Assembly: GCA_916048095.2 (NCBI GenBank)
Contig: OU696585.1
Location: 3,404,145-3,468,144, forward strand
Length of the DNA stretch: 64,000 bases
DNA from: Sacculina carcini
Lineage: Eukaryota; Arthropoda; Thecostraca; Sacculinidae
Reading direction: 5' to 3'
Numbering within the stretch: position 1 is the stretch's first letter; each line of letters begins with the position of its first letter. The notes under the pieces were generated by a model. It ran no database searches and was not told the origin of the DNA. It saw only the letters and a program-made list of their open reading frames with translations. This document shows positions 1 to 64,000 of this stretch, in pieces. Made by a program: the position numbers and the translations under genes.

Positions 1-740
1 CAATTGTACACGTTTTTTGTATCATTTGTGGGTATAAATTATAACTTTTCTTGTAGAACACAAAATTATCTACACAATAGTATAATTTTTATAGCTGTAC
101 CATTGCTGGTTTATGAGGAATAGATAGCGGAATATTGACCAAAATATTCACGTTTTTTGTGCTAATTTTGCCTTTTTGCTTTTTTGTTATTTACACTTCA
201 CACCGCCGTAACTTTTGTTTAATACACTTTCGAAAATTAAAAATTATGCCGTGTTGTAGCAAACAAAATTCCCAGCATGATGGTATTATTTATTTAGATG
301 TGTGATTATTAGTTTTTGAGAAATAGAGAAAAAAGTATAGAAAATCGGACGCGTGGAGTTTAAATAAAATTTTGAATGTAGATTGATTGTTTTCCGTTTT
401 ACATGTTTTATATTCAATTTTTGGGTATAAATTATAATTCGTTGAGTAGAAAAGAAAGTTTTCTACACAGTGGTATACTTTTTATAGTTGTACTATTGCT
501 GGTTTAGGAAGAGTAGTCTTCAGAAAATTGACCAAAATTTTCGCATTTTTCAGGGTTAATTTTGTCTTTTCACCGCTATAACTTTTTTATTTCGTTTTTG
601 AAATTTAAAATTTAATCTAAAGTGTAGACAAGAAAATTTCAAACGTGATGGTATAAATTGTTAGCGAGTAGGCTAAGTGGTGGCCGAATAATAGCTGATA
701 GAAAATGGACCAAGGAGGGTCGAACAGACACACAGACACA
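1..740. repeat. Satellite-like upstream block of duplication unit 1
   Basis: AT-rich non-coding DNA made of two diverged units. Each contains a 'gggtataaattataa' core and a 'gatggtat(a/t)' motif. It is nearly the same as 17829-18565, which lies upstream of chimera copy 2, so the duplicated segment extends left of the gene. I see no coding sequence. Confidence 0.8.
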
Positions 741-813
741 CACACAGACACACACACACACACACAGAGGATCTCTTTTATATATATAGATATATATATA
801 TATATATATATAT
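727..813. repeat. CA and TA microsatellites at left border of chimera copy 1
   Basis: An (AC)n-rich tract is followed by a (TA)n run ending at about 813. The same '(TA)n then ttcaccgaaaactttgaaac' junction occurs before copies 2 (to 21225) and 3 (to 44943), so the TA run marks the left edge of homology common to all three copies. Confidence 0.8.
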
Positions 814-1227
814 TCACCGAAAACTTTGAAACAAACCTTTCTATATATGCTTAATTTTACCCGGATTATTCTAACCTCAAGTACCTATTAGTTATTTTTC
901 ACGAGATTTCATTGGGGATATTTTTACGAAATAAATAGTTTTTTATGTATTGAACAAAAAACAGCAAAATCTGGGTTTTGTGAGTAATAGACTCACTGAA
1001 AACTGTGAAACAAACATTTATATATAATTAATTTACCGAATTATTTTAACCTCAAGTGCCGATTACCTGTTTTCCACGAGTTTTCACTGGGAATAATATT
1101 TACGAGATAGCGAGTATAGTAGTTGTGGTTGACGCAGTCATTCCTGAACTGAATTGCGGTAGTGAAGCATCGTTTTCACACACTGTCAATTTTGATCTAG
1201 CGTCGAAGGTGAATACCTGAAGACACC
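814..1227 (+). promoter_or_regulatory. Conserved 5' flank (presumed promoter/5'UTR) of chimera copy 1
   Basis: About 410 bp is nearly identical in front of all three chimera copies (also 21226-21639 and 44944-45361). It ends in 'gaagacaccATG', a reasonable animal translation start context. I see no clear TATA box in the last 150 bp. A promoter role is inferred only from position and conservation. The TA-rich part may be neutral. Confidence 0.4.
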
Positions 1228-4200
1228 ATGCAAGCAATGCACAGCAAAAGCGATATTGATGAAGCATTCATCAAACACCTAGCCTGGACCGGTGTTACCG
1301 AAGAGGCAGCAAAGTTATGTGTCCACTACAACATCTCTTCAAAGTGGAGCATGCTTTCCAACTGGAGGAAGACCATCCGCCAGTGTCCCGCGCACTATGT
1401 GCGCTATATCAAGATCTACTCGGCGAAAATGATCACCCAGAAGCCCAGCAAAGTTCTCGCCATGTGTGGCAAGCATACCACTTTGCTGAAGGATTTGGAG
1501 ATTTCGCTACGTATGTACACCAGATGGTGGCAATTAGATTTTGTACAGCAGCAACAAGGGGTCATTGTTCTGCTCGACTACATGAATATTGTACTGTCGG
1601 CCAAAGAACGCGTTGACCAAAAAGAGAAAACAGCCGTTCAAACCTGCTGTATGCAGATCTTCAAAACATCAAACACCAAAAAGACCACTCGGATGGCCAA
1701 TGCACAACAGGTGTTAAGCCTATGTGTGCTCTGCCTCAAAGCAATAGTCAGTGAGAGGCAATCACTCAGCAAAATTGTGCTGGATCGGGATAATACCCTG
1801 GTACTGGTACGTTGCGTGGACTTTATCCAGCAAGAGGCCACTGCATCGACCATTATGGGCATTTTGAAAAAGCTGGCCAAAATCAACCCGTATGTCAGCG
1901 CAACAATTCAAGAAGTTCGCTACGTGGATCTCAGCACGCGTGAGATTGGTCAGTTGAGCAAGTTAGTCACGAATTTCGATGAGCCTGGACCTCGATCACC
2001 ATACATCGATTACTCTGATATTCCTCGGGTACTAAACTGGGTTGTTTGTGAGGATATCGGAATATCTAGCCGTCAGTGTGACATACAGCCAATAAGCAGA
2101 ACAGTAATGCTCTTCAGTGAAATGTTAAAGGCATTGGACCTGATAGAAAACATATGTTCAGACAGTGTAATGAACAAACATCAGGCCAACGAAGACGTTA
2201 GGAAATCTACGAACAACGGTATTGGTAGAAAGAGCAGAAACGCAACCGATAAAGTGGTTTTTGTAAATAGTGACGTGTCACTGTCAATGTCCACTGATTT
2301 CATAATACCACCGCCATCATCACGATCACTATCATTACTACCACAACCACAACCACTACCATCACCTTCACCACTACCACCACCATCACCATCGTCGTCG
2401 ACCCTTCCATCAGCTGTTGTGTGCCGAGGAGACCCGCAGCCCTTCCTTGGACCAGCCGAGTCGACGCGCCCAGGCGACCAGCAGACCGGCCATCTCGACC
2501 GGGCGTCGCCACAGGTCCTCCAGCTGAAGACCCGTGGGCATGTTTGGGCAGCGGAACAGATGGGGAATTGTTCCACTACATATTTGACATGTCGAGGGTC
2601 CCGGATTCTCCTCGATGTCACCAGCGGGGCAGATGAAGTTCACCGGCCACGCTCCGGCACGCGAAGATCGACCGACACAAAAAATGATGCAGGGCTTCCA
2701 GATTTTGGATGCGGGAGAGATTTACATGATTTGAGCAGAGTCCCTCTGGGTATGCTGCAGTCCAACCGCGTGCAGACCGAGGACCTCCGGACTCTACCGT
2801 CACCATCACCACCACAATCACCACGACTACAATCACCATCATCACCACAATCATCATCATCATTATCATCACCACAATCATCATCACCACCACAATCATC
2901 ATCACCACCACAACCATCATCATCACCATTATCACCACAATCATCATCATCATCATCATCACCACCACAACCATCATCATCACCATTATCACCACAATCA
3001 TCAACATCACCGACATCATCTCCGCTACTTCCACCGTCGCGATTTATTCCTCACGCTACATCTAGTCTTGTTTCGCGTAATAAGTTATTGAAGAGAAAAC
3101 GCACAGGCGAGATAGTGGCGCAGACACATCTGAGCTCTGACTCAACAAATGGTGAACTTCACACCGACACCAGCACCAAGTCGATGAAGATGTCGGACAA
3201 AGTTGGTGTTGACGCGGTGGAGCCGGCACTCGTGGTCATCCCCACCAGCAACAAGACTGTCAGTGTGGATCTGGTTCCTGCCGGGACCGTAACCGAGGCG
3301 ATGGACGCGACCACACCATCGCCACCATCATCATTAGCATTATCAACATCATCTCCATCATCATATCCGCTACTTCAACCGTGGCGATGTCTTCGTCACG
3401 CTACGTTTAGTATTGTTTCGCGGAACAAGTTATTGAACAGTAAGCGTACTGAAGAGCTATCATCATCACCGACACAACCATCATCCCCCAGACTGCCATC
3501 ACCTCCATCACCATCACCAGTATCATCACCATCAACAGTATCATCATCACCACCATCATCTCCGCTACGTCAACCGTACCGATTTAGTCGTCACGCTACG
3601 TTTAGTCTTGTTTCGCGTAACCAGTTATTGAAGAGAAACCGCACAGGCCAGCTACTGGCGCCGACGCATCTGCGCTCTGACTCAATCAATGGTGCACTTA
3701 ACACCGACACCATCACTAAGTCTATAAAGATGTCCGGCAAAGGTAGTGTTGACGCGGTGGAGCCGGCACTCGTGGTCGTCTCCACCAGCAACGAGACGGT
3801 CAGTGTGGATCTAGCTCCTGCTGGGACCGCTAACGAGACGATGGACGCGGCCACATCATCACCACCATCATCACCACTATCACCATCACCAGTATCATCA
3901 TCATCTCGAACATCAACAGTATCATCATCACCACCATCATCACCAGTAACATCATCGCCATCATCTCCGCTACTTAAGCCGTGGCGATTTCTTCGTCACG
4001 GTACGCTTAGCCTTGTTTCGCGTGAGAAGCTATTGAAGAGAAAGCGCTCTGGAAAGCTACCATCACCACGATCACGACCATCATCTCCATCATCAACAGG
4101 GGCACCCTCATCACAATCACCACGACTACCATCACCGCCATCACCACCATCATCACAACCATCATCGCCCCGACTACCATCACCATCATCACCACTATCA

Positions 4201-7200
4201 CCATCATCTCGAACATCAACAGTATCATCATCACCACCATCATCTCCGCTACTACAACCGTGGCGATTTCTTCGTCACGGTACGCTTAGCCTTGTTTCGC
4301 GTAAGAAGTTATTGAAGAGAAGGAACAATGGCGAGCTAGTGGCGCAGACGCATATGACCTCTGACTCAATCAGCGGTAAAATCCACACCGACACCACCAC
4401 TGAGTCGATGAAGATGTCAGGCAAAGCTGGTGTTGACGCGGTGGAGACGGCAGCCGTGGTCGTCTCCACCATCAAAGAGACGGTCAGTGTGGACCAGGAT
4501 CCTGCTGGGACAGCGACGGAGGCGATTAACGCGGTCACACTATCGCCACCATCATCACCACTACCATCATCGCCATCATCTCCGCTACTTAAACCGTGGC
4601 AATTTCTTCGTCACGGTACGCTTAGCCTTGTTTCGCGCAAGAAGTTATTGAAGCGAAAGCGCAATGGCAAGCTAGTGGCGCAGACGCATCTTCGCTCCAA
4701 CTCAATCAACGGTCAAATCCACACCGACGCCACCACTAAATCGAAGATGTCTGGCAAAGTTGGTGTTGACACATTGGAGCCGGTACTCGTGGTAGTCTCC
4801 ACCAGCAACGAGTCGGTCTGTGTGGATCTAGCTCCTGCTGGGACCGCGACCGAGGCGATGGACGCGGCCACATCATCACCACCATCATCACCAGTAACAT
4901 CATCGCCATCATCTCAGCTACTTAAGCCGTGGCGATTTCTTCGTCACGGTACGCTTAGCCTTGTTTCGCGTAAGAAGTTATTGAAGAGAAAGCGCTCTGG
5001 AAAGCTACCATCACCACGATCACGACCATCATCTCCATCATCAACAGGGGCACCCTCATCACAATCACCACGACTACAATCACCGCCATCACCACCATCA
5101 TCACAACCATCATCGCCCCGACTACCATCACCATCATCGCCCCGACTACCATCACCATCATCACCACTATCACCATCATATCGAACATCAACAGTATCAT
5201 CATCACCACCATCATCTCCGCTACTACAGCCGTGGCGATTTCTTCGTCACGGTACGCTTAGCCTTGTTTCGCGTAAGAAGTTATTGAAGAGGAAGCGCAA
5301 TGGCAAGCTAGCGGCACAGACGCATCTGCACTCTGACTCAACCAACGGTAAACCCCACACCGACACCACCACTAAGTCGGGCAATGTTGGTGTTGACGCG
5401 GTGGAGCCGGCTCTCGCCGTCGTCCCCACTAGCAAAGGGACGGTCAGTATGGACTTGGTTCCTGTTGGGACCGCGACCGAGGCGACAGACGCGGCCGCAC
5501 ACCCCATCCAATATTCACTGAACGATTTTGAAATGATCCGGGTGATTGGACGCGGCGGCTATGGTAAGGTTTTGATGGTGGAGCTGCGACGAAATCGGCG
5601 CGTCTACGCCATGAAGGTGATCAAGAAGAAGCTGATCACCGACAACAAAGATATCGGTCGGGTGCAGACCGAGAAACACGTGTTTGAGACGGCGTCCAAC
5701 CACCCGTTCCTGGTAGGAATGCACTCTTGCTTCCAAAGTCCCAGTCGGCTGTTCTTCGTGAATGAGTTTGTGAGCGGCGGCGACCTCATGTTTCACATGC
5801 AGCGCTACGGCAAACTGTCCAAGAAGCAGGTCAAGTTCTACTCGGCAGAGCTCTGCCTGGCGCTCAACTTTCTGCATGGAAACGGTATCATCCACCGTGA
5901 CCTCAAGTTGGAAAATGTCCTGATCGACCAAGAGGGACACATTAAGCTCAATGACTACGGTATATGCAAGGAAGGAATGCGGCCAGGTGACACAACGTCC
6001 ACATTCTGCGGCACGCCCCGCTACATGGCGCCGGAGATGGTGCTTGACAAGGGTTATGGCTTCAGTGTGGACTGGTGGGCGTTGGGCGTGCTCATGTTCG
6101 AGATGCTGACTGATCGCAATCCGTTCGAAATTGGTAATCATTCTGAAGCACCCAATGAGAATAACATCGACTATCTCTATCGAATGCTCGTCAAGACCAT
6201 CCACATTCCGCGCTCTATGTCGGTGAATGCGCGACAAATCCTGAAGGGGCTTCTAAAAAACAACCCGGTGGAGCGACTGGGCTGTCATCCGGACACCGGC
6301 TTCAAAGACATCGTTGGACATGCGTTCTTCAATAGTGTCGACTGGCAGCGTTTGGAGCAGAAGCAAGTGACGCCCCCGTACAAGCCACGCGTCAAGACCG
6401 AACTTGATCTGGCCAACTTTCCGTCCCTCATCACAGACGAGCCGGTGCGACTGACAACCGAAAACACAAGCGCCATTGAAAAAATCGACCAGAGCCAATT
6501 TGACGGTTTTGATTATGTAAGCCCGTTGCAAATATCGCTATCAATGTCATCACCCACACCATCTGCACGACCACCATCTCCATTACAATCACCATCACCA
6601 CATATATCTCCGCTACAACCGTCGCCATTTCCTCGTCACCCTACGTTGAGGCCAGTGTCGCGTAACAAGTTATTGAAGGGAAAGCACGCTGGCAAACCAG
6701 TGGCGCGGAAGCATCTGCGCTGTGACCCAACCAAGGGTAAACTACACACCAACACCACCACGAAGTCGATGAAGATATCGGCCAAAGTTGGAGTTGACGC
6801 GGTGGAGCCGGCTCTCGCCGTTGTCCCTACCATCACTAAAACGGCCAGTGTGGACCCGGTTCCTGCTGGGGCCAAGGCCATTCTCCCCAGTCAGTATTCG
6901 CTGGCCGATTTTGATCTGATCCGCGTGATTGGACGCGGCGGATTCGGCAAAGTGATGATGGTGGAATTACGACGCACTCGGCGCGTCTACGCCATGAAGG
7001 CGATCAAGAAGAAGCTGATCAAGAATGCCAAGGATAAAGGCCGAGTGCAGACCGAGACACGCGTGTTTAAGATGGTGTCCAACCACCCGTTCCTGGTGGG
7101 AATGCACTCGTGCTTCCAAAGTCCCAGTCGGCTGTTCTTCGTGATTCAGTTTGTGCGCGGCGGCGACCTCATGTTTCATATGGAGCGTCACGGCAAACTG

Positions 7201-9309
7201 CCGGAGGAGCACGTCAAGTTCTACTCGGCGGAGCTGTGCCTGGCGCTTTACTTTCTGCATGATAACGGCATTATCCATCGTGATCTGAAGCTGGAAAATG
7301 TGCTGATCGACCACGAGGGACATATTAAGCTTATCGACTACGGCCTTTGCAAGGAAGGAATGCGACCAGGCAACACAACGTCCACCTTCTGCGGCACACC
7401 TCACTACATCGCTCCGGAGATACTGCTTGGCCAGAAATATAACTTCAGTGTTGATTGGTGGTCGCTGGGCGTGCTCATGTTTGAGATGCTCACTAATCGC
7501 ATTCCGTTCGAAACTGGCCATCATTCTAAAGCACAAAATGAGAAAACAAAGAACCATCTGTATCGGATAATTATCGAGAAGACCATCCGCATTCCACCCT
7601 CTTTGTCGGCGAATGCGCGCAAAATCCTGAGAGGTCTTCTAAAAAAGAACCCGGTAGAGCGACTGGGCTGTCAAACGAACACCGGCTTCAAAGACATCGT
7701 TGAACATGAGTTCTTCAACAGTGTTGACTGGCAGCTTTTGGTGCGGAAGCAAGTGAAACCGCCGTATAAGCCACACGTCAAGACCGAACGTGATCTGGCC
7801 AACTTTCCGTCCCTCTTCACAGACGAGCCGGCGCGGCTGACACCCGACAACACAAGCGCCATTGAAAAAATCGACCAGAGGCAATTTGACGGTTTTGATT
7901 ATGTCAACCCGTTGCTAATATCGCTATCACCGTCATCACCCACACCATCTGCGCGACCACCGTCTCCATTAAAACCACCATCACCACATATATCTCCGCT
8001 ACAACCGTCGCCATTTCCTCGTCACCCTACGTTGAGGCCAGAGTCGCGTAACAAGCAATTGAAGAGAAAGCACACTGGCAAACCAGTGGCGCAGAAGCAT
8101 CTGCGCTGTGACCCAGCCAAGGGTAAACTCCACACTAACACCACCACTAAGTCGATGAAGATATCGGCCAAAGTTGGAGTTGACGCGGTGGAGCCGGCTC
8201 TCGCCGCTGTCCCTACCATTACTAAAACGGCCAGTGTGGACCCGGCTCCTGCTGGGGCCGCGGCCATTCTCTCCAGTCAGTATTCGCTGGCCGATTTCGA
8301 TCTGATCCGCGTGATTGGACGCGGCGGATTCGGCAAAGTGATGATGGTGGAATTACGACGCACTCGGCGCGTCTACGCCATGAAGGCGATCAAGAAGAAG
8401 CTGATCAAGAATGCCAAGGATATCGGCCGCGTGAAGACCGAGACACACGTGTTTAAGATGGCGTTCAACCACCCGTTCCTGGTGGGACTGCACTCGTGCT
8501 TCCAAAGTCCCAGTCAGCTGTTCTTCGTGATTCAGTTTGTGCGCGGCGGCGACCTCAGGTTTCATATAAAGCGTAACGGCAAACTGCCGGAGGAGCACGT
8601 CAAGTTCTACTCGGCGGAGCTCTGCCTGGCCCTGAACTTTCTGCACGAGTACGGCATTATCCATCGTGATCTGAAGCCGGAAAATGTGTTGATCGACCAC
8701 GACGGACATATCAAGCTTATCGACTACGGCATTTGCAAGAAAGGAATGCGACCAGGTGACAGAACGTCCACCTTCTGCGGCACGCCCCACTACATCGCGC
8801 CGGAGATGTTGCTTGGCCAGAAATATAACTTCAGTGTTGATTGGTGGTCGCTGGGCGTGCTAATGTTTGAGATGCTCACTAATCGCAGTCCGTTCGAAAA
8901 TGGCCATCATTCTAAAGCACCCAATGAGAAAACCAAGAACCATCTGTATCGGATAATTCTCGAGAAGACCATCCGCATTCCGCCCTCTTTGTCGGCGAAT
9001 GCGCGCAAAATCCTGAGACGTCTTCTAAAAAAGAACCCGGTAGAGCGACTGGGCTGTCATCCGGACACCGGCTTCATAGACATCGTTGGGCATGAGTTCT
9101 TCAACAGTGTTGACTGGCAGCTTTTGGTGAGGAAGCAAGTGAAGCCGCCGTACAAGCCACGCGTCAAGAGCGAACGTGATCTGGCCAACTTTCCGTCCCT
9201 CTTCACCGACCAGCAGGTGCGGCTCACACCCGAAAAGAAATGCTGCATCGAACAAATCGACCAGAGACAGTTTGACGGATTCGATTATGTGAACCCGTTG
9301 ATGATGTAG
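1228..9309 (+). CDS. Formin GBD/FH3 - Ser/Pro repeat - triple aPKC-like kinase chimera, copy 1
   Basis: A single 2693-residue frame without introns. Residues about 8-235 match the GTPase-binding and FH3 (armadillo) start of DAAM/FMNL-type formins: [16 protein letters not shown], a [10 protein letters not shown] helix and a [18 protein letters not shown] helix. FH1 and FH2 are absent. Residues about 340-1425 are Ser/Pro-rich from TCA/CCA triplets, with ten repeats of a basic motif like [14 protein letters not shown]. Three aPKC-like kinase domains follow, beginning at Y1429, Y1890 and Y2352. Each has an intact GRGG(Y/F)GKV loop, catalytic Lys (K1463, K1924, K2386), HRD Asp (D1558, D2019, D2481), DYG Asp (D1576, D2037, D2499), a TSTFCGTP activation loop, and an acidic hydrophobic motif (FDGFDYV) typical of aPKC tails. 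The PB1 and C1 domains of true aPKC are missing. All three domains look catalytically competent. The biological role is unknown. The lack of introns suggests retro-origin. Confidence 0.85.
2410..2700 (-). mobile_element. Antisense retrotransposon fossil with 2A motif inside chimera copy 1
   Basis: On the minus strand the coding DNA of residues about 396-490 reads as a retrotransposon-like peptide. It contains GDIEENPGP (2596-2622), an exact 2A (D-x-E-x-N-P-G-P) ribosome-skipping motif, followed by a CQIC...RC cysteine pattern. Some non-LTR retrotransposons carry 2A at the start of an ORF. The sense strand is open and part of the chimera, so this looks like an antisense insertion that was absorbed into the coding frame. 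The 2A motif itself is not expected to be expressed here. Confidence 0.65.
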
Positions 9310-10059
9310 CTCGAGCACCGTGTGTTACCACCAACCAGCATACGCTGTTCTCTTGTCGCCGCGGTTGTCTGTGTGTGAGTGGGTTGCTTGCTTGTAAGGA
9401 TATTACCCCCATCATTATCCATATTATCTTCGCCATCATCCAAATAATAATGACCAGAACATTCCAGTTACATCACCATCTAGGTCAAGACCACCGCCAC
9501 GCCAACATCAACATGCACCCACAATGTATACGAAGCATATACAACAACATGGACAACACAATTGTCCACCAGTGTATTATATAAAGCTTGTACACACATT
9601 GGGTGCAGTTCAATACATTCAAACAAATATTCAACGTGTTTTCATTATTTAACCTTATCAACCGAATACGTAGAATTGGCTGGTCGAGGTATAAGCCAGT
9701 CATATATTACTGGAAAATTGAATTATCGAAAGCAAACATTCCTACAACATTCAAGACGTTTATCATTTCTATCATCAGTGGTTGCCGCGTGCGATAAAAT
9801 GAGCGATACGGCAGTGGTTCTTAACCTGTGCGAAATTTGCCACTGGTGGGGAATGGAAGAGTTGCCATGTTGAAATCCAAATGTCGGACAGAAGAACAAA
9901 TGCGTGTTTTTATCAATTCAAATAAGCTTATTTTTGTTTCTAATGACCTCTTGTCATTCAATTTAATGTAACAACTGAGTTTATTGAATTTGTGGCGCCT
10001 GCGCAAATGTAGGGCAACAACATTTGCCCATACACCACAAACACACCCTACCAGCGCTT

Positions 10060-10245
10060 TAGCGGTACGCGTCCCGGAGGTGTATATCCCCTGCACACAG
10101 ACACACACCACGGACAAACACCAGCCAGCCCGCACCAGCCCGGTACAGTGTCGCGTCTCGGAGGTGTATGTCCCCTGCACACAGACACACACCACGGATA
10201 AACACCAGCCAGCCCGCACCAGCCCGGTACAGTGTCGCGGGAGAC
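10060..10245. repeat. 84 bp tandem repeat (two copies), third part-copy at about 10760
   Basis: The core 'ggaggtgtat(a/g)tcccctgcacacagacacacacc' recurs at 10076 and 10160 (period 84 bp), and again at about 10772. The same arrangement occurs at about 31069-31254 in unit 2. No function is recognised. Confidence 0.7.
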
Positions 10246-10473
10246 TACCCACTTAGCGACAATGGCATTTTGATACAGACTTCACGGCCGCTCTCAACCT
10301 CTACATAATTCGACCCGTGCCATGGGCGCGCGAAGACCATACCGGAGCTAAAAAAAGTCCCTTTGAGACAATCCGCTAGAGGGCTCTGAAACTGGCCGTT
10401 TGAGACAAAAAGCGAGAGTGCGGTAAATGCGCTAAGCAGAGCCTGTGATAATGAGCCGCTCCTCGCGATTAAC

Positions 10474-10561
10474 GTAGGTTAGGTTTGGTTAGGTTAGGTT
10501 ATGTGGGCTGCTTAGGTTTGGTTAGGTTAGGTTAGGTTGGTTAGGTTAGGTTAGGTTAGGT
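10474..10561 (+). repeat. Interstitial TTAGG repeats
   Basis: A tract of (GGTTA)n with a few GGTTT variants. TTAGG is the telomeric repeat of most arthropods. The counterpart in unit 2 is at 31484-31576. Confidence 0.85.
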
Positions 10562-11919
10562 GACAAGACCAACATGCTCATATTTATTGACAATTTATAC
10601 AGACAGCGCCCTAAGTAGGATTTTTTCTCGAATTTCAAATTTTAGCTCCAGCACTAGTTAAACTTGTGTGCGCCTATGCTACCTACCGGACTAGGACGGC
10701 AAAGAGAGAGTATGAGAATTAGGCCTCAAATGACACTGCCGCTAACAGGTCTATATCCAGTGTCGCGTCTCGGAGGTGTATGTCCCCTGCACACAGACAT
10801 ACACCACGTACAAACATCAGTGAGTGCGCACCAGCCCTCTTCAGTGTCAGGGCCAACATCTGGTTCGCATCCGCCTGACCACATCCTCACCCAGGGATGC
10901 AGCAGCCATCGAAGGCAATCCATCGCTCTCTCCAGAGCGCTCACGCGCTGCTGGCTTGCAGGAGCATCGCGCCACTGGGCGCGGCTTCAAGCGTTTGCGG
11001 ACGTTTCCGCCAGGCGCCGCCACGGGCACTGGCTGCGGAATCTGGCGTGTTTGTATGTGTGTGTGTATTTGTGTGTTTCACTGGTGTAGCGAGGCGGAAC
11101 AAAAGGACGAAACACACAGATGGATATATATAGAGAAGTTATATTAGTAACAACAATAAGTCAAAAATAATAATAAAAATAATTATTAATTTTTTTAGCT
11201 GACTATCACGTTAGCCCATCCACACAGCCTGAAACTTGCTTGAAAGCACAAGTTCCGCACCATTACCCCATTTACCCCATCATTACTCCCTTTGTCCCAA
11301 TAGTACACTTTTACCACAGAAACATCCTTTTCTCCAACATTACTCACTTTTACCCCATCGTTACCCCTTTACCCCTTACAACTCGTGATTCTACAACTCT
11401 ACTCAATTATACAACTCATGATTTATATACAGGACTTTATTAGTAGTGTTGAGTGTTAAATAAGTGTCAGTTTATATTCTTACCTGGATGTAATCCTCAA
11501 TAAAATATTTCACTATACTGTTGAATTTCTTATTATATACGATTGGGATAAAAATATTCACAATCATATGTACACTGTGTATTGAATACGATAAACGCTC
11601 TACAAATTTTTACTATAAAAATTAAAAAGCCTCCAGAAATAATACACAACACGACTGAAACAACGAAAATACAACAAAAAATTATTCCACAGGCAGGGAA
11701 AATTCAAGAGTTAATCTTAGCAAAAAACCGTCATATACTTGAAGACACAAAATGAAACATTTTCACAAACCACAAATTCGCCACCAACGCATACCGGCCT
11801 CTTAATAAACAAACGACCAGGCAGCACGCGTACAATAACACTAACACACTTGCACGCTACGTATCAAAATACATCCAACCTCAATTGTCCATATATGAAC
11901 ATACACTCACATTTGAACC

Positions 11920-12153
11920 CCACACACACACACATACAAACAGCATTTAATGCCAATTCCACAAGCACACACACACACACACACACACAAACAAACAACA
12001 GTGTAGCAGAAAATGACGTAGCATACATATGCGTGCGTGTGTGTTAGTGGGGTCAGTGGAAATATGACGTAACCATGACAATACACACATAATATTAATT
12101 ATCAATTACGTATAAGATACACATACTGACATAACACACACACCCATATATAT

Positions 12154-12246
<93 letters not shown>

Positions 12247-12506
12247 AAATGAACAAGTCCAGGGGCTTTCAAACATACAAAACACTCGGCTACGCACATA
12301 GACTTGATAATTTCATTGAGAGCAGGTATTCTATTGAATTATGTACACCTCTGCTCTGCTAATGATAATAGAAACAAGAAATACGCTGGCCGTGGAAAAA
12401 ATACCCCATACAAACTAACACTAACACACACACATACCTACACACACACTAACACACAAACAAAGGCAAATATACACACACACACTAACACATAACCACT
12501 CAAATA

Positions 12507-12544
<38 letters not shown>

Positions 12545-12560
12545 CACACACATACATATA
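11920..12560. repeat. Microsatellite cluster (CA)n, (TA)n, (CA)n
   Basis: CA-rich DNA lies near 11920-12000, a long pure (TA)n at about 12150-12242, and CA-rich DNA at about 12424-12560. The counterparts in unit 2 differ in length (for example 32976-33048 and 33198-33249), as expected for microsatellites. Reading frames through them are artefacts. Confidence 0.9.
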
Positions 12561-12662
12561 CACAGACAGTACTGTGTGAAAAAAGTTTCGCCGGTTCTAC
12601 GATTCGAACTCGCCAACTCACTTTACACGCAGACACACACGGCCAGGCAATTATAACACAGT

Positions 12663-12832
12663 CTACATGACATTGACAAAATACTCGTGCTGAGCTGTTG
12701 AAGACGCCCCCGCCCCTGCCGCCGCTGAAGTGACAGACGGACCGTCGGAGCCCGCAATAGCTGCGTGATTCACCGGCTGTCCGAATAGATGGCGCTGCGA
12801 GCCAGCCGTCGATGAAGCGCCGCTGCTGCCAC
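12663..12832 (-). pseudogene. Duplicated terminal exon of dishevelled
   Basis: This 170 bp block repeats the dsh terminal exon at 33674-33843, including the splice acceptor (tatattatag before GTGGCAGC), the phase (2 nt then codons) and the ending EYFVNVM-stop. The Dishevelled C-terminus is typically EFFVDVM. No other dsh exon is visible nearby on the minus strand up to 15.4 kb. It is therefore probably an orphan exon carried along by the segmental duplication that also copied the chimera gene. It could still be used if transcription reached it from the dsh gene upstream, which cannot be excluded. Confidence 0.7.
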
Positions 12833-13074
12833 CTATAATATACACACACGTATGTTGTCAAATCTCTACTTGAACGGCACCTGGGGGAACAGTTGAAAAA
12901 TAGAACATCCTCTAATTCAGAGGTTCTCAACTAATTCGCTAATTACAGAAAATAGATGTTTTTGCATATAGTGTATATTTTTCAAGGAAAAGTAACCTCC
13001 GCCTATTCATCTTGAAAGTGTTGTTATTAAGTCGATTGTATTTATATATTTTTCATATTTCCTGTTAGTCTACG

Positions 13075-13250
13075 TTTTGGTGTTACTCTGATTCTGTTAT
13101 TGGTCCCTTATTGTTTAATCTATATATGTATCTTATATCTGTCCTATTTTTCGACAGCATTCCATTACTTTCAAGGTCTACGTTGATGACATACAATTCC
13201 GTCTTCCACTTCATCAACAGTCGTTTTGTAGGCGCCATTCGTTCCTTGTA
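13075..13250 (+). mobile_element. Short LINE reverse-transcriptase fragment
   Basis: A decayed fragment. One frame reads GPLLFNLYM and, after a frame change, another reads VYVDDIQ around 13170-13190. These correspond to the GxLLFxxY and (Y/F)xDD blocks of L2/CR1-like reverse transcriptase. It is too short and damaged to classify. Confidence 0.6.
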
Positions 13251-14640
13251 AATATTGATGTGTTATATTATTGTATTTAGGCGCGCACTTTCATTACATA
13301 CATACATGCTACGTTATTCGTTACACTGTACTATGAATTCGATGTAAAATGTTGTAGCACGTTATTCCAAACTATTGTCTGCGCGAAACATGTGTAGTGT
13401 ATTGAACCATGTCCTAGGGAACCACGCATAATTAAAACATATTCTTGTTTTGTGTTTAAATGTTTTGTATGTATGCATAAGTGACGTTTGTATAGTTTTT
13501 TAATTGTGTACGTCCATGTTCGCTTGTTCATATGCATCAACGTGCATGTGTATTTGCTATTCATGTATGTTGCCTATTTAGATATACTGTAATGTATTGT
13601 GTATGTGGATGTACGTGTTGCACCCCGGTCCTCTATGCATTTAGTCGCGTGCTTTGCGCAAAAGCACAACCGTTTAGACCAATATCAGCTCGAGTTTATG
13701 TGGTTGTCGGACACACTTTCGACGCGCTCCGACAACGGCATGAATCATCGGGCTATATAAGGGGGCACAGAATGCTGAGTGAACTCATTTGTTCCTGCGC
13801 ACTCGCCACTCTCTCCAGCAACACTGCAAGCACACCGCCAGCTGCTCCTCTGCAATACTCGCCTTGTGTTTAATGTTATTTCACCGTGCTGTTTTGCCAG
13901 TCTACGCTGTACTTGCTAATACACTGGAAAACCCCAGCTGCTTTTTCTGCATTGTAACTTACCCCTCGCATCTCTTCACGCCTTTTTAAAGGCGCACTCG
14001 TTTAGCGATTACCCCTCATAGGCGCCTTTATAAAGGCCAATTTTGTCAACGAATTCCGCAATTTTACGCCTTGCTAAAGGCGACTAATTAGTGAATTCTT
14101 GCGCAATCGCGGTGGCCGTGTGCAACACTCCGTGCAGCGGGTTATTCACGCCGGTTGCCATGGCTACCAACAGTTTCTCTCTGACTTGCTCTCTGAAATT
14201 TCCTCCTGGGCTGCGTCTAGAGATGCCACCTAAAAAACCGATGGTTTTGTCTTATTTAAAAATCCGGTTTCCCCCCAAAAAAAACCTCGACCAAAAACAC
14301 GTTCTTTTTTGTTTTTAAGAGTCATGCAAATAATTCAAATTATGGAAAAGATATAATTGGGATGTTAAATGAATAATTTTTTATCAACACATGAGTTATT
14401 CATGCTATTAGTGACCCTATCAAATTGAATTGTCATTAAATATGCACAATACAAGTGTTATAATGTGTCTGAAAGCCATAATATCATTGTTGCACGGTAC
14501 TGCGCGGCACTTCTATGTACAGTACAGCTTTGCATTCAATTATTGAGTTAATCAGTGTGTAAGAAAGCAGGCTAAAAACTGAAACCGTATTAAAAAACAA
14601 CAACGGGTGGCATAATTTATGATTTCTTTACACATTATGT
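13250..14640. other. Unassigned region with possible LTR or promoter
   Basis: No gene is recognised. A TATA-like box 'ctatataag' lies at 13753-13761, followed by 'gcacagaatgctgagtgaactc'. Three GGCGCCTTT/AAAGGCG-type motifs occur around 13978-14072. Since a gypsy-type integrase relic lies at 14655-14750 on the minus strand, part of this stretch could be an old LTR. I could not define its ends. Confidence 0.25.
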
Positions 14641-14654
14641 CATAAGTGTACGAA

Positions 14655-14750
14655 CACATTTGCTCCTCTGACCTCTTCCACTCTAAAGGGCCCACTGAAC
14701 AGCGGGTCAAGACTACCACGAGCTTCCTGTTTGGTGTAAACCCAATCGCC
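14655..14750 (-). mobile_element. LTR-retrotransposon integrase C-terminal relic
   Basis: The minus strand reads GDWVYTKQE, then LDPLFSGPFRVEEVRGANV. This matches the conserved 'GD.V...........LDP.F.GP..V..V....V' tail of Ty3/gypsy-type integrases. Only about 32 codons remain, and I see no other pol domain of this element close by. Confidence 0.6.
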
Positions 14751-14789
14751 TTTTCAGATATTGAAAAAATGATCTAAAAACACTTTTTT

Positions 14790-15362
14790 AAACCCACCCG
14801 TCGTGCGGAACAATTCATACAATAAAATTCATATCAAATCCATAAAATATAATGAATACAAATTGAAAAGCAAAAAATGTAACCTATAAATATCTTAACC
14901 AATAGAAAAGTATAAATGTGAATATTTTGCGAAACAAACACAAAGAAAATTGATGAAAAACGACCAATAGAAAAAGTGAAATTTGTATATTCTTGTTTTA
15001 ATTATTGACGATGTTTTTCCCTCAACACTGCTCAAATTCACACCCGTCCTTCGTGTGTAGTAATTCAGAAGTGTAACACTATCAAAACAATGAAACTTTC
15101 TGTCATCTCTATAATTCCAGATTTATGCGTCCGCTAAAACAGCATATTCATATAGTTGGCATTGCATGATATTACAACCCATATCCTTATGCAACTTAAG
15201 CTTATGCAACTTGAAATTAAACCAATTAAATTATACAGTAAAATTCAGTAGTTAACTTTGTTCCCAGTAGTATTTTACCCGCCCGTCGGGCGGAACAATT
15301 CATGTGTAAATATTGAGAACAATAAAGCCATTCTATTCAGTATGATGATGATGATGATGATG
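14790..15362 (+). repeat. AT-rich repeat region ending in (ATG)n
   Basis: The motif 'cccgtcg(t/g)gcggaacaattcat' occurs at about 14797 and 15283. The second copy contains the hairpin-like ccgcccgtcgggcgg. The block ends in (ATG)n at about 15340-15362. It may be the 3' end of a non-LTR element or SINE with a trinucleotide tail. No coding sequence is seen. Confidence 0.4.
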
Positions 15363-15427
15363 TACGCATATATTACACCCAGCTGGAGCAGGAGGTGCAA
15401 TGCGCTATAGCCACATTCAAAAATGAA

Positions 15428-16351
15428 TCACTGGTGTGTCAGCCGGTTCCACTGCAGGCGATCAGTAGCCGTTGCAGCTGCACTACTAAGCGTCAGACCG
15501 AGCCGCTGCAGGTCTTCCTCCATCTGCTGCCGGTAAGTGAAACGCAGGGCACCGCCCCGACGTCGTGGCTCGGTAGGCGGACTGGACAACACGACAGCCA
15601 GCGGCACATCAGGCCGGCGCAGCACATGTCCCAGTAGTGTCAGTCTCCTCGTGCGCAGAGTACGAGACACCTGCACCGCGCCAGTCTGAGCGTAGAGGCT
15701 GCTGCTGGTAACAATTGTTGGGTAGCGGACACCAGCGCAATACCGTAGGAGAGCACGATGTCCCGCATCGACTTCCTCACTCAGCGTCTCTGTTAATGCC
15801 CACGTTTCGCCACCATAAATCAGTGTGGACTGCACACAGGCAGCGAACAGACCAATTTTGGCCTGTATTGATGCGTTTGAAGTCCAAACACTGGAAAGGA
15901 TACCGAGATAGGAAAAGTCAGCGGTGAGTTTTAGCAGAGCACCCGATTTCGTCTTGATGGTGGCTGTGTCTTCGCTGCCTACCGCCATGTATTCACATTT
16001 GGCTTCATTTAAATGCAGCCCGACCGTTGATGCAACGTCCTCGAACCGGTCCAGCTGACTCTGCGCGTCTGCTGCATTGTCGGCAACAATGGCGATATCA
16101 TCAGCATATGCCAGAGCGCAGAATCTAACTGCAGGATATCGTGATGACAGTCGGCGGCGCACTGTGTAGGCACTACTGTCCAGCAGACTGCGTCGCATTA
16201 CGTAGACCATGACTATGATGAATAAATATGGCGCCAGAGTATCGCCCTGCAAAACGCCAGTGCTTGTGTCGAATGGCTTCGTCAGACCGCAGGGTGTCCG
16301 CACACGAGCGGTGGTGTCCGTGTAGAGGCTCATGACGGCGTCGACAAACAT
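15428..16351 (-). CDS. Non-LTR retrotransposon reverse transcriptase (5'-truncated)
   Basis: An open frame of 307 codons on the minus strand. It carries the RT blocks GVLQGDTLAPYLF and AYADDIA (catalytic YADD), a LHLNEAKCEYM thumb-side block, and a C-terminal part with LIYGGETWAL and LTLLGHVLRRPD, typical of non-LTR retrotransposon RTs. The endonuclease and N-terminal RT blocks are missing, so this is a 5'-truncated copy of a longer ORF. Its 3' side runs towards a (CAT)n tract at 15340-15362, which might be its tail. It is a different family from the L2/CR1-like copies in this window. The exact clade cannot be given without a tree. Confidence 0.8.
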   Translation of the reverse strand: MFVDAVMSLYTDTTARVRTPCGLTKPFDTSTGVLQGDTLAPYLFIIVMVYVMRRSLLDSSAYTVRRRLSSRYPAVRFCALAYADDIAIVADNAADAQSQLDRFEDVASTVGLHLNEAKCEYMAVGSEDTATIKTKSGALLKLTADFSYLGILSSVWTSNASIQAKIGLFAACVQSTLIYGGETWALTETLSEEVDAGHRALLRYCAGVRYPTIVTSSSLYAQTGAVQVSRTLRTRRLTLLGHVLRRPDVPLAVVLSSPPTEPRRRGGALRFTYRQQMEEDLQRLGLTLSSAAATATDRLQWNRLTHQ

Positions 16352-16479
16352 TTTGGAGTCACAGTAAATCAGTATAGTGTAGCATTAATTAAACTGTACC
16401 CAATAAAACCACATCATCCATGCTTGGAGCTAATATGATGCATTCTTAATTGTGATTGGGCTTCAGTGAAATTTAATCG

Positions 16480-18490
16480 GTGTATATTCCTGTGTAATCG
16501 CAAGTGCGCATAATAGCTGTCAAATTTGTAATATGTGCTTTTGACTTTACACCGCCGTAACTTCCTTCAGATACACTTTGGAAAATTACTAATTATACCG
16601 TATTGTAGAAAACAAGATTTCTAGCACGATGATATAATATATTTTTATGTGTTACAAATATTTACTGAGAAATAGTAGAAAAAGGAATAAATTTCAGTCG
16701 CCCGGTGTTCAAGTGCAATTTTGGATGTATTTGAGAATTTTGCCAATTTTACACGTTTTTTTATAATTTGTGGGTATAAATTATAGCTTATCTTGTAGAA
16801 CACAAAACTATCTACACAGTAGTATATTCCTGTTTAATCGCAAGTGCGCATAATAGCTGTCAAATTGGCAATATGTCCTTTTGACTTTACACCGTCGAAA
16901 CTTCCTTCAGATACACTTTGGAAAATTACAAATTATTCCGTATTGTAGAAAACAAGATTTCTAGCACGATGGTATAATTTATTTTTATGTGTAACAATTA
17001 TTTACTGAGAAATAGTAGAAAAATGAATATATTTTAGTCGCCCGGTGTTCAAGTGTAATTTTGGATGTAATTGAGAATTTTGCCAATTTTACACGTTTTT
17101 GTATCATTTGTGGGTATAAATTATAACTTATATTGTAGAACACAAAATTCTCTACACAGTAGTATATTCTTGTGTAATCGCAAGTGCGTAAATTGTGATT
17201 GGACTTCAGTGAAATTAAATCAGCGTATATTCCTGTGTAATCGCAAGTGCGCATAATAGCTGTCAAATTGGCAACATGACATTTTGACTTTACACCACCG
17301 TAACTCCCTTTAGATACATTTTGGAAAATTAAAAATTCCACCGTATTGTAGAAAACCAAATTTCTAGCACGATGGTATAATTCATTTTAATTTGTGACAA
17401 TTAGTTATTGAGAAATACGTAGAAAAATGAATTAATTTTAGTCACCCGGTGTTCAAGTGAATTTGGGATGTATTTGCGGATTTTGCCAATTTTACACGTT
17501 TTTTGTATCATTTGTGGGTATAAATTATAACTTATCTTGTAGAACACAAGATTATCTACACAGTAGTATATTCCTGTGTAATCGCAAATGCGCATAATAG
17601 CTGTCAAATTGGCAAAATGTCTTTTTGACTTTACACCGCCGTAACTTCCTACAGATATACTTTGGAAAATTAAAAATTATACCCTATTGTAGAAAACAAA
17701 ATTTCTAGCACGATGAGACAATTTATTTTTATATATAGCGAATAGTTACTGAGAAATACAAGAAAAATAAATAAATTTTAGTCACCCGGTGTTCAAGTGT
17801 AATTTTGGATGTATTTGAGAATTTTGCCAATTGTACACGTTTTTTGTATGATTTGTGGGTATAAATTATAACTTTTCTTGTAGAACACAAAATTATCTAC
17901 ACAATAGTATAATTTTTATAGCTGTACCATTGCTGGTTAATGAGGAATAGATAGCGGAATATTGACCAAAATATTCACGTTTTTTGTGCTAATTTTGCCT
18001 TTTTGCTTTTTTGTCATTTACACTTCACACCGCCGTAACTTTTGTTTAATACACTTTCGAAAATTAAAAATTATGCCGTGTTGTAGCAAACAAAATTCCC
18101 AGCATGATGGTATTATTTATTTAGATGTGTGATTATTAATTTTTGAGAAATAGAGAAAAAAGTATAGAAAATCGGACGCGTGGAGTTTAAATAAAATTTT
18201 GAATGTAGATTGATTGTTTTCCATTTTACATGTTTTATATTCAATTTTTGGGTATAAATTATAATTCGTTGAGTAGAAAAGAAAATTTTCTACACAGTGG
18301 TATACTTTTTGTAGTTGTACTATTGCTGGTTTAGGAGAAGTAGTTTTCAGAAAATTGACCAAAATTTTCGCATTTTTCAGGGATCATTTTGTCTTTTCAC
18401 CGCTATAACTTTTTTTGATTTCATTTTTGAAATTTAAAATTTAATCTAAAGTGTAGACAAGAAAATTTCCAACGTGATGGTATAAATTGT
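16480..18490. repeat. ~340 bp satellite array
   Basis: The block 'gtaatcgcaagtgcgcataatagctgtcaaatt' recurs at about 16493, 16833, 17233 and 17575, giving a ~340 bp unit with a 60 bp partial repeat at 17171. More diverged units continue to about 18490 and match window positions 1-660. No coding potential. Confidence 0.8.
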
Positions 18491-18572
18491 TAGCGGGTAG
18501 GCTGAGTGGTGGCCGGATAATAGCTGATAGAAAATGGACCAAGGAGGGTCGAACGGACACACAGACACACAC

Positions 18573-18725
18573 ATTACATTACATTACATTAAGACATTTA
18601 TATCGCGCTTTTCACCCGAGGGTCTCAAAAGCGCTCACACACACACACACACACTCAAGCACAAGAGTCATACACATACACAATCACGAACATACACAAT
18701 CACACATACACATACACAATCACCT

Positions 18726-18756
<31 letters not shown>

Positions 18757-21165
18757 AAACAAACAAGTACATATACGCACAAACACAAACATACACTCAC
18801 GTTTAAATACTCAGAAACACAAAAATACACACGCACACACACATACATATTGGATAAGATAGTACAGCAGACATAAAGCACATAAGACAACACAACATAC
18901 AACACATTAAGACAACACAGCAAGCATACAACGACATACACTCAGATTGACAAATCACAACATAAATGAGACACAAATACAAACCAGAAAACACACCATA
19001 ACAGACACAAAAAGACATACACTAAAACAAATAGACAGAGAACATAACACATCAGACACACAAACACAGATAACAGAGCTCAACACAACAACACACAGAG
19101 AGCATACAATAGAGAAACATACATACACAAGAACGGAAAACACACGCATGAAGCACATACACAAAGAAGACAGAATTAGGAAACAATCAGACCTTATATT
19201 CAGTACTAATATATACAATATTATTAAGACAGTAGTAAGACTTAGTGAGAAAGAAATTTTTAGTATGTTTTTTGAAAAGAGATAGAGATTTGATTGAGCG
19301 TATTGAGGGAGATAGCCTATTGTAGATACGAGGTCCTAAGATAGAGAAACAACGATTGTAGTGAGAATGCCTAGAAGGAAAGGAAGGTTCAACTAGTAGA
19401 AAAGGATCGTTAGAAGACCTAAGAGAAAGAGATGAGGTTTTATAAGAGAGGAGGTCAAACAGATACGCAGGCTTACAAAGATGAAGAGCTGAATGAATAA
19501 TTAAACAAATACGATACTCAACGAGAGCCTTAATGGGAAGTAACTTAAGTTTTTGTAGAGAAGAAGAGACATGAGAGCCCGAAGGAAGATTAAATATCAT
19601 ACGACAGGCCTTATTAATAATAGATTGAAGTTTCCTAAGCTGGCGGTGGTTGAGCGATAGGAGAAGAGAACAGCAATACTGAGTTTTACTAAAGATGAAT
19701 GAATTAGCTAACTTAAAGGCAGCAGAGGTAGTTATATATCTACGAATGGAATAGATACGCCTAAGTTGATAGTTACAGCACCTGATAATGTCAGAGATGT
19801 GTGAATCAAAAGAAAGAGAGCTATCGAGAATGATACCAAGACTACGTACAGAGCAGGATAGAGGTATACTAAGAGAAGTAGTACCATTAGAAGATGGAAA
19901 GAGAATATACTTAGTCTTATCAGGATTAAGTTTGAGATGACGAGTGAACGCCCATCTTTCTATATCAGATATAATAGAACTTACTGAAGAGTGAGAAATA
20001 GACTCAGACGAGAGAATGATTTGAATGTCGTCAGCGAATATTTGGAAGGACACATCGTGACGACGAAGAACTTTCCCTACAGAGGTAAGATACATATTGA
20101 AGAGGAGAGGACCTAAGACAGAGCCTTGAGGTACACCACAAGTTAGTGGGCAAGCCTCACTACAGGAATCAGCAGAGGTAGAAACAAACTGAAGTCTATC
20201 AGAAAGATAAGAGCGAAAGAAAGAGAGAGCTGTGTCGCTGATGCCTAAGTCTAACAAGGTATCAATAAGAAGCAGATGATTAACAGTGTCAAATGCAGCA
20301 GAGAAGTCTAGTTGTATAAGTAGAACATCATTACCAGAGAGAGTAGATTTGATAATAGAATCATAGAGAAAAATGAGAGAAGTTTCAGTAGAGTGAAAGT
20401 GACGGAAACCAGACTGCTCAGGAAGAAACAAATTGTTAGATTCAAGATATCCAGATATCTGTATGTAGGCAGCCATTTCAAGAACTTTGGACAGCCAAGG
20501 AATTCTAGAGATAGGTCTATAGTTAGAAAGCGTGTTAGCATCCAGATCAGATTTCTTAAGTATAGGGAGAATACTGGCAGTTTTACATGCCAGAAATTGC
20601 CCATGAGTGAAAGAAGCATTGATGAAGTTAGTTAAGAAAGGAAGAAGCAGCTCAATAGAGTGAGGAATCCTGGAAAGATCAATGGGGTCGAGAGATGAAG
20701 AATGAATTTTAACATGCCTTAAAATAGCTCTACAGTCAGAGATGGTTACTAAAGCAAAAGAGTTAAAAACAGATGAGGTTGAGCACGGAGAGGATAATGG
20801 TAGAACAGAAGGGAACAAGCAACGAATCTTATCAATTTTGGATTGAAAAAAATTCATAAATAAAGAAGGTAATTGGTTAGATGCCAAATCAGGAAGGATG
20901 AGACTACGGGAATTACCTAAGAGACTGTCAAAAAGCTTCCAAAGTTTCTTAGAATTGAGACAGGAAGAGATTTTAGAATTATAGTAAGATTTTTTGGCGG
21001 AATCACAGAGAAGGTGATGATGCCGACGAGCAGAACAGAAAGTTTGCCAAGAAGAGTCAGTCTTGAGACGGCGCCATTGACGCTCAAGACGACGAAGGGA
21101 GATTTTAGAGTTTTTAATATCAGAGTTAAACCAAGGACAGCGAGTATTAGATGAACGGAAGACTT
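18573..21165 (-). mobile_element. 5'-truncated L2/CR1-like LINE, inverted
   Basis: A minus-strand copy of the same family as the element at 54569-57604. The RT ORF, the following GT-rich 3'UTR and a terminal 'aaaagcgcgatataaatgtcttaatgtaatgtaatgt' tail at 18573-18616 are present. Homology stops at 21165 inside the ORF (5' truncation), directly against the (TA)n border of chimera copy 2. Compared with unit 1, it sits between the satellite flank and the gene. Confidence 0.85.
19187..20887 (-). CDS. LINE reverse transcriptase ORF (5'-truncated)
   Basis: 566 codons are open from the first permitted start. The frame continues without a stop up to the truncation near 21165, so there is no true start codon here. 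Blocks seen are NYRPIS, QSGFRHFHST, QLDFSAAFDTVNH, GVPQGSVLGPLLF, FADDIQ (catalytic Asp pair) and the C-terminal GPRIYNRLSPSIRS. This is the RT and C-terminal part of an L2/CR1-like ORF2. The endonuclease half is missing. It is very close in sequence to residues about 450-1011 of the complete ORF at 54569-57604, which implies recent activity of the family. Confidence 0.85.
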   Translation of the reverse strand: MASNQLPSLFMNFFQSKIDKIRCLFPSVLPLSSPCSTSSVFNSFALVTISDCRAILRHVKIHSSSLDPIDLSRIPHSIELLLPFLTNFINASFTHGQFLACKTASILPILKKSDLDANTLSNYRPISRIPWLSKVLEMAAYIQISGYLESNNLFLPEQSGFRHFHSTETSLIFLYDSIIKSTLSGNDVLLIQLDFSAAFDTVNHLLLIDTLLDLGISDTALSFFRSYLSDRLQFVSTSADSCSEACPLTCGVPQGSVLGPLLFNMYLTSVGKVLRRHDVSFQIFADDIQIILSSESISHSSVSSIISDIERWAFTRHLKLNPDKTKYILFPSSNGTTSLSIPLSCSVRSLGIILDSSLSFDSHISDIIRCCNYQLRRIYSIRRYITTSAAFKLANSFIFSKTQYCCSLLLSLNHRQLRKLQSIINKACRMIFNLPSGSHVSSSLQKLKLLPIKALVEYRICLIIHSALHLCKPAYLFDLLSYKTSSLSLRSSNDPFLLVEPSFPSRHSHYNRCFSILGPRIYNRLSPSIRSIKSLSLFKKHTKNFFLTKSYYCLNNIVYISTEYKV

Positions 21166-21179
21166 ATATATATAGATAT

Positions 21180-21225
<46 letters not shown>
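21165..21225. repeat. (TA)n microsatellite at left border of chimera copy 2
   Basis: TA-rich run between the truncated LINE and the conserved 5' flank. It is equivalent to the tracts before copies 1 and 3. Confidence 0.85.
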
Positions 21226-21228
<3 letters not shown>

Positions 21229-21639
21229 CCGAAAACTTTGAAACAAACCTTTCTATATATGCTTAATTTTACCCGGATTATTCTAACCTCAAGTACCTAT
21301 TAGTTATTTTTCACGAGATTTCATTGGGATTATTTTTACGAAATAAATAGTTTTTATGTATTAAACAAAAAACAGCAAAATCTGGGTTTTGCGAGTAATA
21401 AACTCACTGAAAACTGTGAAACAAACATATATATATAATTCATTTGACCGAATTGTTTTAACCTCAAGTGCCCATTAGCTGTTTTCCACGAGTTTTCACT
21501 GGGAATAATATTTACGAGATAGCGAGTATAGTAGTTTTGGTTGACGCAGTCATTCCTGAACTGAATTGCGGTAGTGAAGCATCGTTTTCACACACTGTCA
21601 ATTTTGATCTAACGTCGAAGGTGAATACCTGAAGACACC
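21226..21639 (+). promoter_or_regulatory. Conserved 5' flank (presumed promoter/5'UTR) of chimera copy 2
   Basis: Nearly identical to 814-1227, including the start context gaagacaccATG. A promoter role is inferred from position only. Confidence 0.4.
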
Positions 21640-24600
21640 ATGCAAGCAATGCACAGCAAAAGCGATATTGATGAAGCATTCATCAAACACCTAGCCTGGA
21701 CCGGTGTTACCGAAGAGGCAGCAAAGTTATGTGTCCACTACAACATCTCTTCAAAGTGGAGCATGCTTTCCAACTGGAGGAAGACCATCCGCCAGTGTCC
21801 CGCGTACTATGTGCGCTGTATCAAGATCTACTCGGCGAAAATGATCACCCAGAAGCCCAGCAAAGTTCTCGCCATGTGTGGCAAGCATACCACTTTGCTG
21901 AAGGATTTGGAGATTTCGCTACGTACGTACACCAGATGGTGGCAATTAGAGTTTGTACAGCAGCAACAAGGGGTCATTGTTCTGCTCGACTACATGAATA
22001 TTGTACTGTCCGCCAAAGAACGCGTTGACCAAAAAGAGAAAACAGCCGTTCAAACCTGCTGTATGCAGATCTTCAAAACATCAAACACCAAAAAGACCAC
22101 TCGGATGGCCAATGCACAACAGGTGTTAAACATATGTGTGCTCTGCCTCAAAGCAATAGTCAGTGAGAGGCAATCACTCAGCAAAATTGTGCTGGATCGG
22201 GATAATACCCTGGTACTGGTACGTTGCGTGGACTTTATCCAGCAAGAGGCCACTGCATCGACCATTATGGGCATTTTGAAAAAACTGGCCAAAATCAACC
22301 CGTATGTCAGCGCAACCATTCAAGAGGTTCGCTACATGGATCTCAGCACGCGTGAGATTGGTCAGTTAAGCAAGTTAGTCACGAATTTCGACGAGCCTGG
22401 ACCTCGATCACCATACATCGATTACTCTGATATTCCTCGGGTACTCAACTGGGTTGTTTGCGAGGATATCGGAATATCTAGCCGTCAGTGTGACATACAG
22501 CCAATAAGCAGAACAGTAATGCTCTTCAGTGAAATGTTAAAGGCATTGGACCTGATAGAAAACATATGTTCAGACAGTGTAATGAACAAACATCAAGCCA
22601 ACGAAGACGTTAGGAAATCTACGAACAACGGTATTTGTAGAAAGAGAAGAAACGCAACCGATAAAGTGGTTTTTGTAAATAGTGACGTATCACTGTCAAT
22701 GTCCACTGATTTCATAATACCACCGCCATCATCACGATCACTATCATTACTACCACAACCACAACCACTACCATCACCTTCACCACTACCACCACCATCA
22801 CCATCGTCGTCGACCCTCCCATCAGCTGTTGTGTGCCGAGGAGACCCGCAGCCCTTCCTCGGACCAGCCGAGTCGACGCGCCCAGGCGACCAGCAGACCG
22901 GCCATCTCGACCGGGCGTCGCCACAGGTCTTCCAGCTGAAGACCCGTGGGCATGTTTGGGCAGCGGAACAGATGCGGAATCGTTCCACTACATATTTGAC
23001 ATGTCGAGGGTCCCGGATTCTCCTCGATGTCACCGGCGAGGCAGATGAAGTTCACCGGCCACGCTCCGGCACGCGAAGATCGACCGACACAAAAAATGAT
23101 GCAGGGCTTCCAGATTTTGGATGCGGGAGAGATTTACATGATTTGAGCAGAGTCCCTCTGGGTATGCTGCAGTCCAACCGCGTGCAGACCGAGGACCTCC
23201 GGACTCTACCGTCTCCATCACCACCACAATCACCACGACTACCATCACCATCATCACCACAATCATCATCATCATTATCATCACCACAATCATCATCACC
23301 ACCACAATCATCATCATCACCATTATCACCACAATCATCATCATCATCATCATCATCACCACCACAACCATCATCATCACCATTATCACCACAATGGTCA
23401 ACATCACCGCCATCATCTCCGCTACTTCCACCGTCGCGATTTATTCCTCACGCTACATCTAGTCTTGTTTCGCGTAATAAGTTATTGAAGAGAAAACGCA
23501 CAGGCGAGATAGTGGCGCAGACACATCTGAGCTCTGACTCAACAAATGGTGAGCTTCACACCGACACCAACACCAAGTCGATTAAGATGTCGGACAAAGT
23601 TGGTGTTGAGGCGGTGGAGCCGGCACTCGTGGTCATCCCCACCAGCAACAAGACTGTCAGTGTGGATCTGGTTCCTGCCGGGACCGCAACCGAGGCGATG
23701 GACGCGACCACACCATCGCCACCATCATCAGCAGCATCATCAACATCATCTCCATCATCATATCCGCTACTTCAACCGTGGCGATGTCTTCGTCACGCTA
23801 CGTTTAGTATTGTTTCGCGGAACAAGTTATTGAACAGTAAGCGTACTGAAGAGCTATCATCATCACCGACACCACCATCATCCCCCCGACTGCCATCACC
23901 TCCATCACCATCACCAGTATCATCACCATCAACAGTATCATCATCACCACCATCATCTCCGCTACGTCAACCGTACCGATTTAGTCGTCACGCTACGTTT
24001 AGTCTTGTTTCGCGTCACCAGTTATTGAAGAGAAAACGCACAGGCCAGCTACTGGCGCCGACGCATCTGCGCTCTGACTCAATCAATGGTGCACTTCACA
24101 CCGACACCATCACTAAGTCTATAAAGATGTCCGGCAAAGGTAGTGTTGACGCGGTGGAGCCGGCACTCGTGGTCGTCTCCACCAGCAACGAGACGGTCAG
24201 TGTGGATCTAGCTCCTGCTGGGACCGCTAACGAGACGATGGACGCGGCCACATCATCACCACCATCATCACCACTATCACCATCACCAGTATCATCATCA
24301 TCTCGAACATCAACAGTATCATCATCACCACCATCATCACCGCTACTACAACCGTGGCGATTTCTTCGTCACGGTACATTTAGCCTTGTTTCGCGTAGGA
24401 AGTTATTGAAGAGAAAGAGCAATGGAGATCTAAGGGCGCAGACGCATATGAGCTCTGACTCAATCAGCGGTAAAATCCACACCGACACCACCACTAAGTC
24501 GACGAAGATGTCAGGAAAAGTTGGTGTTGACGCGGTGGAGTCGGCAGCCGTGGTCGTCTCCACCATCAAAGAGACAGTCAGTGTGGACCAGGTTCCTGCT

Positions 24601-27600
24601 GGGACAGCGACAGAGGCGATGATCGCGGTCACACTATCGCCACCATCATCACCACTATCATCATCGCCATCATCTCCGCTACTTAAACCGTGGCAATTTC
24701 TTCGTCACGGTACGCTTAGCCTTGTTTCGCACAAGAAGTTATTGAAGCGAAAGCGCAATGGCAAGCTAGTGGCGCAGAAGCATCTGCGCTCCGACTCAAT
24801 CAACGGTCAACTCCACACCGACGCCACCACTAAATCGAAGATGTCTGGAAAAGTTAGTGTTGCCACATTGGAGCCGGTACTCGTGGTAGTCTCCACCAGC
24901 AACGAGTCGGTCTGTGTTGATCTAGCTCCTGCTGGGACCGCAACCGAGGCGATGGACGCGGCCACATCATCACCACCATCATCACCAGTAACATCATCGC
25001 CATCATCTCCGCTACTTAAGCCGTGGCGATTTCTTCGTCACGGTACGCTTAGCCTTGTTTCGCGTAAGAAGTTATTGAAGAGAAAGCGCTCTGGAAAGCT
25101 GCCATCACCACGATCACGACCATCATCTCCATCATCAACAGGGGCACCCTCATCACAATCACCACGACTACCATCACCGCCATCACCACCATCATCACAA
25201 CCATCATCACCACTATCACCATCATCTCGAACATCAACAGTATCATCATCACCACCATCATCTCCGCTACTACAACCGTGGCGATTTCTTCGTCACGGTA
25301 CGCTTAGCCTTGTTTCGCGTAAGAAGTTATTGAAGAGAAGGAGCAATGGCGAGCTAGTGGCGCAGACGCATATGACCTCTGACTCAATCAGCGGTAAAAT
25401 CCACACCGACACCACCACTGAGTCGATGAAGGCAAAGTTGGCAAAGTTGTCAGGCAAAGTTGGTGTTGACGCGTTGGAGTCGGCAGCCGTGGTCGTCTCC
25501 ACCATCAAAGAGACGGTCAGTGTGGACCAGGTTCCTGCTGGGACAGCGACGGAGGCGATGAACGCGGTCACACTATCGCCACCATCATCACCACTACCAT
25601 CATCGCCATCATCTCCGCTACTTAAACCGTGGCAATTTCTTCGTCACGGTACGCTTAGCCTTGTTTCGCGCAAGAAGTTATTGAAGCGAAAGCGCAATGG
25701 CAAGCTAGTGGCGCAGACGCATCTTCGCTCCAACTCAATCAACGGTCAAATCCACACCGACGCCACCACTAAATCGAAGATGACTGGCAAAGTTGGTGTT
25801 GACACATTGGAGCCGGTACTCGTGGTAGTCTCCACCAGCAACGAGTCGGTCTGTGTGGATCTAGCTCCTGCTGGGACCGCGACCGAGGCGATGGACGCGG
25901 CCACATCATCACCACCATCATCACCAGTAACATCATCGCCATCATCTCCGCTACTTAAGCCGTGGCGATTTCTTCGTCACGGTACGCTTAGCCTTGTTTC
26001 GCGTAAGAAGTTATTGAAGAGAAAGCGCTCTGGAAAGCTACCATCACCACGATCACGACCATCATCTCCATCATCAACAGGGGCACCCTCATCACAATCA
26101 CCACGACTACAATCACCGCCATCACCACCATCATCACAACCATCATCGCCCCGACTACCATCACCATCATCACAACTATCACCATCATCTCGAACATCAA
26201 CAATATCATCATCACCACCATCATCTCCGCTACTACAGCCGTGGCGATTTCTTCGTCACGGTACGCTTAGCCTTGTTTCGCGTAAGAAGTTATTGAAGAG
26301 GAAGCGCAATGGCAAGCTAGCGGCACAGACGCATCTGCACTCTGACTCAACCAACGGTAAACCCCACACCGACACCACCACTAAGTCGGGCAATGTTGGT
26401 GTTGACGCGGTGGAGCCGGCTCTCGCGGTCGTCCCCACTAGCAAAGGGACGGTCAGTATGGACTTGGTTCCTGTTGGGACCGCGACCGAGGCGACAGACG
26501 CGGCCGCACACCCCATCCAATATTCACTGACCGATTTTGAAATGATCCGGGTGATTGGACGCGGCGGCTATGGTAAGGTTTTGATGGTGGAGCTGCGACG
26601 AAATCGGCGCGTCTACGCCATGAAGGTGATCAAGAAGAAGCTGATCACCGACAACAAAGATATCGGTCGGGTGCAGACCGAGAAACACGTGTTTGAGACG
26701 GCGTCCAACCACCCGTTCCTGGTAGGAATGCACTCGTGCTTCCAAAGTCCCAGTCGGCTGTTCTTCGTGAATGAGTTTGTGAGCGGCGGCGACCTCATGT
26801 TTCACATGCAGCGCTACGGCAAACTGTCCGAGAAGCAGGTCAAGTTCTACTCGGCAGAGCTCTGCCTGGCGCTCAACTTTCTGCATGGAAACGGTATCAT
26901 CCACCGTGACCTCAAGTTGGAAAATGTCCTGATCGACCAAGAGGGACACATTAAGCTCAATGACTACGGCATATGCAAGGAAGGAATGCGGCCAGGTGAC
27001 ACAACGTCCACATTCTGCGGCACGCCCCGCTACATGGCGCCGGAGATGGTGCTTGACGAGGGTTATGGCTTCAGTGTGGACTGGTGGGCGTTGGGCGTGC
27101 TCATGTTCGAGATGCTGACTGATCGCAATCCGTTCGAAATTGGTAATCATTCTGAAGCACCCAATGAGAATAACATCGACTATCTCTATCGAATGCTCAT
27201 CAATACCATCCACGTTCCGCACTCTATGTCGGTGAATGCGCGACAGATCCTGAAGGGGCTTCTGAAAAACAACCCGGTGGAGCGACTGGGCTGTCATCCG
27301 GACACCGGCTTCAAAGACATCGTTGGACATGCGTTCTTCAATAGTGTCGACTGGCAGCGTTTGGAGCAGAAGCAAGTGACGCCCCCGTACAAGCCAAGCG
27401 TCAAGACCGAACTTGATCTGGCCAACTTTCCGTCCCTCATCACAGACGAGCCGGTGCGACTGACACCCGAAAACACAAGCGCCATTGAAAAAATCGACCA
27501 GAGCCAATTTGACGGTTTTGATTATGTCAACCCGTTGCTAATATCGCTATCACCGTCATCACCCACACCATCTGCACGACCACCGTCTCCATTACAATCA

Positions 27601-30318
27601 CCATCACCACATATATCTCCGCTACAACCGTCGCCATTTCCTCGTCACCCTACGTTGAGGCCAGTGTCGCGTAACAAGTTATTGAAGGGAAAGCACGCTG
27701 GCAAACCAGTGGCGCGGAAGCATCTGCGCTGTGACCCAACCAAGGGTAAACTACACACCAATACCACCACGAAGTCGATGAAGATATCGGCCAAAGTTGG
27801 AGTTGACGCGGTGGAGCCGGCTCTCGCCGTTGTCCCTACCATCACTAAAACGGCCAGTGTGGACCCGGTTCCTGCTGGGGCCGCGGCCATTCTCCCCAGT
27901 CAGTATTCGCTGGCCGATTTTGATCTGATCCGCGTGATTGGACGCGGCGGATTCGGCAAAGTGATGATGGTGGAGTTACGACGCACTCGGCGCGTCTACG
28001 CCATGAAGGCGATCAAAAAAAAGCTGATCAAGAAACCCAAGGATAAAGGCCGAGTGCAGACCGAGACACGCGTGTTTAAGATGGTGTCCAACCACCCGTT
28101 CCTGGTGGGAATGCACTCGTGCTTCCAAAGTCCCAGTCGGCTGTTCTTCGTGATTCAGTTTGTGCGCGGCGGCGACCTCATGTTTCATATGGAGCGTCAC
28201 GGCAAACTGCCGGAGGAGCACGTCAAGTTCTACTCGGCGGAGCTGTGCCTGGCGCTTAACTTTCTGCATGATAACGGCATTATCCATCGTGACCTGAAGC
28301 TGGAAAATGTGCTGATCGACCACAAGGGACATATTAAGCTTATCGACTACGGCCTTTGCAAGGAAGGAATGCGACCAGGCAACACAACGTCCACCTTCTG
28401 CGGCACACCTCACTACATCGCTCCGGAGATATTGCTTGGCCAGAAATATAACTTCAGTGTTGATTGGTGGTCGCTGGGCGTGCTCATGTTTGAGATGCTC
28501 ACTAATCGCATTCCGTTCGAAACTGGCCATCATTCTAAAGCACAAAATGAGAAAACAAAGAACCATCTGTATCGGATAATTATCGAGAAGACCATCCGCA
28601 TTCCGCCCTCTTTGTCGGCGAATGCGCGCAAAATCCTGAGAGGTCTTCTAAAAAAGAACCCGGTAGAGCGACTGGGCTGTCAAACGACCACCGGCTTCAA
28701 AGACATCGTTGAGCATGAGTTCTTCAACAGTGTTGACTGGCAGCTTTTGGTGCGGAAGCAAGTGAAGCCGCCGTATAAGCCACACGTCAAGACCGAACGT
28801 GATCTGGCCAACTTTCCGTCCCTCTTCACAGACGAGCCGGCGCGGCTGACACCCGACAACACAAGCGCCATTGAAAAAATCGACCAGAGGCAATTTGACG
28901 GTTTTGATTATGTCAACCCGTTGCTAATATCGCTATCACCGTCATCACCCACACCATCTGCGCGACCACCGTCTCCATTAAAACCACCATCACCACATAT
29001 ATCTCCGCTACAACCGTCGCCATTTCCTCGTCACCCTACCTTGAGGCCAGTGTCGCGTAACAAGCAATTGAAGAGAAAGCACACTGGCAAACCAGTGGCG
29101 CAGAAGCATCTGCGCTGTGACCCAGCCAAGGGTAAACTCCACACTAACACCACCACTAAGTCGATGAAGATATCGGCCAAAGTTGGAGTTGACGCGGTGG
29201 AGCCGGCTCTCGCCGCTGTCCCTACCATTACTAAAACGGCCAGTGTGGACCCGGCTCCTGCTGGGGCCGCGGCCATTCTCTCCAGTCAGTATTCGCTGGC
29301 CGATTTCGATCTGATCCGCGTGATTGGACGCGGCGGATTCGGCAAAGTGATGATGGTGGAATTACGACGCACTCGGCGCGTCTACGCCATGAAGGCGATC
29401 AAGAAGAAGCTGATCAAGAATGCCAAGGATATCGGCCGCGTGAAGACCGAGACACACGTGTTTAAGATGGCGTTCAACCACCCGTTCCTGGTGGGACTGC
29501 ACTCGTGCTTCCAAAGTCCCAGTCAGCTGTTCTTCGTGATTCAGTTTGTGCGCGGCGGCGACCTCAGGTTTCATATAAAGCGTAACGGCAAACTGCCGGA
29601 GGAGCACGTCAAGTTCTACTCGGCGGAGCTCTGCCTGGCCCTGAACTTTCTGCACGAGTACGGCATTATCCATCGTGATCTGAAGCCGGAAAATGTGTTG
29701 ATCGACCACGACGGACATATCAAGCTTATCGACTACGGCATTTGCAAGAAAGGAATGCGACCAGGCGACAGAACGTCCACCTTCTGCGGCACGCCCCACT
29801 ACATCGCGCCGGAGATGTTGCTTGGCCAGAAATATAACTTCAGTGTTGATTGGTGGTCGCTGGGCGTGCTAATGTTTGAGATGCTCACTAATCGCAGTCC
29901 GTTCGAAATTGGCCATCATTCTAAAGCACCCAATGAGAAAACCAAGAACCATCTGTATCGGATAATTCTCGAGAAGACCATCCGCATTCCGCCCTCTTTG
30001 TCGGCGAATGCGCGCAAAATCCTGAGAAGTCTTCTAAAAAAGAACCCGGTAGAGCGACTGGGCTGTCATCCGGACACCGGCTTCATAGACATCGTTGGGC
30101 ATGAGTTCTTCAACAGTGTTGACTGGCAGCTTTTGGTGAGGAAGCAAGTGAAGCCGCCGTACAAGCCACGCGTCAAGAGCGAACGTGATCTGGCCAACTT
30201 TCCGTCCCTCTTCACCGACCAGCAGGTGCGGCTCACACCCGAAAAGAAATGCTGCATCGAACAAATCGACCAGAGACAGTTTGACGGATTCGATTATGTG
30301 AACCCGCTGATGATGTAG
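21640..30318 (+). CDS. Formin GBD/FH3 - Ser/Pro repeat - triple aPKC-like kinase chimera, copy 2
   Basis: 2892 residues in one uninterrupted frame, 199 longer than copy 1. The N-terminal GBD/FH3 part (residues about 8-235) differs from copy 1 at only a few positions. The Ser/Pro region has twelve basic-motif repeats against ten in copy 1, which explains the extra length. Kinase domains start at Y1628, Y2089 and Y2551. Their catalytic residues are all present: Lys K1662, K2123 and K2585; HRD Asp D1757, D2218 and D2680; DYG Asp D1775, D2236 and D2698. One repeat contains an inserted AKLAKLSGK stretch (about 25430-25460). The three-domain layout and exact spacing (461 and 462 residues) match copy 1. 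The open frame over 8.7 kb, despite many triplet repeats, argues that coding capacity has been preserved or that the copy is very recent. Confidence 0.85.
22822..23110 (-). mobile_element. Antisense retrotransposon fossil with 2A motif inside chimera copy 2
   Basis: Same as in copy 1. The minus strand reads GDIEENPGP at 23008-23034 and then a Cys-rich segment. In the sense direction it is part of the chimera frame. Confidence 0.65.
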
Positions 30319-31483
30319 CTCGAGCACCGTGTGTTACCACCAACCAGCATACGCTGTTCTCTTGTCGCCGCGGTTGTCTGTGTGTGAGTGGCTTGCTTGC
30401 TTGTAAGGATATTACCCCCATCATTATCCATATTATCTTCGCCATCATCCAAATAATAATGACCAGAACATTCCAGTTACATCACCATCTAGGTCAAGAC
30501 CACCGCCACGACAACATCAACATGCACCCACAATGTATACGAAGCATATACAACAACATGGACATCACAATTGTCCACCAGTGTATTATATAAAGCTTGT
30601 ACACACATTGGGTGCAATTCAATACATTCAAACAAATATTCAACGTGTTTTCATTATTTAACCTTATCAACCGACTACGTAGAATTGGCTGGTCGAGGTA
30701 AAAGCCAGTCATATATTACTGGAAAATTGAATTATCGAAAGCAAACATTCCTACAACGTTCAAGACGTTTATCATTTCTATTATCAGTGGTTGCCGCGTG
30801 CGATAAAATGAGCGATACGGCAGTGGTTCTTAACCTGTGCGAAATTTGCCACTGGTGGGGAATGGAAGAGTTGCCATGTTGAAATCCAAATGTCGGACAG
30901 AAGAACAAATGCGTGTTTTTATCAATTCAAATAAGCTTATTTTTGTTTCTAATGACCTCTTGTCATTCACTTTAATGTAACAACTGAGTTTATTGAATTT
31001 GTGGCGCCTGCGCAAATGTAGGGCAACAACATTTGCCCATACACCACAAACACACCCTACCAGCGCTTTAGCGGTACGCGTCCCGGAGGTGTATATCCCC
31101 TGCACACAGACACACACCACGGACAAACACCAGCCAGCCCGCACCAGCCCGGTACAGTGTCGCGTCTCGGAGGTGTATGTCCCCTGCACACAGACACACA
31201 CCACGGATAAACACCAGCCAGCCCGCACCAGCCCGGTACAGTGTCGCGGGAGACTACCCACTTAGCGACAATGGCATTTTGATACAGACTTCACGGCCGC
31301 TCTCAACCTCTACATAATTCGACCCGTGCCATGGGCGCGCGAAGACCATACCGGAGCTAAAAATGTCCCTTTGAGACAATCCGCTAGAGGGCTCTGAAAC
31401 TGGAGGTTTGAGACAAAAAGCGAGAGTGCGGTAAATGCGCTAAGCAGAGCCTGTGATAATAAGCCGCTCCTCGCGATTAACGT

Positions 31484-31576
31484 AGGTTAGGTTTGGTTAG
31501 GTTAGGTTAGGTGGGCTGCTTAGGTTTGGTTAGGTTAGGTTAGGTTAGGTTGGTTAGGTTAGGTTAGGTTAGGTGA
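31484..31576 (+). repeat. Interstitial TTAGG repeats
   Basis: Counterpart of 10474-10561, (GGTTA)n with GGTTT variants and slightly different repeat numbers. Confidence 0.85.
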
Positions 31577-32975
31577 CAAGACCAACATGTTCATATTTAT
31601 TGACAATTTATACAGACAGCGCCCTATGTAGGATTTTTTCTCGAATTTCAAATTTTAGCTCCAGCACTAGTTAAACTTGTGTGCGCCTATGCTACCTTCC
31701 GGACTAGAACGGCAAAGAGAGAGTATGAGAATTAGGCCTCAAAATGACACTGCCGCTAACAGGTCTATTTCCAGTGTCGCGTCTCGGAGGTGTATGTCCC
31801 CTGCACACAGACATACACCACTTACAAACATCAGTGAGTGCGCACCAGCCCTCTTCAGTGTCAGGGCCAACATCTGGTTCGCATCCGCCTGACCACATCC
31901 TCACCCAGGGATGCAGCAGCCATCGAGGGCAATCCATCGCTCTCTCCAGAGCGCTCACGCGCTGCTGGCTTGCAGGAGCATCGCGCCACTGGGCGCGGCT
32001 TCAAGCGTTTGCGGACGTTTCCGCCAGGCGCCGCCACGGGCACTGGCTGCGGAATCTGGCGTGTTTGTATGTGTGTGTGTATTTGTGTGTTTCACTGGTG
32101 TAGCGAGGCGGAACAAAAGGACGAAACACACAGATGGATATATATAGAGAAGTTATATTAGTAACAACAATAAGTCAAAAATAATAATAAAAATAATTAT
32201 TAATTTTTTTAGCTGACTATCACGTTAGCCCATCCACACAGCCTGAAACTTGCTTGAAAGCACAAGTTCCGCACCATTACCCCATTTACCCCATCATTAC
32301 TCCCTTTGTCCCAGTAGTACACTTTTACCACATAAACATCCTTTTCTCCAACATTACTCACTTTTACCCCATCGTTACCCCTTTACCCCTTACAACTCGT
32401 GATTCTACAACTCTACTCAATTATACAACTCATGATTTATATACAGGACTTTATTAGTAGTGTTGAGTGTTAAATAAGTGTCAGTTTATATTCTTACCTG
32501 GATGTAATCCTCAATAAAATATTTCACTATACTGTTGAATTTCTTATTATATACGATTGGGATAAAAAATATTCACAATCATATGTACACTGTGTATTGA
32601 ATACGATAAACGCTCTACAAATTTTTACTATAAAAATTAAAAAGCCTCCAGAAATAATACACAACACGACTGAAACAACGAAAATACAACAAAAAATCAT
32701 TCCACAGGCAGGGAAAATTCAAGAGTTAATCTTAGCAAAAAACCGTCATATACTTGAAGACACAAAATGAAACATTTTCACAAACCACAAATTCGCCACC
32801 AATGTATACCGGCCTCTTAATAAACAAACGACCAGACAGCACGCGTACAATAACACTAACACACTTGCACGCTACGTATCAAAATACATCCAACCTCAAT
32901 TGTCCCATATATGAACATACACTCGCATTTGAACCCCACACACACACATACAAACAGCATTTAATGCCAATTCCA

Positions 32976-32977
32976 CA

Positions 32978-33051
<74 letters not shown>

Positions 33052-33197
33052 ACAGTGTAGCAGAAAATGACGTAGCATACATATGCGTGCGTGTGTGTTA
33101 GTGGGGTCAGTGGAAATATGACGTAACCATGACAATACACACATAATATCAATTATCAATTACGTATAAGATGCACATACTGACATAACACACACAC

Positions 33198-33249
<52 letters not shown>
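32976..33249. repeat. (CA)n and (TA)n microsatellites
   Basis: A pure (CA)n tract at about 32979-33047 and (TA)n at about 33198-33249. Both are length variants of the tracts in unit 1. Confidence 0.9.
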
Positions 33250-33252
<3 letters not shown>

Positions 33253-33673
33253 AAATGAACAAGTCCAGGGGCTTTCAAACATACAAAACACTCGGCTACG
33301 CACATAGACTTGATAATTTCATTGAGAGCAGGTATTCTATTGAATTATGTACACCTCTACTCTGCTAATGATAATATAAACAAGAAATACGCTGGCCGTG
33401 GAAAAAATACCCCATACAAACTAACACTAACACACACACATACATACACACACACTAACACACAAACAAAGGCAAATATACACACACACTAACACATACC
33501 CACTCAAATACTAACCCACACACGCACACACACACATACATACATATACACAGACTGTGTACTGTGTACTGTGTACTGAGTACTGCATGAAAAAAGTTTC
33601 GCCGGTTCTACGATTCGAACTCGCCAACTCACTGTACACGCAGACACACACGGCCAGGCAATTAAAACACAGT

Positions 33674-33843
33674 CTACATGACATTGACAAAATACTCGTG
33701 CTGAGCTGTTGAAGACGCCCCCGCCCCTGCCGCCGCTGAAGTGACAGACGGACCGTCGGAGCCCGCAATAGCTGCGTGATTCACCGGCTGTCCGAATAAA
33801 TGGCGCTGCGAGCCAGCCGTCGATGAAGCGCCGCTGCTGCCAC
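33674..33843 (-). CDS. Dishevelled terminal coding exon
   Basis: A 170 bp exon that starts after the acceptor 'tatattatag' in phase 1 (2 nt complete a Gly codon) and ends with EYFVNVM and a TAG stop at 33674-33676. Dishevelled proteins end in a conserved (E/Q)(F/Y)FVDVM tail, so this is identified as the dsh C-terminus. The rest is a Gly/Ala/Ser-rich low-complexity stretch, as is usual for the region between the DEP domain and the C-terminus. The phase fits the exon at 38780-39028. A LINE tail begins only 13-14 bp upstream of the acceptor, so the normal pyrimidine tract has been replaced. This copy, not the one at 12663-12832, is next to the other dsh exons. Confidence 0.75.
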
Positions 33844-33856
33844 CTATAATATACAC

Positions 33857-34420
33857 AACAACAATGTATTTGTATAGAAACAGGCGCCAAGGAGAGAACA
33901 ATGAGAAACAACAGTACACAGTATCAAGATGTGAGAATCGAAGTACAAAATTCACAAAAATTAAAACAAAATGGAGATAAATAAAAAGAAAATGAATAAA
34001 AACATAAGTAATTGTAAGTTAGTCATAGGGAAGCGTAAGGTGTAAGAGTGCGAGAAGTGGGATAACAAAAATTTAGCAAAAATATATACGAAGTGAGGAG
34101 GAAAATCTACTAAAGGATAAAGAGGAAGTGATTGAGAAAGTAAGATCATTGTAGACCCGAGGCGCATAGAAAGAAAAGGATTTTGCGGACCAAGGTGACT
34201 CGTTGATAGCGCGAGGACAGAATAAAGGACGATGAACACGAGAATAAAAGTTACTAGAAGAAAATAGAAGATCAACAAGATAGAACGGGGAAGAGCTAGT
34301 GTGAAGAATTTTATATATGAGACAACACAACCGAAAATGAATCCTAGGAATGATGGGAAGCCAGTGGAATTGGACCAAGAAATGAGAGGTATGACGGTAA
34401 AGAGTAGAATGGAGCACATG
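33857..34420 (-). mobile_element. 5'-truncated L2/CR1-like LINE next to dsh acceptor
   Basis: The minus strand encodes the RT C-terminal region (HWLPIIPRIHFRLCCLIYK, then AINESPWSAKSF and APRVYNDL), with frame damage. It ends in 'ctatacaaatacattgttgttgt', the same type of tail as the LINE at 40133-41409. It lies in the last dsh intron with its 3' end against the terminal exon. Confidence 0.75.
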
Positions 34421-34662
34421 TAGTGTGATCGTGTGCAGTGAGAGAGTGTGTGAGAGATTGTTTCTACTTTGACTGAGATCGTGTGTGCGTGAACGTGTTA
34501 GTGTGATCGTGTACAGTAGAATTGCGTATTGCGTGCGAGAGTGTGTGAGCGAGTGTGTATAGCTGTGTCGCTGTGTGTGTTTGTCAAGGGTGGATGCCCC
34601 GCGGCGGCAGGGCGAGTGACCGGCTCGCCGCTGGTTGGTTGTGGTGGTGCGCGTCAGGTCTA

Positions 34663-34700
<38 letters not shown>

Positions 34701-34875
34701 CCCGTGTGTCACGGTGTGAGCTTGGAGTCGTGTTTGTGGTCTGGTCTGGTTGTGAACTTAGGTAGGCGCGCGTGGGGCAGTGATGCCCACGCGCGCCTGT
34801 CTGAATATAACCTAGATTTTTTGGTTTCTTTTGCAGCACACAACGACAGGATTGGTTAAGTATTTTTTGAAAGAT
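34420..34875. other. GT-rich intronic sequence
   Basis: GT-rich DNA with a (TG)n tract at about 34666-34699 and a short palindromic 'aggcgcgcgtggg...cccacgcgcgcct' near 34762-34798. No gene is recognised. It is presumed to be dsh intron. Confidence 0.5.
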
Positions 34876-34879
34876 TTTC

Positions 34880-35320
34880 AGAGATTTGTTGGTTAGAGTG
34901 TGGTGGAGTGAGCTTCGGCTACTATCATCTTTAGCAGAAGCACAGTGCCTGTTCCATCAGCACACCACCCTCAGCCACCCTGCACATGGGTCATGGCCAA
35001 TCCACTTGTCACACATTGAGAATACTTCTCGTTTCGTGAGCGTTGCAGGTATAGCCGGCAGAGTACACTCCCTACTCCACTGGAATCCACTCGGGGTATT
35101 ATCAATTCGTAGACCGAGTATATTTCCGCTGCCTAGTGGCTGAGGTTCCTTAGTAACCATCTCAGATGGATCTGCACGTCACGAGGTCTGATTTTGCCAC
35201 TATCGACAATGACATCATCGATGTAGGAATCAACAACGCCACGAAACAGAGGGAAGTCTTCAAGTATGAGCTTCATGACGGCACACATCACTTTAGGAAC
35301 AATGCTGGCCGAAGCCCGAA
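34880..35320 (-). mobile_element. LTR-retrotransposon reverse-transcriptase relic
   Basis: On the minus strand one frame reads an RT block with YIDDVIV (YIDD at 35214-35225). After a frameshift near 35150 another frame reads GLRIDNTP, TLTKREVFSMCDKWIGH and AGWLRV. These match the RT-to-RNase-H connection of LTR-retrotransposon polyproteins. No LTRs or other domains are found, so this is a decayed fragment. Confidence 0.6.
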
Positions 35321-35389
35321 GCCCAGTATGATTGTCTATGTGATTGTATATACTTATCTATGCCAATGTGTGCATATATGTATGTATGT

Positions 35390-37145
35390 GCTAGTAAGTG
35401 TGTATCAGTGTGTATGTGTGTGTGTGCGTATGTGTGTGTGTGTGCATGTATGTGTGTGTGTGTGCGCGTCAGTGATCAGTGTCAGTGTCAGTGCCACTGT
35501 TAGTGTGTCAGTGTTAGTGGATCAGTGTTAGTGTGTCAGTGTTAGTGTGTCAGTGTTAGTGTGTCAGTGTTAGTGTGTCAGTGTTAGTGTGTCAGTGTTA
35601 GTGTTAGTGTGTCAGTGTTAGTGTGTCAATGTCAGTGCTAGTGTTAGTGTGTCAGTGTTAGTGTGTCAGTGTTAGTGTGTCAGTGTTAGTTTGTCAGTGT
35701 TAGTGTGTCAGTGTTAGTGTGTCAGTGTTAGTGTTAGTGTGTCAGTGTTAGTGTGTCAATGTCAGTGCTAGTGTTAGTGTGTCAGTGTTAGTGTGTCAGT
35801 GTTAGTGTGTCAGTGTTAGTGTGTCAATGTCAGTGCTAGTGTTAGTGTGTCAGTGTTAGTGTGTCAGTGTTAGTGTGTCAGTGTTAGTGTGTCAGTGTTA
35901 GTGTGTCAATGTCAGTGCTAGTGTTAGTGTGTCAGTGTGTCAGTGCTAGTGTTAGTGTGTCAGTGCTAGTGTGTCAGTGTTAGTGTGTCAGTGTTAGTGT
36001 GTCAGTGTTAGTGTGTCAGTGTTAGTGTGTCAATGTCAGTGTATCAGTGTCAGTGGGTCAGTGTGTCAGTGTTAGTGTGTCAGTGTTAGTGTGTCAGTGT
36101 TAGTGTGTCAGTGTTAGTGTGTCAATGTCAGTGTGTCAGTGTCAGTGGGTCAGTGTGTCAGTGTTAGTGTGTCAGTGTTAGTGTGTTAGTGTTAGTGTGT
36201 TAGTGTTAGTGTGTCAGTGTTAGTGTGTCAATGTGTCAGTGTTAGTGTGTCAGTGTTAGTGTGTCAGTGTTAGTGTGTCAGTGTGTCAGTGTTAGTGTGT
36301 CAATGTCAGTGTGTCAGTGTCAGTGGGTCAGTGTGTCAGTGTTAGTGTGTCAGTGTTAGTGTGTCAGTGTTAGTGTGTCAGTGTTAGTGTGTCAGTGTTA
36401 GTGTGTCAGTGTCAGTGTGTCAGTGTTAGTGTGTCAGTGTTAGTGTGTCAGTGTTAGTGTGTTAATGTTAGTGTGTCAATGTGTCAGTGTTAGTGTGTCA
36501 GTGTGTCAGTGTTAGTGTGTCAATGTCAGTGTGTCAGTGTCAGTGGGTCAGTGTGTCAGTGTTAGTGTGTCAGTGTTAGTGTGTCAGTGTTAGTGTGTCA
36601 GTGTTAGTGTGTCAATGTCAGTGTGTCAGTGTCAGTGGGTCAGTGTGTCAGTGTTAGTGTGTCAGTGTTAGTGTGTTAGTGTTAGTGTGTTAGTGTTAGT
36701 GTGTCAGTGTTAGTGTGTCAATGTGTCAGTGTGTCAGTGTTAGTGTGTCAGTGTGTCAGTGTTAGTGTGTCAATGTCAGTGTGTCAGTGTCAGTGGGTCA
36801 GTGTGTCAGTGTTAGTGTGTCAGTGTTAGTGTGTTAGTGTTAGTGTGTTAGTGTTAGTGTGTCAGTGTTAGTGTGTCAGTGTTAGTGTGTCAGTGTGTCA
36901 GTGTTAGTGTGTCAATGTCAGTGTGTCAGTGTCAGTGGGTCAGTGTGTCAGTGTTAGTGTGTCAGTGTTAGTGTGTCAGTGTTAGTGTGTCAGTGTTAGT
37001 GTGTCAGTGTTAATGTCAGTGTTAGTGTGTCAGTGTTAGTGTGTCAGTGTTAGTGTGTCAGTGTTAGTGTGTCAGTGTTAGTGTGTCAGTGTTAGTGTGT
37101 CAGTGTTAGTGTGTCAGTGTTAATGTCAGTGTTAGTGTGTCAGTG
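35390..37145. repeat. 14 bp minisatellite (gtgtcagtgttagt)n
   Basis: About 1.7 kb of tandem 'gtgtcagtgttagt' units, of the order of 110-120 copies. Variants such as 'gtcaatgtcagtgctagt' and 'gtcagtgggtca' recur in a higher-order pattern. It lies in a presumed dsh intron. Confidence 0.95.
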
Positions 37146-37159
37146 ATCAGTGATACAGC

Positions 37160-37407
37160 ACACAGCTGACACGTACAGTTGGCCACGTTGAGGCGAGAGC
37201 CGCCGCAGTAGACACCAGTCGCCAACACCGCCGCTGAGCCGGCCTGATCCAGAGCAAAGTCAGCACTGCTGGTGTTGGTGGCCGCCACGAGAGAGCCGGG
37301 TGGGGGAGGGGGAGGAGGTGGTGGGGGAGCGGCGCATTCATACAACTCGTGTGTCAATGTGTTGTGTGTGTTGGAGCCCCCCGTCACACCAGCACCACCA
37401 CTGCCAC
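37160..37407 (-). CDS. Possible additional dishevelled exon
   Basis: On the minus strand an acceptor (gtgtgacgctcag) is followed in phase 1 by an open frame of about 80 codons: Gly-rich GGSGGAGV, then a run of ten prolines, then an Ala/Ser-rich segment and several Cys. Its first bases (GTGGCAGTGG) resemble the start of the dsh terminal exon (GTGGCAGCAG). The phase fits the exon at 38780-39028. The 3' end and donor are not clear because the 14 bp minisatellite begins there, so the lower coordinate is approximate. There is no clear homology to a known dsh segment. It could be an alternative exon or a chance frame. Confidence 0.35.
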
Positions 37408-37489
37408 CTGAGCGTCACACACACACACATTAAATACAAATAAAACCTAGATAAAAATAAATACTTTAACGTATTAATAGTTCAGTGTA

Positions 37490-38775
37490 TGAGTAGTTCA
37501 ATATATCAGTGGTTCAATGTATCAATGGTTCAATGTATCAGTAGTTCAATGTATCAATAGTTATATGTATCAATAGTTCAATGTATCAGTAGTTCAATGT
37601 ATCAATAGTTCAATATATCAGTAGTTAAATGTATCAGTAGTCCAATGAATCAGTAGTTCAATGTATCAATAGTAAAATGTATCAGTGGTTCAATGTATCA
37701 ACAGTTCAATGTATCAATAGTTCAATGTATCAATAATTCAATGTATCATTAGTTCAATGTATCAATAGTTCAATGTATCAATAGTTCTATGTATCAATAG
37801 TTAAATGTATTAGTGGTTCAATGTATTAGTGGTTCAATTTATCAATAGTTCAATGTATCAATAGTTCAATGCATCAATAGTTCAATGTATTAGTGGTTCA
37901 ATGCATCAATAGTTCAATGTATCAATAGTTCAATGTATCAATAGTTATATGTATCAATAGTTTAATGTATCAGTAGTTCAATGTATAAGTAGTTCAATGT
38001 ATCGGTAGTTCAATGTATCAATAGCGCAATGTATCAATAGTTCAATGTCTCAATAGTTCAATGTCTCAATAGTTCAATGTATCAATAGTTCAATGTATCA
38101 ATAGTTATATGTATCAATAGTTTAATGTATCAGTAGTTCAATGTATCAATAGTCCAATGAATCAGTAGTTCAATGTATCAATAGTAAAATGTATCAGTGG
38201 TTCAATGTATCAATAGTTCAATGTATCAATAGTTCAATGTATCAATAGTTCAATGTATCAATAGTTCAATTTATCAATAATTCAATGTATCAATAGTTAT
38301 ATGTATCAATAGTTTAATGTATTAAAGTTCAATGTATCAGTAGTTGAATGTATCAGTAGTTCAATGTATCAATAACTCAATGTATCAATAGTTCAATGCA
38401 TCAATAGTTCAATGTATTAGTGGTTCAATGCATCAATAGTTCAATGTATCAATAGTTCAATGTATCAATAGTTATATGTATCAATAGTTTAATGTATCAG
38501 TAGTTCAATGTATAAGTAGTTCAATGTATCGGTAGTTCAATGTATCAATAGTTCAATGTATCAATAGTTCAATGTATCAATAGCGCAATGTATCAATAGT
38601 TCAATGTCTCAATAGTTCAATGTCTCAATAGTTCAATGTATCAATAGCGCAATGTATCAATAGTTCAATGTCTCAATAGTTCAATGTATCAATAGTTCAA
38701 TGTATCACTAGTTCAATGTATCAATAGTTCAATGTCTCAATAGTTCAATGTCTCAATAGCGCAATGTATCAGTAG
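37490..38775. repeat. 16 bp minisatellite (aatgtatcaatagttc)n
   Basis: About 1.29 kb of tandem 'aatgtatcaatagttc' units, roughly 80 copies. Common variants are 'aatgtatcagtagttc' and 'tatatgtatcaatagtt'. There are larger internal duplications, for example the blocks with 'gtatcggtagttc' at about 38000 and 38527. It ends within a few bases of the donor site of the dsh exon at 38780. Confidence 0.95.
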
Positions 38776-38779
38776 TTAC

Positions 38780-39028
38780 CTGTTACAGTAGTCAGTGCCG
38801 AAGTAGTTTGTTCCGCCGGCGGTGGCGCGGCGCTGGTTGAAGTCGTGCTAGCAGTCGTTGGTCGCTGCAGATCGCCAAACACATAGTAGCACTGCTCGGA
38901 GAAACTGTGCTTGTTCACTGTGTGCCGGATGAAGCCGGCGCGCAGCAGGTGACACGTGTACTTGCGAGCCTCGCGTCGCTCACTGAAACCGCCCACGTGT
39001 GAGTACAGCCAGTCGACCACGTCGCTAC
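38780..39028 (-). CDS. Dishevelled exon: C-terminal part of DEP domain
   Basis: 249 bp exon on the minus strand, acceptor gcgtgcag, donor 'cag/gtaact', phase 1 at both ends. The translation begins [12 protein letters not shown] and continues through [21 protein letters not shown] and [12 protein letters not shown]. These are hallmark blocks of the Dishevelled DEP domain, which binds membrane lipids and Frizzled in Wnt signalling. After the DEP domain comes a Thr/Ser/Pro-rich stretch. The N-terminal residue completes the split Gly codon of the exon at 39535-39663, restoring the family order FIG-SDVV. Identification is strong. Confidence 0.93.
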
Positions 39029-39119
39029 CTGCACGCCACAACAAGAAAACACCAAACACATACACAATGTGTGTATAATTGTGTGAGTGTGTGTATATGT
39101 ACTTTTGTATGTTACAAGG

Positions 39120-39190
39120 TATAAGCTAGGCATAAGGTATAAGGTGGTATAAGGTATAAGGGTTAAGGTATAAGCTATACCTTATCCCTT
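39120..39190. repeat. Short repeats of aaggtata(agg) with small inverted repeat
   Basis: Several 'ataaggtataagg' repeats run into 'aaggtataagctatacctta', which has 7 bp inverted arms. It lies in a short dsh intron. No function is recognised. Confidence 0.6.
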
Positions 39191-39239
39191 ATCCTCACAG
39201 ACACAGATACATAGAAACACACACACACACACACACACT

Positions 39240-39490
39240 CACACACACTCACAAACATAAACACAGACATACAGAGAGAGAGAGGGAGGGAGACACGCAC
39301 ACCTAGAGACACACACACACTCACACACATAAACACAGACATACAGAGAGAGAGAGGGAGGGAGACACGCACACCTAGAGACACACACACACTCACACAC
39401 ATAAACACAGACAAACAGAGAGAGAGAGGGAGGGAGACACGCACACCTAGAGACACACACACACTCACACACTCACACACATAAACACAC
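39240..39490. repeat. 72 bp tandem repeat, about three copies
   Basis: The unit contains 'ggagacacgcacacctagag'. The 'acacctagag' marks fall at 39299, 39371 and 39443, a period of 72 bp. CA-rich, within the dsh intron between the two DEP exons. Confidence 0.9.
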
Positions 39491-39534
39491 AGAGAGATGG
39501 AGAGGGAGACACACATACACAGTGGTTGACTGAC

Positions 39535-39663
39535 CAATGAACGCGTTGGCGATGGTGATTTTCAGCCACATACGGTCCCGTACTTCCAGCCCACTGCCGA
39601 CTGCAGCCATTGCACGAACCACCGCCAACATGCCCGACTCTACTGTTAATGGCTCATCTGCGC
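39535..39663 (-). CDS. Dishevelled exon: N-terminal part of DEP domain
   Basis: 129 bp exon on the minus strand, acceptor 'gtgtgtgtgcag', donor 'ttcattg/gtcagt', phase 1 to phase 1. The translation reads [11 protein letters not shown], then AVVRAM and [20 protein letters not shown]. The last block is nearly invariant in Dishevelled proteins and opens the DEP domain. Only a 506 bp intron separates it from the next exon. Upstream on the minus strand the next exon found is at 53543-53623, so the intron in between is about 13.9 kb and holds chimera copy 3. Confidence 0.93.
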
Positions 39664-40105
39664 CTGCACACACACATACAGGATTGATAAGGCAAGAAAA
39701 AAGAAGGGGGTAAGGTGAGAAGCTCCTAAAATCAGGATGCAAAAGATATAAGAAGTACGGTTTTCAATTAAAACCTGGATGACAAATTACACAGGACTAT
39801 CGTAGAGGCCAGAAACATATGGCTGAGTTTAACCCATTAATCGGCCACGATAAAATTAATGAAGTTATCTCATTAATGAAGTTATCAGAGTGTTGCTTCG
39901 GCTGTGTTAGCGAGTGGACGTTCATTTTTGTGATCCTAAATATTTGACAGTTTTCAGGGTAATTTTAACAGTTTTCTAGGGTTGTTTTGCTCCAAATTAT
40001 TTTAGAGAGTGTGCACGTCATTTGGTGTTCGTCGGTGCATTCAGAATTGTCATCCCTGGTGCTGTAGAGGCAGGAAAAGTGTGATTTTTTCGCAAGTTTT
40101 GTTGT

Positions 40106-41436
40106 ATTTCGGGCGATTTTGAATGAAATACTATCCATCTTTCATCAGGTGTCCCTCAGGGATCTATTCTTGGTCCGATACTCTTTAACCTTCACATGTC
40201 CTCCCTCTGTCCTATCCTTCGTAAGTATTCTATCTCATTTCATATCTACGCTGATGACATTCAGTTATATATCCCTCTTCCTTTTCCTTCTCCGTCTTTT
40301 CTCTCTGAAATCCTATCCACCATCTCTTCTTGGGCGTCGTCCCATCACCTTCTCCTCAACTCGTCCAAGTCTGAGTTTCTGGCTCTTCATCCTCCTCGTA
40401 TTCTTCCTCCTCGCTTACCTCTTATCCCATCATCGACAGTTCGCAATCTCGGAGTTATTTTTGACTCATCTCTCTCTTCCTCCGACAACATCCTCTCTGT
40501 CGCCCGCACTTGTCGTCTTATCTTGAGATCCCTCTATCCTATACGCTCATATCTCGACAGACCTTACGCAATCAAACTTATTCACTCTCATGTATTCTCT
40601 AGACTTGACTATTGTAATTCTTTGTACATCCATGCTCCTCGTCGTTCTCTTAAAATCCTACAACGCGTTATTAATCAATCTTGTCGTTTTGTCCTTCATC
40701 CTGTTCCTTGTCGTCACACTTCTCAATTTCTTTTTCAATTTCGCTGGCTCCCTATTATTCCACGTATTCACTTTCGCCTGTGCTGTCTGATATATAAGCT
40801 TCTCTACGATCCTCATCAGCCATCCTATCTCCGCCTTCTCCTCACTCCTTGCCTCACTCCTTCCCGAATTCCTCTTCCCCTTGTATACCCTCGTGCTGTA
40901 AATGAATCTCCTTGGTCCTCCAAATCATTCTTTTTTTCCGCTCCTCGCCTTTACAATTCCATCCCAGTTCACATTACTTCTTCTCTTTCCTACAATTCTT
41001 TCCGCTCTAAGCTCTCCAAACACTTTTTTGACCTCTCTTTTGACCCAGTCTCCCACACTCTCACACCTTTTGCATCACTATAACATGTTAATTTAGCCTG
41101 CTCATACTCGTATTCCTTCTCTCATTTGCATGCTTACTTTATCTACGCTATGACTATATTCTCCCGAGTTGTGTTTGCTGTGTTGTGTTGTCATAATGTT
41201 TCAGTCGTGTTGTCTTGTCCGTAATGTCCGTCTGCTTTGTATGTTTTGCCCATATTTTGTCTCTATATTTATTGTCATTTATTGCATATTTGTAGTTTAC
41301 TTCTTTTGCATCTGTCCTGTTATTGGTATTCCGTGTTCCCAACTGTTATAATCGTGTCGCGCCCGAGCCCTTCGGTGCGCTATAACAAATACATGTTGTT
41401 GTTGTTGTTATTTCGGGCGATTTTGAATGAAATACT
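40106..41436 (+). mobile_element. 5'-truncated LINE with 27 bp target-site duplications
   Basis: The element occupies 40133-41409. It is flanked by a perfect 27 bp direct repeat beginning 'atttcgggcgattttgaa' (40106-40132 and 41410-41436), the mark of target-primed reverse transcription. It ends in 'gcgctataacaaatacatgttgttgttgttgtt', a tail also seen in the LINE at 33857-34420. Confidence 0.95.
40133..41083 (+). CDS. LINE reverse transcriptase C-terminal half (5'-truncated ORF)
   Basis: The frame is open from the truncation point at 40133. It starts with SSGVPQGSILGPILFNLHM, followed by the catalytic block IYADDIQLY, the thumb region (SSKSEFLAL, NLGVIFDSSL) and the L2/CR1-type C-terminus (RLDYCNSLY, WLPIIPRIHFRLCCLIYK, ESPWSSKSF, APRLYNSIP). 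It ends with a stop at 41081-41083. The endonuclease and fingers of the RT were lost at insertion by 5' truncation, so it has no start codon and cannot be a working gene. The undamaged frame indicates a recent insertion. Confidence 0.88.
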   Translation: MHLSSGVPQGSILGPILFNLHMSSLCPILRKYSISFHIYADDIQLYIPLPFPSPSFLSEILSTISSWASSHHLLLNSSKSEFLALHPPRILPPRLPLIPSSTVRNLGVIFDSSLSSSDNILSVARTCRLILRSLYPIRSYLDRPYAIKLIHSHVFSRLDYCNSLYIHAPRRSLKILQRVINQSCRFVLHPVPCRHTSQFLFQFRWLPIIPRIHFRLCCLIYKLLYDPHQPSYLRLLLTPCLTPSRIPLPLVYPRAVNESPWSSKSFFFSAPRLYNSIPVHITSSLSYNSFRSKLSKHFFDLSFDPVSHTLTPFASL

Positions 41437-41524
41437 TTTCTCGGCTAAAACTTCTGCGCAAAAAACGTGTTTTCATCCGATAAGCAACCCGCGAAACGAA
41501 CAATGTTTTTAGACTATTTTATAT

Positions 41525-41716
41525 TCTTCTCAACTTCACCACTTCAGTCTACCGCTTCCACTTCAGTCTACCACTTCAGTCACTTCAGTATACCGCTTCC
41601 ACTTCAGTCTACCACTTCAGTCACTTCAGTCTACCGCTTCCACCTCAGTCTACCACTTCAGTCACTTCAGTCTACCGCTTCCACCTCAGTCTACCACTTC
41701 AGTCACTTCAGTGTTG
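41525..41716. repeat. Tandem repeat of cttcagtctaccgcttccac/cacttcagtcacttcagt
   Basis: The phrases 'cttcagtctaccgcttccac' and 'ctcagtctaccacttcagtca' alternate with a period of about 42 bp across some 190 bp. It lies just before the LINE remnant at 41800-44870 and could be the repeated 5' UTR/promoter of that element. Confidence 0.7.
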
Positions 41717-41799
41717 TAGCGGCGCCAATGGCAGCACGCACCACAGTGGTTTGTGTGTGTTTGTCCGTGTGTTTGTGATTGGAACAGTGATTACCGTGG

Positions 41800-44700
41800 T
41801 TTTTGTACTTATCAAGTGCTTGTGCTGTGCTTTTCGTCTGTCTTTTTAATTGTTTTTTATTTACTATGGATTTTATGACATGGATTTTATCTACGTTTTA
41901 TGCCATCAAAGTCGACACCACCGCATTCGTCGCCGTCGAGCCCGCAGAGGCAAGAGAGCTAATTATCGAGGATGTCGGGCTGGTTCTTACAGACGTATCC
42001 ATGTGCACGACGGTTTCAGACCACCACGCAGAACTTCTCGTGCAGTCAACCACGGCGTGCTGATACATGTGAGTCGCACATTTTTTTCTTGCGATGGAAG
42101 TGCGGCTGGTGGTTCGTCTCGGAAAGAAGAAAGAGCAAGATACCGCAACATTCGTGTCATGCACGTGAACGCAGTCAGCACTACCCAAGATAGATGAAAT
42201 AAATCTCCTGGTTAGTGAAAAACGCATAGACATTCTCTGCATATCCGAGAGTTGGTTCAAGTCCTCGCTATCCAACAAATTCATTATAGTTCCTGGCTAC
42301 CAGTGTGGCGATGTGACAGGACAAAAGGCAGAGGAGGCGGAGTCGCTATTCTGTGTCGTACTGAACTGAAGGTCAACAAATTTGACATTGTGAGTGACTG
42401 TGATACTATAGAGGCACTATTCTTGACAGTGAAAAAAAACGCTGTGATGCCGTCACCGTAAGTGTAATATACAGGTCACCGAACTCGCCTGTCACAGCTA
42501 GCTTGAAGTGCATGAACACATTATTTCAGTCGGCGCTAGCAGTACCTCAGCCGCTCATACTGACTGGCGATATGAACTTCAATCTACTGAATGACACGTT
42601 ATCCTAGCGTTTCGTCACATTACTACATGATTTCAACATGAAACAGCTGATCAGTAAACCCACACATCTGCTGCCCACTGAATCCTTGCTCGATGTTATC
42701 ATGACTAGCATCGAAGATGACAGGGTGCACGACGTGGCTGTGCACGACGAGCCTCTTGCCGATCATCTGCCAATATCACCCTCGTTTGATATTGGCAAGA
42801 TTGAATGCCGCCGTCGACGAATCACTTTCCGCCCTTGGCGCACAGCTAATTGGGACCTGATGTGTGTGAATCTGCTGTGGTCAGAATGGTCTCGATTTGA
42901 ACAAATGACCAATGTCGACGAAATGTTGAGCGAATTCACAAAAAAATGGAACGTGTGTGTCGACCTAGTGTATCCAATGAAAACCGTTTTAGTCAGAAAG
43001 ACTCCTAAACCATGGATCAGAGATGGCTCTATCGCAAAATCAACGCGAAAAATAATCTGTATTGGCACTGGCGGAGAACAAAGGACCCCGCTAAACTTGC
43101 CGAGTTTCGAAAGATGAGAAACTTGGTAAAAGCTGAGATCGAGGCAAAGCGACTGAGTTATCTCACGCAACAAATGCAACGAGGCACACAAGAATTCTGG
43201 GCAGGCTTGTGGCGTTTAATTGTCATCGGGAAAAACGACCAGTCCTGCCAACCAAAAATTACAGAATCGGCGGAGACAGCAGATATGTTCAACTCATTCT
43301 ACTCCAGCGTCACTCGGTCTATTGCAGACGAGCTCGACAATTTTCCAACATCTAGACGCGTTGAGATTAGACCAGTATCGGTCGTTTCGGATGATTTTTC
43401 TCTACAACACATCACCTTGCCTAAATTGTCAAATCACTTGAACTCCATCAAGTCAAAGTCGTCCATTGGAACAGACGGTATACCTCTTTTTGCCATCAAA
43501 AAATGTTTCCCTGTGATAGGACTCTAAGAACTATAATCATCGCTAAATTAGGCAATCACACAACTGGCAACTTGAGGATGTAAGGCGGAGATGGTGAAGT
43601 GAATTTTGGGAGTGGTGATTCGTTTTTTTGGGAGCAACGTGTGTGGCAATCAACTGGGCAGTCAATTGAGTCAGATCGAGTCATATTCACGGGGAATTCA
43701 ACTCTGGAGATTCAGCAGTCGTTCCTCAAATTCAATCGTCAAGTTTCATCATCGTCAATCAAATCGTTCGAGCACTCAAATGTTCAAATAAGGTTGATCG
43801 AGGAAACTCCGTAGAACAACTATTTCTACAAAGACACAGGCTACAGAGAAAATATTTCAGGTTAGTCCACAGTTCTCACAAGGACCATACCTGCTCAAGA
43901 TCGTGAATTGTTCTCTCCGAACATCGATATTTCCATCTGACTGGAAGTCAGCTGTTCTGGTCCCGCTGCCTAAGTCAGGGGATACCTCAAAGCCCGAGAA
44001 CACTCGACCAATATCAATTCTGTGTGGTCTGAGCAAGGTGCTTGAGCGAGCAGTCAGTGAGCAGCTCAGTGACTACCTGCGGCGATGCAACATAATATTC
44101 GCAGACCAGTTCGCTTACCGTAAAGGGTGTTCATGCGAAGACTTGCTCCTGGTGCTCTCCGACTATATATCACGGGCAATGGACTGAAAACAACTAGCCA
44201 TAATAGCTTCACTTGATGTCAGTACGGCATTTGACTGTGTGCATAGAGAAAATATCTGCCGTAGATTGGAGTGGTGCGGAGTTGAGTCTTCCTGGTTCAA
44301 CAGTTATCTGAGCAAACAGACACAAATTGTGCGCGGCGGAACTGTCACACTCCCAATAGAATATGGCGTTCCTCAAGGCTCTGTTCTCGGCCCGCTGTTA
44401 TACTTGGTAGCTGTCAACGACCTGATGTGCCACATACCATACGGTCGAATGTTCGCGTACGCCGACGATATTCAACTAGTCATCACTTCACCTCAGGAAC
44501 AACTTTCGACCAATGGAATCTACGAGGCGGAACGTCAGTTGGAGATTAGTTTGCGAGCTGCTACACACTGGTACAATGCAAACGGGCTCAAGATAAACGC
44601 CAAAAAGACAAAAATTATGGTATGCGGCACGCAATCGTCGCTCTCAAACTTGCCTCTATGCGCCAGACTCAACAAAGTCACCGAAATGAAAGTATTGGGC

Positions 44701-44870
44701 GCCATTGTTTATGAGACTCTCAGTTCGAGCGCGCACGTGTCACACGTCGTCAGATGCTGCAGTGCTGTGCTGGTCACAATCGCCAAACTGAGAAAAACGC
44801 TCAGCACGCCGATCGTCAAATCCCTGGTGGCTTCCTACGTTTTCTCTAGGCTGCGATATTGTCTAATACA
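41800..44870 (+). pseudogene. Degenerate non-LTR retrotransposon (endonuclease + RT)
   Basis: Pieces of an EN/RT ORF lie in order on the + strand. IRVMHVNAVS and RIDILCISESWF begin the endonuclease near 42150-42260. RGGGVAILCRTELKV follows at about 42325-42380, then PTHLLPTESLLDVI (42656 on), a linker, TRPISILCGLSKVLERA (about 44005), ADQFAYRKGCSC, GVPQGSVLGPLLY and FAYADDIQLV (YADD at 44458-44469). The ORF is broken by frameshifts in the EN part, a stop at about 42604, a 358 bp insertion at 43523-43880, and a TGA at 44185-44187. It ends abruptly near 44868 in TA-rich DNA that leads into chimera copy 3. It is a family distinct from the 54569 element. Confidence 0.8.
43523..43880. mobile_element. 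358 bp MITE-like insertion in LINE
   Basis: Flanked by a 5 bp direct repeat AGGAC (43518-43522 and 43881-43885). The ends are imperfect inverted repeats: tctaagaactata at the start, and tccacagttctcaca at the end, whose complement starts tgtgagaactgtgga. If the insert plus one AGGAC is ignored, the RT frame of the host LINE continues across the site. It has no coding capacity. The superfamily is not recognised. Confidence 0.65.
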
Positions 44871-44880
44871 CTTGTCAATA

Positions 44881-44901
44881 TATATATAACTATAACACTT
44901 G

Positions 44902-44943
<42 letters not shown>
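44881..44943. repeat. (TA)n microsatellite at left border of chimera copy 3
   Basis: A TA run between the broken LINE and the conserved 5' flank, equivalent to those at 779-813 and 21165-21225. Confidence 0.85.
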
Positions 44944-44948
<5 letters not shown>

Positions 44949-45361
44949 CCGAAAACTTTGAAACAAACCTTTCTATATATGATTAATTTTACCCGGATTA
45001 TTCTAACCTCAAGTACCTATTAGTTATTTTTCACGAGATTTCATTGGGGATATTTCTACGAAATAAATAGTTTTTTATGTATTGAACAAAAAACAGCAAA
45101 ATCTGGGTTTTGTGAGTAACAGGTTCTCCTGAAAACTGTGAAACAAATATTTTTATATAATTAATTTGACCGAATTATTTTAACCTCAAGTGCCCATTAC
45201 CTGTTTTCCACGAGTTTTCACTGGGAATTATATTTACGAGATAGCGAGTATAGTAGTTGTGGTTGACGCAGTCATTCCTGAACTGAATTGCGGTAGTGAA
45301 GCATCGTTTTCACACACTGTCAATTTTGATCTAGCGTCGAAGGTGAATACCTGAAGACACC
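44944..45361 (+). promoter_or_regulatory. Conserved 5' flank (presumed promoter/5'UTR) of chimera copy 3
   Basis: Matches 814-1227 and 21226-21639, ending in the same gaagacaccATG context. The satellite flank found before copies 1 and 2 is absent here. A promoter role is inferred only. Confidence 0.4.
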
Positions 45362-47764
45362 ATGCAAGCAATGCACAGCAAAAGCGATATTGATGAAGCA
45401 TTCATCAAACACCTAGCCTGGACCGGTGTTACCGAAGAGGCAGCAAAGTTATGTGTCCACTACAACATCTCTTCAAAGTGGAGCATGCTTTCCAACTGGA
45501 GGAAGACCATCCGCCAGTGTCCCGCGTACTATGCGCGCTATATCAAGATCTACTCGGCGAAAATGATCACCCAGAAGCCAAGCAAAGCTCTCGCCATGTG
45601 TGGCAAGCATACCACTTTGCTGAAGGATTTGGAGATTTCGCTACGTACGTACACCAGATGGTGGCAATTAGAGTTTGTACAGCAGCAACAAGGGGTCATT
45701 GTTCTGCTCGACTACATGAATATTGTACTGTCGGCCAAAGAACGCGTTGACCAAAAAGAGAAAACAGCCGTTAAAACCTGCTGTATGCAGATCTTCAAAA
45801 CATCCAACACCAAAAAGACCACTCGGATGGCCAATACACAACAGGTGTTAAACCTATGTGTGCTCTGCCTCAAAGCAATAGTCAGTGAGAGGCAATCACT
45901 CAGCAAAATTGTGCTGGATAGGGATAATACCCTGGTACTGGTACGTTGCGTGGACTTTATCCAGCAAGAGCCCACTGCATCGACCATTATGGGCATTTTG
46001 AAAAAACTGGCCAAAATCAACCAGTATGTCAGCGCAACCATTCAAGAGGTTCGCTACATGGATCTCAGCACGCGTGAGATCGGTCAGTTAAGCAAGTTAG
46101 TCACGAATTTCGATGAGCCTGGACCTCGATCACCATACATCGATTACTCTGATATTCCTCGGGTACTCAACTGGGTTGTTTGTGAGGATATCGGAATATC
46201 TAGCCGTCAGTGTGACATACAGCCAATAAGCAGAACAGTAATGCTCTTCAGTGAAATGTTAAAGGCATTGGATCTGATAGAAAACATATGTTCAGACAGT
46301 GTAATGAACAAACATCAAGCCAACGAAGACGTTAGGAAATCTACGAGCAACGACATCGGTAGAAAGAGCAGAAGTGCAACCGATAAAGTGGTTTTTGTAA
46401 AAAGTGACGTATCACTGTCAATGTCCACTGATTCCATAATATCACCGCCATCATCACGATCACTATCATTACTACCACAACCACAACCACTACCATCACC
46501 TTCACCACTGCCACCACCATCACCATCGTCGTCGACCCTCCCATCAGCTGTTGTGTGCCGAGGAGACCCGCAGCCCTTCCTCGGACCAGCCGAGTCGACG
46601 CGCCCAGGCGACCAGCAGACCGGCCATCTCGACCGGGCGTCGCCACAGGTCCTCCAGCTGAAGACCCGTGGGCATGTTTGGGCAGCGGAACAGATGCGGT
46701 ATTGTTCCACTACATATCTGACATGTCGAGGGTCCCGAATTATCCTCGATGTCACCGGCGAGGCAGATGAAGTTCACCGGCCACGCTCCGGCACGCGCAG
46801 ATCGACCGACACAAAAAATGATGCAGGGCTTCGAGATTTTGGATGCGGGATATATTTCCATGATTTGAGCAGAGTCTCTCTGGGTATGCTGCAGTCCAAC
46901 CGCGTGCAGACCGAAGACGTTCGGACCCTACCGTCACCATCACCACCACAATTACCACGACTACCATCACCATCATCACCACCACAAGCATCCTCATCAT
47001 CACCATCACCACCACAATCATCATCACCACCACAACCATCATCATCACCATTATCACCACAACCATCATCATCACCATCATCACCACCACAACCATCATT
47101 ATCATCACCACAATCATCATCACCACCACAATCATCATCATCACCATTATCACCACAATCGTCAACATCACCACCATCATCTCCGCTACTTCCACCGTCG
47201 CGATTTATTCGTCACGCTACATCTAGTCTTGTTTCGCGTAATAAGTTATTGAAGAGTAAACGCACAGGCGAGATAGTGGCGCAGACACATCTGAGCTCTG
47301 ACTCAACAAATGGTGAACTTCACACCGACACCAACACCAAGTCGATGAAGATGTCGGACAAAGTTGGCGTTGACGCGGCGGAGCCGGCACTCGTGGTCAT
47401 CCCCACCAGCAACGAGACTGTCAGTGTGGGTCTGGTTCCTGCCGGGACCGCAACCGAGGCGATGGACGCGACCACACCATCGTCACCATCATCACCAGTG
47501 TCATCATCACCATCACCATCTCCATCATTATCTCCGCTACTTCAACCGTGGCCATGTCTTCGTCACGCTACGTTTAGTATTGTTTCGCTGAACAAGTTAT
47601 TGAACAGTAAGCGTACTGAAAAGCTATCATCATTACCGTCACCACCATCATCCCCCCCGACTGCCATCACCTCCATCACCATCACCAGTATCACCAGTAT
47701 CACCACCATCAACAGTATCATCATCACCACCATCATCTCCGCTACGTCAACCGTACCGATTTAG
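45362..47764 (+). pseudogene. Formin-aPKC chimera copy 3, N-terminal part (frameshifted)
   Basis: An 800-codon frame. It contains the GBD/FH3-like segment (residues about 8-235), the linker with the antisense retroelement stretch, and the first two basic-motif repeats. At 47652-47658 a run of seven C replaces the six of copy 2 (23882-23887). The frame shifts and codes for an unrelated Thr/Ile-rich tail that ends at 47764. Everything downstream, including the kinases, is in another frame. It may be a real inactivating mutation, a polymorphism or a sequencing error in a homopolymer. If real, the product would be a formin-like GBD/FH3 plus Ser/Pro region with no kinase. Confidence 0.8.
46544..46861 (-). 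mobile_element. Antisense retrotransposon fossil in chimera copy 3 (2A motif decayed)
   Basis: The minus strand reads the same retroelement segment as in copies 1 and 2. At 46730-46756 the 2A motif is GDIEDNSGP, so the essential NPGP has become NSGP. This fits a fossil that is not selected on the minus strand. The minus frame here extends further upstream ([15 protein letters not shown]). Confidence 0.6.
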
Positions 47765-47804
47765 TCGTCACGCTACGTTTAGTCTTGTTTCGCGTAATAA
47801 GTTA

Positions 47805-50800
47805 TTGAAGAGAAAACGCACAGGCGAGATAGTGGCGCCGACGCATCTACGCTCTGACTCAATCAATGGTGAACTTCACGCTGACACCACCACTGAGTCG
47901 ATAAAGATGTCAGGCAAAGGTAGTGTTGACGCGGTGGAGCCGGCACTCGTGGTCGTCTCCACCAGCAACGAAACGGTCAGTATGGATCTGGTTCCTGCCG
48001 GGACCGCAACCGAGGCAATGGACGCGGCCACATCATCACCAGCATCATCATCGCCATCATCTCCGCTACTTAAACCGCGGCGATTTCTTCGTCACACTAC
48101 GTTTAGTCTTGTTTCACGTAACAAGTTATTAAAGAGAAAGTGTAATGGAAAGCTACCATCACAACGATCACGACCATCATCTCGATCATCAGGGGCACCC
48201 ACATCACAATCACCACGACTACCATCACCGCCATCACCACCATCATCATCACCACAATCATCACAACCATCATCGCCCAGACTACCATCACCATCATCAC
48301 CACTATCACCATCACCAGTATCATCATCATCTCGAACATCAACAGTATCATTAACACCACCATCATCTCCGCTACTACAACCGTGGCGATTTGTTCGTCA
48401 CGGTACATTTAGTCTTGTTTCGAGTAAGAAGTTATTGAAGAGAAAGAGCAATGGCGAGATACTGGCGCCGACGCATCTGCGCTCTGACTCAATCAGCGGT
48501 AAAATCCACACCGACACCACCACTGAGTCGATGAAGATGTCCGGCAAAGTTGGTGTTGACGCGGTGGAGTCGGCACCCGTGGTCGTCTCCACCATCAAAG
48601 AGACAGTCAGTGTAGACCAGGATCCTGCTGGGACAGCGACGGAGGCGATGAACGCGGTCACACTATCGCCACCATCATCACCACTATCATCATCGCCATC
48701 ATCTCCGCTACTTAAACCGTGGCGATTTCTTCGTCACGGTACGCTTAGCCTTGTTTCGCGTAAGAAGTTATTGAAGAAGAAGCGCAATGGCAAGCTAGTG
48801 GCGCAGACGCATCTGCGCTCTGACTCAATCAACGGTAAACTCCACACCAACACCACCACTAAATCGAAAATGTCTGGCAAAGTTGGTGTTGACACAGTGG
48901 AGCCGGTACTCGTGGTCGTCTCCACTAGCAACGAGACGGTCAGTGTGGATCTAGCTCCTGCTGGGACCGTGACCGAGGCGATGGACGCGGCCACATCATC
49001 ACCAGCATCATCATCGCCATCATCTCCGCTACTTAAACCGTGGCGATTTCTTCGTCACGGTACGCTTAGCCTTGTTTCGCGTAAGAAGTTATTGAAGAAG
49101 AAGCGCAATGGCAAGCTAGTGGCGCAGAGAAATCTGAGCACTGACTCAATCAACGGTAAAATCCACACTGAGACCACCACTAAGTCGACGAAGATGTCAG
49201 GAAAAGTTGGTGTTGACGTGGTGCAGCTGGCACTCGTGGTCGTCTCCACCATCAACGAAACGGTCAGTGTGGACCAGGTTCCTGCTGGGACAGCGACCGA
49301 GGCGATGGACGCGGTCACACCATCGCCACCATCATCACCAGTATCATCATTGCCGTCATCTCCGCTACTCAAACCGTGGCGATTTCTTCGTCACGGTACG
49401 CTTAGCCTTGTTTCGCGTAACAAGTTCGTAAAGAGAACACGTACTGGAAAGCTACCATCACCACGATCACGACCATCATCTCCATCATCATCAGGGGCAC
49501 CCTCATCACAATCACCACGACTACCATCACCGCCATCATCACAACCATCATCGCCCCGACTACCATCACCATCATCGCCCCGACTACCATCACCATCATC
49601 ACCACGATCACCATCACCAGTATCATCATCATCTCGAATATCAACAGTATCATCATCACCACCATCATCTCCGCTACTACAACCGTGGCGATTTCTTCGT
49701 CACGGTACGCTTAGCCTTGTTTCGCGTAAGAAGTTATTGAAGAGGAAGCGCAATGGCAAGCTAGCGGCACGGACGCATCTGCGCTGTGACCCAGCCAAGG
49801 GTAAACTCCACACCAACACCACCACTAAGTCGATGAAGATATCGGTCAAAGTTGGAGTTGACGCGGTGGAGCCGGCTTTCGCCGTTGTCCCTACCATCAC
49901 TAAAACGACCAGTGTGGACCCGGTTCCTGCTGGGGCCGCGGCCATTCTCCCCAGTCAGTATTCGCTGGCCGATTTTGATCTGATCCGCGTGATTGGACGC
50001 GGCGGATTCGGCAAAGTGATGATGGTGGAGTTACGATGCACTCGGCGCGTCTACGCCATGAAGGCGATCAAGAAGAAGCTGATCAAGAATGCCAAGGATA
50101 AAAACCGAGTGCAGACCGAGACACGCGTGTTTAAGATGGTGTCCAACCACCCGTTCCTGGTGGGACTGCACTCGTGCTTCCAAAGTCCCAGTCGGCTGTT
50201 CTTCGTGATTCAGTTTGTGCGCGGCGGCGACCTCATGTTTCATATGGAGCGTCACGGCAAACTGCCGGAGGAGCACGTCAAGTTCTACTCGGCGGAGCTG
50301 TGCCTGGCGCTTTACTTTCTGCATGATAACGGCATTATCCATCGTGACCTGAAGCTGGAAAATGTGCTGATCGACCACGAGGGACATATTAAGCTTATCG
50401 ACTACGGCCTTTGCAAGGAAGGAATGCGACCAGGCAAAACAACGTCCACCTTTTGCGGCACACCCCACTACATCGCGCCGGAGATATTGCTTGGCCAGAA
50501 ATATAACTTCAGTGTTGATTGGTGGTCGCTGGGCGTGCTCATGTTTGAGATGCTCACTAATCGCATTCCGTTCGAAATTGGCCATCATTCTAAAGCACCC
50601 AATGAGAAAACCAAGAACCATCTGTATCGGATAATTATCGAGAAGACCATCCGCATTCCGCCCTCTTTGTCGGCGCATGCGCGCAAAATCCTGAGAGGTC
50701 TTCTAAAAAAGAACCCGGTAGAGCGACTGGGCTGTCATCCGAACACCGGCTTCAAAGACATCGTTGGGCATGAGTTCTTCAACAGTGTTGACTGGCAGCT

Positions 50801-52373
50801 TTTGGTGCGGAAGCAAGTGAAGCCGCCGTACAAGCCACGCGTCAAGACCGAACGTGATCTGGCCAACTTTCCGTCCCTCTTCACAGACGAGCCGGCGCGG
50901 CTGACACCCGACAACACAAGCGCCATTGAAAAAATCGACCAGAGCCAATTTGAAGGTTTTGATTATGTCAACCCGTTGCTAATATCGCTTTCACCGCCAT
51001 CATCCACACCATCTGCACGACCACCATCTCCATTACAATCAACATCACCACATTTATCTCCGCTACAACCGTCGCCATTTCCTCGTCACCCTACGTTGAG
51101 ATCAGTGTCGCGTAACAAGTTATTGAAGGGAAAGCACACTGGCAAACCAGTGGCGCGGAAGCATCTGCGCTGTGACCCAGCCAAGGGTAAACTCCACACC
51201 AACACCACCACTAAGTCGATGAAGATATCGGCCAAAGTAGGAGTTGACGCGGTGGAGCCGGCTTTCGCCGTTGTCCCTACCATCACTAAAACGGCCAGTG
51301 TGGACCTGGTTCCTGCTGGGGCCGCGGCCGTTCTCCCCAGTCAGTATTCGCTGGCCGATTTTGATCTGATCCGCGTGATTGGACGCGGCGGATTCGGCAA
51401 AGTGATGATGGTGGAGTTACGACGCACTCGGCGCGTCTACGCCATGAAGGCGATCAAGAAGAAGCTGATCAAGAATGCCAAGGATAAAGACCGAGTGCAG
51501 ACCGAGACACACGTGTTTAAGATGGTGTCAAACCACCCGTTCCTGGTGGGACTGCACTCGTGCTTCCAAAGTCCCAGTCGGCTGTTCTTCGTGATTCAGT
51601 TTGTGCGCGGCGGCGACCTCATGTTTCATATGGAGCGTCACGGCAAACTGCCGGAGGAGCACGTCAAGTTCTACTCGGCGGAGCTGTGCCTGGCGCTTTA
51701 CTTTCTGCATGATAACGGCATTATCCATCGCGACCTGAAGCTGGAAAATGTGCTGATCGACCACGAGGGACATATTAAGCTTATCGACTACGGCCTTTGC
51801 AAGGAAGGAATGCGACCAGGCGACAGAACGTCAACCTTCTGCGGCACACCTCACTACATCGCTCCGGAGATATTGCTTGGCCAGAAATATAACTTCAGTG
51901 TTGATTGGTGGTCGCTGGGCGTGCTCATGTTTGAGATGCTCACTAATCGCATTCCGTTCGAAATTGGCCATCATTCTAAAGCACCCAATGAGAAAACCAA
52001 GAACCATCTGTATCGGATAATTCTCGAGAAGACCATCCGCATTCCGCCCTCTTTGTCGGCGAATGCGCGCAAAATCCTGAGAGGTCTTCTAAAAAAGAAC
52101 CCGGTGACGCGACTGGGCTGTCATCCGGACACCGGCTTCATAGACATCGTTGAGCATGAGTTCTTCAACAGTGTTGACTGGCAGCTTTTGGTGAGGAAGC
52201 AAGTGAAGCCGCCGTACAAGCCACACTTCAAGAGCGAACGTGATCTGGCCAACTTTCCGTCCCTCTTCACCGACCAGCAGGTGCGGCTGACACCCGAAAA
52301 GAAATGCTGCATCGAACAAATCGACCAGAGACAGTTTGACGGATTCGATTATGTGAACCCGTTGATGATGTAG
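47805..52373 (+). CDS. Formin-aPKC chimera copy 3, C-terminal part with two kinase domains
   Basis: A 1522-codon frame in the +1 register relative to the first part. It is open from the C run at 47652 onward. The listed start is only the first permitted codon (TTG), so no genuine ATG start is proposed. It holds eight of the ten basic-motif repeats (the third straddles the listed start), then two aPKC-like kinase domains beginning at Y719 and Y1181 of this frame. Both are intact at key residues: Lys K753 and K1215; HRD Asp D848 and D1310; DYG Asp D866 and D1328; acidic FEGFDYV/FDGFDYV tail motifs. Both domains are of the K2/K3 type. The K1 type domain of copies 1 and 2 is missing, and the linker before the first kinase is a hybrid of a K1-type and a K2-type linker. 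The undamaged 4.6 kb frame suggests that the frameshift is recent or artefactual. Confidence 0.8.
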
Positions 52374-53095
52374 CTCGAGCACCGTGTGTTACCACCAACC
52401 AGCATACGCTGTTCTCTTGTCGCCGCGGTTGTCTGTGTGTGGATGGGTTGCTTGCTTGTAAGGATATTACCCCCATCATTATCCATATTATCCATATCCA
52501 TATTATCTTCGCCATCATCCAAATAATAATGACCAGAACATTCCAGTTACATCACCATCTAGGTCAAGACCACCGCCACGACAACATCCACATGCACCCA
52601 CAATGTACACGAAGCATATAAAACAACATGGACAACACAATTGTCCACCAGTGTATTATATAAACCTTGTACACACATTGGGTGCGATTCAATACATACA
52701 AACAAATATTCAACGTTTAAACATTATTGAACCTTATCACCCGGTTCGTAGACTTGGCTGGTCGAGGATTAAGCCAATCATATATCACTGGACGATGAAC
52801 ATTGAATTATTGAAAGTAAAAATTCCTACAACGTTCAAGACGTTTATCATTTCTATTATCAATGGTTGCCGCGTGCGATAAAATGAGCGATACGGCAGTG
52901 GTTCTTAACCTGTGCGAAATTTGCCACTGGTGGGGAATGAAAGAGTTGCCAAGTTGAAATCCACATGTCGGACAGAAGAAAAAATGCGTGTTTTTATCAA
53001 TTCAAATAAGCTTATTTTTGTTTCTAATGACCTCTTGGCATTCACTTTAATGTAACAACTGAATTTATTGAATTTATCATCGCTATTATTCGAAT
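52374..53095. other. Short conserved 3' flank of chimera copy 3
   Basis: About 720 bp matches the start of the 3' flanks of copies 1 and 2, then homology stops near 53080 ('gaatttatcatcgc' instead of 'gaatttgtggcgcc'). The 84 bp repeats, TTAGG tract and dsh terminal exon of the other units are absent here. Confidence 0.7.
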
Positions 53096-53542
53096 TGAAG
53101 ATATGGCTCATTTAGAAGTGTGGAATCGGAGAAAAAAGGTTAACAACCACTGCGCCACCGTATTCAGTCCAACACAGGCGACATAGCACAATTTATGCTC
53201 GACGAAACGCTGTGAGGACGACGTGATCTTTGAAAGATGGAAATAGCTGTCGCGTATGAGAACTCGCTAGAAGAGCAGAGGGAGAATCTTCAAGAGAACG
53301 AAATTCACAAATAAATTACAATTGAACGCAAGAGAAATCGACACAAAATATATATTGATTGCTTAATAAATAAAGCAAATCATGAGAATAATTGATAAAC
53401 AATAAACATAAATATAAAATAAATAAAAATAAATCAACAAATAAAAGGAATTACCGTACAAATAATGCAGAAAAAACAGTATTTGAATCAACAAAAACAA
53501 ATACAAAATTAAGCTACACAAGGCTAGCACAAATAAACTCAC

Positions 53543-53623
53543 GTTTCTCGATGACGCTGCTGATGAGAGAGGAGTTGGTGGACGTGAGAGTGGTGAGAGA
53601 AGGTTGTCGCACAGATAAACCAT
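53543..53623 (-). CDS. Dishevelled exon upstream of DEP (Ser/Thr-rich)
   Basis: 81 bp exon on the minus strand, acceptor 'tttatgcgtccag', strong donor '/gtgagt', phase 1 to phase 1. The translation reads GLSVRQPSLTTLTSTNSS then LISSVIEK, and the split Arg codon joins the exon at 39535-39663 to give EKR-ADEPLTV. Vertebrate Dvl has a closely similar Ser/Thr string (PSL-T-TSTSSS-TSS) immediately before the DEP region. Matching motif, phase and orientation support assignment, although the exon is short. DIX and PDZ exons were not found in the window. Confidence 0.75.
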
Positions 53624-53629
53624 CTGGAC

Positions 53630-54411
53630 GCATAAAACACAAAACACACATAAATACTAGTTGAGTAAATCAGTTGGGCTTCTTAACCGGGGCTGCGAAC
53701 CCTGGTTCCTAAAAAGTGCGAGAAATCAGGTGAAAAATTCAGAAAATTTATGTCTTTACCAGTGTGTTAAATATTTTTCCCGGAAAATCGTTTTGCTTAA
53801 ACCTCTAAATATGAAGCTTAAAGCTGAATGAATATTGAATAAGAAAGTTTTCTTATTACGTCGTTTGTGTTTTTATCTTTTTCATCGTAGCTATTAAAAA
53901 TTCAGGGGGTGCGAGAACTGACTGATAATTTGAAAAGGGTGCGCGAACACTGAATGAGGTGTTGGAGCCGCTGGTGTAAATGGTTACCAGTGTATATATA
54001 TCATATATCAATGAACCTGTGTGTCTATACATGTTTAGCTGAAAATAGCTGAGCAGCAAAACCACAAGACATTCAAAATTGCAGCACAAAATTAAAAATA
54101 ATAAAACGATTGAACAAGCAATTAAAAATACTTTGATAATAATACAATGTTGTATTGAATAAAATTAGGCAGGGTTAAAATAATAATAAAACAATAATGA
54201 GCCAAATTAAACAGAATCAACACAACGAACATACCGTGACAAGGCTCGTATATTGAAGGATCACCAACAGAATGTTCTGTATAACACACACACACACATA
54301 CACACACATATACACACACACAGACAGACATTATTCATAAATCGAAAATCAATAATATATTGTGTATATATGTGTGTGTGTGAGTGTGCATTTGTGTGCG
54401 TTTGTATATGT

Positions 54412-54461
<50 letters not shown>

Positions 54462-54560
54462 GCATGCTGCATGTGTAGCGACCCTGCATGCCCCTGTCTC
54501 ATCTCGGCGAGGACTCATGTCTTCAATCGCACCCAGACCAGCGATGACAGCCGTTCGGGA
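53630..54560. other. No gene seen; CA/GT microsatellites
   Basis: AT-rich non-coding DNA with (CA)n at about 54282-54326 and (TG)n at about 54375-54458, just ahead of the LINE. I see no further dsh exon here. Confidence 0.6.
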
Positions 54561-57500
54561 AACTGAATATGTCTAATGATCAGCCAGATCTACCAGTCTC
54601 GTCCACATCCAGCGACAACGAGTCTACATCTCATCTTCACTCTCGTCGTTCTGCTGATAACTCATCATCCGCTGATAAGTGTCTTTTTTCTCTCTCTGAT
54701 TCTTCTCCAGTGATTTCTCGTTCTAAGTCTTATGATGAAATTGGCTTATTAAAATGTGCTTTATATAATTTCAGGTCTATTAGGTCAAAAGTTTCACTTT
54801 TTGCGTCCATTCTTCCTATGTATGATATTTTTCTGGTTATAGAATCGTGGCTATCTGTTGCTGAAATATCCTCTTTTGACAGCTCTCTTCCTGCTGGCTA
54901 CTCAGCTTTTCATAATTGTCGCCCTATGAATGTCTCTAATTCTACTAAATGTTCTGGTGGTGGTGTTTCTTTTGTCTATAATTCAAATATTATTAAGGCC
55001 CATCTTTGTAGTGTAGATATAACTATCAAGTCATTTGAGTATATTTGCTGTAAGGTTTTAGGTAAAAATGCTTTTCCTGTATGTATTATCAACATTTACC
55101 GTCTTAATCCTGTTTCTTCCTCAATTTTTCTTGATGAATTTTCTTCTCTTCTAGATACACTTCTTCCAATTTTCTCTTCTAGAATAGTGATTTGTGGTGA
55201 CTTTAACCTTTGGGTTGATGCACCCAATCTCAAGTCTTGTTCTTCTATGTTTTTACAATTAATTGACTCATTTGGTCTTTTTAATCATATCTGCTGCCCT
55301 ACTCATGTTCACGGTCACACACTTGATCTTCTCCTTTCTTTTTCTGATTCTTCTGTTCTGATTAAAGATCTCACTGTTTCTCCTATTGATTCCTCCATAT
55401 CTGACCATTCATTAATAGAATTTTCTGCTTTCCTCCCTATCACTTGCAAATCTCCTAAAATTATTAGTTTCTCGGATTATCGTAATGCTGACTTAGATTC
55501 TCTTTATATCAATATGCACTTGTGTTTTGCTACTGAATGTTTCGTTGATATACCGCCTGCTTCTCTCTTAGGGTATTTCAACACATCCCTTGTTTCTCTT
55601 AAGTCCACCTTTATTCCTGTTAAAGTCTTCAGCTCCACTAATACTCGCTGTCCTTGGTTTAACTCTGATATTAAAAACTCTAAAATCTCCCTTCGTCGTC
55701 TTGAGCGTCAATGGCGTCGTCTCAAGACTGACTCTTCTTGGCAAACTTTCTGTTCTGCTCGTCGGCATCATCACCTTCTCTGTGATTCCGCCAAAAAATC
55801 TTACTATAATACTAAAATCTCTTCCTGTCTCAATTCGAAGAAACTGTGGAAGCTTTTTAACAGCCTTTTAGGTAATTCCCGTAGTCTCATCCTTCCTGAT
55901 TTGGCATCTAACCAATTACCTTCTTTATTCATGATTTTTTTCCAGTCTAAAATCGATAAGATTCGTTGCTTGTTCCCTTCTGTTTTACCATTATCCTCTC
56001 CGTGCTCAACCTCATCTGCTCACCTCAACTCTTTTGCTCTAGTAACCATCTCTGACTGTAGAGCTATTTTAAGGCATGTTAAAATTCATTCTTCATCTCT
56101 CGACCCCATTGATCTTTCCAGGATTCCTCACTCCATTGAACTACTTCTTCCTTTCTTATCTAATTTCATCAATGCTTCTTTCACTCATGGGGAATTTCTG
56201 GCATGTAAAACTGCCAGTATTCTCCCTATACTTAAGAAATCTGATCTGGATGCTAACACGCTTTGTAACTATAGACCTATCTCTAGAATTCCTTGGCTGT
56301 CCAAAGTTCTTGAAATGGCTGCCTACATACAGCTATCTGACTACCTTGAGTCTGACAATTTGTTTCTTCCTGAGCAGTCTGGCTTCCGTCACTTTCACTC
56401 CACAGAAACTTCTCTAATATATCTCTATGATAATATTCTCAAATCTACTCTCTCTGGCAAGGATGTTCTACTTATACAACTCGACTTTTCTGCTGCATTT
56501 GACACTGTTAATCATCTGCTTCTTATTGATACTCTGTTAGACTTAGGCATTAGCGACACAGCTCTCTCTTTCTTTCGCTCTTATCTCTCTGATAGATCTC
56601 AATACGTCTCTACCTCTTCCGATTCTTGTAGTGAGGCTTGCCCACTAACTTGCGGTGTCCCTCAAGGCTCTGTCTTAGGCCCTCTCCTCTTCAATATCTA
56701 TCTAACCTCTGTAGGGAAAGTGCTTCGACGTCACGATGTGTCGTTTCAAATATTCGCTGATGACATTCAGATCCTTCTCTCATCCGTGTCTATTTCTCTC
56801 TCTTCAGTCAGTTCTATTATATCTGATATTGAAAGTTGGGCGTTCACTCGTCATCTCAAACTTAATCCTGATAAGACTAAGTATATTATCTTTCCATCTT
56901 CTAATAGCACTACTTCTCTTAGTATACCTCTATCCTGCTCTGTACGTAGTCTTGGTATCATTCTCGATAGCTCTCTTTCTTTTGATTCTCACATCTCTGA
57001 CATTATTAGGTGCTGTAACTTTCAACTTAGGCGTATCTATTCCATTCGTAGATATATAACTATTTCTGCTGCTTTCAAGTTAGCTAACTCATTCATCTTC
57101 AGTAAAATTCAGTATTGCTGTTCTCTTCTACTATCTCTCAACCACCGCCAGCTTAGGAAACTTCAATCTATAATTAATAAGGCCTGTCGTATGATATTTA
57201 ATCTTCCTTCCGGTTCTCATGTCTCGTCTTCTTTACAAAAACTTAGGTTACTTCCCATTAAGGCTCTTATTGAGTATCGTATTTGTTTAATTATTCATTC
57301 AGCTCTTCATCTTCGTAAGCCTGCGTATATATTTGACCTTCTGTCTTATAAAACCTCATCTCTTTCTCTTAGGTCTTCTAACGATCCTTTTCTACTAGTT
57401 GAACCATCCTTTCCTTCTAGGCATTCTCACTACAATCGTTGTTTCTCTATCTTAGGACCTCGTATCTACAATAGGCTATCTCCCTCTATACGCTCAATCA

Positions 57501-57840
57501 AATCTATATCTCTTTTCAAAAAACATACAAAAAAATTCTTTATCACCAAGTCTTATTACTGTCTTAATAATATTGTATATATTAGTACTGAATATAAGGT
57601 CTGATTGTTTCCTAATTCTGTCTTCTATGTGTATGTGCTTCATGCGTGTGTTTTCCGTTCTTGTGTATGTATGTTTCTCCATTGTATGCTGTCTATGTGT
57701 TGTTGTGTTGAGCTCTGTTATCTGTGTTTGTGTGTCTGTTGAGTTGTGTTCTCTGTCTATGTGTTTCTGTGTATGCCATTGTATGTCTGTTATGTTGTGT
57801 TTTCTGGTTTGTATTTGTGTGTCTATTGTGTTGTGAGTAG
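54480..57840 (+). mobile_element. L2/CR1-like LINE with intact EN-RT ORF
   Basis: A GC-richer 5' leader (about 54480-54568) is followed by the full ORF and a GT-rich 3' UTR (57605-57840) matching the inverted copy at 18950-19186. The terminal aatgt-type tail of the inverted copy is missing, so this copy seems to lack its 3' end. No ORF1 is present. Confidence 0.85.
54569..57604 (+). CDS. LINE ORF2: AP endonuclease and reverse transcriptase
   Basis: 1011 residues, uninterrupted. The APE-type endonuclease occupies about residues 60-290: NFRSIRSK (N67), GGGVSFVYN, GDFNL (D211, N213), HTLDLLLS and SDHS (D279, H280). The reverse transcriptase occupies about residues 520-790: NYRPIS, QSGFRHFHST, QLDFSAAFDTVNH, GVPQGSVLGPLLF (from G696) and FADDIQ (D731, D732). 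The C-terminus (IYNRLSPSIRS) is of L2/CR1 type. The protein would nick target DNA and prime cDNA synthesis from its own mRNA. All catalytic motifs appear intact, so this copy could supply enzyme even if its own 3' end is defective. It is closely similar to the truncated copy at 18573-21165. Confidence 0.92.
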   Translation: MSNDQPDLPVSSTSSDNESTSHLHSRRSADNSSSADKCLFSLSDSSPVISRSKSYDEIGLLKCALYNFRSIRSKVSLFASILPMYDIFLVIESWLSVAEISSFDSSLPAGYSAFHNCRPMNVSNSTKCSGGGVSFVYNSNIIKAHLCSVDITIKSFEYICCKVLGKNAFPVCIINIYRLNPVSSSIFLDEFSSLLDTLLPIFSSRIVICGDFNLWVDAPNLKSCSSMFLQLIDSFGLFNHICCPTHVHGHTLDLLLSFSDSSVLIKDLTVSPIDSSISDHSLIEFSAFLPITCKSPKIISFSDYRNADLDSLYINMHLCFATECFVDIPPASLLGYFNTSLVSLKSTFIPVKVFSSTNTRCPWFNSDIKNSKISLRRLERQWRRLKTDSSWQTFCSARRHHHLLCDSAKKSYYNTKISSCLNSKKLWKLFNSLLGNSRSLILPDLASNQLPSLFMIFFQSKIDKIRCLFPSVLPLSSPCSTSSAHLNSFALVTISDCRAILRHVKIHSSSLDPIDLSRIPHSIELLLPFLSNFINASFTHGEFLACKTASILPILKKSDLDANTLCNYRPISRIPWLSKVLEMAAYIQLSDYLESDNLFLPEQSGFRHFHSTETSLIYLYDNILKSTLSGKDVLLIQLDFSAAFDTVNHLLLIDTLLDLGISDTALSFFRSYLSDRSQYVSTSSDSCSEACPLTCGVPQGSVLGPLLFNIYLTSVGKVLRRHDVSFQIFADDIQILLSSVSISLSSVSSIISDIESWAFTRHLKLNPDKTKYIIFPSSNSTTSLSIPLSCSVRSLGIILDSSLSFDSHISDIIRCCNFQLRRIYSIRRYITISAAFKLANSFIFSKIQYCCSLLLSLNHRQLRKLQSIINKACRMIFNLPSGSHVSSSLQKLRLLPIKALIEYRICLIIHSALHLRKPAYIFDLLSYKTSSLSLRSSNDPFLLVEPSFPSRHSHYNRCFSILGPRIYNRLSPSIRSIKSISLFKKHTKKFFITKSYYCLNNIVYISTEYKV

Positions 57841-57879
57841 AAGGCCTAAACACTTTGTGACATTTGTTTACATTATCCC

Positions 57880-58310
57880 CCTTGCCCCCCCCCCTCTGAC
57901 GTCACCCCCCTCTGACGTCACACTTAACCTAACTTTTTTAACCTAACTTTTTTTCTTTTTTTTAACCTAACCTAACTTTTTTAGTTTTTTTTTTTTTTTT
58001 TTTTTAACCTAACCTAACTTATTTTCTTATTCGATACCTAACCCAACCCGACCTAACCTAACTTTTTTTTAACCTAACCTAACTTTTTTTTTTAACCTAA
58101 CCTAACTTTTTTGTGTATACCTAACCTTAACCTAACCTAACTTTTTTTCTTTCTTATTCTTCCTTTCTTATTATATTTATTCTATGCCCAACCTAACTTT
58201 TTTTATTTCTTATTCTTCCTTTCTTATTATATTTATTCTTTATTCTATGCCCAACCTAACTTTTTTTCCTTTATTCTATACCTAACCTAACTTTTTTATG
58301 TATTTTAAAT
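57880..58310 (-). repeat. CCTAA (TTAGG) and poly-T mixed repeats
   Basis: Short runs of CCTAA alternate with T-rich stretches, and 'ccccctctgacgtca' is duplicated at 57889-57918. TTAGG on the minus strand matches the arthropod-type telomere repeat. More of the same lies at 58515-58550. Confidence 0.85.
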
Positions 58311-58395
58311 ATACATACCTGAAGGGTTTCGAACCGTGGTCCTCGCGTCTCCAAGCCAGCGTCTGCCGAGATCGGCCACAGCAGCGTTTTACAGG
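58277..58395 (-). repeat. tRNA-derived SINE-like sequence with TTAGG tail, copy 1
   Basis: Minus strand: gctgctgtggccgatctcggcagacgctgg (A-box-like), then ggttcgaaaccc (B box of RNA polymerase III promoters), then 'ttcaggtatgtatatttaaaatacata' and a TTAGG-rich tail. It has tRNA gene proportions, but I did not find a clean cloverleaf, so a SINE head is more likely than a tRNA gene. Confidence 0.5.
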
Positions 58396-58504
58396 TGATG
58401 TGTAATAGGTGTATATATAGCGTTTGCTGGTGGAACTAAACATATTTGTCTCTTTAGCGCCACATTTGTATTTATTATTTTTTTCTTATTCTTTATTCTA
58501 TGTA

Positions 58505-58635
58505 TTCTTTATTCTATACCTAACCTAACCCTACCTAACCCAACCCAACCTAACTTTATGTGTTTTAAATATACATACCTGATGGGTTTCGAACCGAGGT
58601 CCTCGCAGAGTTCGACCACAGCAGCGTTTTACGGG
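58505..58635 (-). repeat. tRNA-derived SINE-like sequence with TTAGG tail, copy 2
   Basis: Same layout as the copy at 58277-58395: gctgctgtggtcgaa, a shortened middle, ggttcgaaaccc, 'atcaggtatgtatatttaaaacacata', then TTAGG/TTGGG tail. The 3' part is shared by both copies, supporting a repeat family. Confidence 0.5.
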
Positions 58636-58734
58636 GAATGTTTAATAGGACTGAATATTTTTTTTGTCTTTAAAAGCCATTTTACGTCACATTTGTATTT
58701 AATAATTATTTCGCATCACATTTGTTTGCGTCAC

Positions 58735-59325
58735 GATATATCGGGATCGCCAAGTCGATGTTTGGCAGAGACGAGAATATAATAATTTTCAATCATACTT
58801 GAAATATATATATAAAAACGGTTTGACTAAATCGGTCGCAAAGACAATGCACAATATTGAATTCATGTATTCAAACACGTTGAAGTTCTTGATAGTAAAA
58901 TGTGCCGGTAATCAAATTTCCATCATCATCACTCAGCTTATACATGGGAATTGATCGCCGTTTGTATATGGAATCAATTTTGAACGTTTCGTTGCTAAAT
59001 GTCTGTCGATATCCTTTTTCAAAGAGCGTTTTCGGTATAAACATTCGCACATTACTTTTTGGTTAGTGTTTTCATCACGTGTTGATTTGATACATTGATA
59101 TCACGAGGTGTCATACCGGTTGATGTACAGGTGAAGTATGTCCGGTGAAGATCAGTCTAAATATATCGTACGTTTAATATATCAAGTCTCCAATCCCTAC
59201 GTCCGTATTTCGCATCATCTGCAATATCTCAGAAAAGTGTGTGAAAATCCCTGGTCATTTGTTGTCCCACGTTTCTATAATTCACTTCCATCTCATATCC
59301 TTCTATCTCCATCTTTCTTCACTTC
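58735..59325. repeat. Duplicated block, copy 1
   Basis: Starts 'atatcgggatcgccaagtcgatg' and carries an integrase C-terminus on the minus strand and a LINE C-terminus on the plus strand. The second copy is at 59930-60440, separated by T-rich/CCTAA repeats. Confidence 0.8.
58871..59057 (-). pseudogene. Polinton/Maverick-type integrase C-terminal fragment, copy 1
   Basis: The minus strand reads a fragment of about 60 codons with VRMFIPKTLFEKGY at the start, an IYKRRSIPMYKLSDDDG middle and GTFYYQELQRV before a stop at 58871-58873. This matches the C-terminal tail, after the DDE core, of the retroviral-like integrases of Polinton/Maverick and adintovirus-like elements ('K..F.KGY...', 'Y.L.D..G..I.GTFY.QELQ'). 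The upstream frame is closed by a stop, and the catalytic core is absent. It is a relic only. Confidence 0.7.
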
Positions 59326-59330
59326 TATAT
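59138..59330 (+). mobile_element. L2/CR1-like LINE C-terminal fragment, copy 1
   Basis: The plus strand reads YLRKVCENPWSFVVPRFYNS followed by LPSHILLSPSF. This corresponds to the C-terminal end of L2/CR1-like ORF2 (compare ESPWSSKSF...APRLYNSIP at 40133-41083). No other part of the element is present. Confidence 0.6.
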
Positions 59331-59334
59331 TCTA

Positions 59335-59905
59335 TACCTAACCCGACCCAACCCAACTTTTAGTTTTATTTCTTATTCTTCCTTTCTTATTATATTTATT
59401 CTTTATTCTATGCTCAACCTAACTTTTTTTATTTCTTATTCTTCCTTTCTTATTATATTTATTCTTTATTCTATGCCCAACCTAACTTTTTTTTCTTTCT
59501 TATTCTTCCTTTCTTATTATATTTATTCTTTATTCTATGCCTAACCTAACTTTTTTTCTTTATTCTATTCCTAACCCGACCCAACCCAACTTTTAGTTTT
59601 ATTTCTTATTCTTCCTTTCTTATTATATTTATTCTTTATTCTATGCCCAACCTAACTTTTTTTCTTTCTTATTCTTCCTTTCTTATTATATTTATTCTTT
59701 ATTCTATACCTAACCTAACTTTTTTTTTCTTTATTCTATTCCTAACCCGACCCAACCCAACTTTTAGTTTTATTTCTTATTCTTCCTTTCTTATTATATT
59801 TATTCTTTATTCTATACCCAACTTTTATTTTTTTATTTCTTATTCTTATTTTCTTATTATATTTATTCTTTATTCTATGCCCAACCTAACTTTTTTCCTT
59901 TATTT
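59335..59905. repeat. T-rich tandem repeat with CCTAA
   Basis: The phrase 'ttcttattcttcctttcttattatatttattctttattctat' followed by '(g/a)cc(c/t)aacctaactttttt' recurs at least seven times with a period of about 65-70 bp. Some units are extended by 'cctaacccgacccaacccaacttttagtttta'. An isolated pair is at about 58145-58270. Confidence 0.9.
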
Positions 59906-59929
59906 CTATTTTATGTCACGATACTCATT

Positions 59930-60440
59930 ATATCGGGATCGCCAAGTCGATGTTTGGCAGAGACGAGAATATAATAATTTTCAATCATACTTGAAAAATG
60001 TAAATAGTAAAATATTAAATGTCCCGGTAATCAAATTTCCATCATCATCACATAGCTTATACATGGGAATTGATCGACGTTTGTATATGGAAGAAATTTT
60101 GAACGTTTCGTTGCTAAATGTCTGTCGATATCCATTTTCAAACATAGTTTTCGGTATAAACATTCGCACATTACTTTTTGGTTAGTGTTTTCATCACGTG
60201 TTGATTTGATACATTGATATCGCGAGGTGTCATACCGGTTGATGTACAGGTGAAGTATGTCCGGTGAAGATCAGTCTAAATATATCGTACGTTTAATATA
60301 TCAAGTCTCCAATCCCTACGTCCGTATTTCGCATCATCTGCAATATCTCAGAAAAGTGTGTGAAAATCCCTGGTCATTTGTTGTCCCACGTTTCTATAAT
60401 TCACTTCCATCTCATATCCTTCTATCTCCATCTTTCTTCG
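59930..60440. repeat. Duplicated block, copy 2
   Basis: Second copy of 58735-59325, shorter by small deletions. One of these replaces the end of the integrase fragment. Confidence 0.8.
59981..60172 (-). pseudogene. Polinton/Maverick-type integrase C-terminal fragment, copy 2
   Basis: Same fragment as 58871-59057 (VRMFIPKTMFENGY, IPMYKLCDDDG, then GTF). The final YYQELQRV is replaced by an unrelated end, so it is more decayed than copy 1. Confidence 0.65.
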
Positions 60441-60445
60441 CTTTC
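60257..60445 (+). mobile_element. L2/CR1-like LINE C-terminal fragment, copy 2
   Basis: Identical over most of its length to 59138-59330 (ENPWSFVVPRFYNS...). Part of the duplicated block. Confidence 0.6.
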
Positions 60446-60620
60446 ACTTCATATCTGTACACATACTTGTTCTCTAAATATTTTAATCCCACATTGTCTT
60501 AAACCCTATGCTAAAATTTAGCCGCTCAAAGTGCACACTCATCTTTTACTTGTTTTTGTTCTCAGGTATTTTTGTGCACTGTAATCAGTTTTTCTATATC
60601 TACCTGGTTATCTTTGTACT

Positions 60621-60625
<5 letters not shown>

Positions 60626-60662
<37 letters not shown>

Positions 60663-60998
60663 TCTAATGATTATTTATTGCGCTCTGCGGTTGTCTCATA
60701 TTGCGTCGACGTGTAGTTTTGTTTTTTTTTTGCTCTGATCTATTTGTGTTCTTTTTGAATCGCACCACTGCTGTTATGTTCGCTAAATCAAATGCATGGT
60801 GTTGTTAGAGGTAGGTGTGAAAGTTCTAAATTGGTGTATATATTTAAGTTTGTATTTCAACTGCATTTTCAATTATATTCAAATCTTTTAAAAGTGGTAT
60901 TTGTATAACGAATTTATTATATTGTATTATGAGCTCACTTATTTTATTCAGTACTTTATGAGTTTGACCATTGCATGCAAACTTTCAGCTTATTACAA

Positions 60999-61080
<82 letters not shown>
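60626..61080. repeat. (GT)n and (TA)n microsatellites
   Basis: (GT)n at about 60626-60661 and a long (TA)n at about 60999-61080. Frames through them are artefacts. Confidence 0.9.
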
Positions 61081-61083
<3 letters not shown>

Positions 61084-61089
61084 TTGCAT

Positions 61090-63530
61090 AAACTTGAACT
61101 AAATCATGTCAATGTACAAAAACAGTTTGTAGCCATCACATGTATTTGTCGCGCGTATGTTCATAGACAAATAGGCGAACGAGATGTTTTCAATGTTTGA
61201 GTGTGGACACTATGAATCAGATTGTTGTTGTTGAGTAGATTTGGAAAGTCGAAAGACATTGTCGAGACAGCGTAGATACCGTTAGACGCCAGGCTTTGGA
61301 TCAAGTAACGTGTGCCATGTAGTGTTCATACCTGTACACAATAGGTTGACGTAGACGTTGTCGGATGCCCGGCTATGGATCAGGTAGTTGCGCCGTGCAT
61401 ATTGCCAGCACGTGATGTAAGTTTAAATCGTGAAGTGTCGGCGTCAGAACTAGAGAATGTTCTTGTCTCTCGGTGTTGAATTTTCGCTTGGAGTGGATGT
61501 AGGACAATTATCATAAACACTACTCGTCCAATTTCTTTACGGTCATCCTTATGCAGGTATCCTTCACAGTCTACAAGTATGATCATAGTTTAAAAAGTTG
61601 ATTGTCGATAGCAGAATAGACACAAAACAGAATCGTGGATACCCTTGCACAAAGAGAGCTGTACTGTCACACACGCCAGATTTTGACGTCTGAATCACAG
61701 TCTAGTGTATACAAATGTGAGATTTGTTTATGTAAGCGTAAGGCCCGGTTTTTGTCGGTAAGTTCATAGGGTTAAAACACTAGGCGTTCTTATATCACTG
61801 CCCTTCTCAAATACTTATTAATTTCAACTTGGAAATATTCGCTGTCATACAATAGTATATTGTTATACCAAGTTGATTCCAGGGCGATACTTTACCAAAA
61901 GACCTCTACCTAACACCGCCACTGGATATATTCACAAGAGGTATGACTTGCATGTCGGTATTTGAAGCTTGAATAAATTATGTCACTAAAGGTAAAACTT
62001 AACAAGTTTTTTACACTAGTGTGCACTGACGTCATCGAGACGCCTCAGGAATTAGTCGAATCATTGATCGTCTCCTCGTGATGGTCAGCTGGAAGTTAGT
62101 GTAAAAAGATGTGTGTTCATCGTTCATCATATATATGTGTGTGTGTGTTTTTTTTTTAATGTACATTAATAGTTGAACTAATATTTTGACTCTACGTGTT
62201 GGAAATGTCAGAAAAAGTTTACAGATAAGGCGTTATCGACATGTTATCTTTCAATAGTGAAAAAAGTATGACACAATGGGATTGACGCTTTCTAGTGTTT
62301 TTGGAAAAAATAATATAACTGCTTTGAGGTCGACTATTTTTTCGTCGGTGGCTTGGTCTTATACCAATTGATACACCGTGCTAATACTTGTGCTGAAAAT
62401 ATATATATTTGTGAAATACTTGGTTGCACCTGTATATAGGTCATGGTAAAACTAATATTTTATTTTTTAATTTGTTTCTATTTCATACTTGTGTATTAAT
62501 TTCAAACAACAAACTATTCATTTTCTGTCTAATGTCTGAACTTTCTGTCTAAACTCTAATGTGTTTAAACGGTATCCTAGCCTCAATATCGCTGTCATAA
62601 TCGGTATCATAGCCTGAACTAATATATGTGTATAACAGAATCAGTCAATAATTGTATAGTTTGTTACATTGACAAACGTGAGGGGAGTAGTTAAAATTGG
62701 AAAGTTCACCTGATATATTGAAGTGTGACAAAGTAACAGTTATGAACTATATAATAACATGTCAATGAGCGCCTCTCCTGTTGTTCTAGACTTGTGAGAA
62801 ATGATTCTTGTTCAAATGTTTTATCGTTGTGGAAATGATATCGCTGTGGCAAGTTTGAATATGACAAACGGTAGCTGGATGTAGAGTGAAACAAGTCAAT
62901 AGTTTCCTAATAGAGCATAGAACAATATCATCGGTTCGTATCTCTTTTTCGAAAAATTCTGCAAGTATGTTTACATGTTTTTATATTAATTTCTGAGTAT
63001 GCAACTGATTATATAAGATGTTATTTATTGTTGTGTTATACACGCTAGTTTTTATTGTTTTAGTATCATCAGTGTCATTTTTGCTGGCTCTTATTTTCTT
63101 CTATGATGAATTAATATTATATATTACTACCAGTTTATACGTTTCTGCTTTACTTTACGCTATATCAAATAATTGTTTGCAGCTGTTCAGTATCCAAAGT
63201 GAGTATAAATGGCCATTTGGTTGATGTTTATGGTGTGCTCAAACAAACTAAAGCTTAACACCAGATTTGTATACTACAACAGTATTGTTCCCCTAAAACT
63301 TTATTGGTGAAGATCGAAACTGTTGATATATATGAAAAATCTGCAATTAATATTTATTTATTGGGTTCTTATTCTAAATCCTTCGAGCTAGTAATTACTT
63401 TAAACAAAGCATTCCGAAGAAAAAGTACAATTGTACCCAACCTATTTGGTAAATACATATTTACTTGTTTGAACAGTTTTGAACATTTGCATGTAATTTT
63501 TCGCAATTTATTTGAAAAAAACTTCACATA
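61090..63530. other. No recognisable gene
   Basis: AT-rich DNA with scattered short frames on both strands. None shows a family I recognise. A 68-codon minus frame at 61380-61586 could be a further decayed piece of a Polinton-like element, but there is no solid motif to support that. Confidence 0.5.
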
Positions 63531-63531
63531 T

Positions 63532-63783
63532 TTAATACTTGCCCGTGTACACTGCTGAGGATTTATTGAGATCGCCCGCATTCGGACTGTACTCTGAAAA
63601 TAATAAATCTTTGTTAAGGGTCAGCCAGTTGGTGGGCAGAAAAACAGAGTGTAAGGCCACTTGCCATTGTTGTGTATCTAGACATAAAGGCTGAACGAGA
63701 TTCACCGAGAATTTGGCAGTGGTGTTACGTGTGAATGTCTGACTACTGGCGACGCTCGGCAGCGTTACATAAAACTCGTTCAT
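63532..63783 (-). pseudogene. Polinton-associated 'FYVTLPS' protein, N-terminal fragment
   Basis: 83 codons on the minus strand begin MNEFYVTLPS, then FTRNTTAKFSVNL and WQVALHSVFLPTNW. Many invertebrate genomes carry proteins with this start (FYVTLPS, F...L...L...W.VGL.E...P..W), found alongside Polinton/adintovirus-like elements. Their exact function is not established. The frame stops early compared with the usual several hundred residues, so this is a truncated relic. It has the same strand as the integrase relics at 58.9 and 60.1 kb, which may belong to one element. Confidence 0.55.
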
Positions 63784-64000
63784 ATCGACCAGTACACTAA
63801 GTATATTTATACGTCTGTCAACCTTATATACAAACAGGAAACAAACAACAAAATATATTTAGAAAAAATAACCTAACCTAGCCTAAAACTTAGAAATACA
63901 CGAAGTGCGCACGAAAATATTTTTGCTAAAGTTTACACACACCACAAAACCCTGTCGGTTAATTATACCATTTCTGAATTAGCTATGCGGACGACGTCGA

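What the first reader, a model, noticed from the sequence alone, without database searches (positions are those of the whole stretch)
1228..9309. Giant intronless formin GBD/FH3 - tandem aPKC kinase chimera
The frame joins a formin regulatory N-terminus (no FH1/FH2) to three aPKC-like catalytic domains (no PB1/C1) through a 1000-residue Ser/Pro repeat region. I know of no described protein with this order. All three kinases keep Lys, HRD and DYG residues. Three copies lie within 52 kb, so the architecture is not an assembly chimera of one locus. It may represent a Rho-GTPase-responsive multi-kinase scaffold.
Basis: partly seen in the sequence, partly recalled or inferred. Interest (0 to 1): 0.92.

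Follow-up and report, generated by a model that had tools for sequence, protein, structure and literature searches.

The report
Formin-headed aPKC kinase gene family
A probable barnacle genome carries many genes that join the GTPase-sensing front of an actin-building protein (a formin) to the working end of a cell-polarity kinase (aPKC), a protein layout for which we found no earlier description.

Summary
The chimera is real. ORF 1228-9309 (2693 aa) joins a formin GBD/partial-FH3 head, a Ser/Pro linker and three aPKC catalytic domains. It is the giant form of a large family with uninterrupted coding frames: the head's top 106 genome matches (60-100% identity) lie on 23 contigs, 96 in frames of 600 aa or more without a stop in the match; 33 of 36 further loci read carry kinase. 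Core catalytic residues are complete in 59 of 62 kinases; median dN/dS is 0.28-0.46. The kinase donor is found: the genome's own aPKC on contig C8, whose last exon contains the captured stretch; 26 family kinases form one clade beside it. The nearest named aPKC is a goose barnacle's, so the host is probably a barnacle. Linker repeats are partly multiplied aPKC hinge. Related frames carry the head with FH2, Ulp1 protease, a doubtful PLC-X-like part, or alone. Best mechanism: small-GTPase-addressed aPKC without PB1/C1. GTPase binding, transcription and activity are untested; structure models failed; the formin-parent search did not complete.

The parts
1028..1227 (+). conserved upstream region of copy A (putative promoter/5'UTR), shared with other kinase members, a two-head member (L044) and an FH2 member (L046)
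   Evidence: 22 upstream flanks were long enough; 19 of the 21 other than copy A score above all 60 shuffles (72-99% identity); L047 and L048 do not
1228..9309 (+). copy A, complete frame, 2693 aa
1228..1947 (+). formin (FMNL-type) GBD plus first FH3 armadillo repeats, residues 1-240
2308..5508 (+). Ser/Pro linker, residues 361-1427, with eight copies of an aPKC C1-tail/hinge motif beginning at residues 608, 723, 788, 923, 1016, 1128, 1239 and 1340
   Evidence: (one search counts from the open frame, five residues before the Met)
5509..6540 (+). aPKC kinase 1 with C-tail
   Evidence: PKC iota 6e-154 against PKC beta 7e-98
6892..7926 (+). aPKC kinase 2 with C-tail
8278..9303 (+). aPKC kinase 3 with C-tail
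21640..30318 (+). copy B, complete frame, 2892 aa: head, linker, three kinases
45362..47764 (+). copy C, first frame: head and part of the linker, 800 aa
47805..52373 (+). copy C, second frame: rest of the linker and two kinases; the frame changes inside the linker

Best explanation
A formin gene of FMNL type without introns in its coding frame (seen today as L046 and L048) lost its actin-polymerising FH2 half in one descendant and gained instead the last exon of the genome's own aPKC gene, from the last residues of the C1 domain onwards (hinge, kinase, C-tail). Because that part of the parent aPKC is a single exon, no mRNA step is needed for the kinase half. The fusion then spread as DNA copies together with its upstream region, in tandem arrays and to other contigs, and its kinase and hinge units multiplied inside the frame, giving forms with one to three kinases. 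Proposed mechanism (inferred): the head binds an active Rho-family GTPase at the membrane and so places aPKC catalytic domains there, without Par6/PB1 and without the C1/pseudosubstrate brake, much as PKN or PAK are GTPase-addressed kinases; a PDK1-like kinase would switch the domains on. Shown here: architecture, homology, kinase donor and single kinase origin, residue conservation, selective constraint, shared upstream region. Inferred: FH2 replacement, GTPase binding, membrane placement, kinase activity, transcription as one mRNA.
For: Head: profile of 27 heads hits FMNL1/2 at 9e-22/2e-21, INF2 at 2e-4 and mDia1 at 0.03. FH2 relative L046: Pfam FH2 3e-52, best PDB match FMNL3 1e-29, same upstream region, head 63% identical over residues 2-240 (59% in the longer alignment). 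Donor: own aPKC at G000:C8:6619770-6621170 (88% to P0005); in L056 a PB1-to-C1 exon, a putative GT-AG intron of about 272 bases (1234-1505), then one frame with the C1 end, hinge, kinase and tail. With it in the tree, the 26 family kinases lie on one side of a branch (100/99), own aPKC next (branch length 0), then P0005 (100/98) and Pollicipes P0107 (99/96). Kinase identity to the own aPKC 75-86% in five family kinases, each higher than to P0005; linker unit of copy A against the own hinge 47 of 73. Capture point: homology starts at P0005 residue 167-168, inside its C1 match 125-175. Activity residues over 62 full kinases of distinct loci: K/E/D/N/D complete in 59, T-loop T 50 or S 8, turn T 56, acidic hydrophobic motif 59. 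Selection: median dN/dS 0.34-0.43 for 56 kinases, 0.28-0.46 for 38 heads.
Against: No RNA evidence. K73 of FMNL2 is R in 23 of 27 heads and E111 is E in 24 of 27, but H222 is H in 12 of 27 (S in copy A) and R261 is R in 1 of 27 (positions mapped by eye with a numbering offset of 2, at which all four letters agree); E311, D360 and S361 lie outside the aligned part and D219 was not counted. So GTPase specificity, or binding at all, is uncertain. Some kinases look weakened: DYG Gly is His in 8 of 62; T-loop is neither T nor S in 4 of 62, two of them among five kinases with a split match. Twelve partial kinase stretches were left out of that count. Between A and B the linker shows 32 nonsynonymous to 9 synonymous changes (dN 0.014, dS 0.010). 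Drf_GBD stays below the Pfam cut-off in the window copies. Both structure models failed. The formin parent and its introns were not found because that search did not complete. Rows were chosen with readable frames, which favours low dN/dS.
Confidence: 0.62

Rival explanations
1. The family is kept by selfish copy-number growth (LINE-rich tandem arrays), with proteins of little use to the animal.
For: More than 100 head matches, tandem arrays, reverse transcriptase frames between copies; some copies broken: copy C, and 4 of the top 106 head matches hold a stop (3 TAG, 1 TAA).
Against: Purifying selection on head and kinase, catalytic residues kept, upstream region shared. No transposase appeared in the eight window frames given to Pfam; terminal repeats were not searched for systematically.
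Confidence: 0.15
2. The head no longer binds a GTPase; it targets the kinase by protein contacts of the armadillo repeats.
For: Cdc42-specific contacts are partly lost; FH3 repeats 4-5 are not recognisable.
Against: The head is the constant part in members with different tails; seven columns are invariant in 27 heads and the E111 position is E in 24 of 27.
Confidence: 0.3
3. The linker motif (F-x-R-x-x-T-hydrophobic) is an array of aPKC phosphorylation sites or a membrane-binding basic-hydrophobic patch acting in cis.
For: 63 distinct segments keep F five before and S two after the T used as search anchor (84% and 86%), and R three before it (92%, though the search pattern asked for R or P there); 10 matches in copy A, 12 in B. 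The likeness to aPKC sites is recalled, not tested.
Against: Part of the motif is inherited C1 tail; no match in small members such as L014; the linker evolves fast; copies share the motif by descent.
Confidence: 0.25
4. Assembly or annotation artefact.
For: The three C31 head copies score alike, as do the two C6 copies.
Against: Same architecture in copies whose heads are 60-79% identical, on many contigs.
Confidence: 0.02

Closest known systems
FMNL-type diaphanous-related formins
   Same: N-terminal GBD and first FH3 repeats; relatives L046 and L048 keep FH2
   Different: FH2 half absent, aPKC in its place; FH3 shortened
Atypical PKC (iota/zeta)
   Same: Kinase, T-loop, turn motif, acidic hydrophobic motif, DYG and hinge; derived from the genome's own aPKC
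   Different: No PB1, no complete C1; up to three kinases in one frame; formin head
PKM-zeta (free aPKC catalytic fragment; recalled)
   Same: aPKC catalytic part without PB1/C1
   Different: Carries a new head and repeated kinases
PKN, PAK and ROCK Rho-effector kinases (recalled)
   Same: Would be kinases addressed by a Rho-family GTPase
   Different: GTPase module is a formin GBD, not HR1 or CRIB
Expanded kinase families of Sacculina carcini (PMC9582164; abstract, passages and section 8 seen)
   Same: Barnacle; its two most strikingly expanded families have kinase domains
   Different: The text seen names no fusion; whether it is the same family or species is not tested

Membership tests
Diaphanous-related formin | GBD/FH3 head | tested here: met
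   FMNL1/2 at 9e-22/2e-21 by profile; FH3 only in part
Diaphanous-related formin | FH2 actin-polymerising part | tested here: not met
   not listed for A, B or C; present in L046 and L048
Diaphanous-related formin | C-terminal DAD | not tested
   no DAD scan was run
Formin GBD as Cdc42/Rho binder | reported GTPase contact residues | tested here: inconclusive
   K73 and E111 positions kept, H222 in 12 of 27, R261 in 1 of 27 (contacts from passages of PMC4432619)
Atypical PKC | kinase domain closest to PKC iota/zeta | tested here: met
Atypical PKC | PDK1 T-loop site, turn motif, acidic hydrophobic motif | tested here: met
   58 (T or S), 56 and 59 of 62 full kinases
Atypical PKC | PB1 domain | tested here: not met
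   not listed for A, B or C; present in P0005 and P0107
Atypical PKC | C1 domain and pseudosubstrate | tested here: not met
   no Pfam C1; only the last C1 residues remain; the pseudosubstrate was not scanned separately
PKN Rho-effector kinase | HR1 repeats and C2-like domain | tested here: not met
   neither in the Pfam list at E<=1
Rho-effector kinase (works like) | GTP-dependent binding of a Rho-family GTPase | not testable with these tools
   needs a binding assay

The most novel reading that the evidence does not exclude
A formin gene became a platform in one barnacle lineage: its actin-building half was swapped at least three times for unrelated enzymes (aPKC, a Ulp1-type SUMO protease, a PLC-X-like domain), making a genome-wide set of enzymes steered by one formin-type GTPase-binding head, the kinase branch alone reaching perhaps ninety genes (extrapolated from 33 of 36 loci read).
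Probability: 0.4. Interest if true: 0.9.

Novelty: new variant of a known kind. Interest (0 to 1): 0.78.

Why it matters
Cdc42 normally reaches aPKC through Par6 (recalled). A natural fusion of a formin GTPase-binding head to aPKC would join two polarity pathways in one chain and could show what minimal wiring a polarity kinase needs. The genome also keeps the steps side by side: the parent aPKC with its last exon, formins with FH2, fusions with one, two and three kinases, and other enzymes on the same head. That makes it a good case for how new multidomain genes form and spread. If the host is a rhizocephalan, it gives a concrete candidate for the kinase expansions reported in Sacculina.

Tried and rejected
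Structure prediction: the head with three window copies gave mean pLDDT 41.2, linker plus kinase with eight window rows 29.8; no fold search was run on them.

Retroposition of aPKC as source of the kinase half: held until one search found the own aPKC, whose last exon already holds the captured part; no longer needed. For the formin half it is neither shown nor excluded.

aPKC substrate array as origin of the linker repeats: weakened when the repeats proved partly homologous to the aPKC C1 tail and hinge. Viral origin: a scan of viral contigs found no relative (own-genome records may be left out there).

Database searches: head of copy C, no protein at E<=0.001 among 1885 candidates; head of L015, 2 proteins among 1092 candidates, both with formin domains; L014, 2111 proteins at E<=1e-20 of 7990 scored, of which only the best 120 were listed, none with Drf_GBD. 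So 'no earlier description' rests and on the listings of paper searches; subscription papers were not searchable.

Faults and selections in the counts. One search uses the first 106 rows (E<=1.2e-83, at least 198 of 241 residues); 12 further rows of 60% identity or more, shorter or weaker, were left out; 150 of 190 candidates were scored. First head tree: rows L052 and L053 were cut in a wrong frame and are void; one search replaces it. One search counted 59 kinases with two repeat fetches (L010, L035) in and five kinases with split matches out; one search replaces it. In one search the three rows named window are copy C kinases 1 and 2 and copy B kinase 3, by a clash of names; 21 family rows of 14 loci were picked; one search repeats the tree with 26 rows, clash mended, and 14 of 120 other aPKCs. 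Left out: L010 and L035; L009 and L032; L010, L032 and L035. In one search the 200 shuffles are of copy A's linker only, and only the best 16 of the matches of 118 hinges were printed.
Full report
The observation. The frame 1228-9309 codes for 2693 aa without interruption. Pfam finds three kinase domains, each with a Pkinase_C tail, and a sub-threshold Drf_GBD at residues 5-215; PB1, C1, HR1 and FH2 are not listed. Copy B (21640-30318, 2892 aa) has the same build. Copy C has the head in one frame and two kinases in another.

The head. Single-sequence search of the PDB gives FMNL2 1.3e-8 and FMNL1 1.9e-7. A profile of 27 heads from the genome gives FMNL1 9.1e-22, FMNL2 2.3e-21, INF2 from 1.9e-4 and mDia1 from 0.032; 15 of 16 chains at E<=1 are formins, the other is a telomere protein at 0.61. 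The match covers FMNL1 29-272; the paper on these structures puts the end of the last armadillo repeat of FMNL1 at 380 (PMC4432619; outline, abstract and passages seen), so FH3 is shortened. Pfam's Drf_GBD cut-off of 30.1 bits is passed by L014, L047, L050, L051, L052, L053, L054 and the two-head L028, not by L046, L048 and L049, nor by the window copies.

The kinases. Kinase 1 matches PKC iota at 6e-154, PKC beta at 7e-98; the kinase of L015 matches PKC iota at 9e-173. Among 62 full kinases of distinct loci, 59 keep all five of Lys, Glu, catalytic Asp, Asn and metal-binding Asp; the T-loop residue is Thr in 50, Ser in 8, other in 4; turn Thr in 56; acidic hydrophobic-motif residue in 59; DYG Gly is His in 8. 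Twelve partial stretches are not in this count.

The family. Searching the window's own assembly (264,436,087 bases, 43 contigs) with residues 1-241 scored 150 of 190 candidates. The first 106 rows (identity 60-100%, at least 198 residues) lie on 23 contigs; 102 hold no stop in the match, 99 have a frame of 600 aa or more, 96 both; median frame 925 aa. Three two-head genes give two rows each, so genes are slightly fewer; the tool calls such counts lower bounds. Forty-six loci were fetched for reading and one more later. Of 36 distinct loci from the close set, 33 carry kinase sequence and 3 do not (L028, L044, L046); full kinases per frame range from one to three. Neighbouring copies on this contig start 20-51 kb apart.

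Other tails on the same head. L046 and L048: FH2 (3e-52, 9e-44). L050-L053: Peptidase_C48/Ulp1 (3e-15 to 8e-13); L050 matches SENP1 in the PDB at 2.5e-7. L047: PI-PLC-X, weak (Pfam 0.071 on the C-terminal part; PDB 0.006). L028 and L044: two heads and a Ser/Pro region, no kinase. L049 and L054: only the head was recognised; L055 is of the same kind by its match and its short frame.

The kinase donor. A late search found the genome's own aPKC at G000:C8:6619770-6621170, 88% identical to P0005. The locus (L056) has one frame with PB1 and the start of C1, a putative GT-AG intron of about 272 bases, and one frame with the rest of C1, hinge, kinase and tail to the stop. The homology of the family to P0005 begins at P0005 residues 167-168, eight residues before the end of its C1 match at 175, which is inside that last exon. 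So the kinase half can be a captured last exon; its lack of introns is no sign of an mRNA step. In a tree of 41 rows the 26 family kinases are on one side of a branch (100/99), the own aPKC next to it with branch length 0, then P0005 (100/98), then the aPKC of Pollicipes pollicipes (99/96). An earlier tree with 141 rows, all 120 listed aPKCs among them, gave the same order without the own gene. The linker units are aPKC hinge: 47 of 73 identical to the own hinge for one unit of copy A, 39 of 98 to P0005; of the best 16 matches printed for 118 aPKC hinges, only those of P0005 and P0107 beat their shuffles.

The host. The aPKC nearest by name is a goose barnacle's, and the hinge, which is poorly conserved among aPKCs, still matches it. 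I infer a barnacle. Size suggests a rhizocephalan: the Sacculina carcini draft is 298.35 Mb (PMC9582164; abstract, passages and section 8 seen); other barnacle genomes are recalled as larger. That paper says that its two most strikingly expanded families have protein kinase domains; the word formin does not occur in its main text. Whether it is this family is not tested.

Heads. In a head tree of 34 rows the genome's heads are one group against two FMNL-like outgroups (100/100, midpoint root), the two FH2 members lie in different places, the four Ulp1 members are one group (100/99), and the kinase group needs one change (72/0 support; 71% of 200 bootstrap trees). Long branches make the deep order unsure. 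The simplest reading is an ancestor with FH2 and repeated replacement. The upstream 200 bases are shared by kinase members, two-head L044 and FH2 member L046, not by L047 and L048; downstream 300 bases are clearly alike only among the closest copies and near the shuffles in many others. So the later spread was by DNA copies with the upstream region.

Constraint. Median dN/dS is 0.34-0.43 over four dS classes for 56 kinases and 0.28-0.46 over five classes for 38 heads. Between A and B the linker has 32 nonsynonymous and 9 synonymous changes; it does not look conserved. Within it the motif recurs eight times in copy A before kinase 1, and once before each of kinases 2 and 3. Five loci on C24, C31, C19 and C6 keep a 45-47-residue kinase C-tail without its catalytic core, which suggests that hinge arrays partly arose by loss of kinase cores.

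Mechanism. A formin head that reads an active Rho-family GTPase, fused to aPKC that lacks PB1 and most of C1, would be addressed by the GTPase instead of Par6. This is inference. The residue test against FMNL2-Cdc42 is mixed: the positions of K73 and E111 are kept (R in 23 of 27, E in 24 of 27), H222 in 12 of 27 and not in copy A, R261 in 1 of 27. The head may thus bind another GTPase or none.

Verdict. I rate it a new variant of a known kind (GTPase-effector kinase, by analogy with PKN and PAK, recalled) with a build unreported as far as can tell. Main gaps: no RNA, no binding test, no usable structure model, formin parent not found.

Noticed in passing
L050, L051, L052, L053: Formin-type head fused to a Ulp1-type SUMO protease in uninterrupted frames; further matches of similar frame length appear in the table (C18, C22, C9).
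   Followed up: partly
L047: Same head with a weak PI-PLC-X-like C-terminal part; two further matches with similar frames on C15.
   Followed up: partly
L028, L044: Two heads in tandem followed by a Ser/Pro region, no kinase.
   Followed up: no
L056 791-2904: The genome's own aPKC with, in the coding part seen, a single putative intron inside the C1 domain; intron-poor for an animal aPKC (recalled).
   Followed up: partly
window 15428-16351, 19187-20887, 40196-41083, 54569-57604: Reverse transcriptase (LINE-type) frames between the copies; 18955-21165 and 55623-57836 are inverted copies of 94% identity.
   Followed up: no
window 35479-37145 and 37460-38777: Minisatellite arrays with 14-base and 16-base units.
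   Followed up: no
window 16482-17188 and 17225-17911: Two tandem arrays with units of about 340 bases.
   Followed up: no
G000 C24, C31, C35: Some family copies lie close to contig ends (on C24 about 1.5 kb from the end), which may mean subtelomeric clusters.
   Followed up: no
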